Of a stretch of 63,073 nt of DNA, positions 1 through 63,073 are shown piece after piece. Source of the stretch: a virus. The stretch is from positions 1-63,073 of IMG/VR virus record IMGVR_UViG_3300043449_000393. The stretch is one strand, 5' to 3'. Under the pieces are notes generated by a model, which saw only the letters and a list, made by a program, of their open reading frames with translations, did no database searches and was not told the origin of the DNA. Position 1 is the stretch's first letter. Each line of letters opens with the position of its first letter. A program made the position numbers and the translations under genes.

Positions 1-898
1 AGTATGTGTCAGCAACGCTGGCGATGTTGAGGTCGACGGCGCTCGTTACCAAGACTCGGTCCACGGTGTCCATGAACGAGACAATGTCGAACACCCGTTT
101 GTGCAGCGATACCGTGCTTGCGTCGGAGAATCCTTGCGTAGCGTCAAACTTGTTCAGGCTCGGTGTCAGTCGTGGACTATCCGTCTGGGAAAACTCGTCA
201 AAAATAGGAGCCTTGGTGAACTGCACGTACTTGCGTTCCAGCGCGTATGGCGTGTCCGCAAGCTGCTTGTCTACGTCGCGCCGCAGCGTGTCACTGGTGA
301 ACGCCATGTTCATGATGTTTTTCATGAACTGGTACAGCGATCCGTCGGTTGACTCGAACGAGTCGTTCATGGCAACGCCATCGCCGAACGTCTTTTTCAG
401 AACCCGCATGGGTTCGTCCGACAACTCTAAGGTGTCCACGAGCAGCCTAGCGAAATCGATCGCTCGCAGCTCCGAGAGCACAAGTGTCTCCTCGGCGTAC
501 TTTGCAACAGCGCGTGTAAGGGCATCCGTGACAGCTTGGGTGTCTGCCGCAGTTTTTGTCAGTGAAAGCGCTACATAGCTAAACGCAGTCGTTTCATCCG
601 CAAGAGCCTTGTCTACGACTAACGCCGTCGCGTCCACCATCGCCTGAATGTCTGCGATGTACCGGAAGCGCCCGGTCTCGTCTATAAAGGCGTCAAACGC
701 CAGTTCCTCGTAGATAGCCGAAGCAAGCGCGGTAGCCGATGTGGTCGACACCACCAGCGCAATGTGCGCAACGCTGGCGATCGGTACCTGAACGACTACA
801 CCAGCCGTGGGCTCAACTACAGATATGCTTGCGGAAATACGGGTCGTAGTTACGCTTGCCGACGGCGTCGGTTGAATCGGTTCAACCGTAAGGCGCAT
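1..898 (-). CDS. Repetitive tail-associated protein, partial (left edge, copy A)
   Basis: An open minus-strand frame runs from an ATG at 898 to the left edge without a stop; about 299 residues are visible. The product is Ala/Val/Thr/Ser-rich at the N-terminus. It then shows loosely repeated 30-45 residue units ending in patterns such as K-x-L-A-D and D-x-x-x-x-x-D, as expected of an elongated beta-rich or fibrous virion protein. The start overlaps the stop of the gene at 898-1230. It occupies the same place as 59258-60181 but is very divergent from it. I do not recognise a named family. Placement among tail genes supports a tail or fibre-base role, which is inference. Confidence 0.75.
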   Translation of the reverse strand, partial: MRLTVEPIQPTPSASVTTTRISASISVVEPTAGVVVQVPIASVAHIALVVSTTSATALASAIYEELAFDAFIDETGRFRYIADIQAMVDATALVVDKALADETTAFSYVALSLTKTAADTQAVTDALTRAVAKYAEETLVLSELRAIDFARLLVDTLELSDEPMRVLKKTFGDGVAMNDSFESTDGSLYQFMKNIMNMAFTSDTLRRDVDKQLADTPYALERKYVQFTKAPIFDEFSQTDSPRLTPSLNKFDATQGFSDASTVSLHKRVFDIVSFMDTVDRVLVTSAVDLNIASVADTY

Positions 899-1230
899 TA
901 GAAGTCCTCACGGACCTTGAACTTCAGCAGCTCGTAGACGGTCTGAACTTGCGAGTCCGGGAACGTGATCTCGATCTCACCCTCGTAATCGCCGGGCTCA
1001 CCCAACAACATTTCGGGGGACGAGGCTGGATAGAACGCGCATTGGCCCGCCAAACCGTCTGTGACAGAGCCGATAACCGTCGCGGTCAGATCGGTGCTTC
1101 CAGCCAGCCTAAACTTCAGTCGTGGCGTTGCGCCAGTGATGTTTACAGCCGAACCGTCTGTGCTATCTGTAATGGTGCAGCGGATCGCTGGGCGGGTATC
1201 GCCCTGAACCAGTTTAATCTTTTCGGCCAT
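898..1230 (-). CDS. BppU/DUF2479-like baseplate-type Ig domain protein (copy A)
   Basis: 110 residues. The opening LVQGDTRP followed by an ITGATPRLKFR-type segment matches my memory of the N-terminal domain of BppU-family (DUF2479-like) phage proteins, a small beta-sandwich that attaches receptor-binding parts to the tail. The protein ends with a Y-E-L-L-K-F-K strand. It lies between the repetitive tail protein and the adaptor gene, 8 bases from the latter. The second copy at 60181-60513 has the same length and is roughly three-quarters identical. The function is inferred from the fold signature and position. Confidence 0.75.
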   Translation of the reverse strand: MAEKIKLVQGDTRPAIRCTITDSTDGSAVNITGATPRLKFRLAGSTDLTATVIGSVTDGLAGQCAFYPASSPEMLLGEPGDYEGEIEITFPDSQVQTVYELLKFKVREDF

Positions 1231-1238
1231 GGTCTACC

Positions 1239-1898
1239 TCACGCTTTGGGGGTTACGCCAGCAGTGCCGCTGAGTTCAGCGTTCAGTGCGCCAGTGAACG
1301 CGCCGTAGTGCGCCTGCGCACGCTGGGCGTTGCCTGCGAACTCGGTGTCCTTGGTGTAGGCACGGTACAGGATGTAATCGGCCAGCGGGTTGGCATAGAT
1401 GTCAGGAAGGCTGATGTCGCCAGAGATGGCTGTGTACAACGCGCCGTCGGCTGGCTCCGTGATATTCGTTGGGTAAGCAGAGTACACGATCTCAACAGAC
1501 GCGTTTTCCGCCGCTGCAGGGGGATACACGTAGAACACCTTGGGGTCGCGAGGGTCATACATGTAGTGCAGAATCTCGGTCGCACCGGTTTGGTTTTGCC
1601 AGCTGGGTAGCTGCGAGTCCAAGATATTGCGTGTGGTCATACGCACAGCGCGTTGATTGCCGCCCGTGTTGCGTGTGATGTCCAACAGCTTCGATCCATT
1701 GGTGGGTAGCGCCTGCTTCGCACCGGGCACAAGTGCTTTGGTGGCGTTGGTCACCGTAGCGTCGGGGCGCAACATGGCAACTTCACGCTGACCATCGTTG
1801 AGGTAGCGCACCAGCTCGTTGGCAGGCCAACGGATGGAAGTTGTGTCCTGAAGCGTGGTGACAACACGCTGGATGATGGATTGAGCTGTGATTGCCAT
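1239..1898 (-). CDS. Phage adaptor / DUF6682-like tail connector (copy A)
   Basis: 219 residues. An N-terminal helix (QDTTSIRWPANELVRYLNDG) is followed by a beta-rich body and the strand KVFYVYPP. This pattern is typical of podovirus adaptor proteins placed between portal and tail tube (DUF6682-type, functionally like T7 gp11). It probably sits in the virion at the portal-tail junction. Copy B at 60523-61182 is the same length and about 80% identical. The gene is followed at close spacing by the BppU-like gene in the same direction. Confidence 0.75.
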   Translation of the reverse strand: MAITAQSIIQRVVTTLQDTTSIRWPANELVRYLNDGQREVAMLRPDATVTNATKALVPGAKQALPTNGSKLLDITRNTGGNQRAVRMTTRNILDSQLPSWQNQTGATEILHYMYDPRDPKVFYVYPPAAAENASVEIVYSAYPTNITEPADGALYTAISGDISLPDIYANPLADYILYRAYTKDTEFAGNAQRAQAHYGAFTGALNAELSGTAGVTPKA

Positions 1899-1906
1899 GG
1901 TCTACC

Positions 1907-2539
1907 TCAAGCGAAGGGGCGAGTGCGAACGCGCATGGAGCCACGGATCAAGCCGTAGTTGCCCTCGATGCGCGAGCTGATTGTCTGTTTCGCAGCAGAG
2001 TCCAGCAGATATTGCGCCTGTGCGAAGTTTGTGAAAGGCTGGTCTGGAATCTGCATGGCGCGTGCGATTGCGCCAGACACGATGGGGTCGATCCAGATGT
2101 TGTACAAGTCGTCATCCAACTGCGTAGCGTTGCGCGTCGGGCGCAGGTTCACTGCTACGACGACGGTGTATTTACCGTCTGGTGGCGGCGACAACATCAG
2201 AGTGAATGTGTTGTCCGTGCGATCCGAGTAGAAGCCGCGTGGCTGGGCTTGCCCTGTTGGCATGTCGTTGCGGATGGCCTCGAACATGCCGGGGTTGAGC
2301 TCTCTGCCATCAACCGTCACACCCATGATGCGGTTGATTTCGTGGTACTGCGTAGGCGGGTCTAGGTCGTACTGCACCTTGCCCGCTGTGGTCTTGAACG
2401 GGTCAAGGTTCTGACGCAGAGTCAGAGAGCTCTCGGCGAACTCAATCGCCGAGTTAAGCAGAACCTGATCCACCATGGGCTCTGAGCAGCCGGGCAAAAA
2501 CGGCAGGATTCTAGGGTAGAAAGCGCTCAGAGGTTTCAT
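1907..2539 (-). CDS. Tail tube/adaptor protein (copy A)
   Basis: 210 residues beginning MKPLSAFYPRILPFLPGCSE. This Pro/aromatic-rich start is shared by adaptor-type proteins that dock on the portal ring. The central beta-region contains TLMLSPPP and a conserved C-terminal RGSMRVRTRPFA. Copy B at 61191-61823 is the same length and about 92% identical. Likely part of the neck with the 219-residue neighbour. The exact role is inferred from position after the capsid gene. Confidence 0.72.
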   Translation of the reverse strand: MKPLSAFYPRILPFLPGCSEPMVDQVLLNSAIEFAESSLTLRQNLDPFKTTAGKVQYDLDPPTQYHEINRIMGVTVDGRELNPGMFEAIRNDMPTGQAQPRGFYSDRTDNTFTLMLSPPPDGKYTVVVAVNLRPTRNATQLDDDLYNIWIDPIVSGAIARAMQIPDQPFTNFAQAQYLLDSAAKQTISSRIEGNYGLIRGSMRVRTRPFA

Positions 2540-2550
2540 GGTGGGCTACC

Positions 2551-2826
2551 TTATTCAGCAGCAGGGGCTTGCTCTTCTGCGGGGACTTCCGCAGGTGTGT
2601 CGGCGGATTCTACCGCAGGTGCCGCCTTTTTGCGAGTTTTCGGTGCAGCTGCTTCTGCGGCTGCCATGTTGGAGTGCAGGTTGGCCAACTCTTGACCTTG
2701 CTCCGTCAGAGCCCAGTCAGTGCCTTCCATGCGGGCGATAACGGTGATCTCACCGTTTACCATTGCGCGGATTTTGTGGCCGAGGATTTCGCCGCCGAGG
2801 CGAGCCATGAGATCAAGTGCGTTCAT
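2551..2826 (-). CDS. Small conserved protein downstream of capsid (copy A)
   Basis: 91 residues: an N-terminal MNALDLMARLGGE helix, a beta-hairpin-like centre around ARMEG, and a disordered Lys/Ala/Pro/Glu-rich tail. It lies directly after the capsid gene and its terminator. Copy B (61835-62110) has the same length but only about 70% identity, with most changes in the tail. I do not recognise a named family. A head decoration or head-tail accessory role is possible. Confidence 0.65.
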   Translation of the reverse strand: MNALDLMARLGGEILGHKIRAMVNGEITVIARMEGTDWALTEQGQELANLHSNMAAAEAAAPKTRKKAAPAVESADTPAEVPAEEQAPAAE

Positions 2827-2839
2827 TTATGTGCTCCAG

Positions 2840-2870
2840 AAATAAAAAGGGGCCCCGGAGGGCCCCTTTA
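2840..2870 (-). terminator. Terminator after capsid gene (copy A)
   Basis: A perfect 10-base-pair stem (2846-2855 with 2860-2869) and a 4-base CGGA loop. On the minus strand it is followed by TTTTTATTT. It lies just beyond the capsid stop, so it can reduce read-through from the highly expressed capsid gene into the tail adaptor genes. An equivalent hairpin follows capsid copy B. Confidence 0.88.
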
Positions 2871-2882
2871 CTGTATCACCGA

Positions 2883-3890
2883 TCAGGAGGCAGAGCCAAC
2901 TTGAGCGACGACCAAGGCTTGAGGTTTCACAACCTTGCGGCCATACACAGCCAGACCACGGACGATGTCGCCGAAGTCAGTCTGGTTACGCAGAGGCTCA
3001 GTCTTGTTGATGGTCATGGCGAAAGACGTAGCAGCCTTTGTACCAGCGATCATCGTACGACGTGCCTTAGCACCAGACACAGCGCCGCCTGTGGAAGTAG
3101 CGGACAAGCCAGCCACCAGAGCCTTACCGGCTTCGCCTTTTGGCAGCAGGTTCGACACGTACACAGAGAAGCGATCCAACATACCGATCTTGCCGGTACG
3201 GATGGTGCTGGACTGGTCGCCAGTGAAGTACGCCTGAGCGATGCTAGATTGCATCAACAGGTGACGATCGTAGGGCGACAAGATCAAGAAGCGACCTTCT
3301 TCAGGCACGTTCTGCTCGTCCAGCACGGTGGACATGCGCAAGATGGCCTTGAGCACGTTCTCGGGAGTGGCTTGGTCGATAGGGGTGGTGTCTGTACCCA
3401 AGTTGTAGGCAGCAGAGATAGCACCGGCAGTAGCGCCTTCGTTGGCAGCGGCAGGGCCTTCGGTCACGAAGCTGTTGAAGAACACTTCGTTTTCGATGGC
3501 GATCTTCAGTTGCTTGGCAGCGTCTTCGGTGAACATGTTCATCAAAGCGATGTCAGACTGATAAGCCAGCACGTCGTTGACTTGCACGCCGAAATACTTG
3601 CCCTTGTTCACTTGCATATCTTGGAAGATAGGAGTGGGGACTTCGTAGGACAGGCTTTGGCCAACGGTGTAGTCGCTGATGCTGATCGAAGGAGCCAAGC
3701 GGATGCGAACGGTGTCGCCTTGGTTCTTCAACTCGCCTTCGTAGTCAGTGTTAGTGACTTCGGACAGCATGGTGTTCTGGTAGAACTTGGCCAGCAGCTT
3801 GCCAGACCACAGGGTCGGGATAAAAGCGCCAGAGTACGAAGGGTTGGTGTCAAATGCACCAGAGCCCGTGACAGGATAAACAGCAGCCAT
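2883..3890 (-). CDS. Major capsid protein, HK97-fold (copy A)
   Basis: 335 residues. The start is a clear ATG with a strong AGGAGG ribosome site 5-10 bases upstream. The protein has an N-terminal segment with GAFIPTLWSGKLLAKFYQ, a spine region, and a C-terminal region with NKTEPLRNQTDFGDIVRG, as in T7-like/P22-like podovirus coat proteins of this length. It forms the icosahedral shell. It lies downstream of scaffold and portal as expected, and its own terminator follows. Copy B at 62166-63073 is about 95% identical over the shared 295 residues. Confidence 0.92.
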   Translation of the reverse strand: MAAVYPVTGSGAFDTNPSYSGAFIPTLWSGKLLAKFYQNTMLSEVTNTDYEGELKNQGDTVRIRLAPSISISDYTVGQSLSYEVPTPIFQDMQVNKGKYFGVQVNDVLAYQSDIALMNMFTEDAAKQLKIAIENEVFFNSFVTEGPAAANEGATAGAISAAYNLGTDTTPIDQATPENVLKAILRMSTVLDEQNVPEEGRFLILSPYDRHLLMQSSIAQAYFTGDQSSTIRTGKIGMLDRFSVYVSNLLPKGEAGKALVAGLSATSTGGAVSGAKARRTMIAGTKAATSFAMTINKTEPLRNQTDFGDIVRGLAVYGRKVVKPQALVVAQVGSAS

Positions 3891-3941
3891 TTTGGCCTCC
3901 TAAATTAAAACAGGTTGGGTAGTAGACCTGCTTCCAGAGAA

Positions 3942-4886
3942 TTACGCGGTGACGCGTCCTTCCTTGTAAGCCAAGTCGATTTCAGCTTCAAGTTTACGTG
4001 CCTCGTCGTGTTGCTGTCTGGACCCCAACTCCACAGCCTTTTTGAACATGTTTTGGATGTCCCGGTCTGAGTAGATTTTGCCTTTTGGAGAGGCAACAGG
4101 GGCGCTAGAAGCGCTTCGACTTGGCTGGACTTGACGAGCGATCTCTTCGGCCTTGCTGTTCGTAGGCTCCACAGCGGGTGCAAGCGTCTGCTTGAACAAA
4201 CCGATGTAGTGTGCGATACCTTCAGCGTCGCCACGGTTGAACGCTTCCTGCGCAACAGCGATTCGTGGACCACGGAGCAGCGGATCAACTTCGTTCAGCC
4301 AAGCGATCCACTTGGGATCGACATTGACATCCTGAAAGTCGGGCACCAGACGGTGCAACCGCTGTTCAAACGAGGCTTCGGACACTTTGGAGCCGGTGGC
4401 GTTCAACTGCTCGCGCAGCTGTTCGTTCTCGGCTTTCATGGCGTCCAGTTCACCACGAAACTCTGCTGCCACTTCGCGGGCAACCTTGCGTTGGACTTCA
4501 ATCAAGTCCGAGCCGAATGCTTCAACGTCAGCATCCGTGACCAACTTCTCTGCCTTGACAGGCTTGGGCTCAGCCTTCGGTGCTTCAGCGGCCTTACGGA
4601 GAGACTCCATCTGGCTCTTGAGCTCACGAATGTCTGAGTGCAAGCGAGGCACTTCGGCGTCGTACATGCCCTTGAGGGTTTTGTACTTCTGCTGCCACGT
4701 CTCTTCTGCGACGACAGGTTCCGTCGGTTCTAGCTTTGGCTCAACAGGTGTAGGCTCAGCAGGTGCAGGAGCTGGTTCAGGGGTGGGCTCTGCTGGCTTT
4801 GGATCAGGGTTCTGGCCCGCTGCTAGCTGCTTCTCTAACGCTTCAACTGCGTCTATCTGGTCTTGAACTTGTTTTGGCAATGCCAT
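3942..4886 (-). CDS. Head scaffolding protein
   Basis: 314 residues. The N-terminus is strongly Pro/Glu/Ala-rich (repeats of PAEPTPEP type), followed by a long helical, highly charged coiled-coil region, and a C-terminal helix with basic residues (DLAYKEGRVTA). Such composition immediately upstream of the capsid gene is typical of the internal scaffold that shapes the procapsid and leaves before DNA packaging. Identification rests on position and composition, not on a sequence motif. Confidence 0.82.
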   Translation of the reverse strand: MALPKQVQDQIDAVEALEKQLAAGQNPDPKPAEPTPEPAPAPAEPTPVEPKLEPTEPVVAEETWQQKYKTLKGMYDAEVPRLHSDIRELKSQMESLRKAAEAPKAEPKPVKAEKLVTDADVEAFGSDLIEVQRKVAREVAAEFRGELDAMKAENEQLREQLNATGSKVSEASFEQRLHRLVPDFQDVNVDPKWIAWLNEVDPLLRGPRIAVAQEAFNRGDAEGIAHYIGLFKQTLAPAVEPTNSKAEEIARQVQPSRSASSAPVASPKGKIYSDRDIQNMFKKAVELGSRQQHDEARKLEAEIDLAYKEGRVTA

Positions 4887-4973
4887 TTGGTGTTTCCTTT
4901 TAGCTCCAACTCTGCTTCAGGCTCCTGCTGCGGTCTGCCCTGCACATAATGGTTTGCTTCGGATAAAAACCGG

Positions 4974-5219
4974 TCAGTTTCCCAACCGGGCGAGAATCTC
5001 GGGCGATTTTTCAACCGCTTCGAGAAAATCTGTTAAGACCTCGGCCCGACCTTGGAGACGATGGATGCGGGTCATGTCTTCGGCTTGCACCAGAGAAGTT
5101 TTCACTTCTTCCAGCTTGGCCCTGAACAAATCCAGCAGCGCTTCGTTTTCAGGATGCTTACAGCGATACAACGCTTGTATATGCTTCCGGTCAGGCTTTT
5201 GGCCTACAAAAATCTTCAT
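4974..5219 (-). CDS. Small helical virion-module protein
   Basis: 81 residues, almost wholly helical and charged, starting MKIFVGQKPDRKHIQALYRC. It lies between the DUF5856-like gene and the scaffold. A strong sigma70-type promoter (5228-5256) ends only about nine bases before the ATG, so transcripts from it would be leaderless or nearly so for this gene. I do not recognise the family. Confidence 0.68.
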   Translation of the reverse strand: MKIFVGQKPDRKHIQALYRCKHPENEALLDLFRAKLEEVKTSLVQAEDMTRIHRLQGRAEVLTDFLEAVEKSPEILARLGN

Positions 5220-5227
5220 GTGCGAAT

Positions 5228-5256
5228 TCTATACCCAGATACTAGGTACGTGTCAA
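5228..5256 (-). promoter_or_regulatory. Sigma70-type promoter upstream of scaffold/capsid genes
   Basis: On the minus strand a perfect -35 TTGACA (5251-5256) and a -10 TATAGA (5228-5233) are separated by exactly 17 bases. An alternative -10 TAGAAT overlaps it. It reads toward the small helical gene, scaffold and capsid, where extra late transcription would be useful. Confidence 0.65.
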
Positions 5257-5627
5257 GATAGGTTCTCTAATTTGTACAAAGTCGAATCCATTTGGGCCAC
5301 GATTTCGTCAATCAGGTTCTGCAACTCGCTGTGATCGCACATGCCATCACGGTTCTCGTCGATGTAGCGGCGCAGGCCGCGAATCATTTGAATCGGGTCG
5401 GACTCAGTTTTGTATGGCAACTCAGGGTAATCCAGAATGCCGTAGCGACCTTGCGTGGCCTCGGCCAGTGAGTCGGTCAGCTCGACAATGCTGTCATAGA
5501 ACTCGTTGAGCGCCACGTGCGCGGCGTAACTGCGCGTGCGCAGGTGCTGAACATGAGCGTTTGTACGAGCGTGGAAGAGCTGCATGATCAATGCAGCGAT
5601 GGTGGGGGTGGCTGAAATGCCCTTCAT
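5253..5627 (-). CDS. DUF5856-like protein
   Basis: 124 residues, mainly helical. The N-terminal half contains MQLFHARTNAHVQHLRTRSY and a later HVALNEFYDSIVEL segment. The spacing of His, Glu and Tyr recalls the DUF5856 family of phage proteins, whose fold is ferritin/Dps-like; that assignment is from memory and tentative. It lies directly downstream of the portal gene. A virion or head-maturation role is possible. Confidence 0.68.
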   Translation of the reverse strand: MKGISATPTIAALIMQLFHARTNAHVQHLRTRSYAAHVALNEFYDSIVELTDSLAEATQGRYGILDYPELPYKTESDPIQMIRGLRRYIDENRDGMCDHSELQNLIDEIVAQMDSTLYKLENLS

Positions 5628-5628
5628 A

Positions 5629-7716
5629 TTAAGCTCCGTTCGGACGTGATGACATCATGTTGCCTTCACGACCGCCGACTTGGCTGCCGTCAGGAAGCAT
5701 GTTTTTTGGTGCAGGGCCCTGCGTCATGCCGGGCATTGGTTTGCCGTCTGGGCCGATGCCGGTGATGGCCTGCAGTTGTTGTTGTAGCTGCGCAATCATC
5801 TGTTGCTGCTGCTCCATGGTGCTCATCTGCTTACGGTCGGGGACGATGCGGTCCACGTTGCCGCTCAGATGCTTGGCTTGGCCGCGCAGCAGTTCCGCTG
5901 CACCATCCATACCGACGATCTGCTGAGCCACTGGGCTATTGAGCACGACCTGCAGGAACTCGTTGCGGCGGACAGCTTCAGCTTCCTTCACAACCAGCGA
6001 GCTTGCGCCTTTGGCCACGATGCTCACGTCACCGACCAAGTCTGGATCGTCGCTGTAGCGCAAATTGTCTTGGTACAGGCGCTCGATGGCCGGTGTGATC
6101 ACATCGTGGTCGATGTTGCTGATCACCTGCTTGATGCCCTTGCCAGCGTTGCTGATCAGCATGGACAGGCCAGACGACGTACGGCCAGCGCCCGGGGTGT
6201 TCTCGCCAGTCATGTAGCGAGGGATCATGGTGTCTTCGTCAGCGCGAGCGCTGAACTTCTCGAACACGGTCAGGAGTTCCTGTGCGTTGCTGGTGGGCTG
6301 GAAGAAACTGAGCGGAGCGCTGTTGTCGCCCACGTCAGACGCAGTGAACTGCCAGATTTTCCATGGGTGCATGTCCGTGATGTCCTCGCCGGACGGCAAG
6401 CGGCTCACGTTCACACCGACCTGTGGGCCAGAGCTGATACCCATGTTGTTGGCCAGAGCACGGGCCGAGGCGTTCACCATCGACTGCGCGTCACGGCACA
6501 GGTCAGTCACGCCCTTGCCATCCACGGAGCCGGGCAGGTTCTCGTAGCTCGACAAGTAGTACGGCTTGCGGCCCAGCGGGTCGTAGTTGAGCACAGCGCG
6601 AATTACGGTCGATCCAATGAGCCACACCTCGCATGGGTAAGTCAGGTCTGGGTCAGGAATCTCTTTCTTCGTCAGGCCCCACTCGATGAGCAGACTGCCC
6701 TTGACCGAGTCCCACAGCTGGATGGCGTCTACCAGATCACCGGAGATGACCGCGTCGGTGGTGTACTTGCCCTCGGCCTGCGCCTTGGATGAGTCAGTCC
6801 ACAGCCACTGCTTCATACCCATTGTACCAAAGTCGTTGAGCACCGTGCGGATGGCGTCGTTGTTGTAGCCGGGCACGTCGATCAAGGCTTGCAGAGCTTC
6901 CGCAGTCATGCGGTGGCGCTCGATAACATAGCCGTCGCCGAGATTCCAAGACCAAGCGGCCCAGTAAAGCATGAACGGATCAACGCGCTCCCACTCGTTG
7001 CGCACGGTTTCAATCGGGACGAGCTTGCCGTTTTGCCACTGCAGCGTCTTTCGCTTGCGCTTGATGGGGCCCTTCATGACAGCAAAAGGGAAGGTGACGA
7101 TGTCGTCGAGGAACTCGTTGAACGCTTTGTACCAGCCGCCCTCGGCCAACTGGTCTTCCATCTTGCGTTCCATGCGCTCAACTCGCTCAGCGGACTCTTC
7201 CTTGAGCATGCGATCGGCTTCGTCTTTCATCTGCTGAGCGATGACTCGCAGCTGCTCCTGCGAGGGCGGAACACCCCCCATCTCAAGGTACTGCATCAGT
7301 TGCTGCATCAGGTCTTGCTGCAGACCCTGCAAAATCTCAGGCGGCATCTCCGGGTTGGGTGTGCCAGCGATGCTCCATGGCTTGTCAGCGCCTGAGCCCA
7401 GCAGTGTGTCGCGCAGCCAGCTGGTAGCGGCCCGGCACTTCACCGACGTCAGGTTCACAAAGATGTCGGAGCCACCTTGCTCGTTGATCTCGGCCAGCTT
7501 CTCGGGGTCGTACTCGCCATTGCGTTGGCGCAGACACTGCAGCATGCGTTCTTCCAGCTTGCGCTTGGCGATGCGGGCGCTGTCCCAGCGTTCGCGGACG
7601 TGCGCGGCCAGCCCTTGGATCACGGGCTGATTCTGCATTTCATCACTGCGACGTTTGGACTCAGCCTCCAGATCAGAAGCACGAGCGACGGGAATAAGGG
7701 CGATGCCTGTGGCCAT
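5629..7716 (-). CDS. Portal protein
   Basis: 695 residues, within the range of podovirus portals. The N-terminal helical region is followed by the clip/stem region. The sequence includes DIFVNLTSVKCRAATSWLRD and the later GRTSSGLSMLIS, a region conserved in T7-like/P22-like portals. The C-terminus is Gln/Met/Pro-rich. The portal forms the dodecameric ring at one capsid vertex through which DNA is pumped. It lies between the terminase group and the scaffold, the canonical order. Confidence 0.9.
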   Translation of the reverse strand: MATGIALIPVARASDLEAESKRRSDEMQNQPVIQGLAAHVRERWDSARIAKRKLEERMLQCLRQRNGEYDPEKLAEINEQGGSDIFVNLTSVKCRAATSWLRDTLLGSGADKPWSIAGTPNPEMPPEILQGLQQDLMQQLMQYLEMGGVPPSQEQLRVIAQQMKDEADRMLKEESAERVERMERKMEDQLAEGGWYKAFNEFLDDIVTFPFAVMKGPIKRKRKTLQWQNGKLVPIETVRNEWERVDPFMLYWAAWSWNLGDGYVIERHRMTAEALQALIDVPGYNNDAIRTVLNDFGTMGMKQWLWTDSSKAQAEGKYTTDAVISGDLVDAIQLWDSVKGSLLIEWGLTKKEIPDPDLTYPCEVWLIGSTVIRAVLNYDPLGRKPYYLSSYENLPGSVDGKGVTDLCRDAQSMVNASARALANNMGISSGPQVGVNVSRLPSGEDITDMHPWKIWQFTASDVGDNSAPLSFFQPTSNAQELLTVFEKFSARADEDTMIPRYMTGENTPGAGRTSSGLSMLISNAGKGIKQVISNIDHDVITPAIERLYQDNLRYSDDPDLVGDVSIVAKGASSLVVKEAEAVRRNEFLQVVLNSPVAQQIVGMDGAAELLRGQAKHLSGNVDRIVPDRKQMSTMEQQQQMIAQLQQQLQAITGIGPDGKPMPGMTQGPAPKNMLPDGSQVGGREGNMMSSRPNGA

Positions 7717-7719
7717 AAT

Positions 7720-8526
7720 TTAGTTCCAAGGTGTTCCGGGGGCGGATGAGTTTGGTCCAGCAATCAACAAGAGTACAAACATTGACGAACAACCGTTATT
7801 GTTCGCGCTTGCTACGGCAGTTGCCTCAACGTCAGTCTTCTCTGGTATTGCAGTTGGAAACTCAAACGCGTAATCAGCCACGCCGTTGTTCAGCGTAGTG
7901 ATCGCAGCAGTGCGGCGTATACCATCTGGTCCGGCTGTCAGCAAACGACCTTGAACTTGCGTAGTCCCGCTGGGCTGACCTGTAGAAAACAAACCCTGCA
8001 TCAAATACGCTGTGTGCCCTGCGGGGACTGTGTAGTGCCCGGTCACTGTGTCGTTGTAGTTGAACTTGATGAGGTCATACACCGTCGCTGGAACCCCAGC
8101 TGTGACGGTGCCAGTGCCGATGTATATGTCGCCTGCTGCACTCTGGCCTGAGCCTGCAGTCGCAACCGCAGCGTAGTTGATCCGCAGGTAGCTGTTAGCA
8201 GTCGTCACGGCTGTCTGGCCGTTCAGTGTTACCACCTCAGAAATCTCGTTATAGCTGGCGTCCAAGCCTTGGATCAAGACTGTGCAAGCCCCCGTGCCAG
8301 CGCTCGTATCGGCAGCGTTGGATGAGCTGACCTTCATCTGAAGTGCAGCCGCTGGGTGTGGGACAAGGCCAGTGTGCGGCCAAACTGTGACTTCAGTCTG
8401 GTCAACGTCAGGGTTAAAGCCGAAGACGGTTACGCTGCGGTGGCCGGGAATCTGTCCCCTAGCAACCTGCAGGGCAAAATCCTCATGGCGGCGTTCAGAG
8501 GTAATCGACGGGTAGAAAAAAGACAT
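7720..8526 (-). CDS. Virion structural protein between terminase and portal
   Basis: 268 residues from the ATG at 8526, which has a GGAG site upstream; the frame is open slightly further but lacks a better start. The protein is beta-rich, with many Thr/Val/Gly segments and a tight GHYTVPAGHTAYLMQG strand pair resembling phage decoration or head-fibre proteins. I do not recognise a named family. It lies 3 bases upstream of the portal start and directly downstream of a strong promoter. Confidence 0.75.
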   Translation of the reverse strand: MSFFYPSITSERRHEDFALQVARGQIPGHRSVTVFGFNPDVDQTEVTVWPHTGLVPHPAAALQMKVSSSNAADTSAGTGACTVLIQGLDASYNEISEVVTLNGQTAVTTANSYLRINYAAVATAGSGQSAAGDIYIGTGTVTAGVPATVYDLIKFNYNDTVTGHYTVPAGHTAYLMQGLFSTGQPSGTTQVQGRLLTAGPDGIRRTAAITTLNNGVADYAFEFPTAIPEKTDVEATAVASANNNGCSSMFVLLLIAGPNSSAPGTPWN

Positions 8527-8548
8527 GGCTGTCTCCAAGAGTTACCCG

Positions 8549-8576
8549 ATTGTACGCCGACATGTCAAGGGGTCAA
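8549..8576 (-). promoter_or_regulatory. Sigma70-type promoter downstream of terminase
   Basis: On the minus strand -35 TTGACC (8571-8576) and -10 TACAAT (8549-8554) are spaced by 16 bases. The -10 ends about 23 bases before the ATG at 8526, leaving a normal leader with a GGAG ribosome site. It would drive the virion protein and portal genes. Confidence 0.62.
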
Positions 8577-10045
8577 GTGTAGGCGTACTTGACCTTCTTG
8601 ACTTCCCGCTTGCCGGTCTGCAGTCCAGCCCCCCGAACGTTCATGTCGATCACCGAATCGGCGTACTGGTTGGCATCGTGGACGTGCGAAAACGCGTTTT
8701 TGTCCGGCTTGTCCTCCATCTCGCCGCTCTTCTTGATCTTGTACCGGTATCCGTACCGGAACCCCTTGATCAGCTGGTAGCATTTTGGGTCAATGAGGTA
8801 CATCGCCTTGCCCTCCAACTGTTGTACAAGCAAGCGCTCGACGGCTTGGATGCGCTTCTCCGGATCGTTGGACGGAGGCCGCACGCACTTGAACCCAGCC
8901 TGCTTAACGATATCGACCAGCGACATCTCGCCGGACTGCTGCTTGGCGTACCCAGCAGGGTCTGGAGCCACGAGGAAAGTGCAACCTTGCAGGTTGTTGG
9001 CCACGTATGGGTTCAGCTTTGTGCGCAAAAACGTCTCGATACCCATGTTCTCCGACGTCAGCTCACCCAGAGTCACGACGCGCCCGCGTGGATCACGCTG
9101 CTTGAACACTGCCGCTGGCGTGCGCCCGAAATCCAGCCCGATGATCACTGGGTAGTCTTGGCTCTTGATCGCCTTGAGCGGCTCCTTGGCCACGTGAAAG
9201 TCATGTGTGTATGTCTTCTCGTACACCGGTGTGCCCGACAGGCTGCGACCGTACTCCGAGCGCAGATACACACGTAGCCAGTCTTCTGTTTTGCCCGGGA
9301 TGATGTTGGGGTAGTACTGCTTGGGCAGGTGGTTGTAGTTGTCGCACTCCGGGTTCACGGCCCACTCGTTGTCGTCCTTGTCCAGCAGGAGCTCAGGCGC
9401 TTCTTCCCCGAACTTCTCGAGGTACACGTCCGGCTTGATGATTGCAGGCGGCTGCTTGTACACCTCCCAGTTCGATGGCGGGTTCTCCATCTTGTCGTGC
9501 CACCACGTGTCTTCGTCTGGCATGTTGGTATCGAACAGCGCACATGACCGGGTGGGCCCACCGTCCTTGGCCGACGGGTATCGGTTCAGACGCGACAGCA
9601 GGCCGTCAACAACCTCACTGTTGAGCTCTCGGCTCTCGTTGCCCCACAAGAACGTGGTCTCCAGCGACAGCGCTTTTCGCACGTCGTCCGGTGTGTCCAG
9701 CGGGATGAAAATCCATTCGGACTCCACCTGTGTTCCGTCTGGCAGTTTGGCCATCAGGATGAACGTTTTCTCCACGGCCTTCCAGATACCCGCCTCACCC
9801 GGCGGCAGCCAGTCGAACACCGTCTTTCGAGTCGTCAGGGCCAGCTGATCTGCCGTGTTACGCACGATGATCGCCCGAGTCCGGCGAACGCCCTTGGCGT
9901 TGGGCGATTGACCGCATGCCAGTCGCACCAGCTCATGTACACACGTGACGGACTTACCGCCACCGACCGGCCCGGCCAGAACTCGCACGTAGGCTTCGTC
10001 CAGCATGAAGTTCCGCTGGGTCTCTGTCGGTTTGTAGTTGCTCAC
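8573..10045 (-). CDS. Terminase large subunit
   Basis: 490 residues. The N-terminal ATPase domain has Walker A AGPVGGGKS near residues 24-32 and a LWGNESRE coupling region. The C-terminal RNase H-like nuclease starts at IIGLDFGRTPAA with the first catalytic Asp; later acidic residues lie in DPAG and in FSHVHDANQYADS. The protein pumps DNA through the portal and cuts the concatemer. The start overlaps the end of the small-subunit candidate (ATGA type), as in a coupled pair. Confidence 0.93.
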   Translation of the reverse strand: MSNYKPTETQRNFMLDEAYVRVLAGPVGGGKSVTCVHELVRLACGQSPNAKGVRRTRAIIVRNTADQLALTTRKTVFDWLPPGEAGIWKAVEKTFILMAKLPDGTQVESEWIFIPLDTPDDVRKALSLETTFLWGNESRELNSEVVDGLLSRLNRYPSAKDGGPTRSCALFDTNMPDEDTWWHDKMENPPSNWEVYKQPPAIIKPDVYLEKFGEEAPELLLDKDDNEWAVNPECDNYNHLPKQYYPNIIPGKTEDWLRVYLRSEYGRSLSGTPVYEKTYTHDFHVAKEPLKAIKSQDYPVIIGLDFGRTPAAVFKQRDPRGRVVTLGELTSENMGIETFLRTKLNPYVANNLQGCTFLVAPDPAGYAKQQSGEMSLVDIVKQAGFKCVRPPSNDPEKRIQAVERLLVQQLEGKAMYLIDPKCYQLIKGFRYGYRYKIKKSGEMEDKPDKNAFSHVHDANQYADSVIDMNVRGAGLQTGKREVKKVKYAYT

Positions 10046-10572
10046 TTAATCTCCTTGACCTCTGCATCTACTGGACTCACGTCCACCAGTGTAACGGGAG
10101 TCAGGGTCTGCTGGTTGCTTAAAGATATGGACTGGCCACCGCCCAAGTCGATGCTGATACTGAACCCCGGCCCAGTGTCCTTGATCTTTTCCTCCTTGGG
10201 CTCCAGACCTGCGGCCTTGATAAGCGTCTTGAGGACTTCATGCTTCTGGTTCAGGCTTGCATCCGTGCCCGACGCCTGTACGTACACCTGATCAAGCAAC
10301 TCACCGGCCATCCACGCCGCCTTAGCTTTGAACGTGACGCCGTTTTTCTCGAACTCAGACCGCTTGACCTGAACTTGCAGCTGGAACCAAGGCTGGGCCT
10401 CCAGCTCCTTGAACTTCTCCACGCTCATGCCGTGACGGGCGGCCACAACGAGCTCATCTTCCATGCCGAGGGCTATGGACGACACCATCTCATCGCTGAT
10501 CTGCGGAAACGAGACGGTCGAATGCTTGTAGTCCAACGGTACGTCATCCAAGGAGTAATCATCCAGCGACAT
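10042..10572 (-). CDS. Terminase small subunit candidate
   Basis: 176 residues from the ATG at 10572, which has GGAGG seven bases upstream; the longer open frame to 10704 is not supported. The N-terminal part is acidic, the middle helical (WFQLQVQVKRSEFEKNG; KAKAAWMAGELLDQVYVQA), and the C-terminal part Gly/Ser/Thr-rich. Position and translational overlap with the large terminase suggest the DNA-recognition subunit. There is no diagnostic motif, so the call is by context. Confidence 0.75.
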   Translation of the reverse strand: MSLDDYSLDDVPLDYKHSTVSFPQISDEMVSSIALGMEDELVVAARHGMSVEKFKELEAQPWFQLQVQVKRSEFEKNGVTFKAKAAWMAGELLDQVYVQASGTDASLNQKHEVLKTLIKAAGLEPKEEKIKDTGPGFSISIDLGGGQSISLSNQQTLTPVTLVDVSPVDAEVKEIK

Positions 10573-10732
10573 TTGCTGCCTCCGCCAAGCGTTTTTCGTG
10601 AGCTTCCACCGCCTGCAGGTACTTTTCGAGGGCGATTCTGACCACATCGGCAGCCGGAACACGCTTTTTTGCGGCCAATTTCTTGGTTTTTTCCAGCAGT
10701 TCATCGTCCAAAAAGAGGTTCCAGCGCTTCAT
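10559..10732 (-). CDS. Ribbon-helix-helix DNA-binding protein
   Basis: 57 residues. The N-terminus MKRWNLFLDDELLEKTKKLA is a short basic strand followed by two helices (VPAADVVRIALEKYL), the layout of Arc/MetJ-type ribbon-helix-helix dimers that grip operators with the strand pair. It is the first gene of the minus-strand packaging operon, facing the divergent control region. It overlaps the small-terminase start by 14 bases. Likely an autoregulator; the dyad at 10829-10849 is a candidate target. Confidence 0.72.
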   Translation of the reverse strand: MKRWNLFLDDELLEKTKKLAAKKRVPAADVVRIALEKYLQAVEAHEKRLAEAANVAG

Positions 10733-10828
10733 TTTTTGTCCTTTTTCGGGAGTTTTGAGGTGTGTATACGCACATTCTAGGGGTTTTTTTAATTTTTTGG
10801 GGCGATTTTACGGGGTGGCGGGGGTAAT

Positions 10829-10849
10829 TTTAGTACTTTTGTTACTAAA
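10829..10849. promoter_or_regulatory. Operator-like dyad
   Basis: Two perfect 7-base arms, TTTAGTA (10829-10835) and TACTAAA (10843-10849), with a 7-base centre. The 21-base size suits a dimeric regulator. It sits about 100 bases upstream of the ribbon-helix-helix gene and in front of both divergent blocks. Confidence 0.45.
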
Positions 10850-10908
10850 TAACGTGTGTATGTCGTTAATTTTGGGCATGCTGTGAACGCGGGTCGTAGG
10901 CGGTGGCC

Positions 10909-10931
10909 GGGGCGGGGTGGGGTGTGGGGGG
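10909..10931 (+). other. G-quadruplex motif
   Basis: Four G runs of 4, 4, 4 and 6 (10909-10912, 10914-10917, 10919-10922, 10926-10931) with loops of 1, 1 and 3 bases. A fifth run of 5 G lies at 10938-10942. The very short loops and four-tetrad potential predict a very stable plus-strand quadruplex. It is in non-coding DNA between divergent transcription blocks. Confidence 0.75.
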
Positions 10932-10950
10932 CCTGCCGGGGGTGGTCGGC

Positions 10951-11008
10951 TATCAAGGATGCCTAAGTTGTAGGGGCCCTGAGTTATCAAGGTTGCCTAC
11001 ATTGTGAC
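10951..11008 (+). repeat. Pair of direct repeats TATCAAGGxTGCCTA
   Basis: TATCAAGGATGCCTA starts at 10951 and TATCAAGGTTGCCTA at 10986, each followed by a TTGT element. They are 35 bases apart, about three to four helical turns. They may be binding sites of a replication or transcription protein in the control region. Confidence 0.5.
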
Positions 11009-11454
11009 GGTGATCGCACCGTCTCGCCCCGCCAAGTGTAGGTGACTTGTGCCGGTATCAATCGCATGGTGTAAACCATCGCGGTCATGCTGGGCAACAT
11101 GGGTCAAGTGCATGGGGACTCGATCATTAAAAATCCATATTGGAATCTCCCTTGGTGACGCGAGGGATGGGTGCGAAATAGTCTAAGACACCCTGACAGC
11201 ATCCGGCACTTCATGTGACGGCTAAGCCCGATACCCATTGCAAGCGTATCACCGGGCACTGCGATGCAGACAAACGGTAAGAGTCCGTTGAGCATAGGCC
11301 TGACAGAAAGGTGTCAGCAAGTAGCGCCGACTTAAACGGGCGATGAGGTATCCGACGCACCAAGACCAGCAAGCCGTAAGCCCCACGCAAGTGGGCTTCA
11401 GTGTGTAGTCAACCGATTACACATCCAAGTCCATTCAACCAACGAAAGAAATCT

Positions 11455-11901
11455 ATGTCCAATCAAGTTACAGTCCAAGACCTGCAAGTGTCCATCTACA
11501 ACAATGCCGCCAACGGTGGATTGGTCACAATGAGCGCTAAAAAATCAGGCTCATTCGCTCGTGCTATTGCTTTTGGTAATCGCGAAGCCAGAACCAACCT
11601 TGCCGCAGGCATGATGGTGACCCAACTGCAAAATGGTCAGTATCGCCCAATGGTGACTGACATCCTGACCTGCGGTCTGATTCCCAAAGCCAACTTGGAC
11701 TGGGTGTCTGCGTCCATTCCAGCGACTGGCCCAATCAACAAGGATATGCTCGTTGGCCTGTGCAAGCAAGTCAAGCAAGTGTATGACACCAAGCGCACCA
11801 AGTCCGGCGACCCTGTGGTGCTCAAAGGCGAAAAGGCCTTCGTGTTCAACTTCATCAAGGCCATTGTCGATGACGTCACCGAGACTACCGTTGACGCCTG
11901 A
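11455..11901 (+). CDS. First early gene, unknown function
   Basis: 148 residues from the ATG at 11455, preceded by a GAAAG ribosome site; the open frame extends back to 11401 without a better start. The product is a mixed alpha/beta protein with a basic N-terminal third (AKKSGSFARAIAFGNREART) and an acidic end. It is the leading gene of the rightward block and stands alone, followed by 450 non-coding bases. That position suggests an immediate-early host-takeover protein, but I recognise no family. Confidence 0.7.
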   Translation: MSNQVTVQDLQVSIYNNAANGGLVTMSAKKSGSFARAIAFGNREARTNLAAGMMVTQLQNGQYRPMVTDILTCGLIPKANLDWVSASIPATGPINKDMLVGLCKQVKQVYDTKRTKSGDPVVLKGEKAFVFNFIKAIVDDVTETTVDA

Positions 11902-12349
11902 TGCTTTTGTTCCCTCTGCTCCCTGCGTACGCAGGGAGTGTAACATGGTTTTTGTCCATGTGAACATACACACGTACGAATAATCCAAGAAATTTAGCTT
12001 GGATAGTAGCCTTGGATTTTAGGAAACCCAATAACCATGCGGGTTTGCAGGGGTCTACTAGACAATAATCCAATAATCCAAGAATTTACATGACTCACGC
12101 AGGTGAGACGTGTTGCGGGTCATGGGGACTGCGAGCGCGAACAAAAAACAAAGTCCCAAAAACCCCTGACCCTTTTCAGAATTCTTGGATTATTGGATTA
12201 TTCGGCAAGGGTAAACCCTAACCCCCCTCGCCAAGCCAGTATTCATGCGGGTTTCAAGGCATACACACCTTGACTCCAACTATCCAAGCCCATCCCGTTT
12301 TGGATTTCATCCCGTCCATTTTGTCTTTTAACCCACGAAAGGAACGACC
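11902..12349. other. Non-coding interval with iteron-like repeats
   Basis: About 450 bases without a supported gene. It contains five copies of AATAATCCAA or its complement (see the repeat entry), A-rich stretches (ACAAAAAACAAAG near 12140) and an ATACACACC element at 12260 that recurs in the next genes. The repeats and A-rich DNA would fit a replication origin or an early regulatory region. Confidence 0.5.
11979..12202. repeat. Iteron-like AATAATCCAA cluster with 23-base inverted repeat
   Basis: AATAATCCAA occurs at 11979-11988, 12064-12073 and 12072-12081; its complement TTGGATTATT occurs at 12185-12194 and 12193-12202. The block 12064-12086 is a perfect 23-base inverted repeat of 12180-12202, enclosing 93 bases. 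Each arm carries two overlapping copies spaced by 8 bases. This arrangement suits cooperative binding by an initiator or regulator. Confidence 0.7.
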
Positions 12350-12517
12350 ATGCAACATACACACCAACACTTCGTGTACACATACACACCCAATGGAGAC
12401 CTCGACGACGAGCCCTTCGTGTTCGAGTCCGACGTACATACACACATCAATCCGTTCGAGACTGATGACCCTGAGGTGGCCTATCATGAATACTTGGCCG
12501 AGCGCTTCAGCCGATAA
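12350..12517 (+). CDS. Small acidic early protein
   Basis: 55 residues, starting at ATG 12350 after a GGAACGACC leader with an AGGA site. The N-terminus is His/Thr-rich, the remainder acidic (DLDDEPFVFESD). The coding DNA repeats the element ACATACACAC several times. It leads the long string of overlapping small genes. Family unknown. Confidence 0.55.
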   Translation: MQHTHQHFVYTYTPNGDLDDEPFVFESDVHTHINPFETDDPEVAYHEYLAERFSR

Positions 12518-12545
12518 CGTACACATACACACCAAGGAAACAAAG

Positions 12546-12737
12546 ATGTCACCACTCACTATTCGCATTGAGCTCAAGGACCAGTATGGCAAGCAGGTTG
12601 CATATCCAGTGTGCGACAACGCCAAGACATTCTCAGACATTGCAGGCACCAAGGTGCTCACAGACATGACCCTGATGCGGATAGCCGCATTGGGCTACAC
12701 GATCATCACAACCCAACGTGAATGGAGACAGCCATGA
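12546..12737 (+). CDS. Small early protein, unknown
   Basis: 63 residues from the ATG at 12546, preceded by AAGGAAACAAAG. Starts MSPLTIRIELKDQYGKQVAY, then a helix-turn with FSDIAGTKVLTDMTLMRIAA. Looks like a compact alpha/beta protein. The end overlaps the next start (ATG at 12734) by four bases, so the two are translationally coupled. No recognised family. Confidence 0.65.
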   Translation: MSPLTIRIELKDQYGKQVAYPVCDNAKTFSDIAGTKVLTDMTLMRIAALGYTIITTQREWRQP

Positions 12738-12859
12738 CCAGACACACAGAACATGGGAGCATCCCGTCCGTATGGCAAGACGATGGCTTCGGTAACTTGG
12801 AGCGCATCACATTTAAACAGCTGATTGCCCGTATCGAATCGGGCTGGAGGGAGTTATGA
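12734..12859 (+). CDS. 41-residue early protein
   Basis: A short frame starting at ATG 12734 (MTRHTEHGSIPSVWQDDG) and ending in a basic helix. It overlaps both the preceding stop and the next ATG (ATGA at 12856), the pattern of this whole operon. Function unknown. Confidence 0.55.
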   Translation: MTRHTEHGSIPSVWQDDGFGNLERITFKQLIARIESGWREL

Positions 12860-12951
12860 CCTACACAAAACTGTGCATTGCATGGTTGATCGCCTACTGT
12901 GTGGGCATCGGCGTTGTGCTGTTAGATATGCTCGTATGGAGACCGGGATGA
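12856..12951 (+). CDS. 31-residue membrane peptide
   Basis: MTYTKLCIAWLIAYC followed by VGIGVVLLDMLVW: one predicted membrane helix fills the peptide. ATGA overlaps occur at both ends (12856 and 12948). Small membrane peptides of early phage regions often alter host envelope functions. The role here is unknown. Confidence 0.5.
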   Translation: MTYTKLCIAWLIAYCVGIGVVLLDMLVWRPG

Positions 12952-13214
12952 TTAACCGAGTAATACATGGCAAACGCTACTGGATGGTGCCGTCCATCAA
13001 ACATCACACAGGGTCAGGAACATGCGTCCACTGCGTATTCCACAACCCAGCAAACGAGGACTGTGAGTTAGTGGACAGAGACAAAACTGGGCGGTACGAA
13101 GACTCAAACCTCATTGGGTGCAACCCAGCACAAGGCACTGAGGACTACATCTTCATCCCACGCACCAAGGCAGCATTGGCAGCTTATGCCGCACACAAAC
13201 TGGAGGGCGTATGA
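12948..13214 (+). CDS. Cys-rich early protein
   Basis: 88 residues from the ATG at 12948, which overlaps the previous stop; the longer frame to 12825 is a run-on. It contains CVHCVFHN, then two later Cys (EDCELV, LIGC), an arrangement that could bind zinc. The end is a helix AALAAYAAHKLEG like that of several neighbours. Unknown function. Confidence 0.68.
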   Translation: MINRVIHGKRYWMVPSIKHHTGSGTCVHCVFHNPANEDCELVDRDKTGRYEDSNLIGCNPAQGTEDYIFIPRTKAALAAYAAHKLEGV

Positions 13215-13450
13215 AATGGGACGACGCATTCAAAGGCGGCCACGAATGCTACGCATGGTATGACCTGCTGGCTGGCGATGGCACTGACAAAGACGACCTG
13301 CTTGGGTACGTCAGGGAGAACCTCGTCACTGGTGAGTTCATGGCCCAGATCAACGACAGACTCCAACCCACCCGGAAGTTCAACAACCTTGAGGACGCCA
13401 AGGCGCACATCGTCACCTACTACGTGACGCAGAAGCTGGAGGGCGAATGA
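13211..13450 (+). CDS. Small early protein, paralogue family
   Basis: 79 residues, MKWDDAFKGGHECYAWYD, ending in a helix NLEDAKAHIVTYYVTQKLEG. This ending recurs in several short genes of the block (for example 13447, 15783 and 18894), suggesting repeated duplication. Overlaps both neighbours by ATGA. Unknown function. Confidence 0.65.
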   Translation: MKWDDAFKGGHECYAWYDLLAGDGTDKDDLLGYVRENLVTGEFMAQINDRLQPTRKFNNLEDAKAHIVTYYVTQKLEGE

Positions 13451-13722
13451 AATTCATATGGGAGAACGGCGAGGTGTACTGTCGTTGCACCGTACGCCCC
13501 AAGGTACGCATCACCACCAAGGAGTGGGCGGGTAATCTCAAACCCATGTGGGTCGATGCTGTTGGGTTTATACGTATCTACGACGACGGCCTGTGTACGG
13601 GCAATTTGTACGGCACGGTATCAGACGCGCACCCTAAGAAATTTGCACACCTCGACCAAGCCAAGGCATGGGTGGAAGAGCAAGCGCTCATAGGGTTAAC
13701 CCTCAACAAACTAACACGCTAA
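13447..13722 (+). CDS. Small early protein, paralogue family
   Basis: 91 residues: beta-rich N-terminal part (MKFIWENGEVYCRCTVRPKV) and a C-terminal helix LDQAKAWVEEQALIG, the shared ending of the family. It is the last of the first cluster; a 159-base gap follows before the AAA+ gene. Unknown function. Confidence 0.65.
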   Translation: MKFIWENGEVYCRCTVRPKVRITTKEWAGNLKPMWVDAVGFIRIYDDGLCTGNLYGTVSDAHPKKFAHLDQAKAWVEEQALIGLTLNKLTR

Positions 13723-13732
13723 CGTGTAGATG

Positions 13733-13795
13733 TGTAAGGACTGCGTAAGTCACATACACACAATGGGTGTGAGTTCAATTCACACCCTTACCAAC
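13733..13795 (+). other. tRNA-like hairpin (remnant?)
   Basis: A perfect 7-base stem, GGGTGTG/CACACCC, encloses AGTTCAATT, closely resembling a tRNA T-arm (GTTCAATTC). It is followed by CCTTACC plus ACCA. A 5' strand TGTAAGG at 13733-13739 pairs with 6 of 7 bases of CCTTACC. Only about 26 bases separate this strand from the T-arm, too few for D and anticodon arms. It may be a degenerate tRNA or a tRNA mimic. Confidence 0.35.
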
Positions 13796-13881
13796 CAAAT
13801 TCAGGCTACCCCATCGTCCATGCGTCACGCTTGGGGGCAGGCATCCAGACGCACACATCATCAATCCATATAGGAATCATC

Positions 13882-14880
13882 ATGCGTTACAGCAACATCA
13901 AAACATCCGTGCTCTCTCAGTTCCAAGTCGACGGTGGCAATGCCGTCGTGCCATTCATCCTCGGTGCTCCCGGCGGTGGCAAGTCAGCCTGTGCTCGTGA
14001 CATTGTGCAATCCCTTGGCATCGAGAATGTCGTCGAGTTCACTGCGTCACTGCGTGACCCTGTCGACGTGCTTGGCGTGCCTGACAACACTGGCGAGTAC
14101 ACACGCTGGGTTCCACCCCAAGAGTTCTACAACCTGCGCCAAGGTGTCGGTCGATCAGCACTCATTCTGGAGGAACTGTCGGATGCGCCTGTGCCAATGC
14201 AGAACGCGCTGTGCGGTGTTATCTACGATCGTCGTGCTGGCAACCTCAAGCTGTCTGACGAGCTGTTCATCATCGCCACTGGCAACCGCACCGAGGACAA
14301 GTCAGGTGCCAACCGCATCACATCCAAGCTGGCCAACCGCACACGACGCTTTGACTTCCAAGAGAACATCGACGACTGGACCGAGTGGGCGCTCGGTCGT
14401 GACATTGACCCTGTGTTGATTCAGTTCCTGCGCTTCCGTCCCGGCCTGCTGTCCGACTTCAGCGCTGACCGCTTCGCTAACCCTACGCCTCGTGCGTGGG
14501 AGCGTGTCAACCTCATCCCATCGACGCTCGACTCTGGCCTGTTCTTCGACAACTGCGCTGGTGAGGTAGGCGAGGGTGCAGCTGCTGAGTACACAGGCTT
14601 CAAGCGTATCTACGAGAGCCTTCCTTCGATGGAGGAAATTTTGATGGACCCAAACAAAGCCGAGGTGCCACAAGACCCTGCGACTCTGTATGCTACAATG
14701 GGGGCTCTTGCACGCAAGACCACCAAAGACAACGCTGATCGTGCGTTCGCATACCTCGAACGTGTGTCTCCTGAGTTCCGTGTTATGTGTGTCAAGGACG
14801 TTATCAAGCTGGAGCCCAAAGTGAAACACTCGCGTGCTTTTGTAAACTGGGCTTCTAAAAATGCAGAAGTTTTAATGTAA
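13882..14880 (+). CDS. MoxR/CobS-type AAA+ ATPase
   Basis: 332 residues from the ATG at 13882 after TAGGAATC. Walker A is GAPGGGKS (28-35). Walker B is LILEE (94-98), with Glu replacing the usual Asp. Sensor 1 is ATGN (132-135), and an NRTRRF motif (152-157) supplies likely arginine fingers. This is the MoxR-type AAA+ clade, which forms hexamers that remodel partners bearing VWA domains. A VWA/metallopeptidase protein is encoded 2.8 kb downstream. The last 15 or so codons are more A/T-rich than the rest, next to an HNH gene. Confidence 0.88.
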   Translation: MRYSNIKTSVLSQFQVDGGNAVVPFILGAPGGGKSACARDIVQSLGIENVVEFTASLRDPVDVLGVPDNTGEYTRWVPPQEFYNLRQGVGRSALILEELSDAPVPMQNALCGVIYDRRAGNLKLSDELFIIATGNRTEDKSGANRITSKLANRTRRFDFQENIDDWTEWALGRDIDPVLIQFLRFRPGLLSDFSADRFANPTPRAWERVNLIPSTLDSGLFFDNCAGEVGEGAAAEYTGFKRIYESLPSMEEILMDPNKAEVPQDPATLYATMGALARKTTKDNADRAFAYLERVSPEFRVMCVKDVIKLEPKVKHSRAFVNWASKNAEVLM

Positions 14881-14890
14881 AGGTACTACT

Positions 14891-15484
14891 ATGAAACCGC
14901 ACGACCTGACAGGCCAGACGTTCAACCGGCTTACCGTACTTTCTAGGTACGGCAAAACAAAAAGTGGCGACATTGTTTGGCTATGTCAGTGTTCATGCGG
15001 TAAAGAAACCACAGGGCCTGCATCAAAAATAAAAGTCGGAGCAGTTAAAAGTTGCGGCTGTTTAATCTCTGACACTGTTCGAGAGCGGCTTACCAAACAC
15101 GGCAAGTCCCGCACCAAGGAATACCATATTTGGTTTCACATGAAGACTAGGTGTTACGACAAAAATAACTCAGAGTACAAAAACTATGGCGGTCGTGGCA
15201 TCACTATCTGCGACCGATGGAAAGACAACTTTGAAAACTTTTTGTCTGACATGGGAAAGTCCCCAGCTGGCAAATTTTTAGACAGAAAGGACAACGATGG
15301 AAACTACGAACCTGATAACTGCCGATGGGTTACTCGCATCGAAAATAACAATAACCGGCGCAACTCCGTCAAGTATTTTGGTATGTCCATAACCGAGATC
15401 GCCAATAACTTGGGTGTTACCCACGACGTCATGAAGTCTAGGTTCAAGCGAAACCCAGATTTGTATGTGGATGTTGTCTTATGA
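14891..15484 (+). CDS. HNH homing-type endonuclease (AP2/HNH family) 1
   Basis: 197 residues. N-terminal GQTFNRLTVLSRYG with Cys pairs (CQCSCG, SCGC) forms a zinc-like domain. The HNH-type core includes YGGRGITICDRW, a FLSDMG segment, LDRKDNDGNYEPDNCRW and a C-terminal helix-turn-helix. This is the free-standing phage homing endonuclease layout. It lies between the AAA+ gene and the rest of its module and is more A/T-rich than its neighbours. A related gene lies at 29087-29710. Confidence 0.88.
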   Translation: MKPHDLTGQTFNRLTVLSRYGKTKSGDIVWLCQCSCGKETTGPASKIKVGAVKSCGCLISDTVRERLTKHGKSRTKEYHIWFHMKTRCYDKNNSEYKNYGGRGITICDRWKDNFENFLSDMGKSPAGKFLDRKDNDGNYEPDNCRWVTRIENNNNRRNSVKYFGMSITEIANNLGVTHDVMKSRFKRNPDLYVDVVL

Positions 15485-15786
15485 GCGTGTCCTTCACCAA
15501 CTACAGGTGGGAGCCATCGAATGTCCGCAAGGGTGATCGGTACTACTACAAGCGCGACAGAGTGTATGTATTCCCCGGAACGCAGTCACGCAAACCTGAA
15601 GAGCAAGTAATAGCTACCGTCACCTACGACGACAACTCCAAGTCACCTCATTGGGGCAGGTGGCACGTCACCATCGGCGCTCAGTCACCTGAGCTCAACG
15701 CACTGCGCCTGTCGGACATACCCAAGTTCAGCAGCAAGGATGACGCCATCGCTTGGACAACAGCAATGGTGAGGCTAAGCATATGA
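15481..15786 (+). CDS. Small early protein, paralogue family
   Basis: 101 residues, beta-rich with many aromatic residues (YRWEPSNVRKGDRYYYKRD) and a terminal helix FSSKDDAIAWTTAMVRLSI like other small genes of the block. The ATGA overlap with the HNH gene shows the HNH gene is part of the translated chain. Unknown function. Confidence 0.65.
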   Translation: MSVSFTNYRWEPSNVRKGDRYYYKRDRVYVFPGTQSRKPEEQVIATVTYDDNSKSPHWGRWHVTIGAQSPELNALRLSDIPKFSSKDDAIAWTTAMVRLSI

Positions 15787-16073
15787 GATACGTCTGGGAA
15801 GAAGATCTGCTGCCCGACATAAACTTTAAGTGGGCGGTAGAGCACCACCTCAAGAAGGTCTGGGACAAAGACCCCTTGGAGAAGCAGTTCGCCATCCCAC
15901 TGCGCGGCGTATGGAAAGTCACCGTGGCATGGGTCACCAAGATCGGCGATCGCAAGTGGCTCTGCCAATTCGTCAACAAACACGACGAGGGCCGGACGTT
16001 CCGCTCTCTGAAAGCAGCCAAGGCATACGCCGTGGCAATCATCACACTGGAGAATACAAATGACCATCTCTAA
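15783..16073 (+). CDS. Small early protein, paralogue family
   Basis: 96 residues from the ATG at 15783 (MRYVWEEDLLPDINFKWAVE). It ends in LKAAKAYAVAIITLENTN, again the family ending. Overlaps both neighbours. The Trp-rich beta region is followed by the helix. Unknown function. Confidence 0.62.
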   Translation: MRYVWEEDLLPDINFKWAVEHHLKKVWDKDPLEKQFAIPLRGVWKVTVAWVTKIGDRKWLCQFVNKHDEGRTFRSLKAAKAYAVAIITLENTNDHL

Positions 16074-16932
16074 ACTCTCAGACAAGGCAGTTCTCGTGAA
16101 GCTGACGATTCGTCGTGCAGCACTCACTCGCCGTGACCACGGGCTTACAGCAACCTTACAAGCTCAGGAGAACGACAAGTCGCTCACTGTGTTGACCAAG
16201 TTGTTCCGCAATCGCGAGTCGCCCATCAATCAGATCATGGCCAAGTATGGCGAGGTCTATGCGTATCACAAGAAGAACACTCTGCCTTACGTCGACGCTG
16301 GCCCACGCATCCTGCCAAACGATATGTACTTCGAGTACACACAGGAGATGAAGCATCGCATCGCTTCGGTGGACAACTTGCTTGACACCTACATGCCCAT
16401 GTATGACCAGCTTGTGCTTGACGACGTGATGTATCGCAACAGTGGCAGTGCAGCTGGCCGAGCCAACACAGACGAGTACCCCAGTTCCGAGGACTTCAAG
16501 CTGTCCATGTCAGCCGAGCTTCGGTTCCAGCCCATGCCCGATGCGTCGCACTTCCTGTTCGACCTGAGCGATGAGGACGTTGAGTCGTTCAAGCGTGCAG
16601 AGCAAGAAGCTGCTGCCCAAGCCAACGCCGATGCGATCAACCGGATGCTCAAGCCCATGGGTGCGCTGGTCACACGGCTCAAGGAATACCAAGGCGGACA
16701 GAAGGAACGCTTCCACAACAGCTTGATCGACAACGTGATCGAGGGCTGTGACATGGCCAAGAAGTTGGCAATCAACCCGACACCGGAGTTGCTCGCTGAG
16801 ATCGAAGGCATCAAGACCCTTGCTGGTTCCATCTTGGATACGGTAGAGATTGTCAAGGGTTCAGCCAATGCACGAGCCAAGGCCAAGGCAGACCTCGATG
16901 CTGTGGCAAGCAAGCTGGCTGGGTTCTACTGA
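16060..16932 (+). CDS. Partner protein of the AAA+/VWA module
   Basis: 290 residues, mostly helical. The N-terminal strand and basic helix (KAVLVKLTIRRAALTRRD) and the middle KKNTLPYVDAGPRILPNDMY recall uncharacterised phage and plasmid proteins found beside CobS/MoxR-like ATPases and VWA proteins (a DUF3150-like group; from memory, tentative). It lies between the ATPase (13882) and the VWA gene (17671). A coiled-coil region follows at about residues 170-215. A substrate or adaptor role in the ATPase complex is inferred. Confidence 0.7.
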   Translation: MTISKLSDKAVLVKLTIRRAALTRRDHGLTATLQAQENDKSLTVLTKLFRNRESPINQIMAKYGEVYAYHKKNTLPYVDAGPRILPNDMYFEYTQEMKHRIASVDNLLDTYMPMYDQLVLDDVMYRNSGSAAGRANTDEYPSSEDFKLSMSAELRFQPMPDASHFLFDLSDEDVESFKRAEQEAAAQANADAINRMLKPMGALVTRLKEYQGGQKERFHNSLIDNVIEGCDMAKKLAINPTPELLAEIEGIKTLAGSILDTVEIVKGSANARAKAKADLDAVASKLAGFY

Positions 16933-17126
16933 TGTTCACCGACCTCGAGTACATCCTGATGGTCGCAGTAGCTGTGCTGCTGTGGCGTAACCAGTCCATG
17001 AAAACGTGGGCTATGTATGAAAAGTACAGGGCTAACAAGTACGCCAACTGGCTGGTTGGTGTGTACGAAAAGAAAGGAAAGATTGTGCAGAAAGACGACG
17101 GATACTTTTTTGAGGAGATCAAATGA
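16932..17126 (+). CDS. Small membrane-anchored protein
   Basis: 64 residues with one N-terminal membrane helix (LEYILMVAVAVLLW) and a charged cytoplasmic tail ending in EEIK. It starts on the stop of the previous gene (TGATG) and overlaps the next one, inside the AAA+/VWA operon. Such an anchor could tether the module to the membrane, which is speculation. Confidence 0.6.
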   Translation: MFTDLEYILMVAVAVLLWRNQSMKTWAMYEKYRANKYANWLVGVYEKKGKIVQKDDGYFFEEIK

Positions 17127-17668
17127 GCAACATGAACAACAACGAACGGGGGCGTATCACTGGTATGCCCGGCACCGAGACAACGGTAACGCTGTACCCA
17201 CAGCGGCTAGGTGTGAGGATGCGTAACAACATCATCCGCATGATCGAGAACCGTTTCATCACAGGTGGCTGGAGCTCGGGGTCAGCCAAACTAGCAAGGG
17301 CGTTAGCCGTCAAGTACCAGCTGCAGGTTAGCAACAACCGCTGGAACGGCATGCGAATCATGGGCATTACCTCGAGCGCTGCTCCACTGGTATCTGAGAT
17401 TGTGCAAGCCGACTTCACCGCATGGATACTGGAGAATCCAGATTACGCCGCCAACAATTACTACAAGAACGACATGGTATCAAGCATGCGAAACGCCAAT
17501 TCGCTCAACCCGGATTTCTATGTCAGCTTACGCGAGAAAGAGTCTATCCGTAAGGTTTTAGAAATCTTGACAGAGCACACTACACAGGAGACTAAAGACA
17601 AAGCAATGCAAGTAGCCAACCTGCTCAGAGGCACTGAGCCAATCCACCTCATCACTTTTCAGGAGTAA
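17123..17668 (+). CDS. Unknown protein in the AAA+/VWA operon
   Basis: 181 residues, alpha-rich. The N-terminal Met/Asn-rich stretch is followed by VTLYPQRLGVRMRNNIIRMI and several amphipathic helices. Three bases separate its stop from the VWA/metallopeptidase start. I do not recognise the family; co-transcription links it to the module. Confidence 0.65.
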   Translation: MSNMNNNERGRITGMPGTETTVTLYPQRLGVRMRNNIIRMIENRFITGGWSSGSAKLARALAVKYQLQVSNNRWNGMRIMGITSSAAPLVSEIVQADFTAWILENPDYAANNYYKNDMVSSMRNANSLNPDFYVSLREKESIRKVLEILTEHTTQETKDKAMQVANLLRGTEPIHLITFQE

Positions 17669-17670
17669 TC

Positions 17671-18786
17671 ATGGCAGTCACCAAACTCGATCGCGCTAAG
17701 GTAGCTATCGTTACCCAGCATCCGTTCTTCGCCTCTATCCTCATGAAGCGCAAACTCATCGAGGACAACACCATCCCCACTGCGGCTGTCGACCAGCGCG
17801 GTCAGATTTACTACAACAAAGACTTCGTCGAGAAGCTGTCTGTTGACGAGCTTGTGTTCCTGCTGTGTCACGAGGTCGGCCACGTTATCGGTCAGCATGC
17901 CCTGCGTCGCGGTGCTCGTCAGCCCAAGAAGTGGAACATCGCCGGTGACGCATGGATTAACGACATGCTCAAAGACGCTGGCATCGGCGCTGTCATCCCC
18001 GGCTGTGTCAATATGCCCGGCTCCAAAGACGAGACAGTCGACGTCATCTACAACAAGCTGCCTGACGATCCCGACGGCAACGGCCCCGGCGGTACAGGCG
18101 ACGACATCATCGAGCGCGGTGGCCCTGTGTCCGACGAAGAAGCTACACGCATCGACGCCGAGACCCGTGTCGAGATTGCCCAAGCTGCGCAAGCAGCCAA
18201 GGCTCAGGGCAAGATGCCCGGTTCACTGGCCAAGATCGTCGCTGACCTGATCGAGCCTGACACCCCATGGCACGAGATTCTCGAGCGTTACATGACATCG
18301 TTCACTCGCGGTGACTACACATGGTCGCGCCCTAACCGTCGCTTCGCCAACTGCTACCTGCCCTCTGTCGGCAAGACTGCGGAGATGGGTGAGGTCGTCA
18401 TCCAAGTCGACGTGTCCGGCTCTATCAGCAAGCTCGAGCTTGACCATTACAACGGTCACATGCAACGTATCGTGTCGCTGTGCAATCCGTCCCGTGTTCA
18501 TATCTTGTATGTCGACACTGGTGTAGCCAAGCACGACGTGTTCGAGCAAGGCGAAGAAGTAGCACTCACTTTCTACTGCGGCGGCGGCACTGACATGGAA
18601 GCTGGCTTCGACTACATCGCCAAGGAAGGTATCAACCCCGAGGTGTTCGTCTGCTTGACCGACGGCTACACCGACTTCAACCCATCCAAAGCCCCTGAGT
18701 ATCCTGTCGTCTGGTGTATCTCCAGTGACATTCAAGCTCCATACGGCGACAATATCCACTTTAACTTGGAGAACCACAATGGCTGA
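17671..18786 (+). CDS. Metallopeptidase-like / VWA protein (DUF2201 type)
   Basis: 371 residues. The N-terminal half has a zinc-protease motif HEVGH (67-71) within LCHEVGHVIGQHALRR. The C-terminal half is a von Willebrand A-like domain with all MIDAS elements: DVSGS (about 247-251), a Thr in GGTDM (about 304-308), and TDG (about 330). This is the DUF2201 architecture that partners MoxR-type ATPases in bacteria. Here the ATPase is encoded upstream in the same operon. Whether the peptidase is active is unknown. Confidence 0.87.
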   Translation: MAVTKLDRAKVAIVTQHPFFASILMKRKLIEDNTIPTAAVDQRGQIYYNKDFVEKLSVDELVFLLCHEVGHVIGQHALRRGARQPKKWNIAGDAWINDMLKDAGIGAVIPGCVNMPGSKDETVDVIYNKLPDDPDGNGPGGTGDDIIERGGPVSDEEATRIDAETRVEIAQAAQAAKAQGKMPGSLAKIVADLIEPDTPWHEILERYMTSFTRGDYTWSRPNRRFANCYLPSVGKTAEMGEVVIQVDVSGSISKLELDHYNGHMQRIVSLCNPSRVHILYVDTGVAKHDVFEQGEEVALTFYCGGGTDMEAGFDYIAKEGINPEVFVCLTDGYTDFNPSKAPEYPVVWCISSDIQAPYGDNIHFNLENHNG

Positions 18787-18946
18787 TACCCCAAACCTGA
18801 AAGCAAAGATCGACGACCTCGTTACCCAGTATGACAAGGTACTGAAGATGTGCTACGACGCACTAGCTGCTGATGCACCACAGGAAAACCGCGATGCTCT
18901 CCGAGAAGCAATCGAAGACCACTTCAAGCCATCCGACGGTAGCTGA
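18779..18946 (+). CDS. Small acidic helical protein
   Basis: 55 residues from the ATG at 18779, overlapping the end of the VWA gene by eight bases. The sequence is helical and acidic (LKAKIDDLVTQYDKVLK; NRDALREAIEDHFK). Unknown function; translational coupling to the VWA gene is likely. Confidence 0.6.
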   Translation: MADTPNLKAKIDDLVTQYDKVLKMCYDALAADAPQENRDALREAIEDHFKPSDGS

Positions 18947-19115
18947 ACGATCGCCGACTGTCGGCGTCGAGGTAGTTCACAACAAGACTGGGTGGCACGT
19001 CAACGTGTCACTCAATCAAAAACCATGGCAGCATTTTGGGCCATATGAGGAGAAGCTCACGCTCCCGCAAGCAATGCAATTCGTGGCAACAACCATTCAA
19101 CTCGAAGGACTTTAA
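18894..19115 (+). CDS. Small early protein, paralogue family
   Basis: 73 residues from the ATG at 18894, although this overlaps the previous gene by 53 bases; the true start could be later with a rarer codon. The conserved body is GVEVVHNKTGWHVNVSLNQ with the family helix LPQAMQFVATTIQLEGL. Unknown function. Confidence 0.5.
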   Translation: MLSEKQSKTTSSHPTVAERSPTVGVEVVHNKTGWHVNVSLNQKPWQHFGPYEEKLTLPQAMQFVATTIQLEGL

Positions 19116-19117
19116 TC

Positions 19118-19789
19118 GTGGCAACTGTCTACATCACCAAAGAAGTTATCACTCGCGTCAAGACAAAGATCAACGCAATGCGTATGTCTGAGCGCAACAG
19201 TGACGTACCCAACATCGACAAGAACGCTTTCGTTGACGCCAGTCATCTGTTCAACATCGGATGCTGGGGTCAGAATTACGTACACCTCGTCAATCAAATA
19301 CCCAAGGATTGGCTCAGCAAGCTGGATGATGCCACCATATCCATCAAAGGCGAACTGGATGATGGCCGCCAACTGTCTACCGGAGTCAGGTTCAACGGCA
19401 CGAAGTCTGCGTATGCACGCCCAAAAGATAGCTACTACGCCAAGACAGACTCAGAGTTGACTATCGACTATGTACGTGCCCTGCCAGAGGGGGCATTAGG
19501 TCGCGCTGAGTTACTGCAACGCTGGGAAGAATCCATCATCGCACTGGACATTGACACACGATGGGCCAAGATAGAGACAGAAATCACCGAGTTCCTAGGC
19601 AAGTGCAAGTCACTCAACGAAGCGGTCAAGCTGTTCCCCAATGTGACGATGTACATCCACTCCGAAGATATGGAAAGACTCAATCGCAAGATCGAGCGTG
19701 TATCGCAACGCAAGGCTATCGTAGAAGAGGTCGACACTGAGGGCCTTACAGCTGCGGCTATTGCGGCCAAACTCATGGCGGTAGCATGA
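19118..19789 (+). CDS. Conserved early protein, unknown
   Basis: 223 residues with a GTG start at 19118, two bases after the previous stop. The N-terminal half is mixed alpha/beta. The C-terminal half has a coiled-coil-like helix (WAKIETEITEFLGKCKSLNE), the segment LFPNVTMYIHSEDMERLNRK, and an Ala-rich end. I have seen the C-terminal pattern in other environmental phages but know no function. Confidence 0.65.
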   Translation: MATVYITKEVITRVKTKINAMRMSERNSDVPNIDKNAFVDASHLFNIGCWGQNYVHLVNQIPKDWLSKLDDATISIKGELDDGRQLSTGVRFNGTKSAYARPKDSYYAKTDSELTIDYVRALPEGALGRAELLQRWEESIIALDIDTRWAKIETEITEFLGKCKSLNEAVKLFPNVTMYIHSEDMERLNRKIERVSQRKAIVEEVDTEGLTAAAIAAKLMAVA

Positions 19790-19974
19790 CAGCAAAGATC
19801 ACACACCCAACCATTCCCGTGGGTCATCCCGATTACAAGTGGACGTCAGGCGCTGATGTGCAAGCCACATGGCGACGCTTCGGATGGAAGCCTACGTTCG
19901 GAAATGTGTTCGTGCCCATCCCGCCAAAGGATGAGGTCGTGGAGACAACCAAAAGATATTGGAGAGTCAAATGA
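19786..19974 (+). CDS. Small early protein
   Basis: 62 residues, Pro/Trp-rich (GHPDYKWTSGADVQATWRRF), probably a small compact domain. ATGA overlap with the previous gene and with the 29-residue frame that follows. Unknown function. Confidence 0.6.
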   Translation: MTAKITHPTIPVGHPDYKWTSGADVQATWRRFGWKPTFGNVFVPIPPKDEVVETTKRYWRVK

Positions 19975-20060
19975 CATGGCCATTCCCCACACAACCCTTA
20001 CCCAACAAACCCGGCGAGCCTAAGTTCAACCCAGACAACTATGAGGATGCACCGCTATGA
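19971..20060 (+). CDS. 29-residue Pro-rich peptide
   Basis: A tiny frame starting at ATG 19971 (MTWPFPTQPLPNKPGEPK) that exactly bridges the stop of the previous gene and the start of the next (ATGA at both ends). The overlap pattern supports translation, at least as a coupler. Unknown function. Confidence 0.45.
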   Translation: MTWPFPTQPLPNKPGEPKFNPDNYEDAPL

Positions 20061-20704
20061 CACCCATCGAAAGATTTGAGGCGCTGACCAAGCGCCAGCA
20101 AGACGAGATACTGGACAAGCATCGCAACTTCAACACGGAACATCTTTACTGGTGGGACAATGTTTACAGCGACTTCAAGCGTGACATGGACGTCATCGGT
20201 ATCGAGGTTGAGCGCATGTACTTCAGCGGCTTTAGTTCACAGGGTGACGGTGCATGCTTCGATGGTCGTGTGTATTCGTGGGGAGACTTCTTGCCATCCA
20301 TCCTACGCGCAGACCCAGCACTCATAACGCTGGCTGAGCAGGCTTGGGGCTTCCGAGTCGAACACCGAGGCCACTACTACCACGAGAACTGTACGTCGTT
20401 CACATCTGACATGGCATGTCCAAGCGACTATTGCTATTCCGAGTTGGACGAGTTCGTCCATGCTTACAGCCCATACAAGACAGAGATACAGGACGCAGTG
20501 TTCCTAGCAAACTTGCGAGAATACGATTACGACAAGCTGCATGATGAGTTCGAGGAAGCCTTCAAGGACCACATGCGTGACCTATACAGCCGACTCGAAG
20601 TCGAGTACGACGCCATGACCTCTGACGAATCCGTTTTGGAAGCGCTGCATGCCAACGACATGCTTGATGAAATCATTGACGAACTGGAGAATGAATATGC
20701 CTGA
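20057..20704 (+). CDS. Conserved phage protein with FSGFSSQGDGA motif
   Basis: 215 residues. Contains MYFSGFSSQGDGACF, a motif I know from many phage early proteins of unknown function. It is followed by a W/H-rich middle (WGFRVEHRGHYYHEN) and a long acidic helical C-terminus (MLDEIIDELENEYA). Its start overlaps the small Pro-rich peptide. The motif is established as conserved; the function is not. Confidence 0.7.
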   Translation: MTPIERFEALTKRQQDEILDKHRNFNTEHLYWWDNVYSDFKRDMDVIGIEVERMYFSGFSSQGDGACFDGRVYSWGDFLPSILRADPALITLAEQAWGFRVEHRGHYYHENCTSFTSDMACPSDYCYSELDEFVHAYSPYKTEIQDAVFLANLREYDYDKLHDEFEEAFKDHMRDLYSRLEVEYDAMTSDESVLEALHANDMLDEIIDELENEYA

Positions 20705-21185
20705 CTTGAAAACAGAACTTATGAAACTCAACAACCTGAAATTCGACGACGCCGACGAGCCTACACAACCACCCGTTGTGGGCGAAGCTACCACCGAGCG
20801 TGAGCGCGTGTGGAACTACATCAAGGCCAACCCCATGTCGAGCGTCAATGGCGTAGCAGCTGGACTTGGCATCAGCGATTCACATGCTTCGTCGCAAATC
20901 TTTGCACTGCACAACAAAGCAATCCTTGCTCGCGGTCTCATTGGAGACAAGTACCACTACCAAGTAGTCGGCGACTCGTACCCACGGTTCGACCGCAAAG
21001 CCCACGGCAAACACCTGAGCAAGATCATGAAGGGCCGCAAGCACGGCAAGCGCGTGTTGGTCAAGCGAGAGCCTGTGGCTCCAGTCACTGCGCCAATCAG
21101 CAACGTCGACGCCATGATCAACTCCATGAGCGTGATGCAAGCGCGAGCCATCTACGACAAGCTCAAACAAATCTTTGGGGGCTGA
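20697..21185 (+). CDS. Winged-helix-like regulator candidate
   Basis: 162 residues from the ATG at 20697. An acidic N-terminal stretch is followed by a helix-turn-helix-like region (SSVNGVAAGLGISDSHASSQ, about residues 50-69), a wing-like strand pair and a basic segment (KIMKGRKHGKRVLVKRE). It probably binds DNA and may regulate early or late transcription. The assignment is by pattern only. Confidence 0.62.
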   Translation: MPDLKTELMKLNNLKFDDADEPTQPPVVGEATTERERVWNYIKANPMSSVNGVAAGLGISDSHASSQIFALHNKAILARGLIGDKYHYQVVGDSYPRFDRKAHGKHLSKIMKGRKHGKRVLVKREPVAPVTAPISNVDAMINSMSVMQARAIYDKLKQIFGG

Positions 21186-21186
21186 C

Positions 21187-21489
21187 ATGTACCTGAAGTC
21201 AATCGACAACCCTGTACACCGTTCAGGACACATTGTTGACTACGAGCTATTGCAAAAAGCGTTTGATGACATGAACCGTAACTTCAACGAGCTACAGCTG
21301 CGTGTCCACAGCCAAGGCATACGTAACGTTGAACTTAAAACAATCAACAAGCACCTCATGCAACTTCTTAACTGGATTGCAACAACCAACCCGCAGATAC
21401 TCAATGAATTCCAAGCCACCGCGACTGCCTTCGACAAACTCCTTCCGCCAGACAGAGGAGGAGCAGATGAACAGGCTGCACAGGCTTAA
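21187..21489 (+). CDS. Small helical protein
   Basis: 100 residues from the ATG at 21187. Helical (YELLQKAFDDMNRNFNELQL), coiled-coil-like, ending in Ala/Gln. Overlaps the following small zinc-finger gene by 23 bases. Unknown function. Confidence 0.6.
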   Translation: MYLKSIDNPVHRSGHIVDYELLQKAFDDMNRNFNELQLRVHSQGIRNVELKTINKHLMQLLNWIATTNPQILNEFQATATAFDKLLPPDRGGADEQAAQA

Positions 21490-21595
21490 GAAGTGCGACA
21501 CATGTGGCAACGACGCAGAGCCGTTAGGTGGCATAGAGATGCGCGGCAAGTGGATGTGCCACAGATGCTGGACAAGGTATGCCAACAGAAGATAA
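21467..21595 (+). CDS. 42-residue zinc-finger protein
   Basis: Starts at ATG 21467, preceded by GGAGGAGC. The sequence has two CxxC pairs, CDTCGN and CHRCW, separated by about 20 residues, as in a compact zinc ribbon. It is the last gene before the 450-base gap. A DNA- or RNA-binding role is possible. Confidence 0.6.
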   Translation: MNRLHRLKKCDTCGNDAEPLGGIEMRGKWMCHRCWTRYANRR

Positions 21596-21626
21596 AAAGC
21601 CCCAGCGGCTTGTGGCTGCTGGGGCT
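21592..21626 (-). terminator. Terminator reading on the minus strand
   Basis: A perfect 9-base stem, AGCCCCAGC (21598-21606) with GCTGGGGCT (21618-21626). On the minus strand TTTTTATC follows; on the plus strand no T-run follows. So it ends leftward transcripts, although all flanking genes are rightward. Confidence 0.7.
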
Positions 21627-22048
21627 CAACCTAAGCTTGTAGCTCAGTGGAAATGGAGCGATATGTTAATCGTCCTGTTGCAGCACTCCGGCTCCGGCTT
21701 CGGAGCTGGCTCCGGGTCCGGTTTCGGGTCTGGCTTGTCGTGGTACACAACCTCATCGTGCTCGATGACGCCGCCGTGCCCGTTCACAATAACGCTAAAC
21801 AACACATGGTCAGATAGGGTGCTGCGGTTTGGCCATGCAATAGAAAAAAGGACAAAAGGATAACGAATAGCTTCGGTAGCAACCGACTTTCACTGGGGGT
21901 TTGCCCACCCCGGAAACAGCGCCTTATGCCTTGTAGCGATTTTCCGATGAGACTTTGCGGTCGCTACACAGAGGTCAAGCACGAGGTTGCGTAATTGAAT
22001 ACGTGTAATTTGGCGAACGGGCTTTTACTCAATCACAAGGAACACTGC
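21596..22048. other. Gap in the plus-strand chain holding an antisense unit
   Basis: About 450 bases break the plus-strand gene chain. It contains a hairpin whose T-run is on the minus strand (21592-21626), a minus-strand frame with an acidic Pro repeat (21644-21805), and an 8-base inverted repeat (TGTAGCGA at 21932-21939 with TCGCTACA at 21961-21968). I read it as a small independent leftward transcription unit. No promoter could be fixed with confidence. Confidence 0.5.
21644..21805 (-). CDS. Candidate antisense gene with acidic Pro-repeat tail
   Basis: A minus-strand frame ends at 21644. From the first GTG at 21805 it gives 53 residues: hydrophobic start (VLFSVIVNGHGGVIEHDEVV), then YHDKPDPKPDPEP and similar Pro-charged repeats, then CCNRTINI. 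The frame is open for about 25 codons further upstream without a usual start, so the true start may be a rare codon or be shifted. The terminator lies 18 bases after the stop. The opposite-strand frame at 21579-21863 looks like a shadow. Confidence 0.35.
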   Translation of the reverse strand: MLFSVIVNGHGGVIEHDEVVYHDKPDPKPDPEPAPKPEPECCNRTINISLHFH

Positions 22049-22243
22049 ATGAGAAATGTATCAGGCTATGTCACCGATGACGGCAAGTTTTTCGAGGACA
22101 AGAAACATGCGGAGGCGCACGAGAAGCTGCTGTCCGTTGGTAAGTACATCGACGAGTTCATCCGCGTGCGGTATGAGCAGAAGATGCCCATCGGCGAGAC
22201 CATTCGTCTGTGGGAGAAGTACAAGAGCGAGGTAATCAAATGA
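22049..22243 (+). CDS. Small early protein
   Basis: 64 residues from the ATG at 22049 after AAGGAACACTGC. The start MRNVSGYVTDDGKFFEDKKH and the helical end resemble short phage proteins with a strand-helix pattern (a tag such as FEDKKHAEAHE is common in phage early proteins). It restarts the gene chain after the gap. Unknown function. Confidence 0.62.
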   Translation: MRNVSGYVTDDGKFFEDKKHAEAHEKLLSVGKYIDEFIRVRYEQKMPIGETIRLWEKYKSEVIK

Positions 22244-22329
22244 CCTGCAAACACCGCTGGGAACCCGGCGACAACAAAGAACGCCCTGCTTATAGATGCG
22301 CCCGTTGTGGCGATTGGAGGTTTGTATGA
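22240..22329 (+). CDS. 29-residue zinc-ribbon-like peptide
   Basis: MTCKHRWEPGDNK... with a Cys-x-x-His near the start and CARCGDW near the end, enough for a minimal zinc site. Exact ATGA overlaps with both neighbours (22240 and 22326) support translation. Unknown function. Confidence 0.5.
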   Translation: MTCKHRWEPGDNKERPAYRCARCGDWRFV

Positions 22330-22736
22330 AAGACAAAGCATTGAAGTTTGATGTGGCTATGCGTGATGCAGCATTTGTACAGAAGCCTGTGGCGTGGGCG
22401 TATGTCAACGAAGATGGAGAGTGTGAGCAGATTGAATATGGTGAGCCGTTTAATGACCCAGATGTAACGCTTCTCTACACCACCCCACCCGCAGCAAAGC
22501 GGCAATGGGTTAGGTTGAGTGAGGAAGAGATTGACGAGATTTTTAACAACCAACCCGGATACTGCTTGGACCATTACATATTTGCCGAAGATGTCATGTC
22601 CAAATATGAAGAGAAAAACGCCGTAGCACAGTTAGTCGTGCCCGATGTTCTTAACCCGAAAGATGAGAACCCTGCATATGCAGCGGGATGGAACGATTGC
22701 AGAGCAGAGATGCTGAAGGAGCGCAACAATGGATAA
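22326..22736 (+). CDS. Phage protein with Ead/Ea22-like layout
   Basis: 136 residues. The first part PVAWAYVNEDGECEQIEYG leads to a DVTLLYTTPP strand; the second has WVRLSEEEIDEIF and a C-terminal AYAAGWNDCRAEMLKERN. This layout is common in accessory proteins of phages of Burkholderiales and enterobacteria (Ead/Ea22-like genes of unknown function). The comparison is from memory. Confidence 0.65.
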   Translation: MKDKALKFDVAMRDAAFVQKPVAWAYVNEDGECEQIEYGEPFNDPDVTLLYTTPPAAKRQWVRLSEEEIDEIFNNQPGYCLDHYIFAEDVMSKYEEKNAVAQLVVPDVLNPKDENPAYAAGWNDCRAEMLKERNNG

Positions 22737-23004
22737 GACAATACAAATGGCCCGTGAGTCATGGATTGACGTTTACGGGCTTGGACATGAAAGAGTTAAG
22801 TTTATTGATGCACTGAAGCATTTTGAAGCCCTTGTCCGTGCTGATGAACGTGAAGAAATCAATCGCAGAGCAAACGCAAGCTGGACGCTAATGTGCGAAA
22901 AGATGGTGGCGGCAGAGCGTGAGTCAATACTTGATCTTGTTGACGACTACGCTAAGAACAACACTGACCTTATCGCCGCCATTCGAGCAAGGGGAAACAC
23001 ATGA
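22729..23004 (+). CDS. Small helical accessory protein
   Basis: 91 residues, helical, with ALVRADEREEINRRA and a C-terminal DLIAAIRARGNT. The gene at 23141 ends similarly (AIRARGQA), so the two are probably diverged duplicates. Overlaps the preceding gene by 8 bases and the next by ATGA. Unknown function. Confidence 0.62.
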   Translation: MDKTIQMARESWIDVYGLGHERVKFIDALKHFEALVRADEREEINRRANASWTLMCEKMVAAERESILDLVDDYAKNNTDLIAAIRARGNT

Positions 23005-23144
23005 TTGACTTTAAAAATTACCTGACCCGCAAGATCATTGCCGCTGTGTTTGGCGTACTGGTTCTGTTTCCACTGTGCCTGTGGTGGCTGAACCACCGTG
23101 ACAACGAGCGCAAAGACAAACGTGAACAAAGGGGCGTGAAATGA
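23001..23144 (+). CDS. 47-residue single-pass membrane protein
   Basis: Starts at ATG 23001; an N-terminal basic segment, one membrane helix (IIAAVFGVLVLFPLCLWWL) and a strongly charged tail (RDNERKDKREQRG). ATGA overlaps at both ends. Unknown; perhaps a membrane-active early protein. Confidence 0.55.
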   Translation: MIDFKNYLTRKIIAAVFGVLVLFPLCLWWLNHRDNERKDKREQRGVK

Positions 23145-23467
23145 CACCAATACTTTTAGACCTAGCATTGAAGGCCGGATTCTCTGATCCCATTGAGGGC
23201 TGGATGGGCGAGGCATATGAAGAACGCCTTGAGGCTTTTGCCAAACTCATCATTGAATCAGAGCGCAAAGTCCTGATGCAACTGTTCACCGACCCAGAAA
23301 ACCAGCCTACTCAATACGGCACAGTGACAATTGAGTATATGCGTTGCGAAATGGCAGCCGAACGTGAGGAGTGTGCTGAATTGGTCTATAACTCGCCACC
23401 ATCTGATGAGTACGAAAGCCCGTTAAAAGCTGTTTATGACGCTATCCGAGCAAGGGGACAAGCATGA
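23141..23467 (+). CDS. Small helical accessory protein
   Basis: 108 residues. Contains GWMGEAYEERLEAFAKLI and the ending VYDAIRARGQA, related to 22729-23004. A MAAEREECAEL helix is common to accessory proteins of related phages. Unknown function. Confidence 0.62.
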   Translation: MTPILLDLALKAGFSDPIEGWMGEAYEERLEAFAKLIIESERKVLMQLFTDPENQPTQYGTVTIEYMRCEMAAEREECAELVYNSPPSDEYESPLKAVYDAIRARGQA

Positions 23468-23646
23468 GAGACACTAAGACCAAACGGGTAACCATCCCTG
23501 TCAGTTGCGACATTGACCGTATTCGTGAGCGCTTAGCTGCAGACACTGGCATCACCATGACGTACTCACAAGTCTTTAACTTCTTGGTTCACTTCTACGT
23601 AGAGCGAGCAAGCGAGCCCAAAAGCAAATGGAAGTCACTGACATGA
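23464..23646 (+). CDS. Ribbon-helix-helix-like small protein
   Basis: 60 residues. A basic strand TKRVTIPVSCDIDRIR is followed by RLAADTGITMTYSQVFNFLV, the strand-helix-helix layout of Arc-type regulators. It overlaps both neighbours. It could regulate early genes; the evidence is the pattern only. Confidence 0.58.
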   Translation: MRDTKTKRVTIPVSCDIDRIRERLAADTGITMTYSQVFNFLVHFYVERASEPKSKWKSLT

Positions 23647-23861
23647 CCGAACACAAACTTACACATGACCGCTTTGCTGTGGTCGACGTCAACAACCACT
23701 GGCGTGATGCCAAAGAATTCCCACCACCGAAAAGCGCAAAGATGCTGATGATCGATAAGCGCCTTGGCGTTGCAGTCCTTGGCTCGTGGCGCGACGCCGA
23801 CGGCTGGACACACTGGTGCCCATTGCCCACATTTGACAGGAGCCGAGATGGCACAGAGTAA
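23643..23861 (+). CDS. DUF551-like small protein
   Basis: 72 residues from the ATG at 23643. The pattern W-R-D-A-K-E-F-P-P-P, a VLGSW strand and WTHWCPLP near the end resembles DUF551 proteins found in many phages. Function unknown in the family. Confidence 0.6.
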   Translation: MTEHKLTHDRFAVVDVNNHWRDAKEFPPPKSAKMLMIDKRLGVAVLGSWRDADGWTHWCPLPTFDRSRDGTE

Positions 23862-24330
23862 AAAGCCGCGCAAGAAGTACAAGCCCAAGGGTGTCATCCT
23901 CGACACCATCAACTGGGTAAGAGCCGGATTCAAGAAGGTGGACGACGTTAGCGCAGGCACCACCCTGAAAATCCGCAACTACGACGCGATGAACAACCTT
24001 CGCATGGGAGTGGCGTCGCGCCGTGACGTGGATTCGATCATTGACGCGATGAACATGGCCGAAGCGCTGAGCCGACGCGGTATCGGTGGCGACTGGCTGC
24101 CTGAGATCGGCGATGCACAAGACAAGCTGCTGGAGATGGCACGCCGTGGTGTGGCCAACGACTATCGGTTCATAGTGAAGGGGCCGGAACTTACAGCTCT
24201 GAACCTTGCCATGGAAGTGCATGATGTGCAGCTGAGCACCGTGACCGTGCGAGAGTTGGAGATCGCCATCAACGACGTGCTGGAAACACAGCGTCTAAAG
24301 AAGATGCGCCGCATCGTGGAGCTAGCATGA
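23848..24330 (+). CDS. Conserved early protein with basic N-terminus
   Basis: 160 residues from the ATG at 23848 (MAQSKKPRKKYKPKGVILDT). The Lys-rich start suggests nucleic-acid binding; the rest is helical with an RRDVDSIIDAMNMAEAL segment. A similar protein occurs in several phages and plasmids of proteobacteria (memory only). It overlaps the next gene by ATGA. Confidence 0.62.
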   Translation: MAQSKKPRKKYKPKGVILDTINWVRAGFKKVDDVSAGTTLKIRNYDAMNNLRMGVASRRDVDSIIDAMNMAEALSRRGIGGDWLPEIGDAQDKLLEMARRGVANDYRFIVKGPELTALNLAMEVHDVQLSTVTVRELEIAINDVLETQRLKKMRRIVELA

Positions 24331-24572
24331 GAACAGCAACTGCCAAACAAGTTCGCGAGCTACTCAGAGCCAGCGCAGATGGTTTGACGATACGTCAGCT
24401 CAACGAAATACTTAACCGTACTGAATGCAACTTGCGACGAGTATTGCAGACAATGCCTGACACGTACATCGACCGATGGGAGTCAGTTCCACGTCAGACT
24501 TTTAGCGCAGTATGGTGCGTGGTTATCCCACCAGAAGATTGTCCCCATCCAACCAAAGGAACTACAAGATGA
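24327..24572 (+). CDS. Helix-turn-helix-like small protein
   Basis: 81 residues. ADGLTIRQLNEILNRTECNL fits a winged helix-turn-helix; the end is a Trp/Cys-containing strand. Likely a small DNA-binding protein. Overlaps DUF3310 by four bases. Confidence 0.6.
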   Translation: MRTATAKQVRELLRASADGLTIRQLNEILNRTECNLRRVLQTMPDTYIDRWESVPRQTFSAVWCVVIPPEDCPHPTKGTTR

Positions 24573-24793
24573 CAAACGCACTAGACGTTCAAGTCGACGG
24601 CAGTCACTACAAATCAATGGCCATACAGCCAGTCGAGTTCATCCACGCCAACAGCATCCCTTACCTCGAAGGCAACGTCATCAAGTACGTCAGTCGCTGG
24701 CGCAACAAGAACGGTGTTGCTGACTTGGAAAAAGCCAAACACTACATCGAACTATTGATCGAACTGGAGACACGCGCATGTTCAAAGACCTGA
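24569..24793 (+). CDS. DUF3310 family protein
   Basis: 74 residues from the ATG at 24569. HYKSMAIQPVEFIHAN, LEGNVIKYVSRW and DLEKAKHYIELLIE are the hallmark segments of DUF3310, a small helical protein widespread in phage nucleotide/replication regions (related to SaV-like proteins). Its biochemical role is not settled. It precedes the MazG-like gene by two genes. Confidence 0.85.
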   Translation: MTNALDVQVDGSHYKSMAIQPVEFIHANSIPYLEGNVIKYVSRWRNKNGVADLEKAKHYIELLIELETRACSKT

Positions 24794-25101
24794 TGCACGC
24801 CTTAACAGGCCACCCACTGCAAAACGCTGCACAAGGCTCAGTCATAGGGGCACAAAACAGCATTTACCCCGGTGGCATTTCCCCAGCGCAATACAACCAG
24901 ATCATGCAAAAGGAGCAGTTGCCAAAGTCTAAAAAGCTGTTTCACGGTACTGTTGAGGTGCTGCAAGCGGCCAACGGATACATCGTCAACATCGGACGCA
25001 AAGAAGGCTACGAGTACGAGACGTATATAGCTGAGACCATCACAGACGTGAACGAGCGCATCGCCGCCGCCATCGTCGCATTCCAACTGGAGAGCAAATG
25101 A
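24778..25101 (+). CDS. Small early protein, paralogue of 25098-25382
   Basis: 107 residues. C-terminal half VEVLQAANGYIVNIGRKEGY, ETYIAETITDVNERIAAAIV matches the next gene (AVNGRIVKV..., LYIVKDDEKIPDVIARIMAI) in order and spacing, so the two are tandem duplicates. The unknown N-terminal part has a Gly-rich segment. Overlaps DUF3310 by 16 bases. Confidence 0.62.
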   Translation: MFKDLMHALTGHPLQNAAQGSVIGAQNSIYPGGISPAQYNQIMQKEQLPKSKKLFHGTVEVLQAANGYIVNIGRKEGYEYETYIAETITDVNERIAAAIVAFQLESK

Positions 25102-25382
25102 GTATCAAACAATGGCTGCGTAACTGGCTGCTGGACAGTGACCGCCTCTCCTCGCCTATGACGGCTGAAGCAATTCGAGTAGCTAATGACGTCGAAGTGG
25201 AGGCTGCACAGCTAAGCTTCGCAATTATCAAAGCAGTGAACGGTCGCATCGTCAAGGTGTCGGCTTACAAGCCCGCTACTCGTGGCCCTGACTGGACGCA
25301 CGAACTCTACATCGTCAAAGACGACGAAAAAATCCCGGACGTGATCGCTCGGATCATGGCCATCAAAGCACTGGAGCAGTAA
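25098..25382 (+). CDS. Small early protein, paralogue of 24778-25101
   Basis: 94 residues with the same strand pair and ending helix as the upstream gene. A strand-strand-helix fold is likely. Overlaps its neighbour by four bases and ends on the MazG-like start (TAATG). Unknown function. Confidence 0.62.
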   Translation: MSIKQWLRNWLLDSDRLSSPMTAEAIRVANDVEVEAAQLSFAIIKAVNGRIVKVSAYKPATRGPDWTHELYIVKDDEKIPDVIARIMAIKALEQ

Positions 25383-25825
25383 TGAGCGTAGACCAAATTG
25401 AACTGTGGCACAAAAGAGCCAGACCTGAGCCAACCGAGGCAGACTTCAACGTACAGCTTGGCTGTCACTTCGAGGAGATTGTTGAGATGCTCGACGCGCT
25501 GGACTTCACCAACGAAGAAGGCATTGAGTACGAAGTACGTGCTACTCGTGTAGCGATCAACGCACTAGCGCGTATGCTCAAGAGCGGAGAACTCAGAGCT
25601 TTCATGGCAGACCGCAAAGAGTTCTTGGACTCGTTGGCTGACCAAGTCGTGACAGCTATCGGCGCTGGCTACTGCGCTGGCATGAAAACAGCTGATGCGG
25701 TCGCCGCTGTGAACCGTAGCAACTACAGCAAGTTCGACAAGAACGGCTACCCCATCTTCAATGAGAACGGCAAGATAGCCAAAGGGCCTGACTATGCACC
25801 ACCAGACTTGGAAGGCATGTACTGA
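25382..25825 (+). CDS. MazG-like NTP pyrophosphohydrolase
   Basis: 147 residues. An all-alpha core with CHFEEIVEML (metal-binding Glu pattern EExxE), later LADQVVTAIGAGY and NRSNYSKFDKNGYP ahead of GKIAKGPDYAPPDL. This C-terminal signature is typical of phage MazG/HisE-type enzymes that hydrolyse dNTPs or NTPs. It may tune nucleotide pools or alarmone levels during replication. Confidence 0.8.
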   Translation: MSVDQIELWHKRARPEPTEADFNVQLGCHFEEIVEMLDALDFTNEEGIEYEVRATRVAINALARMLKSGELRAFMADRKEFLDSLADQVVTAIGAGYCAGMKTADAVAAVNRSNYSKFDKNGYPIFNENGKIAKGPDYAPPDLEGMY

Positions 25826-26082
25826 TGACCACCAACTGGTACCAATCGCCGCAGCTAACCGTGCAACCAAGAATGACGCTTGATTCTTCCGGCAACCTTG
25901 GTATTGGGACGAGTTCGCCGGGGAGCAACCCGTCAATTACTTTGGGCGAGGAGTCTATTACACTCGAGGACTTAAAATCGTTCAAGAGGGTGGCTGCTTT
26001 TGCAGAGTTCGCTGCAAAGACCGACCCTAGGTTCGCTGAGCTCTGGACTGCTTTCAACGTCGCAAACAAACTGGAAAAATAA
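25825..26082 (+). CDS. Early protein carrying a tail-fibre signature
   Basis: 85 residues. Residues about 17-32 (MTLDSSGNLGIGTSSPG) match the repeated signature of the tail fibre at 56532-58775 (MTLDASGNLGVGTTSPT). The rest is a helical tail with SFKRVAAFAEFAAKTDPRF. The gene sits between MazG and DNA polymerase, an unexpected place for fibre sequence. The starts TAATG/ATGATG are coupled. Function unknown. Confidence 0.65.
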   Translation: MTTNWYQSPQLTVQPRMTLDSSGNLGIGTSSPGSNPSITLGEESITLEDLKSFKRVAAFAEFAAKTDPRFAELWTAFNVANKLEK

Positions 26083-28037
26083 TGACTCCCATCTATATCG
26101 ACTTTGAATCGTACTGGAGCACGACTCACACGCTCACAAGAATGTCTCCAACGGAGTACGTTATGCACCCGGACACTGAGATCATCTCTGTGGCCATCAA
26201 GGTGGGCAACTCGCCTACCTACGTTCTGTTCGGTGAGCAGAAGATCAGAGAGCACCTTCAAGCCCTCGACTGGTCGAACGCTATGGCCATCGGCCACAAC
26301 ATGTCGGGCTTCGACTCGATGATTCTTGCGTGGCGCATGGGCGTCAACCCCAAGATGTACGGCTGCACTGCGGCTATGGCTCGCTCCAAGCATTCCAAGA
26401 CTGGCGTGAAGGTCAACGGCAAGTTCCTGACTGGCGTGTCCCTGAAGAAGCTCTCCGAAGAACTGCGTGTTGGCTCCAAGCTTGACCTCGAAGCCACGAA
26501 CACCAAGGGCAAACACCTGTGTGACTTCAGTGAAGATGAGCTGGCTCAGATGGAAGACTACAACAAGGTCGACACCGACCTGTGCGCTGCGATCTTCAAG
26601 CAGCTGTACAACGACTTCCCCAAGGCCGAGTTGTTGCAGATCGACATGACGACACGCATGCTGGTCGAGCCTAAGTTCTTGCTCAACTATGCGATGGTGG
26701 ACAAGGCCTTGGATGACGTCAAGGAAGAGAAGCGTCGCTCGCTGCTGGAGCTCGCACACATCTTAGGCATCGACGAGTTCGTGGCCAACCACCTTGAGCA
26801 TGGCACAGCCATAGAAGAACAAGTCCGCACTGAGCTGGCGTCTGCCGCGAAGTTCTCTGCGCTGCTGGAGCGCCTTGGCGTCGAAGCGCCCATGAAACGC
26901 TCACCTACCAATCCCGAGAAGATGGTGCCTGCGCTGGCCAAGACTGATGATGCGTTCATTGATTTGCAAAAGCACCCTAACCCCATCGTGGCCGCTGCTG
27001 CATGCGCTAGGTTGGAGGTTAAGTCCACGCTGCTGGAGACACGACTGCAAGCGTTCCTGCGAGCCGCTGATGCCTGCGACGGTAGGCTGCCCGTGCCTTT
27101 GAAGTACGCTGGTGCTGACACGACAGGCCGCTGGTCTGGTGAGCAGTACAACATGCAGAACCTGCCACGCATCGACCCCAAGAAGCCAAAGCCATCTGAT
27201 GCCCTGCGCATGTCACTGAAGGCACCCAAGGGTCACAAGGTGATCGTTGCTGACTTGTCTGGCATTGAGTTGCGAGTCAACATGTTTCTGTGGAGAGTCC
27301 CGTATGCCATGGAGCTGTTTGCATCAAGCCCCGACAAGGCCGACCTGTACCGCTACTTCGCGGCGCATGACCTCTACAACATCACAGAAGATGAAGTCAC
27401 GAAGAACCAGCGTCAGGTGGGCAAGGTAGCTCACTTGGGTCTAGGCTTCGGTGCTGGCGGTGCTACGTTCCAGAAGGTTGCCAAGCTGATGGGCGGCATC
27501 GACCTGACTCTGGAAGAAGCCACTGATGTGGTCAACAAGTACCGCGACGCTCACGGCGAGATCGTCAACGGCTGGCGTCAGTTCCAGAACAACCTGACCA
27601 ACATCCGCCAAGGCATTGCTGGTGCCATCGACCCGTGGGGTATGTGCCAAGTAGAGCACGAAGCTGTTCGCCTACCGTCCGGTCGTCGCATCTATTACCC
27701 GTCGCTGGTCAAGGAGATAGACAACGGCAAGTCCGAATGGTGGTACGGCAACGGTCGTTCACGAGCACGTATCTACGCAGGAAAGGGTGTTGAGAACTTG
27801 GTGCAAGCCCTTGCACGTGACGTCATTGCAGAGCACAGCGTTAAGTTCTTCAAGGACACCGGCCTGCGCCCATCGCTGGCAGTTCATGACGAGTTGGTCT
27901 ATGTGGTTCCAGAGCATTCCGCAGAGCAACATCTCGACCACTTGCAAGGAATTATGCGGCGCGGCGTGTCGTGGTGGCCTGAGTTGGTGACGTGGTCTGA
28001 AGGCGATATTGCTGGCTGCTACGGCGAAGCAAAATAA
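26082..28037 (+). CDS. Family-A DNA polymerase with 3'-5' exonuclease
   Basis: 651 residues. The exonuclease domain shows Exo I DFESYW (7-12), Exo II GHNMSGFDSM (about 70) and Exo III YNKVDTDLC (about 163). The polymerase domain shows motif A ADLSGIELR (about 390-398), motif B RQVGKVAHLGLGFGAG (about 444) and motif C HDE (603-605). This is the replicative T7/Pol I type without a 5' nuclease domain. It starts on the last base of the preceding stop. Confidence 0.94.
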   Translation: MTPIYIDFESYWSTTHTLTRMSPTEYVMHPDTEIISVAIKVGNSPTYVLFGEQKIREHLQALDWSNAMAIGHNMSGFDSMILAWRMGVNPKMYGCTAAMARSKHSKTGVKVNGKFLTGVSLKKLSEELRVGSKLDLEATNTKGKHLCDFSEDELAQMEDYNKVDTDLCAAIFKQLYNDFPKAELLQIDMTTRMLVEPKFLLNYAMVDKALDDVKEEKRRSLLELAHILGIDEFVANHLEHGTAIEEQVRTELASAAKFSALLERLGVEAPMKRSPTNPEKMVPALAKTDDAFIDLQKHPNPIVAAAACARLEVKSTLLETRLQAFLRAADACDGRLPVPLKYAGADTTGRWSGEQYNMQNLPRIDPKKPKPSDALRMSLKAPKGHKVIVADLSGIELRVNMFLWRVPYAMELFASSPDKADLYRYFAAHDLYNITEDEVTKNQRQVGKVAHLGLGFGAGGATFQKVAKLMGGIDLTLEEATDVVNKYRDAHGEIVNGWRQFQNNLTNIRQGIAGAIDPWGMCQVEHEAVRLPSGRRIYYPSLVKEIDNGKSEWWYGNGRSRARIYAGKGVENLVQALARDVIAEHSVKFFKDTGLRPSLAVHDELVYVVPEHSAEQHLDHLQGIMRRGVSWWPELVTWSEGDIAGCYGEAK

Positions 28038-28083
28038 TGTTGACAGCACTCACGATGCTGCTACCATAGAAGTTCAGAACAAA

Positions 28084-28114
28084 GCCCCCAACCATCAAAT
28101 GATGCCTTGGGGGC
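28084..28114. terminator. Hairpin after DNA polymerase
   Basis: A perfect 8-base stem, GCCCCCAA (28084-28091) with TTGGGGGC (28107-28114), and a 15-base loop, in the 96-base gap after the polymerase gene. There is no T-run on the plus strand; on the minus strand only TTTGTT follows. It may attenuate or protect mRNA rather than terminate. Confidence 0.45.
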
Positions 28115-28133
28115 GCAACCGCATTGGAACAAC

Positions 28134-28790
28134 ATGACAAACCCAGCATGGACGTATTCACAATTGGACACGTTCGAGAACTGCCCGCGAAAGTTCTACC
28201 ACTTGAAAGTGAAGCGCGATGTTGTTGAGCCGCCTACCATCCACACTGAGTGGGGTACAAAGGTTCACACGGCGTTTGAAGACTTCATCAAAGACGGAGT
28301 CATGCTCCCCGAGGGCATGGAGCAGTGGCAGAAGCTGGCGTACAAACTGGCTGCGCTGCCCGGCACCAAGCTGTGCGAGAAGGAATACGCCCTCGACCGC
28401 AACTTCCAGCCGACAGCATGGAAAGGCGCATGGACTCGTGGCATCGCTGACTTGATTGTGCTCCATGGGGACAAGGCCATCGTCGCTGACTACAAGACCG
28501 GAAAGCGCAAGCCAACTGAACAGCTTGACCTCTACGCCAACTACGTGTTCGCACACCACCCAGAGATCAACAAAGTTACCACGGGCTTCATCTGGCTCAA
28601 GGAAAAGAAGATAGACTGGAAGCCACGCGAACGCACCGAGGTGCCGATCATCTGGCAGAACTTCGTACCCCGTGTTAACAAGCTGGAGTCGGCATACGAA
28701 CGTGATCGCTGGCCAGCGAAGACGTCAGGACTTTGTAAGGCTTGGTGTTCAGTATTGAGCTGTGAATTCAACGGGAGGAAGAATGGCTAG
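28134..28790 (+). CDS. PD-(D/E)XK nuclease, Cas4/RecB-like
   Basis: 218 residues from the ATG at 28134. YSQLDTFENCPRKFYH at the start, GTKVHTAFEDF with the motif-I His, GIADLIVLHG (catalytic Asp), DYKTGK (D-x-K) and EQLDLYANYV give the complete Cas4/RecB-type nuclease core. Only one Cys is seen, so an iron-sulphur cluster is not supported. Likely a DNA exonuclease in recombination or host-DNA breakdown. Confidence 0.88.
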   Translation: MTNPAWTYSQLDTFENCPRKFYHLKVKRDVVEPPTIHTEWGTKVHTAFEDFIKDGVMLPEGMEQWQKLAYKLAALPGTKLCEKEYALDRNFQPTAWKGAWTRGIADLIVLHGDKAIVADYKTGKRKPTEQLDLYANYVFAHHPEINKVTTGFIWLKEKKIDWKPRERTEVPIIWQNFVPRVNKLESAYERDRWPAKTSGLCKAWCSVLSCEFNGRKNG

Positions 28791-29127
28791 TACACCAGAA
28801 GGCAAGGTCAAAGACGCTTGCAAGAAAATGTTGAACCGGCATGAGGTGTACTTCTTTATGCCTGTGTCCAACGGCATGGGCTCCATGGGCATATTCGACA
28901 TTGTCGCTTGCGCAGATGGCGTGTTTGTCGGCATTGAATGCAAAAGCGACAGCAGCAAAAAGCCTACCGCGTTGCAGACACACAACGCTACAAAAGCTAA
29001 GAATGCTGGGGCCGTTATTTTTTTAGTGCATGTTGACAACATAACGGATTTGGAGAATACTATAATCCAGATTAAAGGAGGCGAACGTGGAACTGACAGG
29101 CTTTCGTTTTGGCCGTTTAGTGGCTGA
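28783..29127 (+). CDS. VRR-NUC nuclease
   Basis: 114 residues from the ATG at 28783 after GGGAGGAAG. MGSMGIFDIVACADGVFVGI and ECKSDSSKKPTALQ supply the D-x(n)-E-x-K core and Gln of the VRR-NUC Holliday-junction/flap nuclease family; AKNAGAVIFLVH follows. The last 13 codons overlap the HNH start, and the DNA upstream of that start holds the HNH promoter, so the C-terminus may be altered by the insertion. Confidence 0.85.
   Translation: MASTPEGKVKDACKKMLNRHEVYFFMPVSNGMGSMGIFDIVACADGVFVGIECKSDSSKKPTALQTHNATKAKNAGAVIFLVHVDNITDLENTIIQIKGGERGTDRLSFWPFSG
29033..29061 (+). promoter_or_regulatory. Promoter of the second HNH gene, inside VRR-NUC
   Basis: A perfect -35 TTGACA (29033-29038) and -10 AATACT (29056-29061) lie 17 bases apart; TATAAT overlaps just downstream. 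The HNH GTG start follows 26 bases later with an AAAGGAGG ribosome site. No other early gene here has such a promoter. Confidence 0.6.
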
Positions 29128-29710
29128 GTCAAGAACAACCAAAGGCAAACGAGTTGCATGGATTTGCCTGTGTGACTGCGGTGTGCGCACGGTTAAAGCG
29201 CAAGTTGACTTGCGAAGTGGCGACACAACGTCCTGCGGGTGCCGCAAAAATGAAGTTACGGCTGCAAGAAATACTACCCACGGCATGGCCCACACTGCGG
29301 CATACGCAAAATGGCTTGGCATGAAGGCCCGGGTGCGTAACGCAAGCCGAAAAGAAAACCGATGCTATGCAGGCGTCACGATATGCCAGCGATGGCTTTC
29401 GTTTAAAAACTTTTTGTCGGATATGGGTCAGCCACCTGACGGGTATTCCCTAGACCGCAAAGACAACAACAAAGGCTACAGCAAAAGTAACTGCCGTTGG
29501 GTTCCACTTGTAGAGCAATCCAGAAACACGCGAAGGCTAAGAATGCACGAAGGATTTTGCATTTCGCAGTCGGCACGAAAAAATGGGCTGTCGCCTGACG
29601 TTGTTTTAGACAGGATCAACAAGCTGGGGTGGACAATAGAGGACGCCCTAAGTACCCCCAAGCGTAAACAGAGGAAATCAAATGACCAAATCAACACCTC
29701 GCAAACTTGA
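29087..29710 (+). CDS. HNH homing-type endonuclease (AP2/HNH family) 2
   Basis: 207 residues with a GTG start at 29087 and the strong site AAAGGAGG. Same layout as 14891-15484: GFRFGRLVAESRT, CLCDCG and SCGCRK Cys pairs, YAGVTICQRW, FLSDMG, LDRKDNNKGYSKSNCRW, and a terminal helix-turn-helix. It overlaps the end of VRR-NUC by 41 bases and overlaps the following gene. Homing mobility is inferred from family and placement. Confidence 0.88.
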   Translation: MELTGFRFGRLVAESRTTKGKRVAWICLCDCGVRTVKAQVDLRSGDTTSCGCRKNEVTAARNTTHGMAHTAAYAKWLGMKARVRNASRKENRCYAGVTICQRWLSFKNFLSDMGQPPDGYSLDRKDNNKGYSKSNCRWVPLVEQSRNTRRLRMHEGFCISQSARKNGLSPDVVLDRINKLGWTIEDALSTPKRKQRKSNDQINTSQT

Positions 29711-29948
29711 ATACCAAAAAGCCTACAACGCTCGCCCTGAAGAGGTGGCCAAGCGTGTGAAGAACAACGCCGCACGGCGCGAAGCCATCAAAGATGGCAA
29801 AGCCCGAGTCGGTGATGGCAAGGACGTAGCCCACAAGAAGTCACTGGAGAACGGCGGTGGCAACGGCAAGGGCAACACCGCAGTCCAAGATCGTGCAACC
29901 AACCGTGGATGGAGAAAAGGCAGTGGCAGTTATAACCCAGACAAGTGA
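29682..29948 (+). CDS. Degenerate-HNH-like basic protein
   Basis: 88 residues, very basic. The N-terminal YQKAYNARPEEVAKRVKNNA and the KDVAHKKSLENGGGNGKGNT segment with NRGWRK resembles a family of small phage HNH-like proteins (normally DVHH...GG...N...NRG). Here the His pair is reduced to A-H, so catalysis is doubtful. It overlaps the HNH gene by 29 bases. May bind DNA. Confidence 0.68.
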   Translation: MTKSTPRKLEYQKAYNARPEEVAKRVKNNAARREAIKDGKARVGDGKDVAHKKSLENGGGNGKGNTAVQDRATNRGWRKGSGSYNPDK

Positions 29949-30162
29949 GGACTATCACCTAAATAATCCGACCAGCGTCATGTTCTTTGGGAGGAGGATG
30001 CCTGATCGGATTCTCGCAACACAGCTTTTCAGGGATTACCTCAACGATCAGTTGGAGGTTAGGTGGCGAGTACGAGGCGACCCAGTCGTCCACAGCATGC
30101 CATTTGAAACGTCAGATGAAGGAGTCATGGCCGCTCTCACCGCAATGAAACTCACATGCTAA
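29923..30162 (+). CDS. Small early protein
   Basis: 79 residues if the GTG at 29923 (site GGAG upstream) is used; an ATG at 29980 lacks a ribosome site. Contains NPTSVMFFGRRMPDRILATQ and the C-terminal FETSDEGVMAALTAMKLTC. Overlaps the SNF2 gene by 7 bases. Unknown function. Confidence 0.5.
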   Translation: MAVITQTSEDYHLNNPTSVMFFGRRMPDRILATQLFRDYLNDQLEVRWRVRGDPVVHSMPFETSDEGVMAALTAMKLTC

Positions 30163-31727
30163 TTCACAAAGAAAAGAAGGCGGTTGTCCTACGCCTCAAA
30201 AACCCAAGTCGGGTGACTACGGTTATCCCGACTGCCAAACTGGTCAGCCACAACGGATCGACACTGGTAGCAGTGCCACACAGACCTGACGAAACTCGGG
30301 TTCTTCGCAACTTAGGCTTTGAGGTTCCTGACCCCATGCCTATGCACTATGACTGGCCCAAGGTCAGCGGTCGCTACGACCCATTCGACGCGCAGCGTGA
30401 TACAGCATCGTTCCTGTCCATGAACAGCCGCGCCTTCTGCCTCAACGGTATGGGCACTGGCAAGACCAACAGCGCACTGTGGGCATACGACTACTTACGT
30501 CGTACCAAGCAGGTCAAGAAGGTTCTTGTGGTGTGTCCGCTGTCCACCATGGAGCGCACATGGGCCGACTCTGTGTTCAACACGTTCTCGCATCTTGATG
30601 CTGTCGTGCTGCACGGAACACGCGAGCGCCGTAACAAGCTGCTCAAGCAAGAAGTTGACGTCTACATCATCAACATCGACGGGCTGGCATCCATCAAGGC
30701 GGAGCTGGCCAAGAGACCTGACATTGATCTGATCGTCGTGGACGAGCTGGCTCTGGCTCGCAACTCTGGCACAGACCGGTGGAAGATTCTCAACGAGATT
30801 TGCAACAAGCAGACCACCCGCCGCGTGTGGGGCATGACAGGCTCGCCAACACCTAACGCACCAACCGATGCTTGGGCACAGTGCAAGCTTATAACGCCAG
30901 ACAACCAGAACGTGCCCAAGTATTTCAGCGCGTTCCGCGACAAGGTGATGCGCCAGCTGACGCAGTTCAAATGGATTGCCCGGCCCGACGCCAACGACAC
31001 CATCTACCAGATGATGCAACCTGCGATTCGGTTCTCGCTGGATGACTGTACCGACCTGCCTGAGCAGACCTTCATGACCCGTGAGGTTGCGCTGACACCT
31101 GAGCAAGCCAAAGCCTACAAGGACATGCTGTCCAAGCTGGCGACGGACTACCAAGGCGGTCAGATTCTTGCGGTCAACGAAGCGGTCAAGGCCAACAAGT
31201 TGATTCAGATCGCATGTGGTGTCGCGTACGGGACAGGTGGCGAAGAGATCGTCATCCCATCCAAGCCCCGGCTCGACGTGGTCAAGGAGATCATCGAAGA
31301 ATCCGAAGGCAAGGTCATCGTGTTTGTTCCGCTGACTGGTGCGCTCGAAAGCGTGGCGTCAGAACTGCGTAAGGACTGGGCGGTAGAAACGGTACATGGC
31401 GGCACAAGCAAGAGCGAACGTGACCGGATATTTGGCGAGTTTCAACGTAACGATGAACCCCGAGTACTGGTAGCCAACGCAGCAGCTATGAGCCATGGAC
31501 TGACCCTTACGGCGGCTACAACCATCGTTTGGTACGCACCAGTCCACTCGAACGAAGTGTACGAACAGGCCTGTGCCCGTGTACGCCGACCCGGCCAGAC
31601 GAGAACCACGGTGATCGTCCACATTGCAGGCACTGACGTTGAGCGTCGGGTCTACAAAAGACTTCAGGACAAGCAGTCCATGCAAGGGCTGCTGCTGGAG
31701 ATGATGAAAGAGCAGATCAAAGATTAA
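30156..31727 (+). CDS. SNF2-type helicase/ATPase
   Basis: 523 residues. Walker A NGMGTGKTNSA (about 97-107), Walker B LIVVDELAL (about 190-198), motif III GMTGSP (about 226-231), and the C-terminal lobe with VANAAAMSHGLTLT and ARVRRPGQT (about 475-483). This is the compact phage SNF2/DEAD-like remodeller. It may act in replication start, recombination or clearing DNA-bound proteins. Confidence 0.9.
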   Translation: MLIHKEKKAVVLRLKNPSRVTTVIPTAKLVSHNGSTLVAVPHRPDETRVLRNLGFEVPDPMPMHYDWPKVSGRYDPFDAQRDTASFLSMNSRAFCLNGMGTGKTNSALWAYDYLRRTKQVKKVLVVCPLSTMERTWADSVFNTFSHLDAVVLHGTRERRNKLLKQEVDVYIINIDGLASIKAELAKRPDIDLIVVDELALARNSGTDRWKILNEICNKQTTRRVWGMTGSPTPNAPTDAWAQCKLITPDNQNVPKYFSAFRDKVMRQLTQFKWIARPDANDTIYQMMQPAIRFSLDDCTDLPEQTFMTREVALTPEQAKAYKDMLSKLATDYQGGQILAVNEAVKANKLIQIACGVAYGTGGEEIVIPSKPRLDVVKEIIEESEGKVIVFVPLTGALESVASELRKDWAVETVHGGTSKSERDRIFGEFQRNDEPRVLVANAAAMSHGLTLTAATTIVWYAPVHSNEVYEQACARVRRPGQTRTTVIVHIAGTDVERRVYKRLQDKQSMQGLLLEMMKEQIKD

Positions 31728-31744
31728 CTACAAAGGAAACCAAA

Positions 31745-32128
31745 GTGAAATTATCTGAAGCAGTCGAGATGTATATCAAGATGCGCGACAAAAAAGCTGC
31801 GATGAAAGCTGAATTTGACGCTAGCATTGCACCCCTTAACGAGAAGATGGAAAAACTGGAAGCCAAGCTTCTGGACGTCTTCAATAAAACTGGCATGGAC
31901 TCTGTGAAAACTGAGTTTGGTACTGCGTACTCCACGGTGCGCACAACAGCCAGCGTTGCCGATCGTGAGGTCTTCATGGATTACGTGAAGGCCAACGAAG
32001 AGTGGAGCTTGCTCGAGACGCGTGTTTCCAAAACCGCAGTCGAGCAGTTCCGCGCCATCCATGACGACTTGCCTCCCGGAATCAATGTCCGTGAAGAGCG
32101 TGTAGTCAATGTCCGCCGTTCGTCGTAA
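31745..32128 (+). CDS. Coiled-coil protein before the SSB candidate
   Basis: 127 residues. Long helical N-terminal part (MRDKKAAMKAEFDASIAPLN, KMEKLEAKLLDVFNK) suitable for a coiled coil, then a beta-rich end (GTAYSTVRTT). In related phages such a protein often precedes the SSB (memory, not checked). ATG with AAAGGAAACC site. Function unknown. Confidence 0.7.
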   Translation: MKLSEAVEMYIKMRDKKAAMKAEFDASIAPLNEKMEKLEAKLLDVFNKTGMDSVKTEFGTAYSTVRTTASVADREVFMDYVKANEEWSLLETRVSKTAVEQFRAIHDDLPPGINVREERVVNVRRSS

Positions 32129-32154
32129 ACTCTCAACCTCAACCACCAAAGACC

Positions 32155-33102
32155 ATGAACATCATTCCTTTTGACAGTGGCAGCAAGCTGCCTGCGTACC
32201 TCAAGCAAGTTGACGTAGCATCCCTGAACTCCGACCTTACCAGCCACGCTGGCGGCGGCTTCCCCGCAATCTCCATCAAGGGCAAAGTCTTTGCCGTGGT
32301 GCGTGATGGCGAGCGCGAAGTTCTGCGTAACCCCAAAGACCCTGACAGCGCCGCGACCAGCTTGGACGTGGTGTTGCTTAAAGCCAACAAAGGCACAAGC
32401 AAGGTGTTCTACCTGAAGGGCTACAACCCTGAGCAGAGCGAAGGCCAGAAGCCTGACTGCTACTCCGGCGACGGCATCACACCCGCTGGCGATGCCAAGA
32501 CACCTCAAGCCAAGAAGTGCGCTACCTGCCCACACAATCAGTGGGGCTCGCGCATCACTGAGAAGGGTGCCTCCAAGGGCAAGGCCTGTAACGACACCGT
32601 TCGTATGGCTGTGGCTGCTGCGGGTCTGTTGAACGACCCCATGCTGCTGCGTGTGCCACCTGCATCCATCCGTGCGTTGGGTGAGTACGGTCAGACTCTG
32701 GCCAAGCGTGGCGCTGCGTACAACATGGTTGTCACCAAGGTTGCCTTCGACATGGACGCTGAGTCCCCCAAGTTGACCTTCAAGCCAGTCGGCTTCCTCG
32801 ACGACGCTGCATACGCAGAAGTCCAAGAGACCGTTGACTCGGACATTGTGGCCAGCATCTTGGGTGCCAGCTTCAACGCTGTCGAAGCCGCTCCTGCTGC
32901 CGAAGACACTGAAGTGCCCGAAGAAGCACCAGCCCCTGTGGCCAAGCCAAAGCCAGCTGCCAAACCTGCTCCGGTGCAAGCCGAAGAGGAAGCCCCAGCT
33001 CCTGTGGCCAAGCCAAAGCCAGCTGCCAAAGCTGCACCTAAGCCAGCTCCTGTTGAGGACGACCTCGATCTGGACTTGGACGGCATCAGCTTCGACGATT
33101 AA
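32155..33102 (+). CDS. Single-stranded DNA-binding protein candidate (gp2.5-like)
   Basis: 315 residues. An N-terminal beta-rich region, a Cys cluster CATCPHNQWGS with further Cys (DCYSGDG, CNDT), a Pro/Lys/Ala linker with a repeated VAKPKPAAK unit, and a strongly acidic C-terminus DDLDLDLDGISFDD. An acidic tail after a flexible linker is the functional signature of T7 gp2.5-type SSBs, where it recruits polymerase and helicase. Placement between SNF2 and primase agrees. The exact family is not assigned. Confidence 0.75.
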   Translation: MNIIPFDSGSKLPAYLKQVDVASLNSDLTSHAGGGFPAISIKGKVFAVVRDGEREVLRNPKDPDSAATSLDVVLLKANKGTSKVFYLKGYNPEQSEGQKPDCYSGDGITPAGDAKTPQAKKCATCPHNQWGSRITEKGASKGKACNDTVRMAVAAAGLLNDPMLLRVPPASIRALGEYGQTLAKRGAAYNMVVTKVAFDMDAESPKLTFKPVGFLDDAAYAEVQETVDSDIVASILGASFNAVEAAPAAEDTEVPEEAPAPVAKPKPAAKPAPVQAEEEAPAPVAKPKPAAKAAPKPAPVEDDLDLDLDGISFDD

Positions 33103-33109
33103 TCAACAC

Positions 33110-33127
33110 GGGGAGCTTCGGCTCCCC
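33110..33127 (+). terminator. UUCG-capped hairpin after the SSB gene
   Basis: A perfect 7-base GC-rich stem, GGGGAGC/GCTCCCC, closed by the extra-stable TTCG tetraloop, 8 bases after the stop of the SSB candidate. There is no T-run. More likely an mRNA-stabilising or attenuating hairpin than a full terminator. Confidence 0.5.
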
Positions 33128-33144
33128 ACAACTTAGGAAACATC

Positions 33145-33354
33145 ATGAACTACAACATCAAACTCGAAATGAGCATGGACGCCAACTCTTTGAACACACT
33201 GCTCGGTACGCTCGGTAGTGGTCCGCACAACTTTGTGCGGCCTATCATAGACAACGTGCTGGCGCAAGCCAAGGAGCAAGAAGACGCTGCTAGGGCAGCA
33301 CAAGCTGCTACAACCACTGACGCCGAAGTCATGGAAGTCGGCGGCACTGACTGA
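33145..33354 (+). CDS. Small protein after the SSB gene
   Basis: 69 residues, ATG at 33145 after TTAGGAAACATC. MNYNIKLEMSMDANSLNTLL then an Ala/Gln-rich helical end. It is the last gene before an intrinsic terminator, so it shares the SSB transcript. Unknown function. Confidence 0.62.
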   Translation: MNYNIKLEMSMDANSLNTLLGTLGSGPHNFVRPIIDNVLAQAKEQEDAARAAQAATTTDAEVMEVGGTD

Positions 33355-33374
33355 CTTTAGCGCCAAACCCAAGG

Positions 33375-33400
33375 AGCCCGCTTGCGGGCTTTTTCCTTTT
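33375..33400 (+). terminator. Intrinsic terminator before the primase gene
   Basis: AGCCCG/CGGGCT (33375-33380 with 33385-33390), loop CTTG, followed by TTTTTCCTTTT. A classic Rho-independent terminator after the SSB transcript; primase-helicase expression then depends on read-through or a further promoter. Confidence 0.88.
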
Positions 33401-33411
33401 CTGGAGTAGTC

Positions 33412-33462
33412 ATGAGTAGCAAAAAAACAACAGCGGGAGGGGAGAGCTATGGACACCCTTGA
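33412..33462 (+). CDS. Possible 16-residue leader peptide
   Basis: ATG at 33412 after CTGGAGTAGTC, coding MSSKKTTAGGESYGHP and stopping 14 bases after the primase ATG. The overlap could couple primase translation or regulate it. There is no homology to judge by, so the call is weak. Confidence 0.25.
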   Translation: MSSKKTTAGGESYGHP

Positions 33463-36400
33463 ATTTCTGAGAGTCATACTCCCTGAGCATGGCATCCACT
33501 ATCTGGCCCTGTTCAAAGAGGGCTACAAATTCCCCGCTCACAAGGTCTACACTGACCTTGAGACAATGGCCGAAGCCATCGAGGGTATGGCTGGCAGCAA
33601 GCAGCTGTCGGTGTACCACGCATGTGCGTCCTATCAAAAAGCCGTCATCGAACTGGACGAGCTGGACAAGAACGGCAACAACAAACGCAAGTATCGCATC
33701 CCTGAGAACTGGGACAAGGCCAAAGCATTCTGGGTGGACGTTGACTGCGGTCAAGAGAAGTTCGACAAGGGTCAGGGATACCTGACCAAGAAAGAAGCTG
33801 TTGTGGCCATGGCCAAGTTCGCCAAGGACGTCGGCATCCCACGCCCCATGCTTGTAGATTCAGGCAATGGCATCCATGCCTACTGGCCACTGACCCACGA
33901 GATTGGCCCTGAGCTGTGGCGCAAGGTCGCTACGGTGTTGAAGTCCACACTGGCCCACTGCAAGGTCATCGCTGACCCAACCCGTACAGCTGACTTTAGC
34001 TCCATCCTGCGCCCCGTGGGTTCGACCAACCGTAAGAACGGCGACGCCAAGACAGTCAAGGTGCTGGCCACCTGCGAAGCCATTGACCCGAAAGAGTTTG
34101 CTACGCCGCTGTTTGCCTACGCCAAAGAGAATGACGTCAAACTGATTCGCGAAGCGCCCAAGAAGCAGTACAACAACGACCTGAACTCTGACCTGACTGC
34201 CCACCTGCCGCAGTACCCTGAGATTCCCGCCGATGCAAACGTCATGGCCGACAAGTGCCAGCAAGCCGCTACGATGCGCGACACCATGGGTGACGTGGAG
34301 TACGAGGTCTGGCGTCGTGTCATCGGTCTGCTTACCTTCTGCGAAAGTGGTCGGGAGACTGCCCAAGCATGGACGTCCAACCGCGAAGAGTCTGGCCATA
34401 CCAGCCTTGACTGGGATGTGAAGTACGACACGTGGAACGCTGGCCCCAGCACCTGCGAGTCTTTCCAGAGCTGCAACCCGGATGGCTGCAATGGCTGCCA
34501 GTTCAAGGGCAAGATCACCACCCCGCTGCAACTGGCTAGGGTTATCCCTGAGCCCGAAGAGACCGTTGAGGAGACCGTCAACGAAGAAAGCGTCACCGAG
34601 GAAGTGTCCATCCCTGCGCTGCCCCGTGGCTACCAGTGGGACTCGGGCTTGCTCAGCCGCTTATTGCCAGACAAGGAGGGTGTCCTCCAAGCGTTCCCGT
34701 TCTGCGAGAACCTGTTCTACCCCATGACCCGTATCCGTGGTGAAGACGGCACGTTCCGTTATGGCATCCGTCTGCACCTGCCCGACAAGCGCATCCGTGA
34801 CTTCGAGATTTCCGGTGAGTCTGTGGCGTCGCCAACCGACTTGCTTCGGGCCATGGCCCGCTACGAACTGACCAAGAGCAACCACAAAAACGCAGGAGAG
34901 CACATGGCCGCGTATCTGCTGGACCAGCTGCAGTCACTCAAGCGCAGCATCACTGAGACCAACACCCTCACATCGTTTGGCTACAAGGACGACAACAAAG
35001 CGTTCCTATTAGGGGAAACCCTATACGAAGCGGACGGTTCGGAGCGCAAAGTTTTGGTCGGCGGCAACGCCAAGGAGCGCATGGCCACGTTCAAGAACGG
35101 TCGAGGCAGCTTGGAAGGCTACGCCAAGGCTCTGAACTTCATGTACAACCGACCCGGAGCTGTTCACTGGCAGTACACCATCTGCTCTGGCTGGGGCTCA
35201 CTGCTTGCCCACCACTGCGAAGACCTGTACAAGGGCTTGATTCTGGCCCTGCAAGGCGGCGAGTCAGGTCGCGGCAAGACCACGGTATGTCACGCTGCGC
35301 TGGCTGCGTTTGGCAACCCTGAGAAGTTGACCCTGAACTCCAAGGACGGCTTCACCACCAACGCTCTGTGGGCGACTCTCGGTGTGTTCAACAACGTCCC
35401 AATTCTGGTGGACGAGCTCACGGGCATGGACTCTGCTGTGTTCAGCGACGTTGCATACGGCGTGTCGAATGGCCAAGACAAAGTTCGCCTCACATCCAAG
35501 AATGGCGGCGTGGTGTTTGCCAAGTCGTCGGAGTGGCGTCTGAACGTGTACATCACCGGAAACCGGGATTTCTACGGTCTGCTGGCAGCCAACCAAGCCA
35601 ACTCACAGGCAGAAGCTGTGCGCTTGATTCAGCTGAACGTTGATCGCTACGAAGGCCTGATGCTGGTTGATCGCGCAAACTACCCCAAGACACCCGAGGG
35701 CAAGAAGGCATGGGAAGCTGCTTCAGGTCTGGTTGCTGCGGAGCACATCAAGAAGATGACCGCCAACTCCGGCCATGCCGGTGCTGCGCTGATTCAGTAC
35801 ATCTTGGCCAACCACGATGAAGTCCACAAGGACATACACACCATGCTCGGCAAGTTCACCGAGGTGCTATCCAACCCCAAGTTCCGCTTCTACCGTGCGC
35901 ACAGCGCCTGCACCATCGTGATCGCCAAGATCGCTCGCAAGCTGGGCATCATGGAGTTCGACATCAAGGAGATGTACAAGTTCACCGTGAACCTGTTGCG
36001 CGAGCTGTCTGAGTCTGTGGCTGAGAACAATACCGTGACCTCAGAGGACGCCTTCCAGCGCATGGTCAGTATCTTGAGCTCTCGAATTATTGTCACTACC
36101 GAATGTCGCGATCGTCGTGATGGACGCGGCCCTGAGACTCCGCGCAACCGAATCAACGGCCCGATCGCTGGCCGCTACATCTTGGGCAGCCAGAGCAGCA
36201 AAGAGTTCGCTGGGCGGTTGATTCTGTCTCAGAAGGAAGTGCGCGACTGGTGCATGGCCAACCGCATGGACTTTCACTCGATGATGAAAAGCTTGCAGGA
36301 CGCCAAAGCCTTGGTGGCTCAGGGCGACAAGTTCGTTATCACTCGGGGGACTGACTGCCCATCCATGCAGACTCGCTGCATCATCGTTGACATGCACAAG

Positions 36401-36478
36401 CTGAACGCAGAGGCCAACGCCCCTGTACTGTCTCTAGTCACCAATCAATTTGACGGGGAAGCTGCTGAAGCAGTATGA
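33449..36478 (+). CDS. Primase-helicase (AEP-like primase, DUF927-type ATPase)
   Basis: 1009 residues, ATG with GGGAGGGGAGAG site. The N-terminal domain has FWVDVDC (DxD, 97-100) and SGNGIH (138-143), features of archaeo-eukaryotic-type primases. A Cys cluster (CESFQSC, GCNGC; about 335-352) follows, then an acidic linker. The C-terminal ATPase has Walker A GGESGRGKTT (603-612) and Walker B ILVDE (about 651-655) as in DUF927 helicases. It probably primes and unwinds for the family-A polymerase. Last gene of the rightward block. Confidence 0.85.
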   Translation: MDTLEFLRVILPEHGIHYLALFKEGYKFPAHKVYTDLETMAEAIEGMAGSKQLSVYHACASYQKAVIELDELDKNGNNKRKYRIPENWDKAKAFWVDVDCGQEKFDKGQGYLTKKEAVVAMAKFAKDVGIPRPMLVDSGNGIHAYWPLTHEIGPELWRKVATVLKSTLAHCKVIADPTRTADFSSILRPVGSTNRKNGDAKTVKVLATCEAIDPKEFATPLFAYAKENDVKLIREAPKKQYNNDLNSDLTAHLPQYPEIPADANVMADKCQQAATMRDTMGDVEYEVWRRVIGLLTFCESGRETAQAWTSNREESGHTSLDWDVKYDTWNAGPSTCESFQSCNPDGCNGCQFKGKITTPLQLARVIPEPEETVEETVNEESVTEEVSIPALPRGYQWDSGLLSRLLPDKEGVLQAFPFCENLFYPMTRIRGEDGTFRYGIRLHLPDKRIRDFEISGESVASPTDLLRAMARYELTKSNHKNAGEHMAAYLLDQLQSLKRSITETNTLTSFGYKDDNKAFLLGETLYEADGSERKVLVGGNAKERMATFKNGRGSLEGYAKALNFMYNRPGAVHWQYTICSGWGSLLAHHCEDLYKGLILALQGGESGRGKTTVCHAALAAFGNPEKLTLNSKDGFTTNALWATLGVFNNVPILVDELTGMDSAVFSDVAYGVSNGQDKVRLTSKNGGVVFAKSSEWRLNVYITGNRDFYGLLAANQANSQAEAVRLIQLNVDRYEGLMLVDRANYPKTPEGKKAWEAASGLVAAEHIKKMTANSGHAGAALIQYILANHDEVHKDIHTMLGKFTEVLSNPKFRFYRAHSACTIVIAKIARKLGIMEFDIKEMYKFTVNLLRELSESVAENNTVTSEDAFQRMVSILSSRIIVTTECRDRRDGRGPETPRNRINGPIAGRYILGSQSSKEFAGRLILSQKEVRDWCMANRMDFHSMMKSLQDAKALVAQGDKFVITRGTDCPSMQTRCIIVDMHKLNAEANAPVLSLVTNQFDGEAAEAV

Positions 36479-36525
36479 TCCACGGGCCGGTTGTCATGGC
36501 CGGTTCCTTTGTGGTTGATGAACTC

Positions 36526-36555
36526 GCCCCCGGCTTAAACACCGGGGGCTTTTTT
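36526..36555 (+). terminator. Terminator between the two convergent blocks
   Basis: GCCCCCGG (36526-36533) pairs perfectly with CCGGGGGC (36542-36549), loop CTTAAACA, followed by six T. It ends early transcripts after the primase-helicase gene, right against the stop of the first leftward gene. Confidence 0.9.
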
Positions 36556-36734
36556 CACTTCTTACCTTTGTGCATGCCGGGCTCAAACTTCTTCTCCATG
36601 GCGGCGTAAGCCTTCTTGGAGGGAGCCATTTTCTTCTCGGCAGCTTCCATCTTCTTGGATTCGCCTTTACCAAATGGGTTGGCTTTGGCTTTGTTGGTAG
36701 CGGTACGTTGACCGCGCATTGGCATCGACTTCAT
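36555..36734 (-). CDS. Small basic virion-region protein
   Basis: 59 residues from the ATG at 36734, with GGAG eight bases upstream. Very Lys/Met-rich (MKSMPMRGQRTATNKAKANP, ending EPGMHKGKK). It may be a small DNA-associated virion protein. It is the last gene of the leftward block. Family unknown. Confidence 0.6.
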   Translation of the reverse strand: MKSMPMRGQRTATNKAKANPFGKGESKKMEAAEKKMAPSKKAYAAMEKKFEPGMHKGKK

Positions 36735-36753
36735 GGGAATCTCCAGTTGGGGG

Positions 36754-36987
36754 TTAGCGGTACTTCGCGGTTTTTGCAGCAATCTTTTTGGGTTGCGCTA
36801 CAAACTGTTTGCCTTGCGCCTTACCTGCACGCTTGGCCTTGGTCGTTTCTGCATACTCAGCAGGACTCAGTGATTTGATGGCGGCTTCTGGCAAGTACCG
36901 CTCACCCGTTTTAGAGGACGGCTTGCCACTTTTTGTTCGCCATTTAGCGTCCGTCCAGTCCTTCAGAGATTTTTGAGGGGCTTTCAA
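36754..36987 (-). CDS. Small basic protein with TTG start
   Basis: 77 residues if started at the TTG at 36987, which overlaps the preceding stop (TTGA). The protein then begins M-K-A-P-Q-K-S-L-K-D-W. Contains WTDAKWRTKSGKPSSKTGER and ends PKKIAAKTAKYR. Small phage proteins with this signature (DUF5872-like, memory) occur beside DUF6321 genes, as here. The longer ATG frame runs into the upstream gene. Confidence 0.65.
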   Translation of the reverse strand: MKAPQKSLKDWTDAKWRTKSGKPSSKTGERYLPEAAIKSLSPAEYAETTKAKRAGKAQGKQFVAQPKKIAAKTAKYR

Positions 36988-37172
36988 TCTCGATACCCCC
37001 CACCAGCAGCCTTGTATTTCTTGGCTACGAGCTGTGCCTTGCGGGCAGACCACTGACCCGCACCAGTGCCTTGGGTAGCTGCGGCTTTTACCTGAGACAC
37101 AATCCGCCTGCGCATCTCGGGTTTGGTGTAGTTGCCAGCAGCGTTGACTGTAGATTTAGACTTGGTGGCCAT
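36984..37172 (-). CDS. Small basic protein
   Basis: 62 residues from the ATG at 37172, one base after the neighbouring stop. MATKSKSTVNAAGNYTKPEM, then AAATQGTGAGQWSARKAQLV and AKKYKAAGGGYRD. Basic, low in hydrophobics, typical of phage proteins of this cluster. Function unknown. Confidence 0.65.
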   Translation of the reverse strand: MATKSKSTVNAAGNYTKPEMRRRIVSQVKAAATQGTGAGQWSARKAQLVAKKYKAAGGGYRD

Positions 37173-37173
37173 G

Positions 37174-37428
37174 TCAGCACTTCCACGCACGCAACGACTT
37201 GTTGATGCGGCTGTTGGGGTCGTTGGCAGTTTTGGCGCTGGTCAACTTCTCCTTCATGCCTTCCATTCTGGCACAAAAAGAGTCCTTGCGGGGACCACCT
37301 TCGGGTTGAGGAGCCTTGAGTCCCGGCTTGCCGGGGTTAGCTTTATTGTAGGAGGCACGCCCTTTGGCGTTGAGCCCACCCTTGGGGTCTTTGCCTTCTT
37401 TGCGTGTCCATGCAGGTGTCTTAGCCAT
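37174..37428 (-). CDS. DUF6321 family protein
   Basis: 84 residues. TPAWTRKEGKDPKGGLNAKG, the GKPGLKAPQPEGG stretch, SFCARMEGM and SRINKSLRAWKC at the end make a signature I associate with DUF6321, frequent in environmental phages. Its role is unknown; repeated linkage to the giant virion protein suggests a virion or DNA-ejection link (inference). Confidence 0.8.
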   Translation of the reverse strand: MAKTPAWTRKEGKDPKGGLNAKGRASYNKANPGKPGLKAPQPEGGPRKDSFCARMEGMKEKLTSAKTANDPNSRINKSLRAWKC

Positions 37429-40400
37429 TAGATTTGCTCCTCAACGAATCGTTTGTTTGCCTTGTTGAACTGTACACCATCAACGACTTGCCGCTCACGC
37501 TTGGCTTGAGACTGTGGAGCCTTAAGCAATTCAGACAGTGGTTGGCGAGTGTAGCCGTTCTTGACTCTGGCTTCCTGCAGCTTTGCCCACGCATCGCGAG
37601 CTTCAGCCGTAGACTCACCAGCGCGGATGGCCTTGATGTAGTCAGCCTTGACCTTGGTAGACCGGTCTTGGTAGAACTGGTTCATCTCCAGCGTGTTCTG
37701 CTGGCGTTCCATTATCACGGACTGCTGGACTGGCTGAATACCCATGGCCTGCACAACAGCTTCCCAAGCACTGACCTCCGACGCTGGCAGTACTATGTCA
37801 CCGTTACGGCGTGTCATTCCTTGCGTGGAAATGCGGTAAGCCTTGGCGGCGTCACCCAGACCCTTGGGGAGAACTTGCTCCATGCCCTTGTACCATTCAC
37901 CGCTGAGCATCTGGCCGAGGCCGTCAGCCACACGAGCGGCCATACCAACTGGAGCGCCGCCCAGCAAAGTACCAGCAGCCTCAATCACGCCGGACTTGGT
38001 AGTCAGGTCAGCTTGGCTGAACGGCATGATGGACAGCATGTTGCCTGCGCCCACTTTGCCAGAGATGTCCACACCAGCCAGCGTCGGAGCACCGCGCATG
38101 ATCAAGTTGGCCATGTCCTCGTCGCCGATAAACTTGCGCAACTCAGCTGTGACATCCAATGGATCGTCGTCATCACCGAACAGAGCTCCGATAGCCCAAG
38201 CAATCGCGGAGTAGCCGGGCAAGCCCATGGCACCAGCCAGCAATGCAGTGTGGCCAAGTGAGTAGGCCAGAGCCTTGGTAGCTGCGAGTTTTTCTTTGCT
38301 GTCAAAGCCAGCGTCCTTGAGCAGCTTGGCGTAGTACGTCAGCTGAATCAACTGGAACTTGCGGAACTGCAACGCCACCTTGCCGACTGGATTGTTGAAG
38401 AATCGTGGGGCGTTGAACGCCGAGTAGTCACCATGGGTCTCAGTCAGGATGCGGTCAGCGTAGTTGATGGCGGCTTCTTTGTCACCAGTCTTGGCCAACT
38501 CCAAACGGTATGCAGCCATGGCTGTGGACAAGCGGTTGATAGATTCAACCTTCTGCACGGCAACACGCAAGAACTTATCGACCTTGTTCCAGCCTTTGCT
38601 GAACGCGCTATCGCCGTCGATCTTGAACTCGCCCAGTTCGGTCTCCAAGCCAATGTCGATCTTGCCTCGATTGGCCAGCTCTTGGATGGCGTCGCGCACG
38701 TCGGCAGGAACCTTGCTAAAGTCAAACTGCTGGTCGTACCGAGCAGACTTCATAACGTTGCCCAGCTGGCTGTACGCTGTGAACAACGCAGTGGAGGTCT
38801 TGGTGTAATCGTGGCGACCGGCCATGGCTGGAACCGACATCATCCAAGGCTGTGTCAAGTTCTGCATGTAGTACGCAGGGCTTGTGGCCAAGAAGTAGAT
38901 CGAGCTTAGGCGCGTGACCTTGCTGATAGCTGGAATAGGCTTGACGTCCAACGATGAGTCGTATCGGCGCGTGATCTCATTCAGAATTTCTGACTTGCGG
39001 TTCAAGTCACCGCTGCCAGCGTTTTCCTCTTTGCGCATGGCCTGAATCACGTCTTGCACCTGTGGGTTGTACTCCACGGACGCCACGAAATTGGCATCAG
39101 CGCGACCCTGAGAGGCAAACGAGCGCAGCATGTCGATCTCACCAGACACACCACGGCGACGCATCTCTGACTTACGAGCGCTACCTTCGGCCAAAGCCTG
39201 CAGGTACATGTCACTGACCATGCGTTGAATCTGAGCTGCGCCTTTGTCGCCAGCGTTGGCCTTGGCGTCTGCCATAGCACGCAGTCGGGTAATTGCGCCA
39301 AGTGAGTCACGGCTACCGAACAACTCTTTGTCAGCAACAGAACGCTCTTTGAACGCAACCGTGCCGCCGTTAAAATGGCCTTGGGCGGTCAACTGGTCTG
39401 CCAAATTGCGAGCTTCATTCTTGGTCTCAGTGAAACTCACGTGGTAGTGGTCTGGGTCTTTCTCCAGACGAGACAGCAGTTTAGTGTCGTTGGCAGCCTT
39501 GGCAGCAATGTACTCTTTGGACTTGGCCACAACAACATGGTCGCCGAAGCGCTTGATTGGAGCGTACGGGATGCCCTCACGAATCTTGAACAGTCGAGCA
39601 AATCGCTTCAGGTCGTTGGCCTTCTCTTTGACCAACTTGGCTTTCTTCAGTGGATCAGTCTCGGCGGCAATGCGAGCGTCGTACTCGGATGTGGCGTAGT
39701 CCACCACAGCCTTCTTCTTGGCCGACAACATCTTGTCACCGTGGGCAAAGATAGCCTTGGCATACGCTTGAGCCTTCGGGCCCAGTGCGTTGAACATCGC
39801 AGCCATCTTAGGGTCAGCCTTAAAGGTGCCCTTGTCGTAGCCCCACTTGCCGGTGCGGGTGGACTCAAAGAGGAACTGGTTGACGCTGTTGGGGCCGTCG
39901 CCTTTGTTGGCTTCTTCGATGGTTGCGTACATGTCAGCAACGCGCTCGACTTCGCGCTCCAAGGAACGAGCCTTGGTATCACGCTTGGCCAACAGGCTTT
40001 CAAACGTAGCGGCAGACTTGATGCCGACATCCACAGCTCGCTTGATGAGATCGCTGGTAAACACCACGCGGTCCAAACCCTGACGAACCCAGTCGCCGAT
40101 GGTGTTGATGCTGTCACTCACAGGCTTTTGGGCCTGCTCAGGCAGCTTGGAGACGGCCTTGTTTACTTGGGCTTGTCGGCTGGCTCGAGAAACTGCGCCA
40201 ACAGGCTGCGTGCCTTGCTGTCCAGCTTGAACTTGTCCTGACTGAGCACCTTGCTGGGCACCTTGGGCGCGTTGGTAGTTTGTGGCTTTGACTTGTTCAT
40301 GTGCTTTCTCCATAAAAGCGTGTGTTGCTGGCAGGTTATCACGGAGGAAATCCATGCCGCCGTTCATGTTTGAGAAAGCCCACACCTGTGCAAAGACTTC

Positions 40401-43400
40401 CTCACGCAGTTCTTGCATAGTCAACGAGCGGTTCTCTGCATCCGACATGTCGAGCGGATAGTTAAGCAAATAGCCGATGGGCGAAGTTTCGCTGCTGTCA
40501 TCAAAGTGGTTCAGGATTTCGTCCATAACGGAACCGGGGCGCAGGGCCAACAGCTCGCCGTTAACACGAGAGACCTTGAACTCCTTGTCGTTAGAGAACT
40601 TACCAGCGCCGCCCTCAACAGCGTCGATGCCATGACCGACTTCGTGGAGCGTAGCAACGGTCGCCAGCTGCTTGTCCTTGAGAATCAAGCCGTTATAGAT
40701 GATGGTGCGTTTGCCGTCAATCACGGTGTAGAGTGCGTCCCACTTTACAGGAGAGAACGTAACCATCCAAGAGTCAATGGCATCAACAGCGTTGCCCATG
40801 CCCATGTTCTGCAACCCACGGATACCGGCGGCAATACCTTCGGAATAGCCCGACAAGTCGTCGAGCGAAGCCTCAACGGACTCAAACTCAGTCCCGCTCT
40901 GGTCAGCAGTGCGGACGCTACGACGCGACTTACGAGCAAACTTGGTCAACTCAGTCTCAACGTCAGCCTTGGTCCAGTTGCCTTCACCGAAGCCGATGAA
41001 TGTGTTCTGCTGAGCCTTGGTCAGGTCAGCGAACTTGGGAGCTTGCGGATACTCAGAAGCGACTACATCCCACGCTTGGGCTGCTTGCTCGGCTTGAGTA
41101 AGGATGACGCTTGGGGCTTGGGCTTTACCTTCTGCGGCAGGCTTTTTGACACGCCGTACTTGTCCGCCCACTCCTTTGCCAGTTTCGGCTTCTGGCTGAA
41201 CAGATACGCTTGTTGGGCTTTTGACTTGAACGGCATTGGTTTTCTCCAGTTTGGCCAGTTTGACGGACAGCTCTTTGGTCTGTCCGCTTTGGAACGCCAC
41301 AGTCACCGTGGTCGCATCGCCATCACCGGCAAAACTCTTGACCACACCAGTACCCAGCTTGGGGTTCATAACGGTGTCGCCAACAGCCAGACCTTTGCGA
41401 TCAGCTTCCAGCTTGGCAGCACGCTCAGCGCGGAACTTGGCAGCCTCAGCTTCTTTGGCAGCGTCTTTTTCCTCAGCAACCACTTGAGCAGCTTCAGTCT
41501 TGGCTTTGCCTTTCTTGCGCTCACCTTTTGTCTTGGTAGCGTTGGCCACCAGAGCTTCGTATTTAGCGGTCAGGCTTTCAATTTGTTCAGCAGCCGCAGC
41601 AGCGGCTTGTGGCAGATTCAGCTGTTGTAGCTCTTCGGCAGCAGTTCGCAGTGCATCAATAGAGTCAGCAATGGCCACCAGATCGACGGCCATTTGGCTA
41701 CCAGCGGTACTGGCTTTTTGCCATTCGCGGGCGTCGTCCATGGTCGAGAACGCTTCACCAGCCTCGCCCTCAAACCCCATGTCCTTCAGCGCAGCGGCCA
41801 AGTCGCCGGATTCGATATTGCCTTTGACGCGATCAATTTGCTCGCTGAGCTCGGACATGCGATCAATATCAGCCTGAGTTGGCTTGCCCTTGGACTCAAG
41901 GCGGCTCAGTTCGCCTTCCAACTTACCCAGTTCGGTAGCGGCTGCTTTTTTGGCAGACTGAATGCCGAGGCTATCAAACACTTGGCTGCGGTCAAACCCC
42001 ATGGATGTCGCAATGTTTGCGAGCAACTCAGGGTTGCCGATCTGTCGCACACGAGACTCTGCAATACCAAAGGACGCAGCGATCTCCTTGGCAATGTTGC
42101 CTTTGTACCCTTCGGGCACAGACCGACGCGCCGTGATGTAGGCGTTCAAGATTTGGCGGTCGCGCTCTTTGTCTTTGGATTTAGACAGGTGCTGCTCGAT
42201 AACAGCTTCCAAGTCGTCCGCCGTAAAGTCAGTCTGGTTGCCGCGCAAGCCAGCTTCGTCTTCCAACACAGCATCAATGCCACCAGCGTTGCCGGTCATC
42301 CGGGCAATGTCAGCGATGTTTGTGATGTCAGTCTCGCCGGGCAGCTTTTCCTGCTTGGGCAGACGCAGAGTCGTGTTGGGCTTTATCGCAGGGGCGGCAC
42401 TTGGGACGGTGGTTGTGGTTTGTCCTTGCGGCGCTGTTTGGATGGTTTGAGAGGCTTGAGTGCCACTTGGGGCTCCAGTAGTTACAGTGGTAGTCGGTTG
42501 GCCGGGGGTGACTGAAAGAATGCCAGCTTCTCGAAGTGGGGCTCCAGTTGTTGGGGTAGCTCCAACCACCGCTCCTGCGACAGGAGCAGCTGGTCCTGCA
42601 TTTCCCACAGTTCCTTGAACGTCAACGCCCCCGACTCCCACGCCTCCTGCAGGCTGCTGTACAGTAGAAACTCCTGTGCCACGTGGACTCCTTGCGCGGA
42701 TGATTTCACCGACTGCCTTACGGGCGTCGACAAGCTTACTACTGGCCAGAGCATTCAGAACAGGCTCAGCTTCTGGCGAAGCAGGATCAATGCCCTTGGA
42801 CACCATGTATTCATAGATGCCGCGAGTACTCTTGGTAGGCTTGATGCCGTGGCCGTTGAGCTCCTCATCCAGTGGACTGAAGATCGAAGGCGCAGCGGGC
42901 TTGGTTTCCGCAGCAGGTGCGGCGGCGGTAGGAGCAACCTCAGCAGGCGTAGCCGCAGGCGCGGTCAGGTCTGTCTCTTGACTGAGAATGGTCGGTGTTA
43001 CCAGCGATGACCCAGCGTAAGCCCCACCAAGCAAATTGGCGTTTGCGTATGGGCTGCCCATCAGCGAAGCTGTATCCAGCCCGGTCAGGGTTCCAGTTCG
43101 TGGCGCTGGAGCTTGTTGCTCCGTGCTTGTGTCTGGCTGGGTCAAGTCAATTTGACCCGACTCAGGGCGTGGGGCTCGAATACCACCAACGCCGCCCATT
43201 AAGCCGCCAAGAGTAGCTCCGCCTACGAACGAGTCCAAATAGCGTTTGTTGGCCTCCTCATTGAACAGTGTCTCGTTGGGGTTGACCGCCATACGACCGG
43301 CGTACTGGTTGATCATTTCTTGGCCGGTTTCGCCAAGGCTTTCGCCCACCGTACCTTCAGCAATTCCAGTGGCTACGCGGCGACCAATACCAGCTTCGCC

Positions 43401-44087
43401 CCGAATAAGTGGTCGCAGGCCACGAGCTGCCATACCCTCAACGCCAACAGCATTTAACGCAGCATAGGGGATACCGCCGAGAGCTGCGGCTCCAAGGTTT
43501 TCACCGCCAGCTTCGCGCTGAGCAGACAGGATGTCACCAACTGCACTGGGATAGCTAGCACCGACAGCACCTGCGGTAGCGGCAGCAGCGCGGCCAAGAC
43601 CCATTCGAGCCGCAGTACCGCCCAAAGCCAAACCGCCAGTCAGACCGCCAGCTACAGCCTCGCCAAGATATGGAAGCGACTGGGCAGCTAGACCACCGGC
43701 ATAGTTAAGGGCGCTGCCAACACCAGTAATGTCACGCCAGTCTTCAACGCCACCGAGCTCACGGGCGCGTTGAGCCGCATAGGCAGCGGCACTTTCATTA
43801 GCAGCACGACGTTGGTCAAACGCTGCGGCTGTGTCCTCCGCACCAACACCTCGAGCAATAGCTCCGCCAAGGCCGAGCAGGTTAGCTTGGTACTGGTCAA
43901 TGCCAGCAGAGATACGACTGCCTGTAAGACCGCGCTTAGCGCCCCCATACCCTATTTCAGCTGCGTAATCGTCTAGTGAAGGGTAGTAGCTTTTGTACTG
44001 TTGGAAGGTGCTTTGCAGAATATCTTCGTCAGTGAGGTTTTCAAGACCGCCATTGGCTTTACGAATATCTGCAATGGAACGTGGCAT
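37428..44087 (-). CDS. Giant polyvalent internal virion protein with HEVGH motif
   Basis: 2219 residues. The N-terminal 300 residues are Gly/Ala-rich with several hydrophobic helices. Then come Pro/Thr/Ala-rich linkers (residues about 300-580), helical charged regions, a zinc-peptidase-type HEVGHGIDAV motif (about 1146-1155), and a C-terminal half with membrane-like helices resembling large polyvalent proteins (LPD38-like; tentative). The place after two core proteins suggests an ejected internal protein, functionally like T7 gp16 or the giant proteins of other podoviruses. It may open the envelope or modify host targets. Confidence 0.82.
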   Translation of the reverse strand: MPRSIADIRKANGGLENLTDEDILQSTFQQYKSYYPSLDDYAAEIGYGGAKRGLTGSRISAGIDQYQANLLGLGGAIARGVGAEDTAAAFDQRRAANESAAAYAAQRARELGGVEDWRDITGVGSALNYAGGLAAQSLPYLGEAVAGGLTGGLALGGTAARMGLGRAAAATAGAVGASYPSAVGDILSAQREAGGENLGAAALGGIPYAALNAVGVEGMAARGLRPLIRGEAGIGRRVATGIAEGTVGESLGETGQEMINQYAGRMAVNPNETLFNEEANKRYLDSFVGGATLGGLMGGVGGIRAPRPESGQIDLTQPDTSTEQQAPAPRTGTLTGLDTASLMGSPYANANLLGGAYAGSSLVTPTILSQETDLTAPAATPAEVAPTAAAPAAETKPAAPSIFSPLDEELNGHGIKPTKSTRGIYEYMVSKGIDPASPEAEPVLNALASSKLVDARKAVGEIIRARSPRGTGVSTVQQPAGGVGVGGVDVQGTVGNAGPAAPVAGAVVGATPTTGAPLREAGILSVTPGQPTTTVTTGAPSGTQASQTIQTAPQGQTTTTVPSAAPAIKPNTTLRLPKQEKLPGETDITNIADIARMTGNAGGIDAVLEDEAGLRGNQTDFTADDLEAVIEQHLSKSKDKERDRQILNAYITARRSVPEGYKGNIAKEIAASFGIAESRVRQIGNPELLANIATSMGFDRSQVFDSLGIQSAKKAAATELGKLEGELSRLESKGKPTQADIDRMSELSEQIDRVKGNIESGDLAAALKDMGFEGEAGEAFSTMDDAREWQKASTAGSQMAVDLVAIADSIDALRTAAEELQQLNLPQAAAAAAEQIESLTAKYEALVANATKTKGERKKGKAKTEAAQVVAEEKDAAKEAEAAKFRAERAAKLEADRKGLAVGDTVMNPKLGTGVVKSFAGDGDATTVTVAFQSGQTKELSVKLAKLEKTNAVQVKSPTSVSVQPEAETGKGVGGQVRRVKKPAAEGKAQAPSVILTQAEQAAQAWDVVASEYPQAPKFADLTKAQQNTFIGFGEGNWTKADVETELTKFARKSRRSVRTADQSGTEFESVEASLDDLSGYSEGIAAGIRGLQNMGMGNAVDAIDSWMVTFSPVKWDALYTVIDGKRTIIYNGLILKDKQLATVATLHEVGHGIDAVEGGAGKFSNDKEFKVSRVNGELLALRPGSVMDEILNHFDDSSETSPIGYLLNYPLDMSDAENRSLTMQELREEVFAQVWAFSNMNGGMDFLRDNLPATHAFMEKAHEQVKATNYQRAQGAQQGAQSGQVQAGQQGTQPVGAVSRASRQAQVNKAVSKLPEQAQKPVSDSINTIGDWVRQGLDRVVFTSDLIKRAVDVGIKSAATFESLLAKRDTKARSLEREVERVADMYATIEEANKGDGPNSVNQFLFESTRTGKWGYDKGTFKADPKMAAMFNALGPKAQAYAKAIFAHGDKMLSAKKKAVVDYATSEYDARIAAETDPLKKAKLVKEKANDLKRFARLFKIREGIPYAPIKRFGDHVVVAKSKEYIAAKAANDTKLLSRLEKDPDHYHVSFTETKNEARNLADQLTAQGHFNGGTVAFKERSVADKELFGSRDSLGAITRLRAMADAKANAGDKGAAQIQRMVSDMYLQALAEGSARKSEMRRRGVSGEIDMLRSFASQGRADANFVASVEYNPQVQDVIQAMRKEENAGSGDLNRKSEILNEITRRYDSSLDVKPIPAISKVTRLSSIYFLATSPAYYMQNLTQPWMMSVPAMAGRHDYTKTSTALFTAYSQLGNVMKSARYDQQFDFSKVPADVRDAIQELANRGKIDIGLETELGEFKIDGDSAFSKGWNKVDKFLRVAVQKVESINRLSTAMAAYRLELAKTGDKEAAINYADRILTETHGDYSAFNAPRFFNNPVGKVALQFRKFQLIQLTYYAKLLKDAGFDSKEKLAATKALAYSLGHTALLAGAMGLPGYSAIAWAIGALFGDDDDPLDVTAELRKFIGDEDMANLIMRGAPTLAGVDISGKVGAGNMLSIMPFSQADLTTKSGVIEAAGTLLGGAPVGMAARVADGLGQMLSGEWYKGMEQVLPKGLGDAAKAYRISTQGMTRRNGDIVLPASEVSAWEAVVQAMGIQPVQQSVIMERQQNTLEMNQFYQDRSTKVKADYIKAIRAGESTAEARDAWAKLQEARVKNGYTRQPLSELLKAPQSQAKRERQVVDGVQFNKANKRFVEEQI

Positions 44088-44117
44088 GGCAACAACCTTG
44101 TCTTAATCTAGGTAGCT

Positions 44118-44146
44118 AGTATAAAGTCGTTTGCCATGCCGGACAA
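44118..44146 (-). promoter_or_regulatory. Sigma70-type promoter upstream of the giant virion gene
   Basis: On the minus strand -35 TTGTCC (44141-44146) and -10 TATACT (44118-44123) lie 17 bases apart in a 61-base gap. The -10 is followed by a normal leader to the ATG at 44087. A nearby CTAGGTAGCTAG element also appears in part (CCTAG) at the 5228 promoter. Confidence 0.6.
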
Positions 44147-44148
44147 CA

Positions 44149-45585
44149 TCAGTCTTTAGGGCTAAACCGGTTAATGCCAGCTCCATATGAAGGTGTACGC
44201 AGCAATCCACGAGCATCTATAGTGGCGTATCCCGGATTTACCAAGCCAACAGGCGAGCCCATATAGTCTTCGTCGTTTGCATACAGCGGACCTCTAACGG
44301 GCACAACAGTTTTAGTTGCGGATGCTGCGGCGGCTTTTGCTTTGTCAGCATTAGCTTTTTGCAACCCTGCATCAATGTTAGCGGGGCCACGACCATACAG
44401 CGTATCAGCTTCGATCTTTGCCGATGCAGGAGTCATGCCAGCGTTTACGAAACTCGCCACGGTAACTGCGTAGTCTTTGGGATCAAACTCTTTTGGAGGT
44501 TTGCCCAAAGAAACCTGACCGCCAGCTTTGACGTTCGCCATGTTGAACTGACGAATGAGGCCTTGGCCAACTGGCCCAGCTTGTTCTGTGGGTGTAAGGT
44601 TGTTGTACTTGTCTGCGATATCAGCGGCAGCAATACGCCCGGCGGTGGTGTCTTTGATGACGCCAATCTGTGCATTACGAAGTGCAGCAGCCGACGACGC
44701 GTTAAGGCCTGCCGTAAAATCAGTGTTAGCGTAATGCGCGGCAGTGTTGCTGGCTGTGACACCCTTGGTCTGGGCTTCAAACGCTTGACTGGCCAGCTGA
44801 CGAACCTTGTCGGAGACTTTATCCATCTCACCGCGAGCCCGCATGGGATCGTGCTCCATGGCATTGGTCAGGGCGAACAGCTCACCGGCTTCCTTGGCCG
44901 ACAGCTTGATTGGGTCTTGGCCGGGAGCCATATAGTTCATGTAACCGGCCTGCTTGCCTTTGCCGGGCACCCACGTGCCGAAGCCCTTGATGTTGGTGTC
45001 GTAGCTGGCCTTGTCGATCAACGCTTGCTTGGCCTCGTCATCCATTGCGCTCCAGTCGGCAAGGGATTTCTTGTACGCGTCTTCGTACTTGTAGCCCTTT
45101 GCGGACACCTGAGCGGCACGGAAACCGGCGGTATCACCTTTGAGCAAAGCCATGCGACCAAGAATCTCTTCGGCACCAGCGCCTGTAGGGGCAGCATTGA
45201 ACGTGGGTTGACGGGTGTCAGCCATAGGAGTCCGCAGCCCGCCGGGCGCAGCGGCTTCACGCATACCAAGACCGCCAGCGGGGGCAGCCATCTGAGGCAT
45301 GGCCAGACCTTCTTCTGGTAGCTGAGCAGCCGGTTGAGCGCCCATGCGCAAGCCGACACCCTGACCGGGCGCAGCCAATGCGTAGTTCTCGGCGTTGGGT
45401 CGAGTCAACTGCTGACGCAGCATGTCCTCTTCGTTGCGAAGACCGATCAGCCGTGCGCGATCTTCCTGAGCCTGTGCAAACTCAGTGGCGCGGCGATCTT
45501 CAGCTGCCTGTTCAAGACGGTTACGTTCGGCTTGGTTATAGGCGCTGCCGCCCATCTGAAAGCCTGCTGCAAATGATCCAGCCAT
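44149..45585 (-). CDS. Internal virion protein candidate
   Basis: 478 residues. The N-terminal MAGSFAAGFQMGGSAYNQAE is followed by a coiled-coil-like charged helix, Met/Gly/Ala/Pro-rich linkers, helical segments, and a Pro/Gly end. It lies between the giant protein and a 248-residue core-like protein. Together they resemble the three internal core proteins of T7-like virions in order and size range. No diagnostic domain is seen. Confidence 0.72.
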   Translation of the reverse strand: MAGSFAAGFQMGGSAYNQAERNRLEQAAEDRRATEFAQAQEDRARLIGLRNEEDMLRQQLTRPNAENYALAAPGQGVGLRMGAQPAAQLPEEGLAMPQMAAPAGGLGMREAAAPGGLRTPMADTRQPTFNAAPTGAGAEEILGRMALLKGDTAGFRAAQVSAKGYKYEDAYKKSLADWSAMDDEAKQALIDKASYDTNIKGFGTWVPGKGKQAGYMNYMAPGQDPIKLSAKEAGELFALTNAMEHDPMRARGEMDKVSDKVRQLASQAFEAQTKGVTASNTAAHYANTDFTAGLNASSAAALRNAQIGVIKDTTAGRIAAADIADKYNNLTPTEQAGPVGQGLIRQFNMANVKAGGQVSLGKPPKEFDPKDYAVTVASFVNAGMTPASAKIEADTLYGRGPANIDAGLQKANADKAKAAAASATKTVVPVRGPLYANDEDYMGSPVGLVNPGYATIDARGLLRTPSYGAGINRFSPKD

Positions 45586-45597
45586 GTTTGTTACTCC

Positions 45598-46344
45598 TTA
45601 ACCGAATTTCTTGAGGCCGTAGGCCGTACCTACACCTGCAGCAGCGCCGAGAATAGTGTTCATGGGGTCTGTCTGAGCAGAGGTGTTGTACACGCTTGTC
45701 TGCGAGTTGAGGATGCCACCCATGGTGTTACCAGCAGAACTGAGCCCTTGCATGTACTGGTTGCCCGGAGCCATTGCAGACCCCAGCCCAGCGGAGCCAG
45801 CGCCAGTAGCACCCTGATATGCAGCGGTCGATGCGCCTGCGAGGCCCCGACCAAGACCTGTGACGTCCATACGGCGAGCAAAGCCGAGCTGTTCCGCCTG
45901 ATTGCGTGCGCCGGTCATGGCATTGGCGCGTTGTGCGGCAAGACCCAAATTACCCTGAGCCTGCAGCGCCATCGCAGCGCCGGAATTAGGATTTACCCCA
46001 CGTGCCGCCATGGCGCGTTGACCCATGTCCTGCTGAACACCAAAAGCGCGACTAACCGCAGCAGCAGCTTGACCCGCCAGCTGTTCGCGGTACCCTTCGG
46101 TGCTGAAATTCTGCGCGTCTCGAACAAGCCCCTGCTCTACCGGGCGAAACGTCTGCTGTTGGTAGTCGAAGTAGTTCTTCGCTTGTTCCATCTGCTGGCG
46201 CTGCGCGTCCATCTGCTGGCCATAGACCTGACGGGCCAGAGGCATCATCTCAGCATACTGTTGTTTGGAAAACGCCAACTGCTCTCTGCCGAGAGCTTCC
46301 ATGCCAGAATAGTCTGGTGGTGGAGGACTAGATTTACCGCCCAT
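45598..46344 (-). CDS. Internal core-type virion protein
   Basis: 248 residues beginning MGGKSSPPPPDYSGMEALGR, with a Gln/Ala-rich helical middle and a Gly/Ala/Ser-rich end with a short hydrophobic helix (GAAAGVGTAYGLKKFG). Many podoviruses encode a protein with this MGGK-Pro start in the internal-core group. Likely part of the ejected inner-core machinery. Confidence 0.75.
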   Translation of the reverse strand: MGGKSSPPPPDYSGMEALGREQLAFSKQQYAEMMPLARQVYGQQMDAQRQQMEQAKNYFDYQQQTFRPVEQGLVRDAQNFSTEGYREQLAGQAAAAVSRAFGVQQDMGQRAMAARGVNPNSGAAMALQAQGNLGLAAQRANAMTGARNQAEQLGFARRMDVTGLGRGLAGASTAAYQGATGAGSAGLGSAMAPGNQYMQGLSSAGNTMGGILNSQTSVYNTSAQTDPMNTILGAAAGVGTAYGLKKFG

Positions 46345-46347
46345 GAT

Positions 46348-46764
46348 TTACTCCTTGCGCAGCCACCGACAAGTGTCAGGCCGCATAACCAAAACGTGCA
46401 TGTCGGCACCCGGTGCGCCGTCCTTCATCACAAACTCTTCCTCAAACCCGAGGTGTTTGTCGAATGCCAGTATTTTAGGCTCATTTGACGGAACCATGCC
46501 AGTCAATCTTTTCAGGCCACAGTGGCGGAACGCGTAGTCGCACACCGCTTGGAACAGCGGGACGATCTGTTTGGTCTGCCGAGCGATGGCAATGTGACAT
46601 GTGGCGTTGGCCCCATTGTAGTTGTTGATGACCACTCCGGCCAAGACATCGTCACCACTCATAACGCCAATGGCGTAGAAGCTGCCCCAGTCCGCGTTCT
46701 GGTCGACCTGCTCGGCGACCCATGCACCGATACGTTCTTTCTGGTCGTAGACAAGATGAGGCAT
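46348..46764 (-). CDS. GNAT-type acetyltransferase
   Basis: 138 residues. The pattern of strands with VLAGVVINNYNGANATCHIA, a helix FQAVCDYAFRHCGLKRLTGM and NEPKILAFDKHLGFEEEFVM matches the GNAT fold, including the acetyl-CoA-binding turn region and the K-x-L-G-F end. Such genes sit among tail genes in several phages and are thought to acetylate phage or host proteins. The substrate is unknown. Confidence 0.8.
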   Translation of the reverse strand: MPHLVYDQKERIGAWVAEQVDQNADWGSFYAIGVMSGDDVLAGVVINNYNGANATCHIAIARQTKQIVPLFQAVCDYAFRHCGLKRLTGMVPSNEPKILAFDKHLGFEEEFVMKDGAPGADMHVLVMRPDTCRWLRKE

Positions 46765-46783
46765 GTGCGGATTATGGCTCGTG

Positions 46784-47845
46784 TTAGCTTGGATACCTAG
46801 CTAGGTCGATTGTATACACACGAGCAAGACCGGATACAGTAGTAATAGGAAAAAACGTATTGTATGGGGAACTTGCCCAGTAGTCTGTAACCCAGCCAGA
46901 GTACATTGTCCCGCTTTGCTTTTTTATACCGCCGTGGTAGTATTTTAAATATATATTACCGCCGGAATTAACTTCGCCGCCGTGAAAACTTTGCATAGGA
47001 CAAAATGACGCAGAGCTAGTTGGTATGGTTCCAGAACTACTAAGAGCTGTGTTAGACAACAACCTGAAAAATATGGTTCCATTATTGCTATATGTAGTGG
47101 GTGCTACAACATAGTTTGCGTAAGAAGCCGCCGATAAAACGCGTTTTGTGGAGTCAAAGTCTATACCCCCACTACTGGAAAATACCTGAATCCCGTTGCC
47201 CGTACCCACGGACGCAACTGGAGCAAAGCAGAGCACCCTTGGGTTTGCGTCACTCGACTTTACAACGCGTATGCGCCAGCTTCCGCTGATCAACCTTACT
47301 CTAGTAATAGAACATGTTTGGCCTTCTATATTTTGTACGAAGGGGATAGGCACAACACTAGACGCAATGCTGTACTCTGCGAAGCTATCAACATAGGCGT
47401 TAGTATTTACACTACTAACTAACGTAGCATCGCCTATATAAGCATAGTTTTTAGTGAAGTCTGTACTAGCCAGTTCAAACTCGTCGTTGGCCACTACAAA
47501 CCCATATGTGCTAGCTGCGGGGGCAGTTTTTACAACTACAAATACTACCATTTCTGCGTAGTTTAGCGATCCGTTGGAGTATGCTTGGTTATAGTCCCAA
47601 GACACAACAGGATATCCAGCCGCATACGATATGGAAAATAAACGCGGCGCGTTACCAAATAAACCGACTGTGTCTGTGTTTATCGTCGCGTGAACATCTA
47701 TCGTGCAGCCAGCCAACTCAGGATAAGCCTTAGAGGACCTTGTAACGCGTGGTATGGTGAACACGTCATACATACTAAATGCTCTAGAGTTAGAGTCAAA
47801 CACTAGGTTACCAGCGCCGTCAAAAGTTTGCAGGCCAAAACTCAT
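46784..47845 (-). CDS. Tail-associated beta-rich protein
   Basis: 353 residues. Beta-rich with many Ser/Tyr/Asn residues and FDGAGNLVFDSNSRAF near the start, a feature of short tail or tip proteins coded beside fibre genes. It overlaps the large tail protein by four bases (ATGA). Codon use is more A/T-rich than its neighbours. No named family. Confidence 0.7.
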   Translation of the reverse strand: MSFGLQTFDGAGNLVFDSNSRAFSMYDVFTIPRVTRSSKAYPELAGCTIDVHATINTDTVGLFGNAPRLFSISYAAGYPVVSWDYNQAYSNGSLNYAEMVVFVVVKTAPAASTYGFVVANDEFELASTDFTKNYAYIGDATLVSSVNTNAYVDSFAEYSIASSVVPIPFVQNIEGQTCSITRVRLISGSWRIRVVKSSDANPRVLCFAPVASVGTGNGIQVFSSSGGIDFDSTKRVLSAASYANYVVAPTTYSNNGTIFFRLLSNTALSSSGTIPTSSASFCPMQSFHGGEVNSGGNIYLKYYHGGIKKQSGTMYSGWVTDYWASSPYNTFFPITTVSGLARVYTIDLARYPS

Positions 47846-50800
47846 GCTGACAAGTCTCCAATCTTTACCCTCAAAACACCCGCCGAGTCAAACACCTTGA
47901 TGACGTTATTCTTGATTTCCATACGAGCACCGGAAGCAGCGCTTTTGACGTTTAACCCGCCAGTAAATGTCCCAGTAGCCGCAGATATATCGCCAGCAAA
48001 CGTGGCATTACCCGTCGCCCCATCCAACGCAAAAGTAACTTCCCCCGCAGAGTTGTAAGCCGCAAGACCGTTGGCACTGAACCCCACGCCATAGCCGCTT
48101 GTGCGCACACCGGAAGAGTTCCACTGCAGACTCCCAACAGCCAAACCGCCAGAGCCTGCCAACACGTTGCGTGCGTCGGAGTTGAGCTTGGTGGTCAGGC
48201 CAGTTAACGCAGCAGTGGCATCTGTTTGCGCTGCATCAGCAGCATCCTGAGCCGTAGAAGCCGCAGTGGCTGCGTCGTTCGCCGTAGTTACCAAGGTGCT
48301 TGCATCAGTGCCGTCTACTGTGCCTATGACGTTGCCAGAGAATTCACTTGTGCCAGCGTTCAAGATGACAGCGCCAGCAGCAGTTCGGATCGTCAGCCCG
48401 TTAGAGTTAATTTGAGCCGCAGTCAATTGCCCACGAATGGAAGCAGCAGCAAATTCGGCTGTGCCGTTGCCAGTAATTCTCCAGCCTGCCGAACCCGTGA
48501 CAAACCCAGTGGACTGGATGTAATCATCTACGTTGATAGAACCGGCAGTGAGTTTGCCTACATTAAGGCTTGCAATCTTGGCGTTGTCTACAGCAAGGTC
48601 AGCAATCTGCGCGTTCTGAATCGTAGCGTTCAGGATGTAACCAGCGTCAAAATACACACCAGCAGGGACTGGTTGCCCGTTGATACTGCTTGGCACTGCC
48701 TGCACTGAGAGAGGAACTCGGCTGGCTACCTGCCACGTCACCGTGCCGTCTACGATCAACGTGCCAATGTTGCCAACAGTGATGCTGCCCGTACCTGTCG
48801 AGCCGCCGATCTTGCACACCAGAGTTTTGCTGTCTTGGCCAGCCACACGAGCAATGGCTCCTTGAGCGTACGTGGTGCTTATAGCCCGGACTTGGATGGA
48901 TGTCTGCGGTGTCGTCACCGCGAAGCGGTCTACGTTTGCAATGAATTCGGAGCCGCCTTCGTCAGCATAAACACCATAGCCCGCCACATTGCCATTGACG
49001 TCCAGCTTGACGAAGTACTGGGCCTGCAAGCCATCGTTAAGGGTCTTCTGGGCAGTAGCGCGGGTCTCCAAAGTGGCTGAGTTTGTGCCGTCGCTGACAC
49101 TTACCTGCTTGACCGCCGTGGCTATGGGGATGCCGACGTTCCATGTTCCGCCTGCAGCTTCGCAAGCTGCCTTGTTCGTGTTGTCAGAAGCAAGACCGCC
49201 AATGGTGCAGTAGCCAATCTTGGTATTCTCAACCGTCGTGACACGAGCATCTACAGCCGTCACAGAACCTGTGATAACAGCATCGGGCGAGTACACCCAC
49301 GCAGTGCCGGACCAGAGGTACAGTTTGTTGCTGTCGTTCGTGTCGTACCAGACATCTCCTGAGCGCAGTGGGATGTCGACATCAGGGTCTGGTTCAGCGT
49401 TCACACCACGTTTGGTAGGGGGGTCCGCTTGCCTGAACACCTTGGACTGGATGTCCGCATACGCACGCAAAAACGTAGCGCTTTGGGCGATGGCATTCTC
49501 AGTGTCAGTAGCCGTCAGATAATCTGTAGTCAGTGTGGCAGACAGCGCAGTCACAGACGCTGTGATGGCCCCATCAGGGGAGTACACCCACGCAGTACCA
49601 GACCACTGGTACAACTTGTTCAGGTCGTTGCTGTCCACCCACACGTCGCCTGCCTGTAGGGATATGTCAGTCGCCCCATCTACACCGCGTTTTGTAGGTG
49701 GGTCGTTTTGTCTGAAGGTGCGAGATGCTGTAGTGTTGGTGTATGCCTTGAGCGTTGTAGTGCTGTTAGCGATAGCTGTGTTAACTGTAGCCGTCGTTGA
49801 GTAGTCGTTGATGAGCGTAGCCCGAGTAACTGGCAAGCCCGTCGTGGCGTTGTTGACTTGCGAATTAAGCGTCGTAATCTGTGAAGACAACGCAGTGTCA
49901 GCATTGGCTCGTGTGGTGGTCTCTACCTGAAGGTCTGCACGAATAGCCACATCATTGGCGTTGACGCCTGCATTGAGCGTCAAAATGTCTTGGGCAAGCG
50001 CGTCATCGGCTGTGGCTCTGGCAGTTTGCTCGCGCACGACCAGTGCGAAGTTGTCTTCAATGTCAACGTCAGTAATATCCAGCCATGCCGCGCCGTCCCA
50101 CTGGTACTGCTTGTTCTTGACCTTGGAAAAATCCTGCTCAAAATACGATTCCGAGTAACTGACCTTTGTGTCCACCCAAATGTCGTTGGCCTGCGGTGAC
50201 GATGGTGCTGTAGCCTGACGAAAAATTCTGTTCTTGCCTGCAGCAGTGGCGCTAACTGACGAAATGGAAGAGGCAAGTCCTGTGTCAGCGCTTGCACGCG
50301 CTGTGCGCTCAGAAAAAATCAACCCTGTGGTAACAGAGGCAAGGTCAGTGCCAGTGTAACCCCCGCGCATCTGCGTAGCCAGAGCTTGACGAGCAGTGAC
50401 TTCACCGCCAAGGTCCGTTGTCAGCGTAGCAATGTCTGCTGTATGAGCGGCCACAATGTCGGCCAGCGACGAGTAGTCGCCAATCTTGAGCCAGAAAGTA
50501 GCGTTCGTTGGCAAGTTGCCAGTCGTGGAACTCAGTGCCTTGTACAGTCCGCCGTTGTATTTAACGATGTCGCCCGTAGCGTAAGTTGTTCCCCCGGCGT
50601 AGTCAGGGTACGAAGTGATTGCGTCTACCTGCCCCTGCAAAAAAGCCAGCTGGTTGGGGATGGTTCCCGTTGTTGTGGATGGGCCGTCGATCAAGTTGAT
50701 GCGGTTGTTCAGCGCCGTAGCCAGCTGCGTGGTGGTTATTTGCCCAGCCAAAAGCCCTAGCGTGTATGTAACATCAGAACCTGTCGTAGCGGATGTGCTC

Positions 50801-51255
50801 ACCAGTGCGTTGTAAGGCCCGGGGGTGTCGTTGGTGTTGACGAACCGCACCCAGTAGTACCGAGTGACGCTAGGCCCAACTTCATCCACATAAATGGCTC
50901 CGGGTGTCATGCCCAGAAGAACTGCAGCAGACTGCAAAGTAGTGCTGGAACCCCACACTTCTGCGTGCGCATGGCCGACGTACGCCGGGTTATCCCATGT
51001 GACGATGATGTTGCGGATTGCAGCAGTAGCTGTGACTGTTGTAGGCGGCGGGGGAGTACCTACGAAAACCGCTGGTGGAGGTTTGATGTTTCCGGCACCA
51101 TCCACAGACGCAAGACCTGAACCAACCAAATCATTGGCGGACAGCAAGCGATCGGCACCGGAGCCAGATACGAGCTCGCGCACGCGATCAAGGAACGACC
51201 GCAGGTCGCGGGGAATATCAGACGTTACGAACGGTAGTTTTTTAGACACCGGCAA
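47842..51255 (-). CDS. Large tail tip / fibre protein (J/DUF1983-like)
   Basis: 1137 residues. A fibronectin-III-like domain near residues 60-150 (TATAAIRNIIVTWDNPAYVG, TRYYWVRFVNTND). Then coiled-coil segments alternate with two close copies of a module (DPPTKRG, GDVWxDxND, LYxWSGTAWVYSPD) and a third, diverged copy. A DUF1983-like region (AQYFVKLDVNGNVAGYGVYA, about residues 755-775) and beta-rich C-terminus follow. This is the layout of tail proteins that recognise the host or hold fibres. Confidence 0.85.
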   Translation of the reverse strand: MPVSKKLPFVTSDIPRDLRSFLDRVRELVSGSGADRLLSANDLVGSGLASVDGAGNIKPPPAVFVGTPPPPTTVTATAAIRNIIVTWDNPAYVGHAHAEVWGSSTTLQSAAVLLGMTPGAIYVDEVGPSVTRYYWVRFVNTNDTPGPYNALVSTSATTGSDVTYTLGLLAGQITTTQLATALNNRINLIDGPSTTTGTIPNQLAFLQGQVDAITSYPDYAGGTTYATGDIVKYNGGLYKALSSTTGNLPTNATFWLKIGDYSSLADIVAAHTADIATLTTDLGGEVTARQALATQMRGGYTGTDLASVTTGLIFSERTARASADTGLASSISSVSATAAGKNRIFRQATAPSSPQANDIWVDTKVSYSESYFEQDFSKVKNKQYQWDGAAWLDITDVDIEDNFALVVREQTARATADDALAQDILTLNAGVNANDVAIRADLQVETTTRANADTALSSQITTLNSQVNNATTGLPVTRATLINDYSTTATVNTAIANSTTTLKAYTNTTASRTFRQNDPPTKRGVDGATDISLQAGDVWVDSNDLNKLYQWSGTAWVYSPDGAITASVTALSATLTTDYLTATDTENAIAQSATFLRAYADIQSKVFRQADPPTKRGVNAEPDPDVDIPLRSGDVWYDTNDSNKLYLWSGTAWVYSPDAVITGSVTAVDARVTTVENTKIGYCTIGGLASDNTNKAACEAAGGTWNVGIPIATAVKQVSVSDGTNSATLETRATAQKTLNDGLQAQYFVKLDVNGNVAGYGVYADEGGSEFIANVDRFAVTTPQTSIQVRAISTTYAQGAIARVAGQDSKTLVCKIGGSTGTGSITVGNIGTLIVDGTVTWQVASRVPLSVQAVPSSINGQPVPAGVYFDAGYILNATIQNAQIADLAVDNAKIASLNVGKLTAGSINVDDYIQSTGFVTGSAGWRITGNGTAEFAAASIRGQLTAAQINSNGLTIRTAAGAVILNAGTSEFSGNVIGTVDGTDASTLVTTANDAATAASTAQDAADAAQTDATAALTGLTTKLNSDARNVLAGSGGLAVGSLQWNSSGVRTSGYGVGFSANGLAAYNSAGEVTFALDGATGNATFAGDISAATGTFTGGLNVKSAASGARMEIKNNVIKVFDSAGVLRVKIGDLSA
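49272..49720 (-). repeat. Tandem coding repeat in the large tail protein
   Basis: Two segments of about 165 bases, at about 49272-49441 and 49560-49720, share most of their sequence (for example GGTGTACTC and GTACACCCACGCAGT reading). They encode the DPPTKRG...WVYSPD module. A third, diverged copy lies near 50080-50225. They arose by internal duplication and offer sites for recombination. Confidence 0.6.
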
Positions 51256-52861
51256 GCTCCTGCATGGATTGCGCTGTAGCTACCGAGAATACCTCAGTAT
51301 TGCCCTCAATGCGGAACTCCCAGTCACGACCAACTATCACAGGCAGTCTGAACGGATTGCGGTTTGCTACGGTCTGTGTGTGGACCAGCGACCCGTTGAC
51401 GTAGTACTTGGCAGTGACAGGGTAGGCCTCAGCCTCCACCTGCGAGCATGAGTAAGACATCTCGTAGGGCATGGTGAATTTCTTGGAGGTCCAGATGTAG
51501 CTGAGCGGTGTGCCTGCCTGCCAGACTTTGATCGTGCGGTCTGCGAATGCCAGAAACAACTTGTCGTTGACAAGGTCCGTGTAACCCGCAGTAGCGTACA
51601 CACTGTGCAAGGTAAACTGACCAGTGAGAAGATCGTAGATGAAGCCGCCTGTCGTCGTCCCGGTGTCGTAGAACGCCACGTACTTGCGGTCGTGCATGTA
51701 GGCATGGATCGACGATGGGTTGAACAGCGCTTGCCACTGGGCGTAGGTGAACGCAGCCTCTGACACGAGCTTAGAGCCCCCAGAATTAAGCATCACGAGG
51801 CCGTCAGGGCTGGCGTACATCACCACACCGTTGGCGCTTACGATACTGCGCTTGGATGCACAGGCTTGGTCCAGATCGGACTTGACCACCACCATGGAGT
51901 CAGGGTGGCTACCCTGCAGGAAATACGGCGTGCCCGTCGTCATCACAGCGAGAGTTGTATCCATGCGCCCAAGGCCAACCACAGGGAAGTCAATGGTCTG
52001 GTTGTACGCCACTGGCCATGCGTGCGGGCGATAGGGGTCACAGAAGTAAATGTCCCGGCCCACGAAGCCAGCCATGATGCCGTTGGGTAGGTTTATGAGT
52101 CCTCGCATCGTAGCAGGAGGCGGGAGCCACGTTAGACTTGGGATTTCTTCGCCGAGGTTTTCGGCCAGCACGGAGTCTGTGTAGCTGGTGGTGGCCGCTG
52201 TGATCTCCGCAACAAACAGGTACGTGCCCGATACCGAGCGGTAAATTCGTCTGTGGGTGGCTGTGTACCCAGAAGGAATCGCGTCGAAGTTGGTCACTGC
52301 AACGGTCTGGCCAACCTTGACATCAATGCTTGCTGAAGCAGGCGCTGGTGCGGACTCGAAGTCGTATCCAGCTTCTTTGTTGATTAGCGTGTATGTGTAC
52401 ACACGTGTTTCAGGCAGGGCTGTAGCATCAGTCGGAGTGCCTCCAAGCGTCAACAACGCAAGCGTCGTGGGAGCTGGGATACCAAGAGGTCGAGATACTG
52501 TGGGGTAGTCCGTACCAGACAATGCGATCGTGGAGTAGGTAGCCTTTGGCAATGTGCCGTCAGTGTAAAAGGTCCACTCAGACGTATCACCGGCGATTTG
52601 GCTGCGGCATGCGTCTACGTCAGTGGTCCAGTGGAACCAGTATTGCGATGTGGAGGTGATGTCTTGGCCAAAGCGGTAGATGGTCAGCGGCGTCCCAGTC
52701 TTTGTCAGTGTAGCCACTGCAGCGCTTACACCTTTGAGCGGCTGCAAAGAGCCGTTAAATACAATGCAGTTGCTGGCATCCTGCGCACTAGTGTCGGGCA
52801 GATAGCGCGGCGGCACCTTGGGCGAGATGCCACCAAAAGACTTGATCGGAATTACGGCCAT
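51242..52861 (-). CDS. Tail tubular protein B-like (gp12-like)
   Basis: 539 residues from the ATG at 52861, with AGGAAA upstream; the frame extends to 52900 without a better start. MAVIPIKSFGGISPKVPPRY and TSAQDASNCIVFNGSLQPLK, then many beta-propeller-like strands (YTYTLINKEAGYDFESAPA; LINLPNGIMAGFVGRDIYF). This resembles podovirus tail nozzle proteins related to T7 gp12. It probably forms the tail nozzle under the adaptor ring. Confidence 0.8.
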   Translation of the reverse strand: MAVIPIKSFGGISPKVPPRYLPDTSAQDASNCIVFNGSLQPLKGVSAAVATLTKTGTPLTIYRFGQDITSTSQYWFHWTTDVDACRSQIAGDTSEWTFYTDGTLPKATYSTIALSGTDYPTVSRPLGIPAPTTLALLTLGGTPTDATALPETRVYTYTLINKEAGYDFESAPAPASASIDVKVGQTVAVTNFDAIPSGYTATHRRIYRSVSGTYLFVAEITAATTSYTDSVLAENLGEEIPSLTWLPPPATMRGLINLPNGIMAGFVGRDIYFCDPYRPHAWPVAYNQTIDFPVVGLGRMDTTLAVMTTGTPYFLQGSHPDSMVVVKSDLDQACASKRSIVSANGVVMYASPDGLVMLNSGGSKLVSEAAFTYAQWQALFNPSSIHAYMHDRKYVAFYDTGTTTGGFIYDLLTGQFTLHSVYATAGYTDLVNDKLFLAFADRTIKVWQAGTPLSYIWTSKKFTMPYEMSYSCSQVEAEAYPVTAKYYVNGSLVHTQTVANRNPFRLPVIVGRDWEFRIEGNTEVFSVATAQSMQELAGV

Positions 52862-52874
52862 GATGATTTCCTCA

Positions 52875-53492
52875 CTAGGCCAGATTGTAATTGGGATCAC
52901 CGAACAGGGCCAGAGCTTGGTTGGTGTGCAAAATGCGGTCGTTCAGGCCGATCGTGCCGCCGTTGATCTTCTTGGTCAGGGCAAGGTTGTTACCCGACTC
53001 GGCAACGGCATTCAGCTTCTGCGTGCTCCAGAAATACCCTGCCGTCAGGGCGGCGTACTGGGGCGTGGCCACTAAGTCGGGCTCCATGATGAAGTCGATG
53101 CCCAGCGCCTTGCCTGCGTGGAAGTAATTTGCAGAGCCTGTCAGCTGGATGCAACCTCTGCCCCTGAACCGGAACCCGTCACCCGACGCCTCATCACGGT
53201 TTCCCATGCGGTTGGCGTAGACAAAGTTGGCGATCTTCTTGGGGTTGCGCTCAAACGTCTTGGCGAACTCCAGCGTCGGAAAGCGCTTGGGCCAGAGCTT
53301 CACCAGCGTCTCGGCGCGGTAGTTCAGGTTCTCCTCCAACACGCGAAAGTTGCCGCACTCGTGGCCACACTGCCCGATGAAAGCGGCTTGTTGGCGTGGC
53401 GTCAGGATGCCGAAGCGCTCAAACGTCTCGTTCAGGGGGTCGACCCACTTGGGGTCGATATGCAGTTGTTTGAGTTGGCTAGCGTTGACCAT
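52875..53492 (-). CDS. Endolysin, GH19-type muramidase/chitinase fold
   Basis: 205 residues, no signal peptide. GHECGNFRVLEENLNYRAET carries the catalytic Glu; NRMGNRDEASGDGFRFRGRG followed by CIQLTG is the classic GH19 substrate-cleft signature. It cleaves peptidoglycan at the end of infection. It overlaps the end of the inner-membrane spanin. Confidence 0.93.
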   Translation of the reverse strand: MVNASQLKQLHIDPKWVDPLNETFERFGILTPRQQAAFIGQCGHECGNFRVLEENLNYRAETLVKLWPKRFPTLEFAKTFERNPKKIANFVYANRMGNRDEASGDGFRFRGRGCIQLTGSANYFHAGKALGIDFIMEPDLVATPQYAALTAGYFWSTQKLNAVAESGNNLALTKKINGGTIGLNDRILHTNQALALFGDPNYNLA

Positions 53493-53952
53493 TCACAATG
53501 CTCCTCATTTCGTCATAGGCTGCGATGCAGGCGTTGAGCTGGTTGATGGCCCGGTCTCCGTCGGCTGCGATCTCAGCAATAAGGCGGAGAGTCTCTCGGT
53601 CAGATTCGCTTGCCGCTTCTGGGCTATTTCCGGGGGCAGGGGCGGCACTTGGGCTGGCTTGTACACAACTGGCGGTGGGGAGGCGCACCCGGCCAGCAGC
53701 AATGAGGCGATTGAGATCAGTTTGTTTCTTAGCGACATCGGTGTTGGCCTTTCTCAGCTCTTCGTCTTTGGACGCGACGGCCTTGGCCATCTCCTGCTCT
53801 TTGGTGCGTGCCTCGTCGTTCTTTCGGGCAATCTCCACCTGCATCTGAGCATCACGCTCGTACCAGCCGTTGTGGTGACCGTAGAAGTACGACCCTAGGC
53901 CAATGACGAGCGCACCCGTCGCGGCCCATGGGAGCGGCACGCCAAACATCAC
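53479..53952 (-). CDS. Rz: Inner-membrane spanin, Rz-like
   Basis: 157 residues. One N-terminal membrane anchor (AATGALVIGLGSYFYG) is followed by a long charged coiled-coil (EIARKNDEARTKEQEMAKAV and further), the layout of Rz-type i-spanins that span the periplasm and fuse inner and outer membranes. The matching lipoprotein gene lies wholly inside it in another frame. It lies between holin-like genes and the endolysin. Confidence 0.85.
   Translation of the reverse strand: MMFGVPLPWAATGALVIGLGSYFYGHHNGWYERDAQMQVEIARKNDEARTKEQEMAKAVASKDEELRKANTDVAKKQTDLNRLIAAGRVRLPTASCVQASPSAAPAPGNSPEAASESDRETLRLIAEIAADGDRAINQLNACIAAYDEMRSIVNGQR
53505..53738 (-). CDS. Rz1: Outer-membrane spanin, Rz1-like lipoprotein (nested)
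   Basis: 77 residues, entirely inside the Rz-like gene in a different frame. MSLRNKLISIASLLLAGCAS has a basic N-region, hydrophobic core and lipobox LLAGC. The mature part is Pro-rich (SPPPVVYKPAQVPPLPPE), as in Rz1. The full nesting is the most compact spanin arrangement. Confidence 0.85.
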   Translation of the reverse strand: MSLRNKLISIASLLLAGCASPPPVVYKPAQVPPLPPEIAQKRQANLTERLSALLLRSQPTETGPSTSSTPASQPMTK

Positions 53953-54410
53953 GCCTTCACTTCCTGACGGGCAGCGGCCAGAACCTCGCGCTCAGCGTCG
54001 TCTTCCATGTGCTCGGGCGGAGTCGTCGGGGGTGGGCCGGGAGTCCATGACTCGTCCAGCTCTGGGTTCTGGTAACCCATCCAGTTGAAGTTGGGCAGGG
54101 CGGAAGCGACTGGCAGCGGTGCCGGTGGAGTTGGGCCGGATACGGGCGGTGCCTCAGACTTTGGGGGTGGATTACCCGTCACGGCGTTGACAGCCATGCC
54201 CACGCCCTTTTTGCCAACCACGCCACCAATACCACCTACTATCAACAGCACGATGTCGTTGAGCATCTTGGTGTACGCCTGATCAATGGGGGCCATCGAC
54301 TTGATTGGCTGAGTGACAAAGGTCACCGAATACAGCAGTGAGAACACAATGCCCGCGAGGATCAGCGTGATCATGACGACCACAAAAGCCCAAACGTACG
54401 TCTCGATCAT
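53949..54410 (-). CDS. Holin-like membrane protein
   Basis: 153 residues from the ATG at 54410 (the open frame extends to 54584 but overlaps the lipoprotein gene). One long membrane helix (YVWAFVVVMITLILAGIVFS) and a second Gly/Ile/Val-rich one (DIVLLIVGGIGGVVG), then a long Pro-rich charged tail. Two membrane helices and the place before the spanins make it the best holin candidate, although the tail is unusually long. Confidence 0.65.
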   Translation of the reverse strand: MIETYVWAFVVVMITLILAGIVFSLLYSVTFVTQPIKSMAPIDQAYTKMLNDIVLLIVGGIGGVVGKKGVGMAVNAVTGNPPPKSEAPPVSGPTPPAPLPVASALPNFNWMGYQNPELDESWTPGPPPTTPPEHMEDDAEREVLAAARQEVKA

Positions 54411-54411
54411 C

Positions 54412-54630
54412 TCAGCGCTTAGCGGCTGGCTCGGATGCTTGTTTTGTTGACTCAATTTGCTTCTCCAAAATAGGGGCAACGAGGTACTCAGGGCACTGCT
54501 GAGTGAACTGGCACTTGGGTTTTTGGCAGGCTTCTTTGTAGAAGTTATCTGGGTTTTGGCAGGGGTACCTGTACCTGTCCTCACAGGCCGTCAGGACCAA
54601 GGCAACGCACAGCGCAATGACATATTTCAT
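54412..54630 (-). CDS. Small Cys-rich lipoprotein
   Basis: 72 residues. MKYVIALCVALVLTACEDR: basic start, hydrophobic core, and lipobox LTAC. Five more Cys in the mature part (YPCQNPD, ACQKPKCQ, QQCPE). It may sit on the outer or inner membrane and help lysis or superinfection exclusion. Family unknown. Confidence 0.68.
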   Translation of the reverse strand: MKYVIALCVALVLTACEDRYRYPCQNPDNFYKEACQKPKCQFTQQCPEYLVAPILEKQIESTKQASEPAAKR

Positions 54631-54785
54631 ATACCCAGTTTCCCCAACAAACCTTCAATGATTCTATCGACGAGCTTTGGCGGCAGGTACTTCAGCAGGT
54701 CGATGAACACCCAGAAAAACGCAAGGTAACAACTTATTTTAAGCCACTGGTTGAAACCATTCCTGACCTCTTCCCAGCGGTCCAT
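54627..54785 (-). CDS. Small single-pass membrane protein
   Basis: 52 residues from the ATG at 54785; overlaps the lipoprotein gene by four bases. MDRWEEVRNGFNQWLK is followed by one hydrophobic helix (ISCYLAFFWVFIDLLKYL) and an amphipathic end. Perhaps a lysis accessory. Confidence 0.6.
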   Translation of the reverse strand: MDRWEEVRNGFNQWLKISCYLAFFWVFIDLLKYLPPKLVDRIIEGLLGKLGI

Positions 54786-54786
54786 G

Positions 54787-55281
54787 TCACCGCACGCACT
54801 TACCTGCAGAGTAGCAGTAGTCCATAAACTCCACCAGCCCCCAGAGCGCAAACACCAGCATGACCGAAATCAGCCCGATGGCGAGGAACAGTTCGTTGAG
54901 CTCAGCCTGACGCTTCTTGGCGTTCCGCACACGGTCTTTCTCGCGGGAAGCCTCGGCTTTGTCCTCGGCGTCCATCTCGATTACACGCTGCATGATGCTG
55001 TCCCACACGTCCATGTTGTTGGAGGCGAAGAACAGATTTTTGAGCTCAGTCTCAAAGTCACGCTGGGACTTCAACGCCAGCTCGATTTCGATGGCTTTGC
55101 CCATGTTGGAGCCACCGGCCTTCTTCGCCTCGCGTGCGGCCTTGGTTGCCGTGTGCTTAGCGTCAAAATACTTGCCGATCAACGGGCCGAGACTGGCCAC
55201 ATCGTCGACGGTCGACGATGCTTTTTTGATCAGTTTGACAGCGGACTGAACCGCCGCAAAGGCCGTGATCGGGTCAATCAT
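54787..55281 (-). CDS. Helical protein with C-terminal membrane segment
   Basis: 164 residues from the ATG at 55281. Long charged helices (AAREAKKAGGSNMGKAIEIE; EDKAEASREKDRVRNAKKRQ) lead to a membrane helix (LFLAIGLISVMLVFALWGLV). Located in the lysis region. Function unknown. Confidence 0.65.
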   Translation of the reverse strand: MIDPITAFAAVQSAVKLIKKASSTVDDVASLGPLIGKYFDAKHTATKAAREAKKAGGSNMGKAIEIELALKSQRDFETELKNLFFASNNMDVWDSIMQRVIEMDAEDKAEASREKDRVRNAKKRQAELNELFLAIGLISVMLVFALWGLVEFMDYCYSAGKCVR

Positions 55282-55315
55282 TATGTGCTCCTCAGCTTGG
55301 ACTTGATGACCGCGA

Positions 55316-55408
55316 TTATCGCAGCACCTCAACTAACACCTTCGCCGTCCAGACGACGATGCCAACAAGAAGGGCCGCAGCAATAAAGCTAACAGCCCAT
55401 TCTTTCAT
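55316..55408 (-). CDS. 30-residue membrane peptide
   Basis: MKEWAVSFIAAALLVGIVVW and a short tail (TAKVLVEVLR): one membrane helix. The ATG at 55408 overlaps the preceding stop (ATGA), which supports translation. Short membrane peptides like this often act as holin or antiholin parts. Confidence 0.55.
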   Translation of the reverse strand: MKEWAVSFIAAALLVGIVVWTAKVLVEVLR

Positions 55409-55680
55409 GACACCTTAACCCCGTGATTTTTTAAGAAGTCTACAAGTATGTAGCCAACCCCGACAATTGCCGCCCATACAAGGCCAGCAAGACTTTTCTC
55501 AATAACTGCATCACGAAAACGGATTTTTCTTGCTTGTGCAGAAATAGCTAGTCGAACCCATTGGAGTTCTTCTTCACTAAGATTATGCTTTGCTGACGAC
55601 TGAATAGCAGACGCAATTTCAGCAATTAACAAAGCTCGGTCTTCTGGCGTCATCTTTTCAACCTTTGATACTTTTATCAA
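55405..55680 (-). CDS. Small protein with C-terminal membrane helix
   Basis: 91 residues. A helical front (MTPEDRALLIAEIASAIQSS; SEEELQWVRLAISAQARKI) and one membrane helix (SLAGLVWAAIVGVGYILVDF). More A/T-rich than its neighbours, suggesting recent acquisition. Function unknown. Confidence 0.65.
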   Translation of the reverse strand: MIKVSKVEKMTPEDRALLIAEIASAIQSSAKHNLSEEELQWVRLAISAQARKIRFRDAVIEKSLAGLVWAAIVGVGYILVDFLKNHGVKVS

Positions 55681-55711
55681 ATTGCCGATTTTTGAAAAAC
55701 GATAGGGTCAT

Positions 55712-56020
55712 TCATACGTTTCCCCAAGGCGTACCAGTAGCGGTCACAGGGTTTTTCTGCAACTCAATCTGAGCAGCCAGAGCAGCTTCAGTAGCGTCTT
55801 TGTCCACGCCATCAGACCAGCACCAGCCAAGAACGTCTTGCTCTGTAATCTCATCGTAAGGCGTAAGATCAACATTTTCTTCAGGTTTTGTGAAAGAGCA
55901 AGTCGAATAGATGGAGGCTGTGTAGTCGCCATCAGTGGCTGTGGCAGTCCAGTGGGCAACATTTATGAAATTGTCTGCTGTCAAGCGGTCGCACTGAGTG
56001 ATTGTCCAAATGATATTCAT
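55712..56020 (-). CDS. DUF7936-like fibre-associated protein
   Basis: 102 residues, MNIIWTITQCDRLTADNFIN, then VAHWTATATDGDYTASIYST. This beta-sandwich-like opening recurs in small proteins coded beside tail fibres of many phages (DUF7936-like, memory). The leader AGGACTCATCATGA also precedes the 11-codon frame at 56478-56513. Role unknown. Confidence 0.72.
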   Translation of the reverse strand: MNIIWTITQCDRLTADNFINVAHWTATATDGDYTASIYSTCSFTKPEENVDLTPYDEITEQDVLGWCWSDGVDKDATEAALAAQIELQKNPVTATGTPWGNV

Positions 56021-56029
56021 GATGAGTCC

Positions 56030-56218
56030 TTACTTTTGGTTAATGGGTTGAGTGGTAATGATTCGCAGCAGCGTGACAGCAACTGCAATTGCTACGCCCA
56101 CAAACATCTGTTCTGTGGGGCCAAGCGGGAGGAGACCGATGTAACCTTGCACAACAGACAGCACTGCAAGGATGATGGAAAACCAGACGGTTCTTGACTT
56201 GAGCATTTGCATCAGCAT
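56030..56218 (-). CDS. Holin-like two-helix membrane protein
   Basis: 62 residues. MLMQMLKSRTVWFSIILAVL is the first helix start; the second is QMFVGVAIAVAVTLLRIITT. Short two-helix proteins of this kind beside tail fibres are usually called holins in related phages (from memory). A second holin candidate besides 53949-54410. Confidence 0.68.
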   Translation of the reverse strand: MLMQMLKSRTVWFSIILAVLSVVQGYIGLLPLGPTEQMFVGVAIAVAVTLLRIITTQPINQK

Positions 56219-56230
56219 TGTGATCTTTCT

Positions 56231-56485
56231 TTAAAAGTAAGAGCAATAAAAACCAAGAGCGCCACCAGCCGATGTAACCAGAGCGTCCCAAATGTCAGGT
56301 GTATGGTTTTCCTTGTTTAAAGCGTCATAGAGTTCTTTTACAAACCCTGCAATGACGGATATGACCAAGGCGTAAACCGGGGCAGTAAAAGGTACGGCCA
56401 CAGCGAACAGCACCACCCCCATCAGGCAGTGCATTACTTTGTCTGCGGGGATGCTGCTTAGGCGTGTGAGGGCTTGCTCAATCAT
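56231..56485 (-). CDS. Small multi-pass membrane protein
   Basis: 84 residues. PADKVMHCLMGVVLFAVAVP and PVYALVISVIAGFVKELYDA give two membrane helices, a charged loop (NKENHTPDIWDALVTSAGGA) and a short C-terminal hydrophobic part. The pattern is known among phage and prophage membrane proteins, possibly lysis accessories. Function unknown. Confidence 0.68.
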   Translation of the reverse strand: MIEQALTRLSSIPADKVMHCLMGVVLFAVAVPFTAPVYALVISVIAGFVKELYDALNKENHTPDIWDALVTSAGGALGFYCSYF

Positions 56486-56513
56486 GCTGTGTCCAGTTGT
56501 ATGCGATGGTCAT
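56478..56513 (-). pseudogene. 11-codon remnant resembling the start of 55712-56020
   Basis: ATG at 56513, preceded by the same AGGACTCATC as the gene at 56020, encodes M-T-I-A-Y-N-W-T-Q-H-D and stops 3 bases before the next ATG. It resembles M-N-I-I-W-T-I-T-Q-C-D of the DUF7936-like gene. It looks like a truncated copy left by duplication and deletion. Confidence 0.4.
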
Positions 56514-56531
56514 GATGAGTCCTTTCGGGGG

Positions 56532-58775
56532 TTAAGGGTGCGATGCTTTGTAGGCATCAAATTCTGCTTTGAGTTCTTGCAATGCTTTCATCAGGGCGTA
56601 TTGCAAATCAGTCTGGTAAATGGACAAGCGCATTTTTGGGTCTTCTTCGGTGCCCCAGTTGCTTTCCACCACCAGTTCAGGCGCAACGGCTTGAACATCT
56701 TGAGCAACAACACCAAGAGTCAGGCCGGCGTCATCTTCCATATTTTGGTCGGTGTAATTGAAGGTCTGCACAGGGATAGCGCAGATGGTTTCAAGGTACG
56801 ATTTAGCTGGTGCAAAGTTTGTTTTTTCCCTGCGATCAGACAGGTTTGTGTTATTGGCTTGGTAGTTACTGATACCGCCATTTTGACCAACAAAGAATTT
56901 GGCTCCTGCCGAGTTTTGGTCATACGCATAATAAAAGTACGCCGAGCCGCCACTGCTTGTTGTGGCCATGGTGGCGTAGTTGCAATACGCAGAGCTAAAC
57001 GCCCCTAAGTTTTTTGAAATCTCTTGGTAGACCGCGTATTGAGTGTTATAAACGCCCGTAACCTTGGCATTGATGCCGGTGCAATTGCCTTGATCTACCT
57101 CGTTAATGTCAATTGAAATACCAGTATTTATACCTTGCCCTCTGCCTTGCTGACCGTCAATTCGGATTGATCCTAAATTGGCAGAACCGCTATAAGCAGC
57201 GTTGTTCATGCTCAAATGCAAAGCGTATTTGTCTGCTGCTGCGCCTAAAACGTAAACTCGATCTGGATTCGTCCCTTGGACAGTAGTATTGATGCCCCAT
57301 CTGCCGCTGGAGTCGATACGGGCGCGTTCTGCGCCAGCCGTGTAGAACGTCTGGTAACCTCCATACGCATTTGGGCCGACATATAGCTGAAGCTCACCGG
57401 AGCTAGCATTTAATTTTAGAAATCCGTACTCAGCACTATCGCCAGACGTTGCTCCGATAACATAGCCACGCCAACTATTAGTCGTTCCGTCGCCAACACG
57501 AACTACAGTACCGCCATTTCCGTAGAAAAAAGCGCGGTTGGTTCCGGCATTTGAAGTTGAACCAACCAGCAAGTTACCGCTGGAGTCGATACGGGCGCGT
57601 TCGGTGTTGTTGGTTGCAAACACCATTGGAGAATTGACAGTGCTCCAGAGATAAGTTCCGTATGCGGCCCCTGTCTGATTTGAGCCAGTGCTGTTATCAA
57701 TACCAAGTGATAAATTACCACCTGTATTGGCCATCTGGTAAATCACATCTTGTGTTCCAGTTGTTGACTGAATTCTTGATAAGGCACGGGCAGCCTGAAC
57801 ATCAAGTCTCCACCCGCTTGTAGGCGATGTAGTCCCCACCCCCAAATTCCCACTCGCATCCAGCGTCATCGCCTGAGTAAAGCTAATAGCGGCGTTTGCC
57901 GAACCAGATGCGGCATTGAACCATTTGAACGTGCCTGAATCTGCTGAAAACTTGTTTGCTGCACCTGCTTGGTAGTAGCGTTCAACTGTTGATGCGTCTA
58001 TGTAGCCGTTTGTGTACTGGTCAAAATTCAAACCAGCAGCAGCAATAACGCCAACAGAGCCGCCAATTTGCAGTGCTTTGCGGTTGCTGAACCAAGCACT
58101 CGGAGTAACCCACAAGCCGAGGTTGCCGGAGGAGTTCAAGGTCATCAGAAGCGTTCCGTCTGAGTAGCCCTTGCCCCCATATCGCCAATTAAAATCGCGC
58201 CCCCCTATGTTGTTGTTGGCGTCAACTTGAAAATTCAAACTGTAATCGGATGCAATAGTAGCGTTGTCGGTGTTGTTCCCGCCCGTGACATTCAACGTTG
58301 AGGTTGTTGCACCTCCCCCCACAACATTTAACCGCTCACCCGGCGAACTCGTCCCAATACCCAGACCTGTGCTGGTCAGGCGCATTTGTTCGGAGCCGTT
58401 GACGTTGTAGATCGTTGCCGACCCATCCAAAGTCAGTGGCGCATAAGCAGAGTTGGCGTTGTTGGTGACGAGAAGCTGAACGCCGCTACCAGCAGTTTGC
58501 GGAAATACGTTGAGACGGTCGCCTGTGCTTCCATAGAAGAATGCGTTGCCAGCAGACCTAAACGTAGGCGTGGTCAGCAATGAACCATCAAACGTCAGCG
58601 CAGACCCAGTGGTCAGTACTTTGGAGCCGTTGAGGTAGGCCACGCCGTTGGCTGTGCCGGAGGAGTATGTGCCACCAAGCTGAAGTTTGTCCGTGTTCAG
58701 GTTGTCAAAGTTAGCATCGACCTCAGCATTGGTCAGGGGTGTTCCCTTGACACTGCGCAAAACGATGGTGCTCAT
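56532..58775 (-). CDS. Tail fibre with S74-type intramolecular chaperone
   Basis: 747 residues. The N-terminus MSTIVLRSVKGTPLTNAEVD with FDNLNTDKLQLGGTYSSGTA suits a virion-attachment domain. The long beta-rich middle carries repeats of the type LxxSGNLGIGTxSP. The C-terminus LSDRREKTNFAP (S-D-x-x-x-K) to GVVAQDVQAVAPEL is the peptidase S74 chaperone, which trimerises the fibre and cuts itself off. Main receptor-binding protein candidate. Confidence 0.9.
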   Translation of the reverse strand: MSTIVLRSVKGTPLTNAEVDANFDNLNTDKLQLGGTYSSGTANGVAYLNGSKVLTTGSALTFDGSLLTTPTFRSAGNAFFYGSTGDRLNVFPQTAGSGVQLLVTNNANSAYAPLTLDGSATIYNVNGSEQMRLTSTGLGIGTSSPGERLNVVGGGATTSTLNVTGGNNTDNATIASDYSLNFQVDANNNIGGRDFNWRYGGKGYSDGTLLMTLNSSGNLGLWVTPSAWFSNRKALQIGGSVGVIAAAGLNFDQYTNGYIDASTVERYYQAGAANKFSADSGTFKWFNAASGSANAAISFTQAMTLDASGNLGVGTTSPTSGWRLDVQAARALSRIQSTTGTQDVIYQMANTGGNLSLGIDNSTGSNQTGAAYGTYLWSTVNSPMVFATNNTERARIDSSGNLLVGSTSNAGTNRAFFYGNGGTVVRVGDGTTNSWRGYVIGATSGDSAEYGFLKLNASSGELQLYVGPNAYGGYQTFYTAGAERARIDSSGRWGINTTVQGTNPDRVYVLGAAADKYALHLSMNNAAYSGSANLGSIRIDGQQGRGQGINTGISIDINEVDQGNCTGINAKVTGVYNTQYAVYQEISKNLGAFSSAYCNYATMATTSSGGSAYFYYAYDQNSAGAKFFVGQNGGISNYQANNTNLSDRREKTNFAPAKSYLETICAIPVQTFNYTDQNMEDDAGLTLGVVAQDVQAVAPELVVESNWGTEEDPKMRLSIYQTDLQYALMKALQELKAEFDAYKASHP

Positions 58776-58810
58776 ATATTCCTCTCTGGTACTGGACTCA
58801 TGGCGTCAAA

Positions 58811-59248
58811 TTACGAGACTGTAATGGTCCAAGTCACTGACATGCTGTCGTCCGCGCCCTTGTTGACCACAGCAAAAGTAGTTCGGCACAACAGAGTACC
58901 AGCGCTTCCAGCGTTCAAAATACCGGCCTCTGTTACCGCGCCAGTTCCAACTCCAGCCCCAAAAGACGCTACGTACGTCACCACTGCGCCAGCTGAAGCG
59001 CTAGAAGTCAAAGTCACACGGCCCAGTTCAGTTTGCAGCGTAGTGTCGCCGACAGCTGGCGCAGTGGTGCCAGAGCCAACAGACATATGGCTCATAGCCG
59101 TGGGGGTTCCCACCATGCGAGCTGCGATGAACGTCTTACCAGTCGTTACAACCAAGTTGGGGACAATCTTCTCGCTCTTGAGTTTGCCGTCTGGGCCGAA
59201 CAGTTTAATGCTCAACTCGCCTTTGGCTTTGATGGTTTCTTGGATCAT
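58811..59248 (-). CDS. Small fibre-region beta-rich protein
   Basis: 145 residues. ELSIKLFGPDGKLKSEKIVP and NLVVTTGKTFIAARMVG, then a Gly/Ser/Thr-rich beta region (MSHMSVGSGTTAPAVGDTTL). Phage proteins with this front are commonly coded between tail tube and fibre genes. Probably a small virion component. Confidence 0.72.
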   Translation of the reverse strand: MIQETIKAKGELSIKLFGPDGKLKSEKIVPNLVVTTGKTFIAARMVGTPTAMSHMSVGSGTTAPAVGDTTLQTELGRVTLTSSASAGAVVTYVASFGAGVGTGAVTEAGILNAGSAGTLLCRTTFAVVNKGADDSMSVTWTITVS

Positions 59249-59257
59249 GGCAATCTC

Positions 59258-60181
59258 CTATGCAAACGTGCGGTACTCACCGACGTAATCAGCTTCAAAA
59301 TATGTCAGGTCACAGTATCCTTGCGAGATCACCAAACCTGACTCCGAAAACCCAAATGAATCTACGACCGCTTTGGTGGTGGACCATACTGCTGAATCCG
59401 CTGTACCTGCTGTGTCAGAGAAAAGTTTGGTGGACGCTACAGCCGCAACGTCTGCAGCCGTTAGTGTATCCGCAAGTGCCTTACTAAAGCTAGTAAATGT
59501 GGCAGAACTTGCGCCAAACGCATCCGCAAGGGCTTTTACAGCTCTTAGAGCTACTTTGTCCGCCACTCCCAGTGTGTCAGTAAGCGTCTTGGCAATGTCA
59601 AAAAACCGGGCATCTCCTATAGAGGCTACGTTGCTGATGTACTTTTGAAATGCGTACGTAGACCCATCTCCAATATCCGCCCCATCATTCAAAGCAAACG
59701 CGTCGGCTAGCACTTTGCTGACAGCCCGGGACACGGCGTCTGAAGTCACTACCGTGTGCTGCAGGTTTTTAAAGGCATGCTTTGTCGTAGTTGTGCCCAC
59801 GGCCACTGTGTCGTTCACAGTTCGCAGCGTCGTCTTGACGATGTTGATGACGTCCACCACAGACACCGAGTGGGTCAGACGCTTTGTTACCGCTGCGCGG
59901 GTGACGTCAGTTACCGCCACGACGTCAGTCTTCAGGCTACTCAACGCGAACGTTTTGTTGTCCGCCACAGATACAACGTCCCGAACCTTTTTATACCAGC
60001 CCAGTTCGTCAAGAGCTGCAGAAGCCGCTATAGCCATATAGGACAGCGTAAAACCAGCTACCGAGGCCGAGGCACTAGCCTGAGCTACTACGGACACAGA
60101 AATGGCGGAAACACCAGACGCGGCCTCCACCAAAAAAGTAGAAGCGCCAACCAGACTTACGCTGATGTTAGCGCTCGTCAT
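59258..60181 (-). CDS. Repetitive tail-associated protein (copy B)
   Basis: 307 residues. The first third is Ala/Ser/Val-rich. Then come repeated units of about 35-45 residues with K-x-L-(A/T)-D (for example VSKVLADAFALNDGADIGDG, AKTLTDTLGVADK, ALADAFGASSATF). The end YFEADYVGEYRTFA may be a docking strand. It takes the same place as the gene cut at the left edge but is much changed, so it is fast-evolving. A fibrous or linker role in the tail is inferred. Confidence 0.75.
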   Translation of the reverse strand: MTSANISVSLVGASTFLVEAASGVSAISVSVVAQASASASVAGFTLSYMAIAASAALDELGWYKKVRDVVSVADNKTFALSSLKTDVVAVTDVTRAAVTKRLTHSVSVVDVINIVKTTLRTVNDTVAVGTTTTKHAFKNLQHTVVTSDAVSRAVSKVLADAFALNDGADIGDGSTYAFQKYISNVASIGDARFFDIAKTLTDTLGVADKVALRAVKALADAFGASSATFTSFSKALADTLTAADVAAVASTKLFSDTAGTADSAVWSTTKAVVDSFGFSESGLVISQGYCDLTYFEADYVGEYRTFA

Positions 60182-60513
60182 CAGAAGTCCTGACGCAGCT
60201 TGAACTTGAGCAAGTCGTACACAGTCTGAATGGTGCTGTCAGCGAACGTGATCTCGATCTCACCTTCGTAGTCACCGGGGGCCCCATCAAGCGATGTGGG
60301 TTCATCAGACCAATCAAATACCACAGTACCTGCTGCGCCGTTGGTCACAGTGCCAACAATCGTGGCCTGCAGCGTGGTAGCTCCAGCAGCTCGGAACTTC
60401 AGGCGAACTGTAGCCCCGGTGATGTTGATCGCAGCGCCAGTCGTAGAGTCTGTGAGGGTGGTTACGAGGCTTGGGCGGGTGTCGCCCTGAACCAGTCGAA
60501 TCTTTTCGGCCAT
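60181..60513 (-). CDS. BppU/DUF2479-like baseplate-type Ig domain protein (copy B)
   Basis: 110 residues, beginning MAEKIRLVQGDTRPSLVTTL. Same signature (LVQGDTRP, ITGATVRLKFR) and same length as 898-1230. The start and stop overlap neighbours as in copy A. About three-quarters identical to copy A. Confidence 0.78.
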   Translation of the reverse strand: MAEKIRLVQGDTRPSLVTTLTDSTTGAAINITGATVRLKFRAAGATTLQATIVGTVTNGAAGTVVFDWSDEPTSLDGAPGDYEGEIEITFADSTIQTVYDLLKFKLRQDF

Positions 60514-60522
60514 GATATTTCC

Positions 60523-61182
60523 TTACGCCTTGGGAGCCACGCCTGTGGTACCACTGAGCTCTGCGGCCAGAGCTGCGGAGAAGGCTCCGTAGTGGGCTTG
60601 CGCCCGAGTTGCGTTACTAGAAAACTCAGCGTCTTTTGTGTACGCACGATACAGAACGTAGTCAACCAACGTGTTGCCATAAATGTCAGGGACACTTATG
60701 TTTCCAGAAACAGCAGAGTACAACGCGCCGTCAGCTGGTTCCGCGATATCCGTCGGGTAAGCGGAGTAGACCAAATCAACTGACGCGCCTGACGAAGCAG
60801 CTGGGGGGTAAACGTAGAATACTTTGGGGTCGCGCACATCGTATACGTAGTGCAAGATTTCGGTCACGCCTGTCTGGTTGTACCAGCTGGGAATCTGCGA
60901 GTCCAAAATAGTTCTGGTCGTCATGCGAACCGCTCGCTTGTTTCCGCCCGTATTTTTGATGACATCAATCAACTTGGAAGCTGCGGAAGGCAGCGCTTGC
61001 TTTGCGCCAGCCGTAAGCGCAACAGTTGCATTGGCAACCAGTGCGTCAGGACGCAAAAGTGCAATCTCGCGTTGACCGTCATTGAGGTAGCGAACCAGCT
61101 CATTTGCAGGCCAACGTATCGACGTAGTATCCTGAAGAGTGATTACAGCACGCTGGATTAGTGATTGCGCGGTTAAGGCCAT
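60523..61182 (-). CDS. Phage adaptor / DUF6682-like tail connector (copy B)
   Basis: 219 residues, MALTAQSLIQRAVITLQDTT. Same features as 1239-1898 (RWPANELVRYLNDGQREIAL; VFYVYPPAAS), about 80% identical in protein. Differences are spread along the length, as expected of separate strains rather than recent copying. Confidence 0.78.
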   Translation of the reverse strand: MALTAQSLIQRAVITLQDTTSIRWPANELVRYLNDGQREIALLRPDALVANATVALTAGAKQALPSAASKLIDVIKNTGGNKRAVRMTTRTILDSQIPSWYNQTGVTEILHYVYDVRDPKVFYVYPPAASSGASVDLVYSAYPTDIAEPADGALYSAVSGNISVPDIYGNTLVDYVLYRAYTKDAEFSSNATRAQAHYGAFSAALAAELSGTTGVAPKA

Positions 61183-61190
61183 GATTTACC

Positions 61191-61823
61191 TCAAGCAAAA
61201 GGACGGGTGCGAACGCGCATGGAGCCACGGATCAAGCCGTAGTTGCCTTCGATGCGGGAGCTGATTGTTTGTTTCGCGGCGGAGTCCAACAGGTACTGCG
61301 CCTGCGCGAAGTTTGTAAAAGGCTGGTCTGGAATCTGCATTGCTCGGGCGATCGCGCCGGACACAATGGGGTCGATCCAGATGTTGTACAGGTCGTCGTC
61401 CAGCTGCGTAGCATTGCGAGTCGGACGCAACGTAACAGCAACGATTACGTCGTATCTGTCATCAGGAGGGGGTGACAACATCAGTGTGAATGTGTTGTCT
61501 GTGCGGTCAGAATAGAACCCGCGAGGCTTGGCTTGTCCAGTAGGCATGTCGTTGCGGATGGCCTCGAACAAGCCCGGTGTGAGCTCTTTGCCATCGACAG
61601 TCACACCCATGATGCGGTTGATGTCGTGGTATTTTGTTGGGGGGTCCAGATCGTACTGGACAATGCCTGCGGTCGTCTTGAACGGATCAAGATTCTGGCG
61701 CAGCGTCATCGAGCTTTCGGCAAACTCGATGGCGGCATTGACCAAAACCTGATCCACCATGGGCTCTGAGCAGCCGGGGAGAAACGGCAGGATTCTCGGG
61801 TAAAAAGCGCTCAGAGGTTTCAT
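61191..61823 (-). CDS. Tail tube/adaptor protein (copy B)
   Basis: 210 residues, about 92% identical to 1907-2539. Changes cluster in the middle (for example GRELNPGM becomes GKELTPGL; GKYTVVVAVN becomes DRYDVIVAVT). The same ending RGSMRVRTRPFA is kept. Confidence 0.75.
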   Translation of the reverse strand: MKPLSAFYPRILPFLPGCSEPMVDQVLVNAAIEFAESSMTLRQNLDPFKTTAGIVQYDLDPPTKYHDINRIMGVTVDGKELTPGLFEAIRNDMPTGQAKPRGFYSDRTDNTFTLMLSPPPDDRYDVIVAVTLRPTRNATQLDDDLYNIWIDPIVSGAIARAMQIPDQPFTNFAQAQYLLDSAAKQTISSRIEGNYGLIRGSMRVRTRPFA

Positions 61824-61834
61824 GGTGGGCTACC

Positions 61835-62110
61835 TTATTCAGCAGCGGGTTGATCGGCCACAGCTTCTGGCTCAACAGTTGGTTCAGCGAATTCTACCGC
61901 AGGTGCTGCCTTTTTGCGAGTTTTTGGCGCAGCAGCTTCGTCTGCGGCTAAGTTGGAGTGCAGGTTAGCCAACTCTTGACCGCGATCGGTGTACACCCAG
62001 TCTTGGCCTTCCATGCGAGCCAAGATGACAATCTCGCCGTCGATGATGGCGCGAATCTTGTTGTTGAGGGTTTCGCCACCAAGGCGAGCCATGAGGTCGA
62101 GTGCGTTCAT
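61835..62110 (-). CDS. Small conserved protein downstream of capsid (copy B)
   Basis: 91 residues, MNALDLMARLGGETLNNKIR. About 70% identical to 2551-2826; the Pro/Glu/Ala tail differs most. Same place after the capsid terminator. Confidence 0.68.
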   Translation of the reverse strand: MNALDLMARLGGETLNNKIRAIIDGEIVILARMEGQDWVYTDRGQELANLHSNLAADEAAAPKTRKKAAPAVEFAEPTVEPEAVADQPAAE

Positions 62111-62130
62111 GTGTGTTCTCCAAAAATGAA

Positions 62131-62152
62131 AAAGGGCCCCGAAGGGCCCTTT
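62131..62152 (-). terminator. Terminator after capsid gene (copy B)
   Basis: A perfect 9-base stem (62131-62139 with 62144-62152), loop CGAA. On the minus strand CCCTTTTTCATTTTTGG follows. Same position as 2840-2870, with one base pair fewer and a changed loop. Confidence 0.88.
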
Positions 62153-62165
62153 ACTGTATCACCGA

Positions 62166-63073
62166 TCAGGTGGCAGAGCCAACTGTTGCGGTAACCAAGG
62201 CTTCAGGCTTCACAACCTTACGGCCATACACAGCCAGACCACGGACGATGTCGCCGAAGTCAGTCTGGTTACGCAGAGGCTCAGTCTTGTTGATGGTCAT
62301 GGCGAAAGACGTAGCAGCCTTTGTACCAGCAACCATCAAACGACGGGCCTTAGCGCCGGACACTGCGCCACCGCTGGAGGTAGCGGACAGACCAGCCACC
62401 AGAGCTTTACCAGCTTCGCCGCGTGGCAGCAAGTTGCTGACGTACACGCTGAAGCGGTCCAACATACCGATCTTGCCGGTACGGATGGTGCTGGCTTGGT
62501 CACCAGTGAAGTACGCCTGAGCGATGCTCGATTGCATCAACAACTGGCGGTCGTAGGGGCTGATGATCAGGAAGCGGCCATCTTCAGGCACGTTCTGCTC
62601 GTCCAACACGGTCGACATACGCAGGATCGCCTTCAACACGTTTTCAGGCGTGGCTTGGTCAATAGGGGTAGTGTCGGTGCCGAGGTTGTAAGCGGCAGAA
62701 ATCTTGCCAGCGGTAGCGCCTTCGTTGGCAGCAGCAGGGCCTTCGGTCACGAAGCTGTTAAAGAACACTTCGTTTTCGATGGCGATCTTCAGTTGCTTGG
62801 CCGCGTCTTCGGTGAACATGTTCATCAAAGCGATGTCAGACTGATAGGCCAGCACATCGTTGACTTGCACGCCGAAGTACTTGCCCTTGTTCACTTGCAT
62901 ATCTTGGAAGATAGGAGTGGGGACTTCGTACGACAGAGATTGGCCGACGGTGTAGTCGCTGATGCTGATCGAAGGAGCCAAGCGGATGCGAACGGTGTCG
63001 CCTTGGTTCTTCAACTCGCCTTCGTAGTCAGTGTTAGTGACTTCGGACAGCATGGTGTTCTGGTAGAACTTGG
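62166..63073 (-). CDS. Major capsid protein, partial (copy B, right edge)
   Basis: The frame runs off the right edge; about 302 residues are visible, corresponding to residues 34-335 of copy A. About 13 differences occur over the 295 residues I compared. The identical Gly/Asp-rich and NKTEPLRNQTDFGDIVRG regions confirm the coat protein. The N-terminal part and ribosome site lie beyond the window. Confidence 0.92.
   Translation of the reverse strand, partial: KFYQNTMLSEVTNTDYEGELKNQGDTVRIRLAPSISISDYTVGQSLSYEVPTPIFQDMQVNKGKYFGVQVNDVLAYQSDIALMNMFTEDAAKQLKIAIENEVFFNSFVTEGPAAANEGATAGKISAAYNLGTDTTPIDQATPENVLKAILRMSTVLDEQNVPEDGRFLIISPYDRQLLMQSSIAQAYFTGDQASTIRTGKIGMLDRFSVYVSNLLPRGEAGKALVAGLSATSSGGAVSGAKARRLMVAGTKAATSFAMTINKTEPLRNQTDFGDIVRGLAVYGRKVVKPEALVTATVGSAT

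What the first reader, a model, noticed from the sequence alone, without database searches (positions are those of the whole stretch)
13882..18786. AAA+ MoxR-type ATPase, partner protein and metallopeptidase/VWA protein in one phage operon
The ATPase (Walker A, LILEE, ATGN, arginine fingers), a 290-residue partner and a DUF2201-type protein with both HEVGH and a complete MIDAS lie in one coupled operon, with a small membrane anchor between. In bacteria MoxR-VWA pairs act as chaperone-like machines (RavA-ViaA, CobS-CobT, NorQ-NorD). In a lytic phage early operon the target could be host metal-enzyme assembly, respiration or a defence complex. I know of no described function for such a phage-borne set.
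Basis: partly seen in the sequence, partly recalled or inferred. Interest (0 to 1): 0.8.

Follow-up and report, generated by a model that had tools for sequence, protein, structure and literature searches.

The report
Three-part remodelling machine in phages, plasmids
This virus carries three neighbouring genes that appear to encode one ATP-driven protein-remodelling machine; two of the three are widespread but unexplained phage genes, and the full set of three also sits on large conjugative plasmids, which suggests a job that phages and plasmids share.

Summary
The window (a 63 kb IMG/VR virus record) encodes an AAA+ ATPase (13882-14880), a 290-aa partner (16060-16932) and a zincin/VWA protein (17671-18786) in one tightly packed + strand run. 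The ATPase and VWA proteins are the gp24/gp25 pair of N4-like phages: core genes, middle transcripts, function unknown, with homologues in about 700 phage records each. So the pair is not new.

Two things are new here. First, the partner is a remote DUF3150 protein that forms a conserved third component: ATPase-partner-VWA occurs in 55 of 81 distinct loci. Second, the same trio is contiguous on Burkholderiaceae and Rhodovastum plasmids, usually between PRTRC and conjugation genes, and in a few alpha- and betaproteobacterial genomes. N4-type phages lack the partner.

MIDAS residues are invariant. The zinc site is lost in two plasmid copies, so remodelling looks more central than proteolysis.

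Best reading: a MoxR/VWA-like three-subunit remodeller whose target is common to phages and plasmids (DNA metabolism, host takeover or counter-defence). The target is unknown. New variant of a known kind.

The parts
13882..14880 (+). AAA+ ATPase (332 aa), N4 gp24-type, the motor
   Evidence: phrog_1297 2.3e-65; 675 phage records; RBS AGGAA upstream
13963..13986 (+). Walker A GAPGGGKS
   Evidence: alignment A9, motif table
14161..14175 (+). Walker B LILEE (Glu in place of the usual Mg-binding Asp throughout the window clade; DE in N4-type, DD in Burkholderiaceae plasmids)
14891..15484 (+).
   Evidence: phrog_374 7.5e-71; present at this place in only a few relatives
15481..15786 (+). small ORF, 101 aa, variable
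15753..16073 (+). small ORF, 106 aa, variable
16060..16932 (+). third subunit: remote DUF3150-family protein (290 aa), helical with a small beta element
   Evidence: tblastn to MinM2 DUF3150 1e-12; hhalign to plasmid/chromosomal DUF3150-type proteins prob 100, E 1.9e-42; AF2 model pLDDT 85.8, pTM 0.78; BFVD match to a DUF3150 protein TM 0.71
16932..17126 (+). 64-aa protein with a short hydrophobic segment ('membrane anchor'); not conserved as part of the set
   Evidence: absent between the trio genes in L070, L072, L082-L085, L094
17123..17668 (+). 181-aa protein, variable, faster evolving (dN/dS 0.29-0.41)
17671..18786 (+). DUF2201 protein (371 aa), N4 gp25-type: zincin-like domain + VWA domain, adaptor/effector
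   Evidence: PF13203 1.5e-51, PF09967 7.8e-19; phrog_1314 2e-93; 708 phage records
17869..17883 (+). HEVGH zinc-peptidase motif (residues 67-71)
   Evidence: kept in 31 of 33 representative homologues
17947..17949 (+). Asp93 of WNxAxDxxIN, candidate third zinc ligand (inferred)
   Evidence: near-invariant; lost together with HExxH in L126
18319..18345 (+). conserved linker TWSRPNRRF between zincin and VWA domains
18409..18423 (+). MIDAS motif 1 DVSGS
   Evidence: DxSxS in all 33 representatives
18589..18591 (+). MIDAS Thr307
18661..18663 (+). MIDAS Asp331

Best explanation
The three conserved genes encode one ATP-driven protein-remodelling machine. The AAA+ ATPase forms a ring (inferred from the family). 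The DUF2201 protein docks on the ring through its VWA half. Its MIDAS metal site grips an acidic patch on a target or on a partner, while ATP-driven movements of the ring pull on or twist the linker between the VWA and zincin halves, as shown for NorQ-NorD. The DUF3150-type partner is a dedicated third subunit, most likely the adaptor that presents or positions the target. The zincin domain may cut the target in most members, but it is not essential to the module. Because the same set serves phages and large plasmids, and lies with DNA-metabolism genes rather than virion genes, its target is probably a host or element protein complex met by both kinds of element after DNA entry (replication, partition, host takeover or counter-defence). 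Shown here: homology, conservation, co-occurrence and context. Inferred: ring, complex, mechanism and target class.
For: Co-occurrence: 55 of 81 distinct loci hold all three genes. 11 are N4-type, jumbo or other phages, chosen for the ATPase; all have the VWA protein and none the partner. 13 are cut by a contig end, and only two (L086, L102) are true exceptions. Order: the minimal ATPase-partner-VWA form, without inserts, occurs in L070, L072, L082-L085 and L094. Gene order changes to partner-ATPase-VWA in Pseudovibrio and Bartonella, but the set stays together. Plasmids: the trio is contiguous in 10 of 12 plasmid loci read, usually between PRTRC and T4SS genes. Rarity of the partner: 3 strong hits in 399 Burkholderiales genomes (one of them the search centre), 1 of 399 in a Pseudomonadota sample (again the centre); each strong hit has the other genes where the contig allows. 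Conservation: MIDAS residues kept in all 33 representatives, Walker A near-universal; dN/dS 0.10-0.21. Mechanistic model: NorQD (PMC13036017; PMC9976466). The VWA model matches the NorD chain 9qhe_G weakly, E 0.05, prob 0.97. Midasin, another AAA ring that works with a MIDAS domain, is the best solved sequence relative of the ATPase.
Against: No interaction was tested, and no complex could be modelled with these tools. N4-type phages do without the partner, so it is not needed by every gp24/gp25 pair, and L086 keeps ATPase and VWA without it in a 51 kb contig. Walker B departs from DE (EE here, DD in plasmids), so ATP hydrolysis is not certain. The VWA model is moderate (pLDDT 76.8, pTM 0.54) with an unresolved linker, and the NorD 'finger' could not be identified. 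The target class rests only on gene context.
Confidence: 0.6

Rival explanations
1. ATP-dependent metalloprotease: the ATPase unfolds a protein, selected by the partner and the MIDAS site, and feeds it to the DUF2201 zincin, which destroys a host or defence protein.
For: HExxH kept in 31 of 33 representatives, and WNxAxDxxIN, with a candidate third ligand, nearly as well. Peptidase_M48 Pfam match above its cut-off, 3.3e-5. Weak selecase (MJ1213) matches in sequence and fold.
Against: Two plasmid homologues with intact MIDAS have lost the zinc motif (L103 SATVLH; L126 ALKVMQ, with the Asp also gone), so catalysis is not needed by every copy. No peptidase activity is known for DUF2201 in the papers searched.
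Confidence: 0.3
2. Virion-assembly chaperone, like Acidianus two-tailed virus p618/p892, helping tail or head maturation.
For: ATV p618 (MoxR) binds p892 (VWA) and is placed in tail development (PMC4124505). Some N4-like phages have virion-protein genes near gp24/25 (PMC4193335).
Against: The same trio sits on plasmids without virions. In the window it lies in the + strand DNA-metabolism block, away from the - strand structural block.
Confidence: 0.12
3. Counter-defence module: the machine dismantles a host defence complex that attacks incoming phage or plasmid DNA.
For: Shared by phages and conjugative plasmids. The phage also encodes a DarB-like antirestriction region. N4 gp24/25 are middle genes.
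Against: Conserved over very distant hosts and core in N4-like phages, which fits a housekeeping target better than a fast-changing defence. No match to any defence model in PADLOC beyond generic AAA similarity.
Confidence: 0.25
4. Metal-cofactor insertion into a metal enzyme, as for CobS-CobT and NorQ-NorD.
For: This is the known job of several MoxR-VWA pairs (PMC13036017).
Against: No metal enzyme gene is consistently linked to the trio in phages, plasmids or chromosomes.
Confidence: 0.07

Closest known systems
N4-like phage gp24/gp25 pair (Schitoviridae core genes)
   Same: Homologous AAA+ ATPase and DUF2201 VWA/zincin protein, adjacent or close, same strand, early-to-middle region; VWA 25-32% and ATPase 23-31% identical
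   Different: No DUF3150-type partner anywhere in the 11 ATPase+VWA phage records tested (Schitoviridae, Vequintavirinae, jumbo and other phages); Walker B is DE, not EE
DUF3150 (PF11348) proteins with ATPase and VWA-like genes on Burkholderiaceae plasmids
   Same: The same three families in the same order, contiguous; partner homologous over its full length
   Different: Plasmid ATPases have Walker B DD; the zinc motif is lost in two copies; adjacent to PRTRC/T4SS genes. Not described as a system in the papers searched
Synechococcus phage MinM2 / Planktothrix phage Pag-Yong1 / Pra-JY27
   Same: ATPase - DUF3150 - VWA in the same order, 65 kb phages
   Different: 27% identity in the partner; three small paralogous ORFs between partner and VWA
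NorQ-NorD (denitrification)
   Same: AAA+ ring plus VWA protein with essential MIDAS and a remodelled linker; weak structural match of the VWA domain
   Different: NorD N-terminal domain is not a zincin (own knowledge), there is no DUF3150 subunit, and the target is nitric oxide reductase
ATV p618/p892
   Same: Virus-encoded MoxR-VWA pair
   Different: Archaeal virus, linked to extracellular tail growth; no DUF2201 zincin or DUF3150 reported
MoxR-vWA ternary conflict systems (VMAP, iSTAND)
   Same: MoxR + vWA + a third protein
   Different: Third protein and effector domains differ; those are chromosomal conflict systems of multicellular bacteria (PMC7159879)

Membership tests
N4 gp24/gp25 pair | ATPase homologous to gp24 family (phrog_1297) | tested here: met
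   2.3e-65, full length
N4 gp24/gp25 pair | DUF2201 protein homologous to gp25 family (phrog_1314) | tested here: met
   2e-93, full length
N4 gp24/gp25 pair | Located in an N4-like phage | tested here: not met
   TerL is closest to non-Schitoviridae phages such as Hodr, Rollin, BcepC6B
DUF2201 metallopeptidase/VWA | PF13203 and PF09967 above cut-off | tested here: met
   176 and 68.5 bits against 23.2 and 26.4
DUF2201 metallopeptidase/VWA | Peptidase activity | not testable with these tools
   motif only
DUF3150 (PF11348) | Direct match above the Pfam cut-off | tested here: not met
   no PF11348 hit for the window protein at E<=1
DUF3150 (PF11348) | Homology to proteins that match PF11348 | tested here: met
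   hhalign E 1.9e-42 to a profile that includes L102 (PF11348 1e-8) and L100 (1.1e-4)
MoxR AAA+ family proper | Match to a curated MoxR/AAA model | tested here: not met
   only sub-threshold PF00004/PF07728; no NCBIfam hit
MoxR AAA+ family proper | Walker A, Walker B, sensor 1, arginine finger, VWA partner gene | tested here: met
   Walker B Asp is Glu
RavA-ViaA | ATPase sequence relation to solved RavA, with its C-terminal domains | tested here: not met
   no RavA among solved relatives at E<=1e-3; the protein ends after the AAA+ module
NorQ-NorD | Three-dimensional match to the NorQD complex | tested here: inconclusive
   VWA domain matches 9qhe_G at E 0.05, prob 0.97
VMAP / iSTAND ternary systems | Third protein is VMAP or inactive STAND; effector domains fused to vWA | tested here: not met
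   the partner is DUF3150-type and the VWA protein carries only the DUF2201_N zincin
Known anti-phage defence systems | PADLOC model match | tested here: not met
   none for window proteins; only weak IetA/AAA similarity for the Rhodovastum and Burkholderia plasmid ATPases

The most novel reading that the evidence does not exclude
An undescribed three-subunit AAA+/VWA-zincin/DUF3150 machine, exchanged between phages and conjugative plasmids, that dismantles or cuts a host complex limiting incoming DNA (a shared host-takeover or counter-defence engine), of which the N4 gp24/gp25 pair is a two-subunit form.
Probability: 0.25. Interest if true: 0.8.

Novelty: new variant of a known kind. Interest (0 to 1): 0.5.

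Why it matters
gp24 and gp25 have been listed as core genes of N4-like phages for over a decade without a function. Showing that homologues form a conserved three-gene set on plasmids too argues against virion-assembly explanations for that form, names the missing third subunit, and gives a plasmid system in ordinary soil bacteria in which the function can be tested genetically.

Tried and rejected
- Chance or ORF artefact: rejected (family matches far above cut-off; dN/dS 0.10-0.21).
- Phage-specific set: rejected (plasmids, Acetobacteraceae, Pseudovibrio, Bartonella).
- Membrane anchor as a component: rejected.
- Hidden partner in N4-type phages: a profile search of 11 whole records found none.
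- Partner as a known fold: no PDB match at E<=1e-3 and no solved sequence relative.
- Defence-system membership: none.
- Promoter and terminator scan: at or below chance, uninformative.
- Direct Pfam, PHROGs and NCBIfam annotation of the partner gave only chance-level hits.
- Literature on DUF3150: no paper held. Schitoviridae with MoxR: none.
- Failed calls: the first genome-contig query alignment was too diverse; several alignment references ran over stop codons.
Full report
WHAT IS THERE. The window is an IMG/VR virus record of 63,073 bp. The ATPase matches phrog_1297 over its length (2.3e-65); the last gene matches phrog_1314 (2e-93), PF13203 (1.5e-51) and PF09967 (7.8e-19). Pairwise dN/dS with relatives is 0.15-0.18 (ATPase), 0.13-0.21 (partner) and 0.10-0.14 (VWA), against 0.29-0.41 for the 181-aa neighbour.

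THE PAIR IS KNOWN. tblastn finds the VWA protein in 708 and the ATPase in 675 of 50,697 phage records: mostly N4-like Schitoviridae, also Vequintavirinae, jumbo phages and phage G. Annotators name them N4 gp24-like and gp25-like. In a published core-genome study, N4 genes 24 (unknown) and 25 (vWFA domain) are core genes with middle transcripts (PMC4193335). In all 11 phage loci that I opened around an ATPase or VWA hit and that lack the partner, both ATPase and VWA genes lie within a few kb. Earlier notes of such pairs: Bacillus phage 0305phi8-36 orf66/63 (PMC2147016) and ATV p618/p892, for which binding and ATPase stimulation are reported (PMC4124505).

THE PARTNER IS THE NEW PART. The 290-aa protein gives no library hit above chance by itself. 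Its only relatives in named phages are in Synechococcus phage MinM2 and two phages with an identical copy, labelled DUF3150 in MinM2. From there the family reaches plasmids and chromosomes. Profile-profile comparison of the window clade with those cellular proteins gives probability 100 and E 1.9e-42 over the full length. Two of the plasmid proteins match PF11348 DUF3150 (1e-8 and 1.1e-4). The window protein itself does not, so I call it a remote DUF3150 relative. The AF2 model is good (pLDDT 85.8, pTM 0.78). It matches viral DUF3150-type models (TM 0.69-0.95 for the best) and nothing solved.

CO-OCCURRENCE. After removing duplicates, 81 loci carry at least one of the families; 55 carry all three. 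Of the other 26, 11 are N4-type, jumbo or other named phages, which have ATPase and VWA and no partner anywhere in the record. 13 are contig ends cutting the set. Two are real exceptions: L086 (no partner in 51 kb) and L102 (a DUF3150 protein next to a different AAA gene with DUF1257 and DUF2997). In the window's own clade the order is always ATPase-partner-VWA. In L070, L072, L082-L085 and L094 they are directly adjacent, which shows that the HNH gene, the small ORFs and the 'membrane anchor' are dispensable passengers.

PLASMIDS AND CHROMOSOMES. The same three genes are contiguous on plasmids of Rhodovastum, Cupriavidus, Burkholderia, Variovorax, Paraburkholderia, Caballeronia and Robbsia, and near one another on a Simplicispira plasmid. 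In most of the Burkholderiaceae plasmids they lie next to the PRTRC cassette, type IV secretion/conjugation genes, or between the two. Acetobacteraceae genomes have the same order; Pseudovibrio and Bartonella have partner-ATPase-VWA. The partner is rare: three strong hits in 399 Burkholderiales genomes and one, the search centre itself, in 399 Pseudomonadota. Yet every strong hit has at least one of the other genes beside it. Chance cannot give this.

ACTIVE SITES. MIDAS residues (DxSxS, T, D) are present in all 33 representatives aligned. HExxH is present in 31. Two plasmid proteins have lost it, one together with the conserved Asp of WNxAxDxxIN; the joint loss hints that this Asp is a zinc ligand (inference). 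Walker A is near-universal. Walker B is EE in the window clade, DD in Burkholderiaceae plasmids and DE elsewhere. Solved relatives of the ATPase by sequence are led by midasin (8e-12), which also couples an AAA ring to a MIDAS domain (own knowledge). The VWA model is moderate (pLDDT 76.8) and matches VWA domains, among them NorD of the NorQD complex (E 0.05).

HOW IT PROBABLY WORKS. In NorQD a finger of the VWA domain enters the ring pore and ATP-driven motion twists the NorD linker (PMC13036017). MIDAS mutants still bind NorQ but abolish function, so the MIDAS is thought to grip the target (PMC9976466). The window set has the same logic: ring, MIDAS protein, and a strongly conserved linker (TWSRPNRRF) between zincin and VWA domains. 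I infer that the ring acts on this linker, the MIDAS grips the target, and the DUF3150 protein is the target-specific third subunit. The loss of the zinc site in two copies with intact MIDAS says that remodelling, not cutting, is the constant part. Plasmids have no virions, which argues against a virion-assembly role for the trio. No metal enzyme is consistently linked. What phages and plasmids share is DNA metabolism, establishment in a new host and contact with host defences, so I place the target there. The exact target is not determined.

LIMITS. No interaction, activity or timing was tested. The DNA collections were sampled through tblastn and pattern scans, so counts are lower bounds. 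My statement that the trio is undescribed rests on the open-access library, in which DUF3150 is not mentioned at all.

Noticed in passing
window 17671-18786; RefSeq Schitoviridae gp25 records: The DUF2201 zincin/VWA family (phrog_1314) is labelled 'HNH endonuclease', and RefSeq phage records carry this name, although the proteins match DUF2201 metallopeptidase and VWA models and not an HNH domain. Probably a propagated mislabel.
   Followed up: partly
window 896-3790 and 60179-63073: A 2.9 kb stretch with structural genes (including a major head protein-like gene) occurs at both ends with 80.7% identity: an unusual duplication, or a join of two related genomes in the assembly.
   Followed up: partly
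window 37428-44087 (-): 2219-aa protein whose C-terminal third matches a DarB-like antirestriction family (phrog_10089, 8.6e-55).
   Followed up: no
window 20057-20704; L108:7273-7938; L110:14889-15536: A 215-aa protein with a FSSQGDGACFDG motif has relatives close to the trio in Pseudovibrio and Bartonella as well as in the window; no library hit. A possible fourth gene of the same mobile-element pool.
   Followed up: partly
window 14891-15484 and 29087-29710: Two related HNH endonucleases (39% identity); in phage Pollock an HNH homing endonuclease interrupts the ATPase (gp24) gene itself.
   Followed up: partly
L102:5872-8894: On a Manganitrophus plasmid a DUF3150 protein follows a different AAA ATPase with DUF1257 and DUF2997, suggesting that DUF3150 may serve as cofactor for more than one AAA type.
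   Followed up: no
L103:8935-10221, L126:10941-12218: Plasmid DUF2201 proteins with intact MIDAS but destroyed HExxH motif: natural zinc-site mutants.
   Followed up: partly
window 13882-14880 and relatives: Walker B differs by clade: EE (window clade), DD (Burkholderiaceae plasmids), DE (N4-type, MinM2, Rhodovastum).
   Followed up: partly
window 46348-46764 (-): GNAT-like acyltransferase gene inside the structural block (phrog_4470, 5.3e-26).
   Followed up: no
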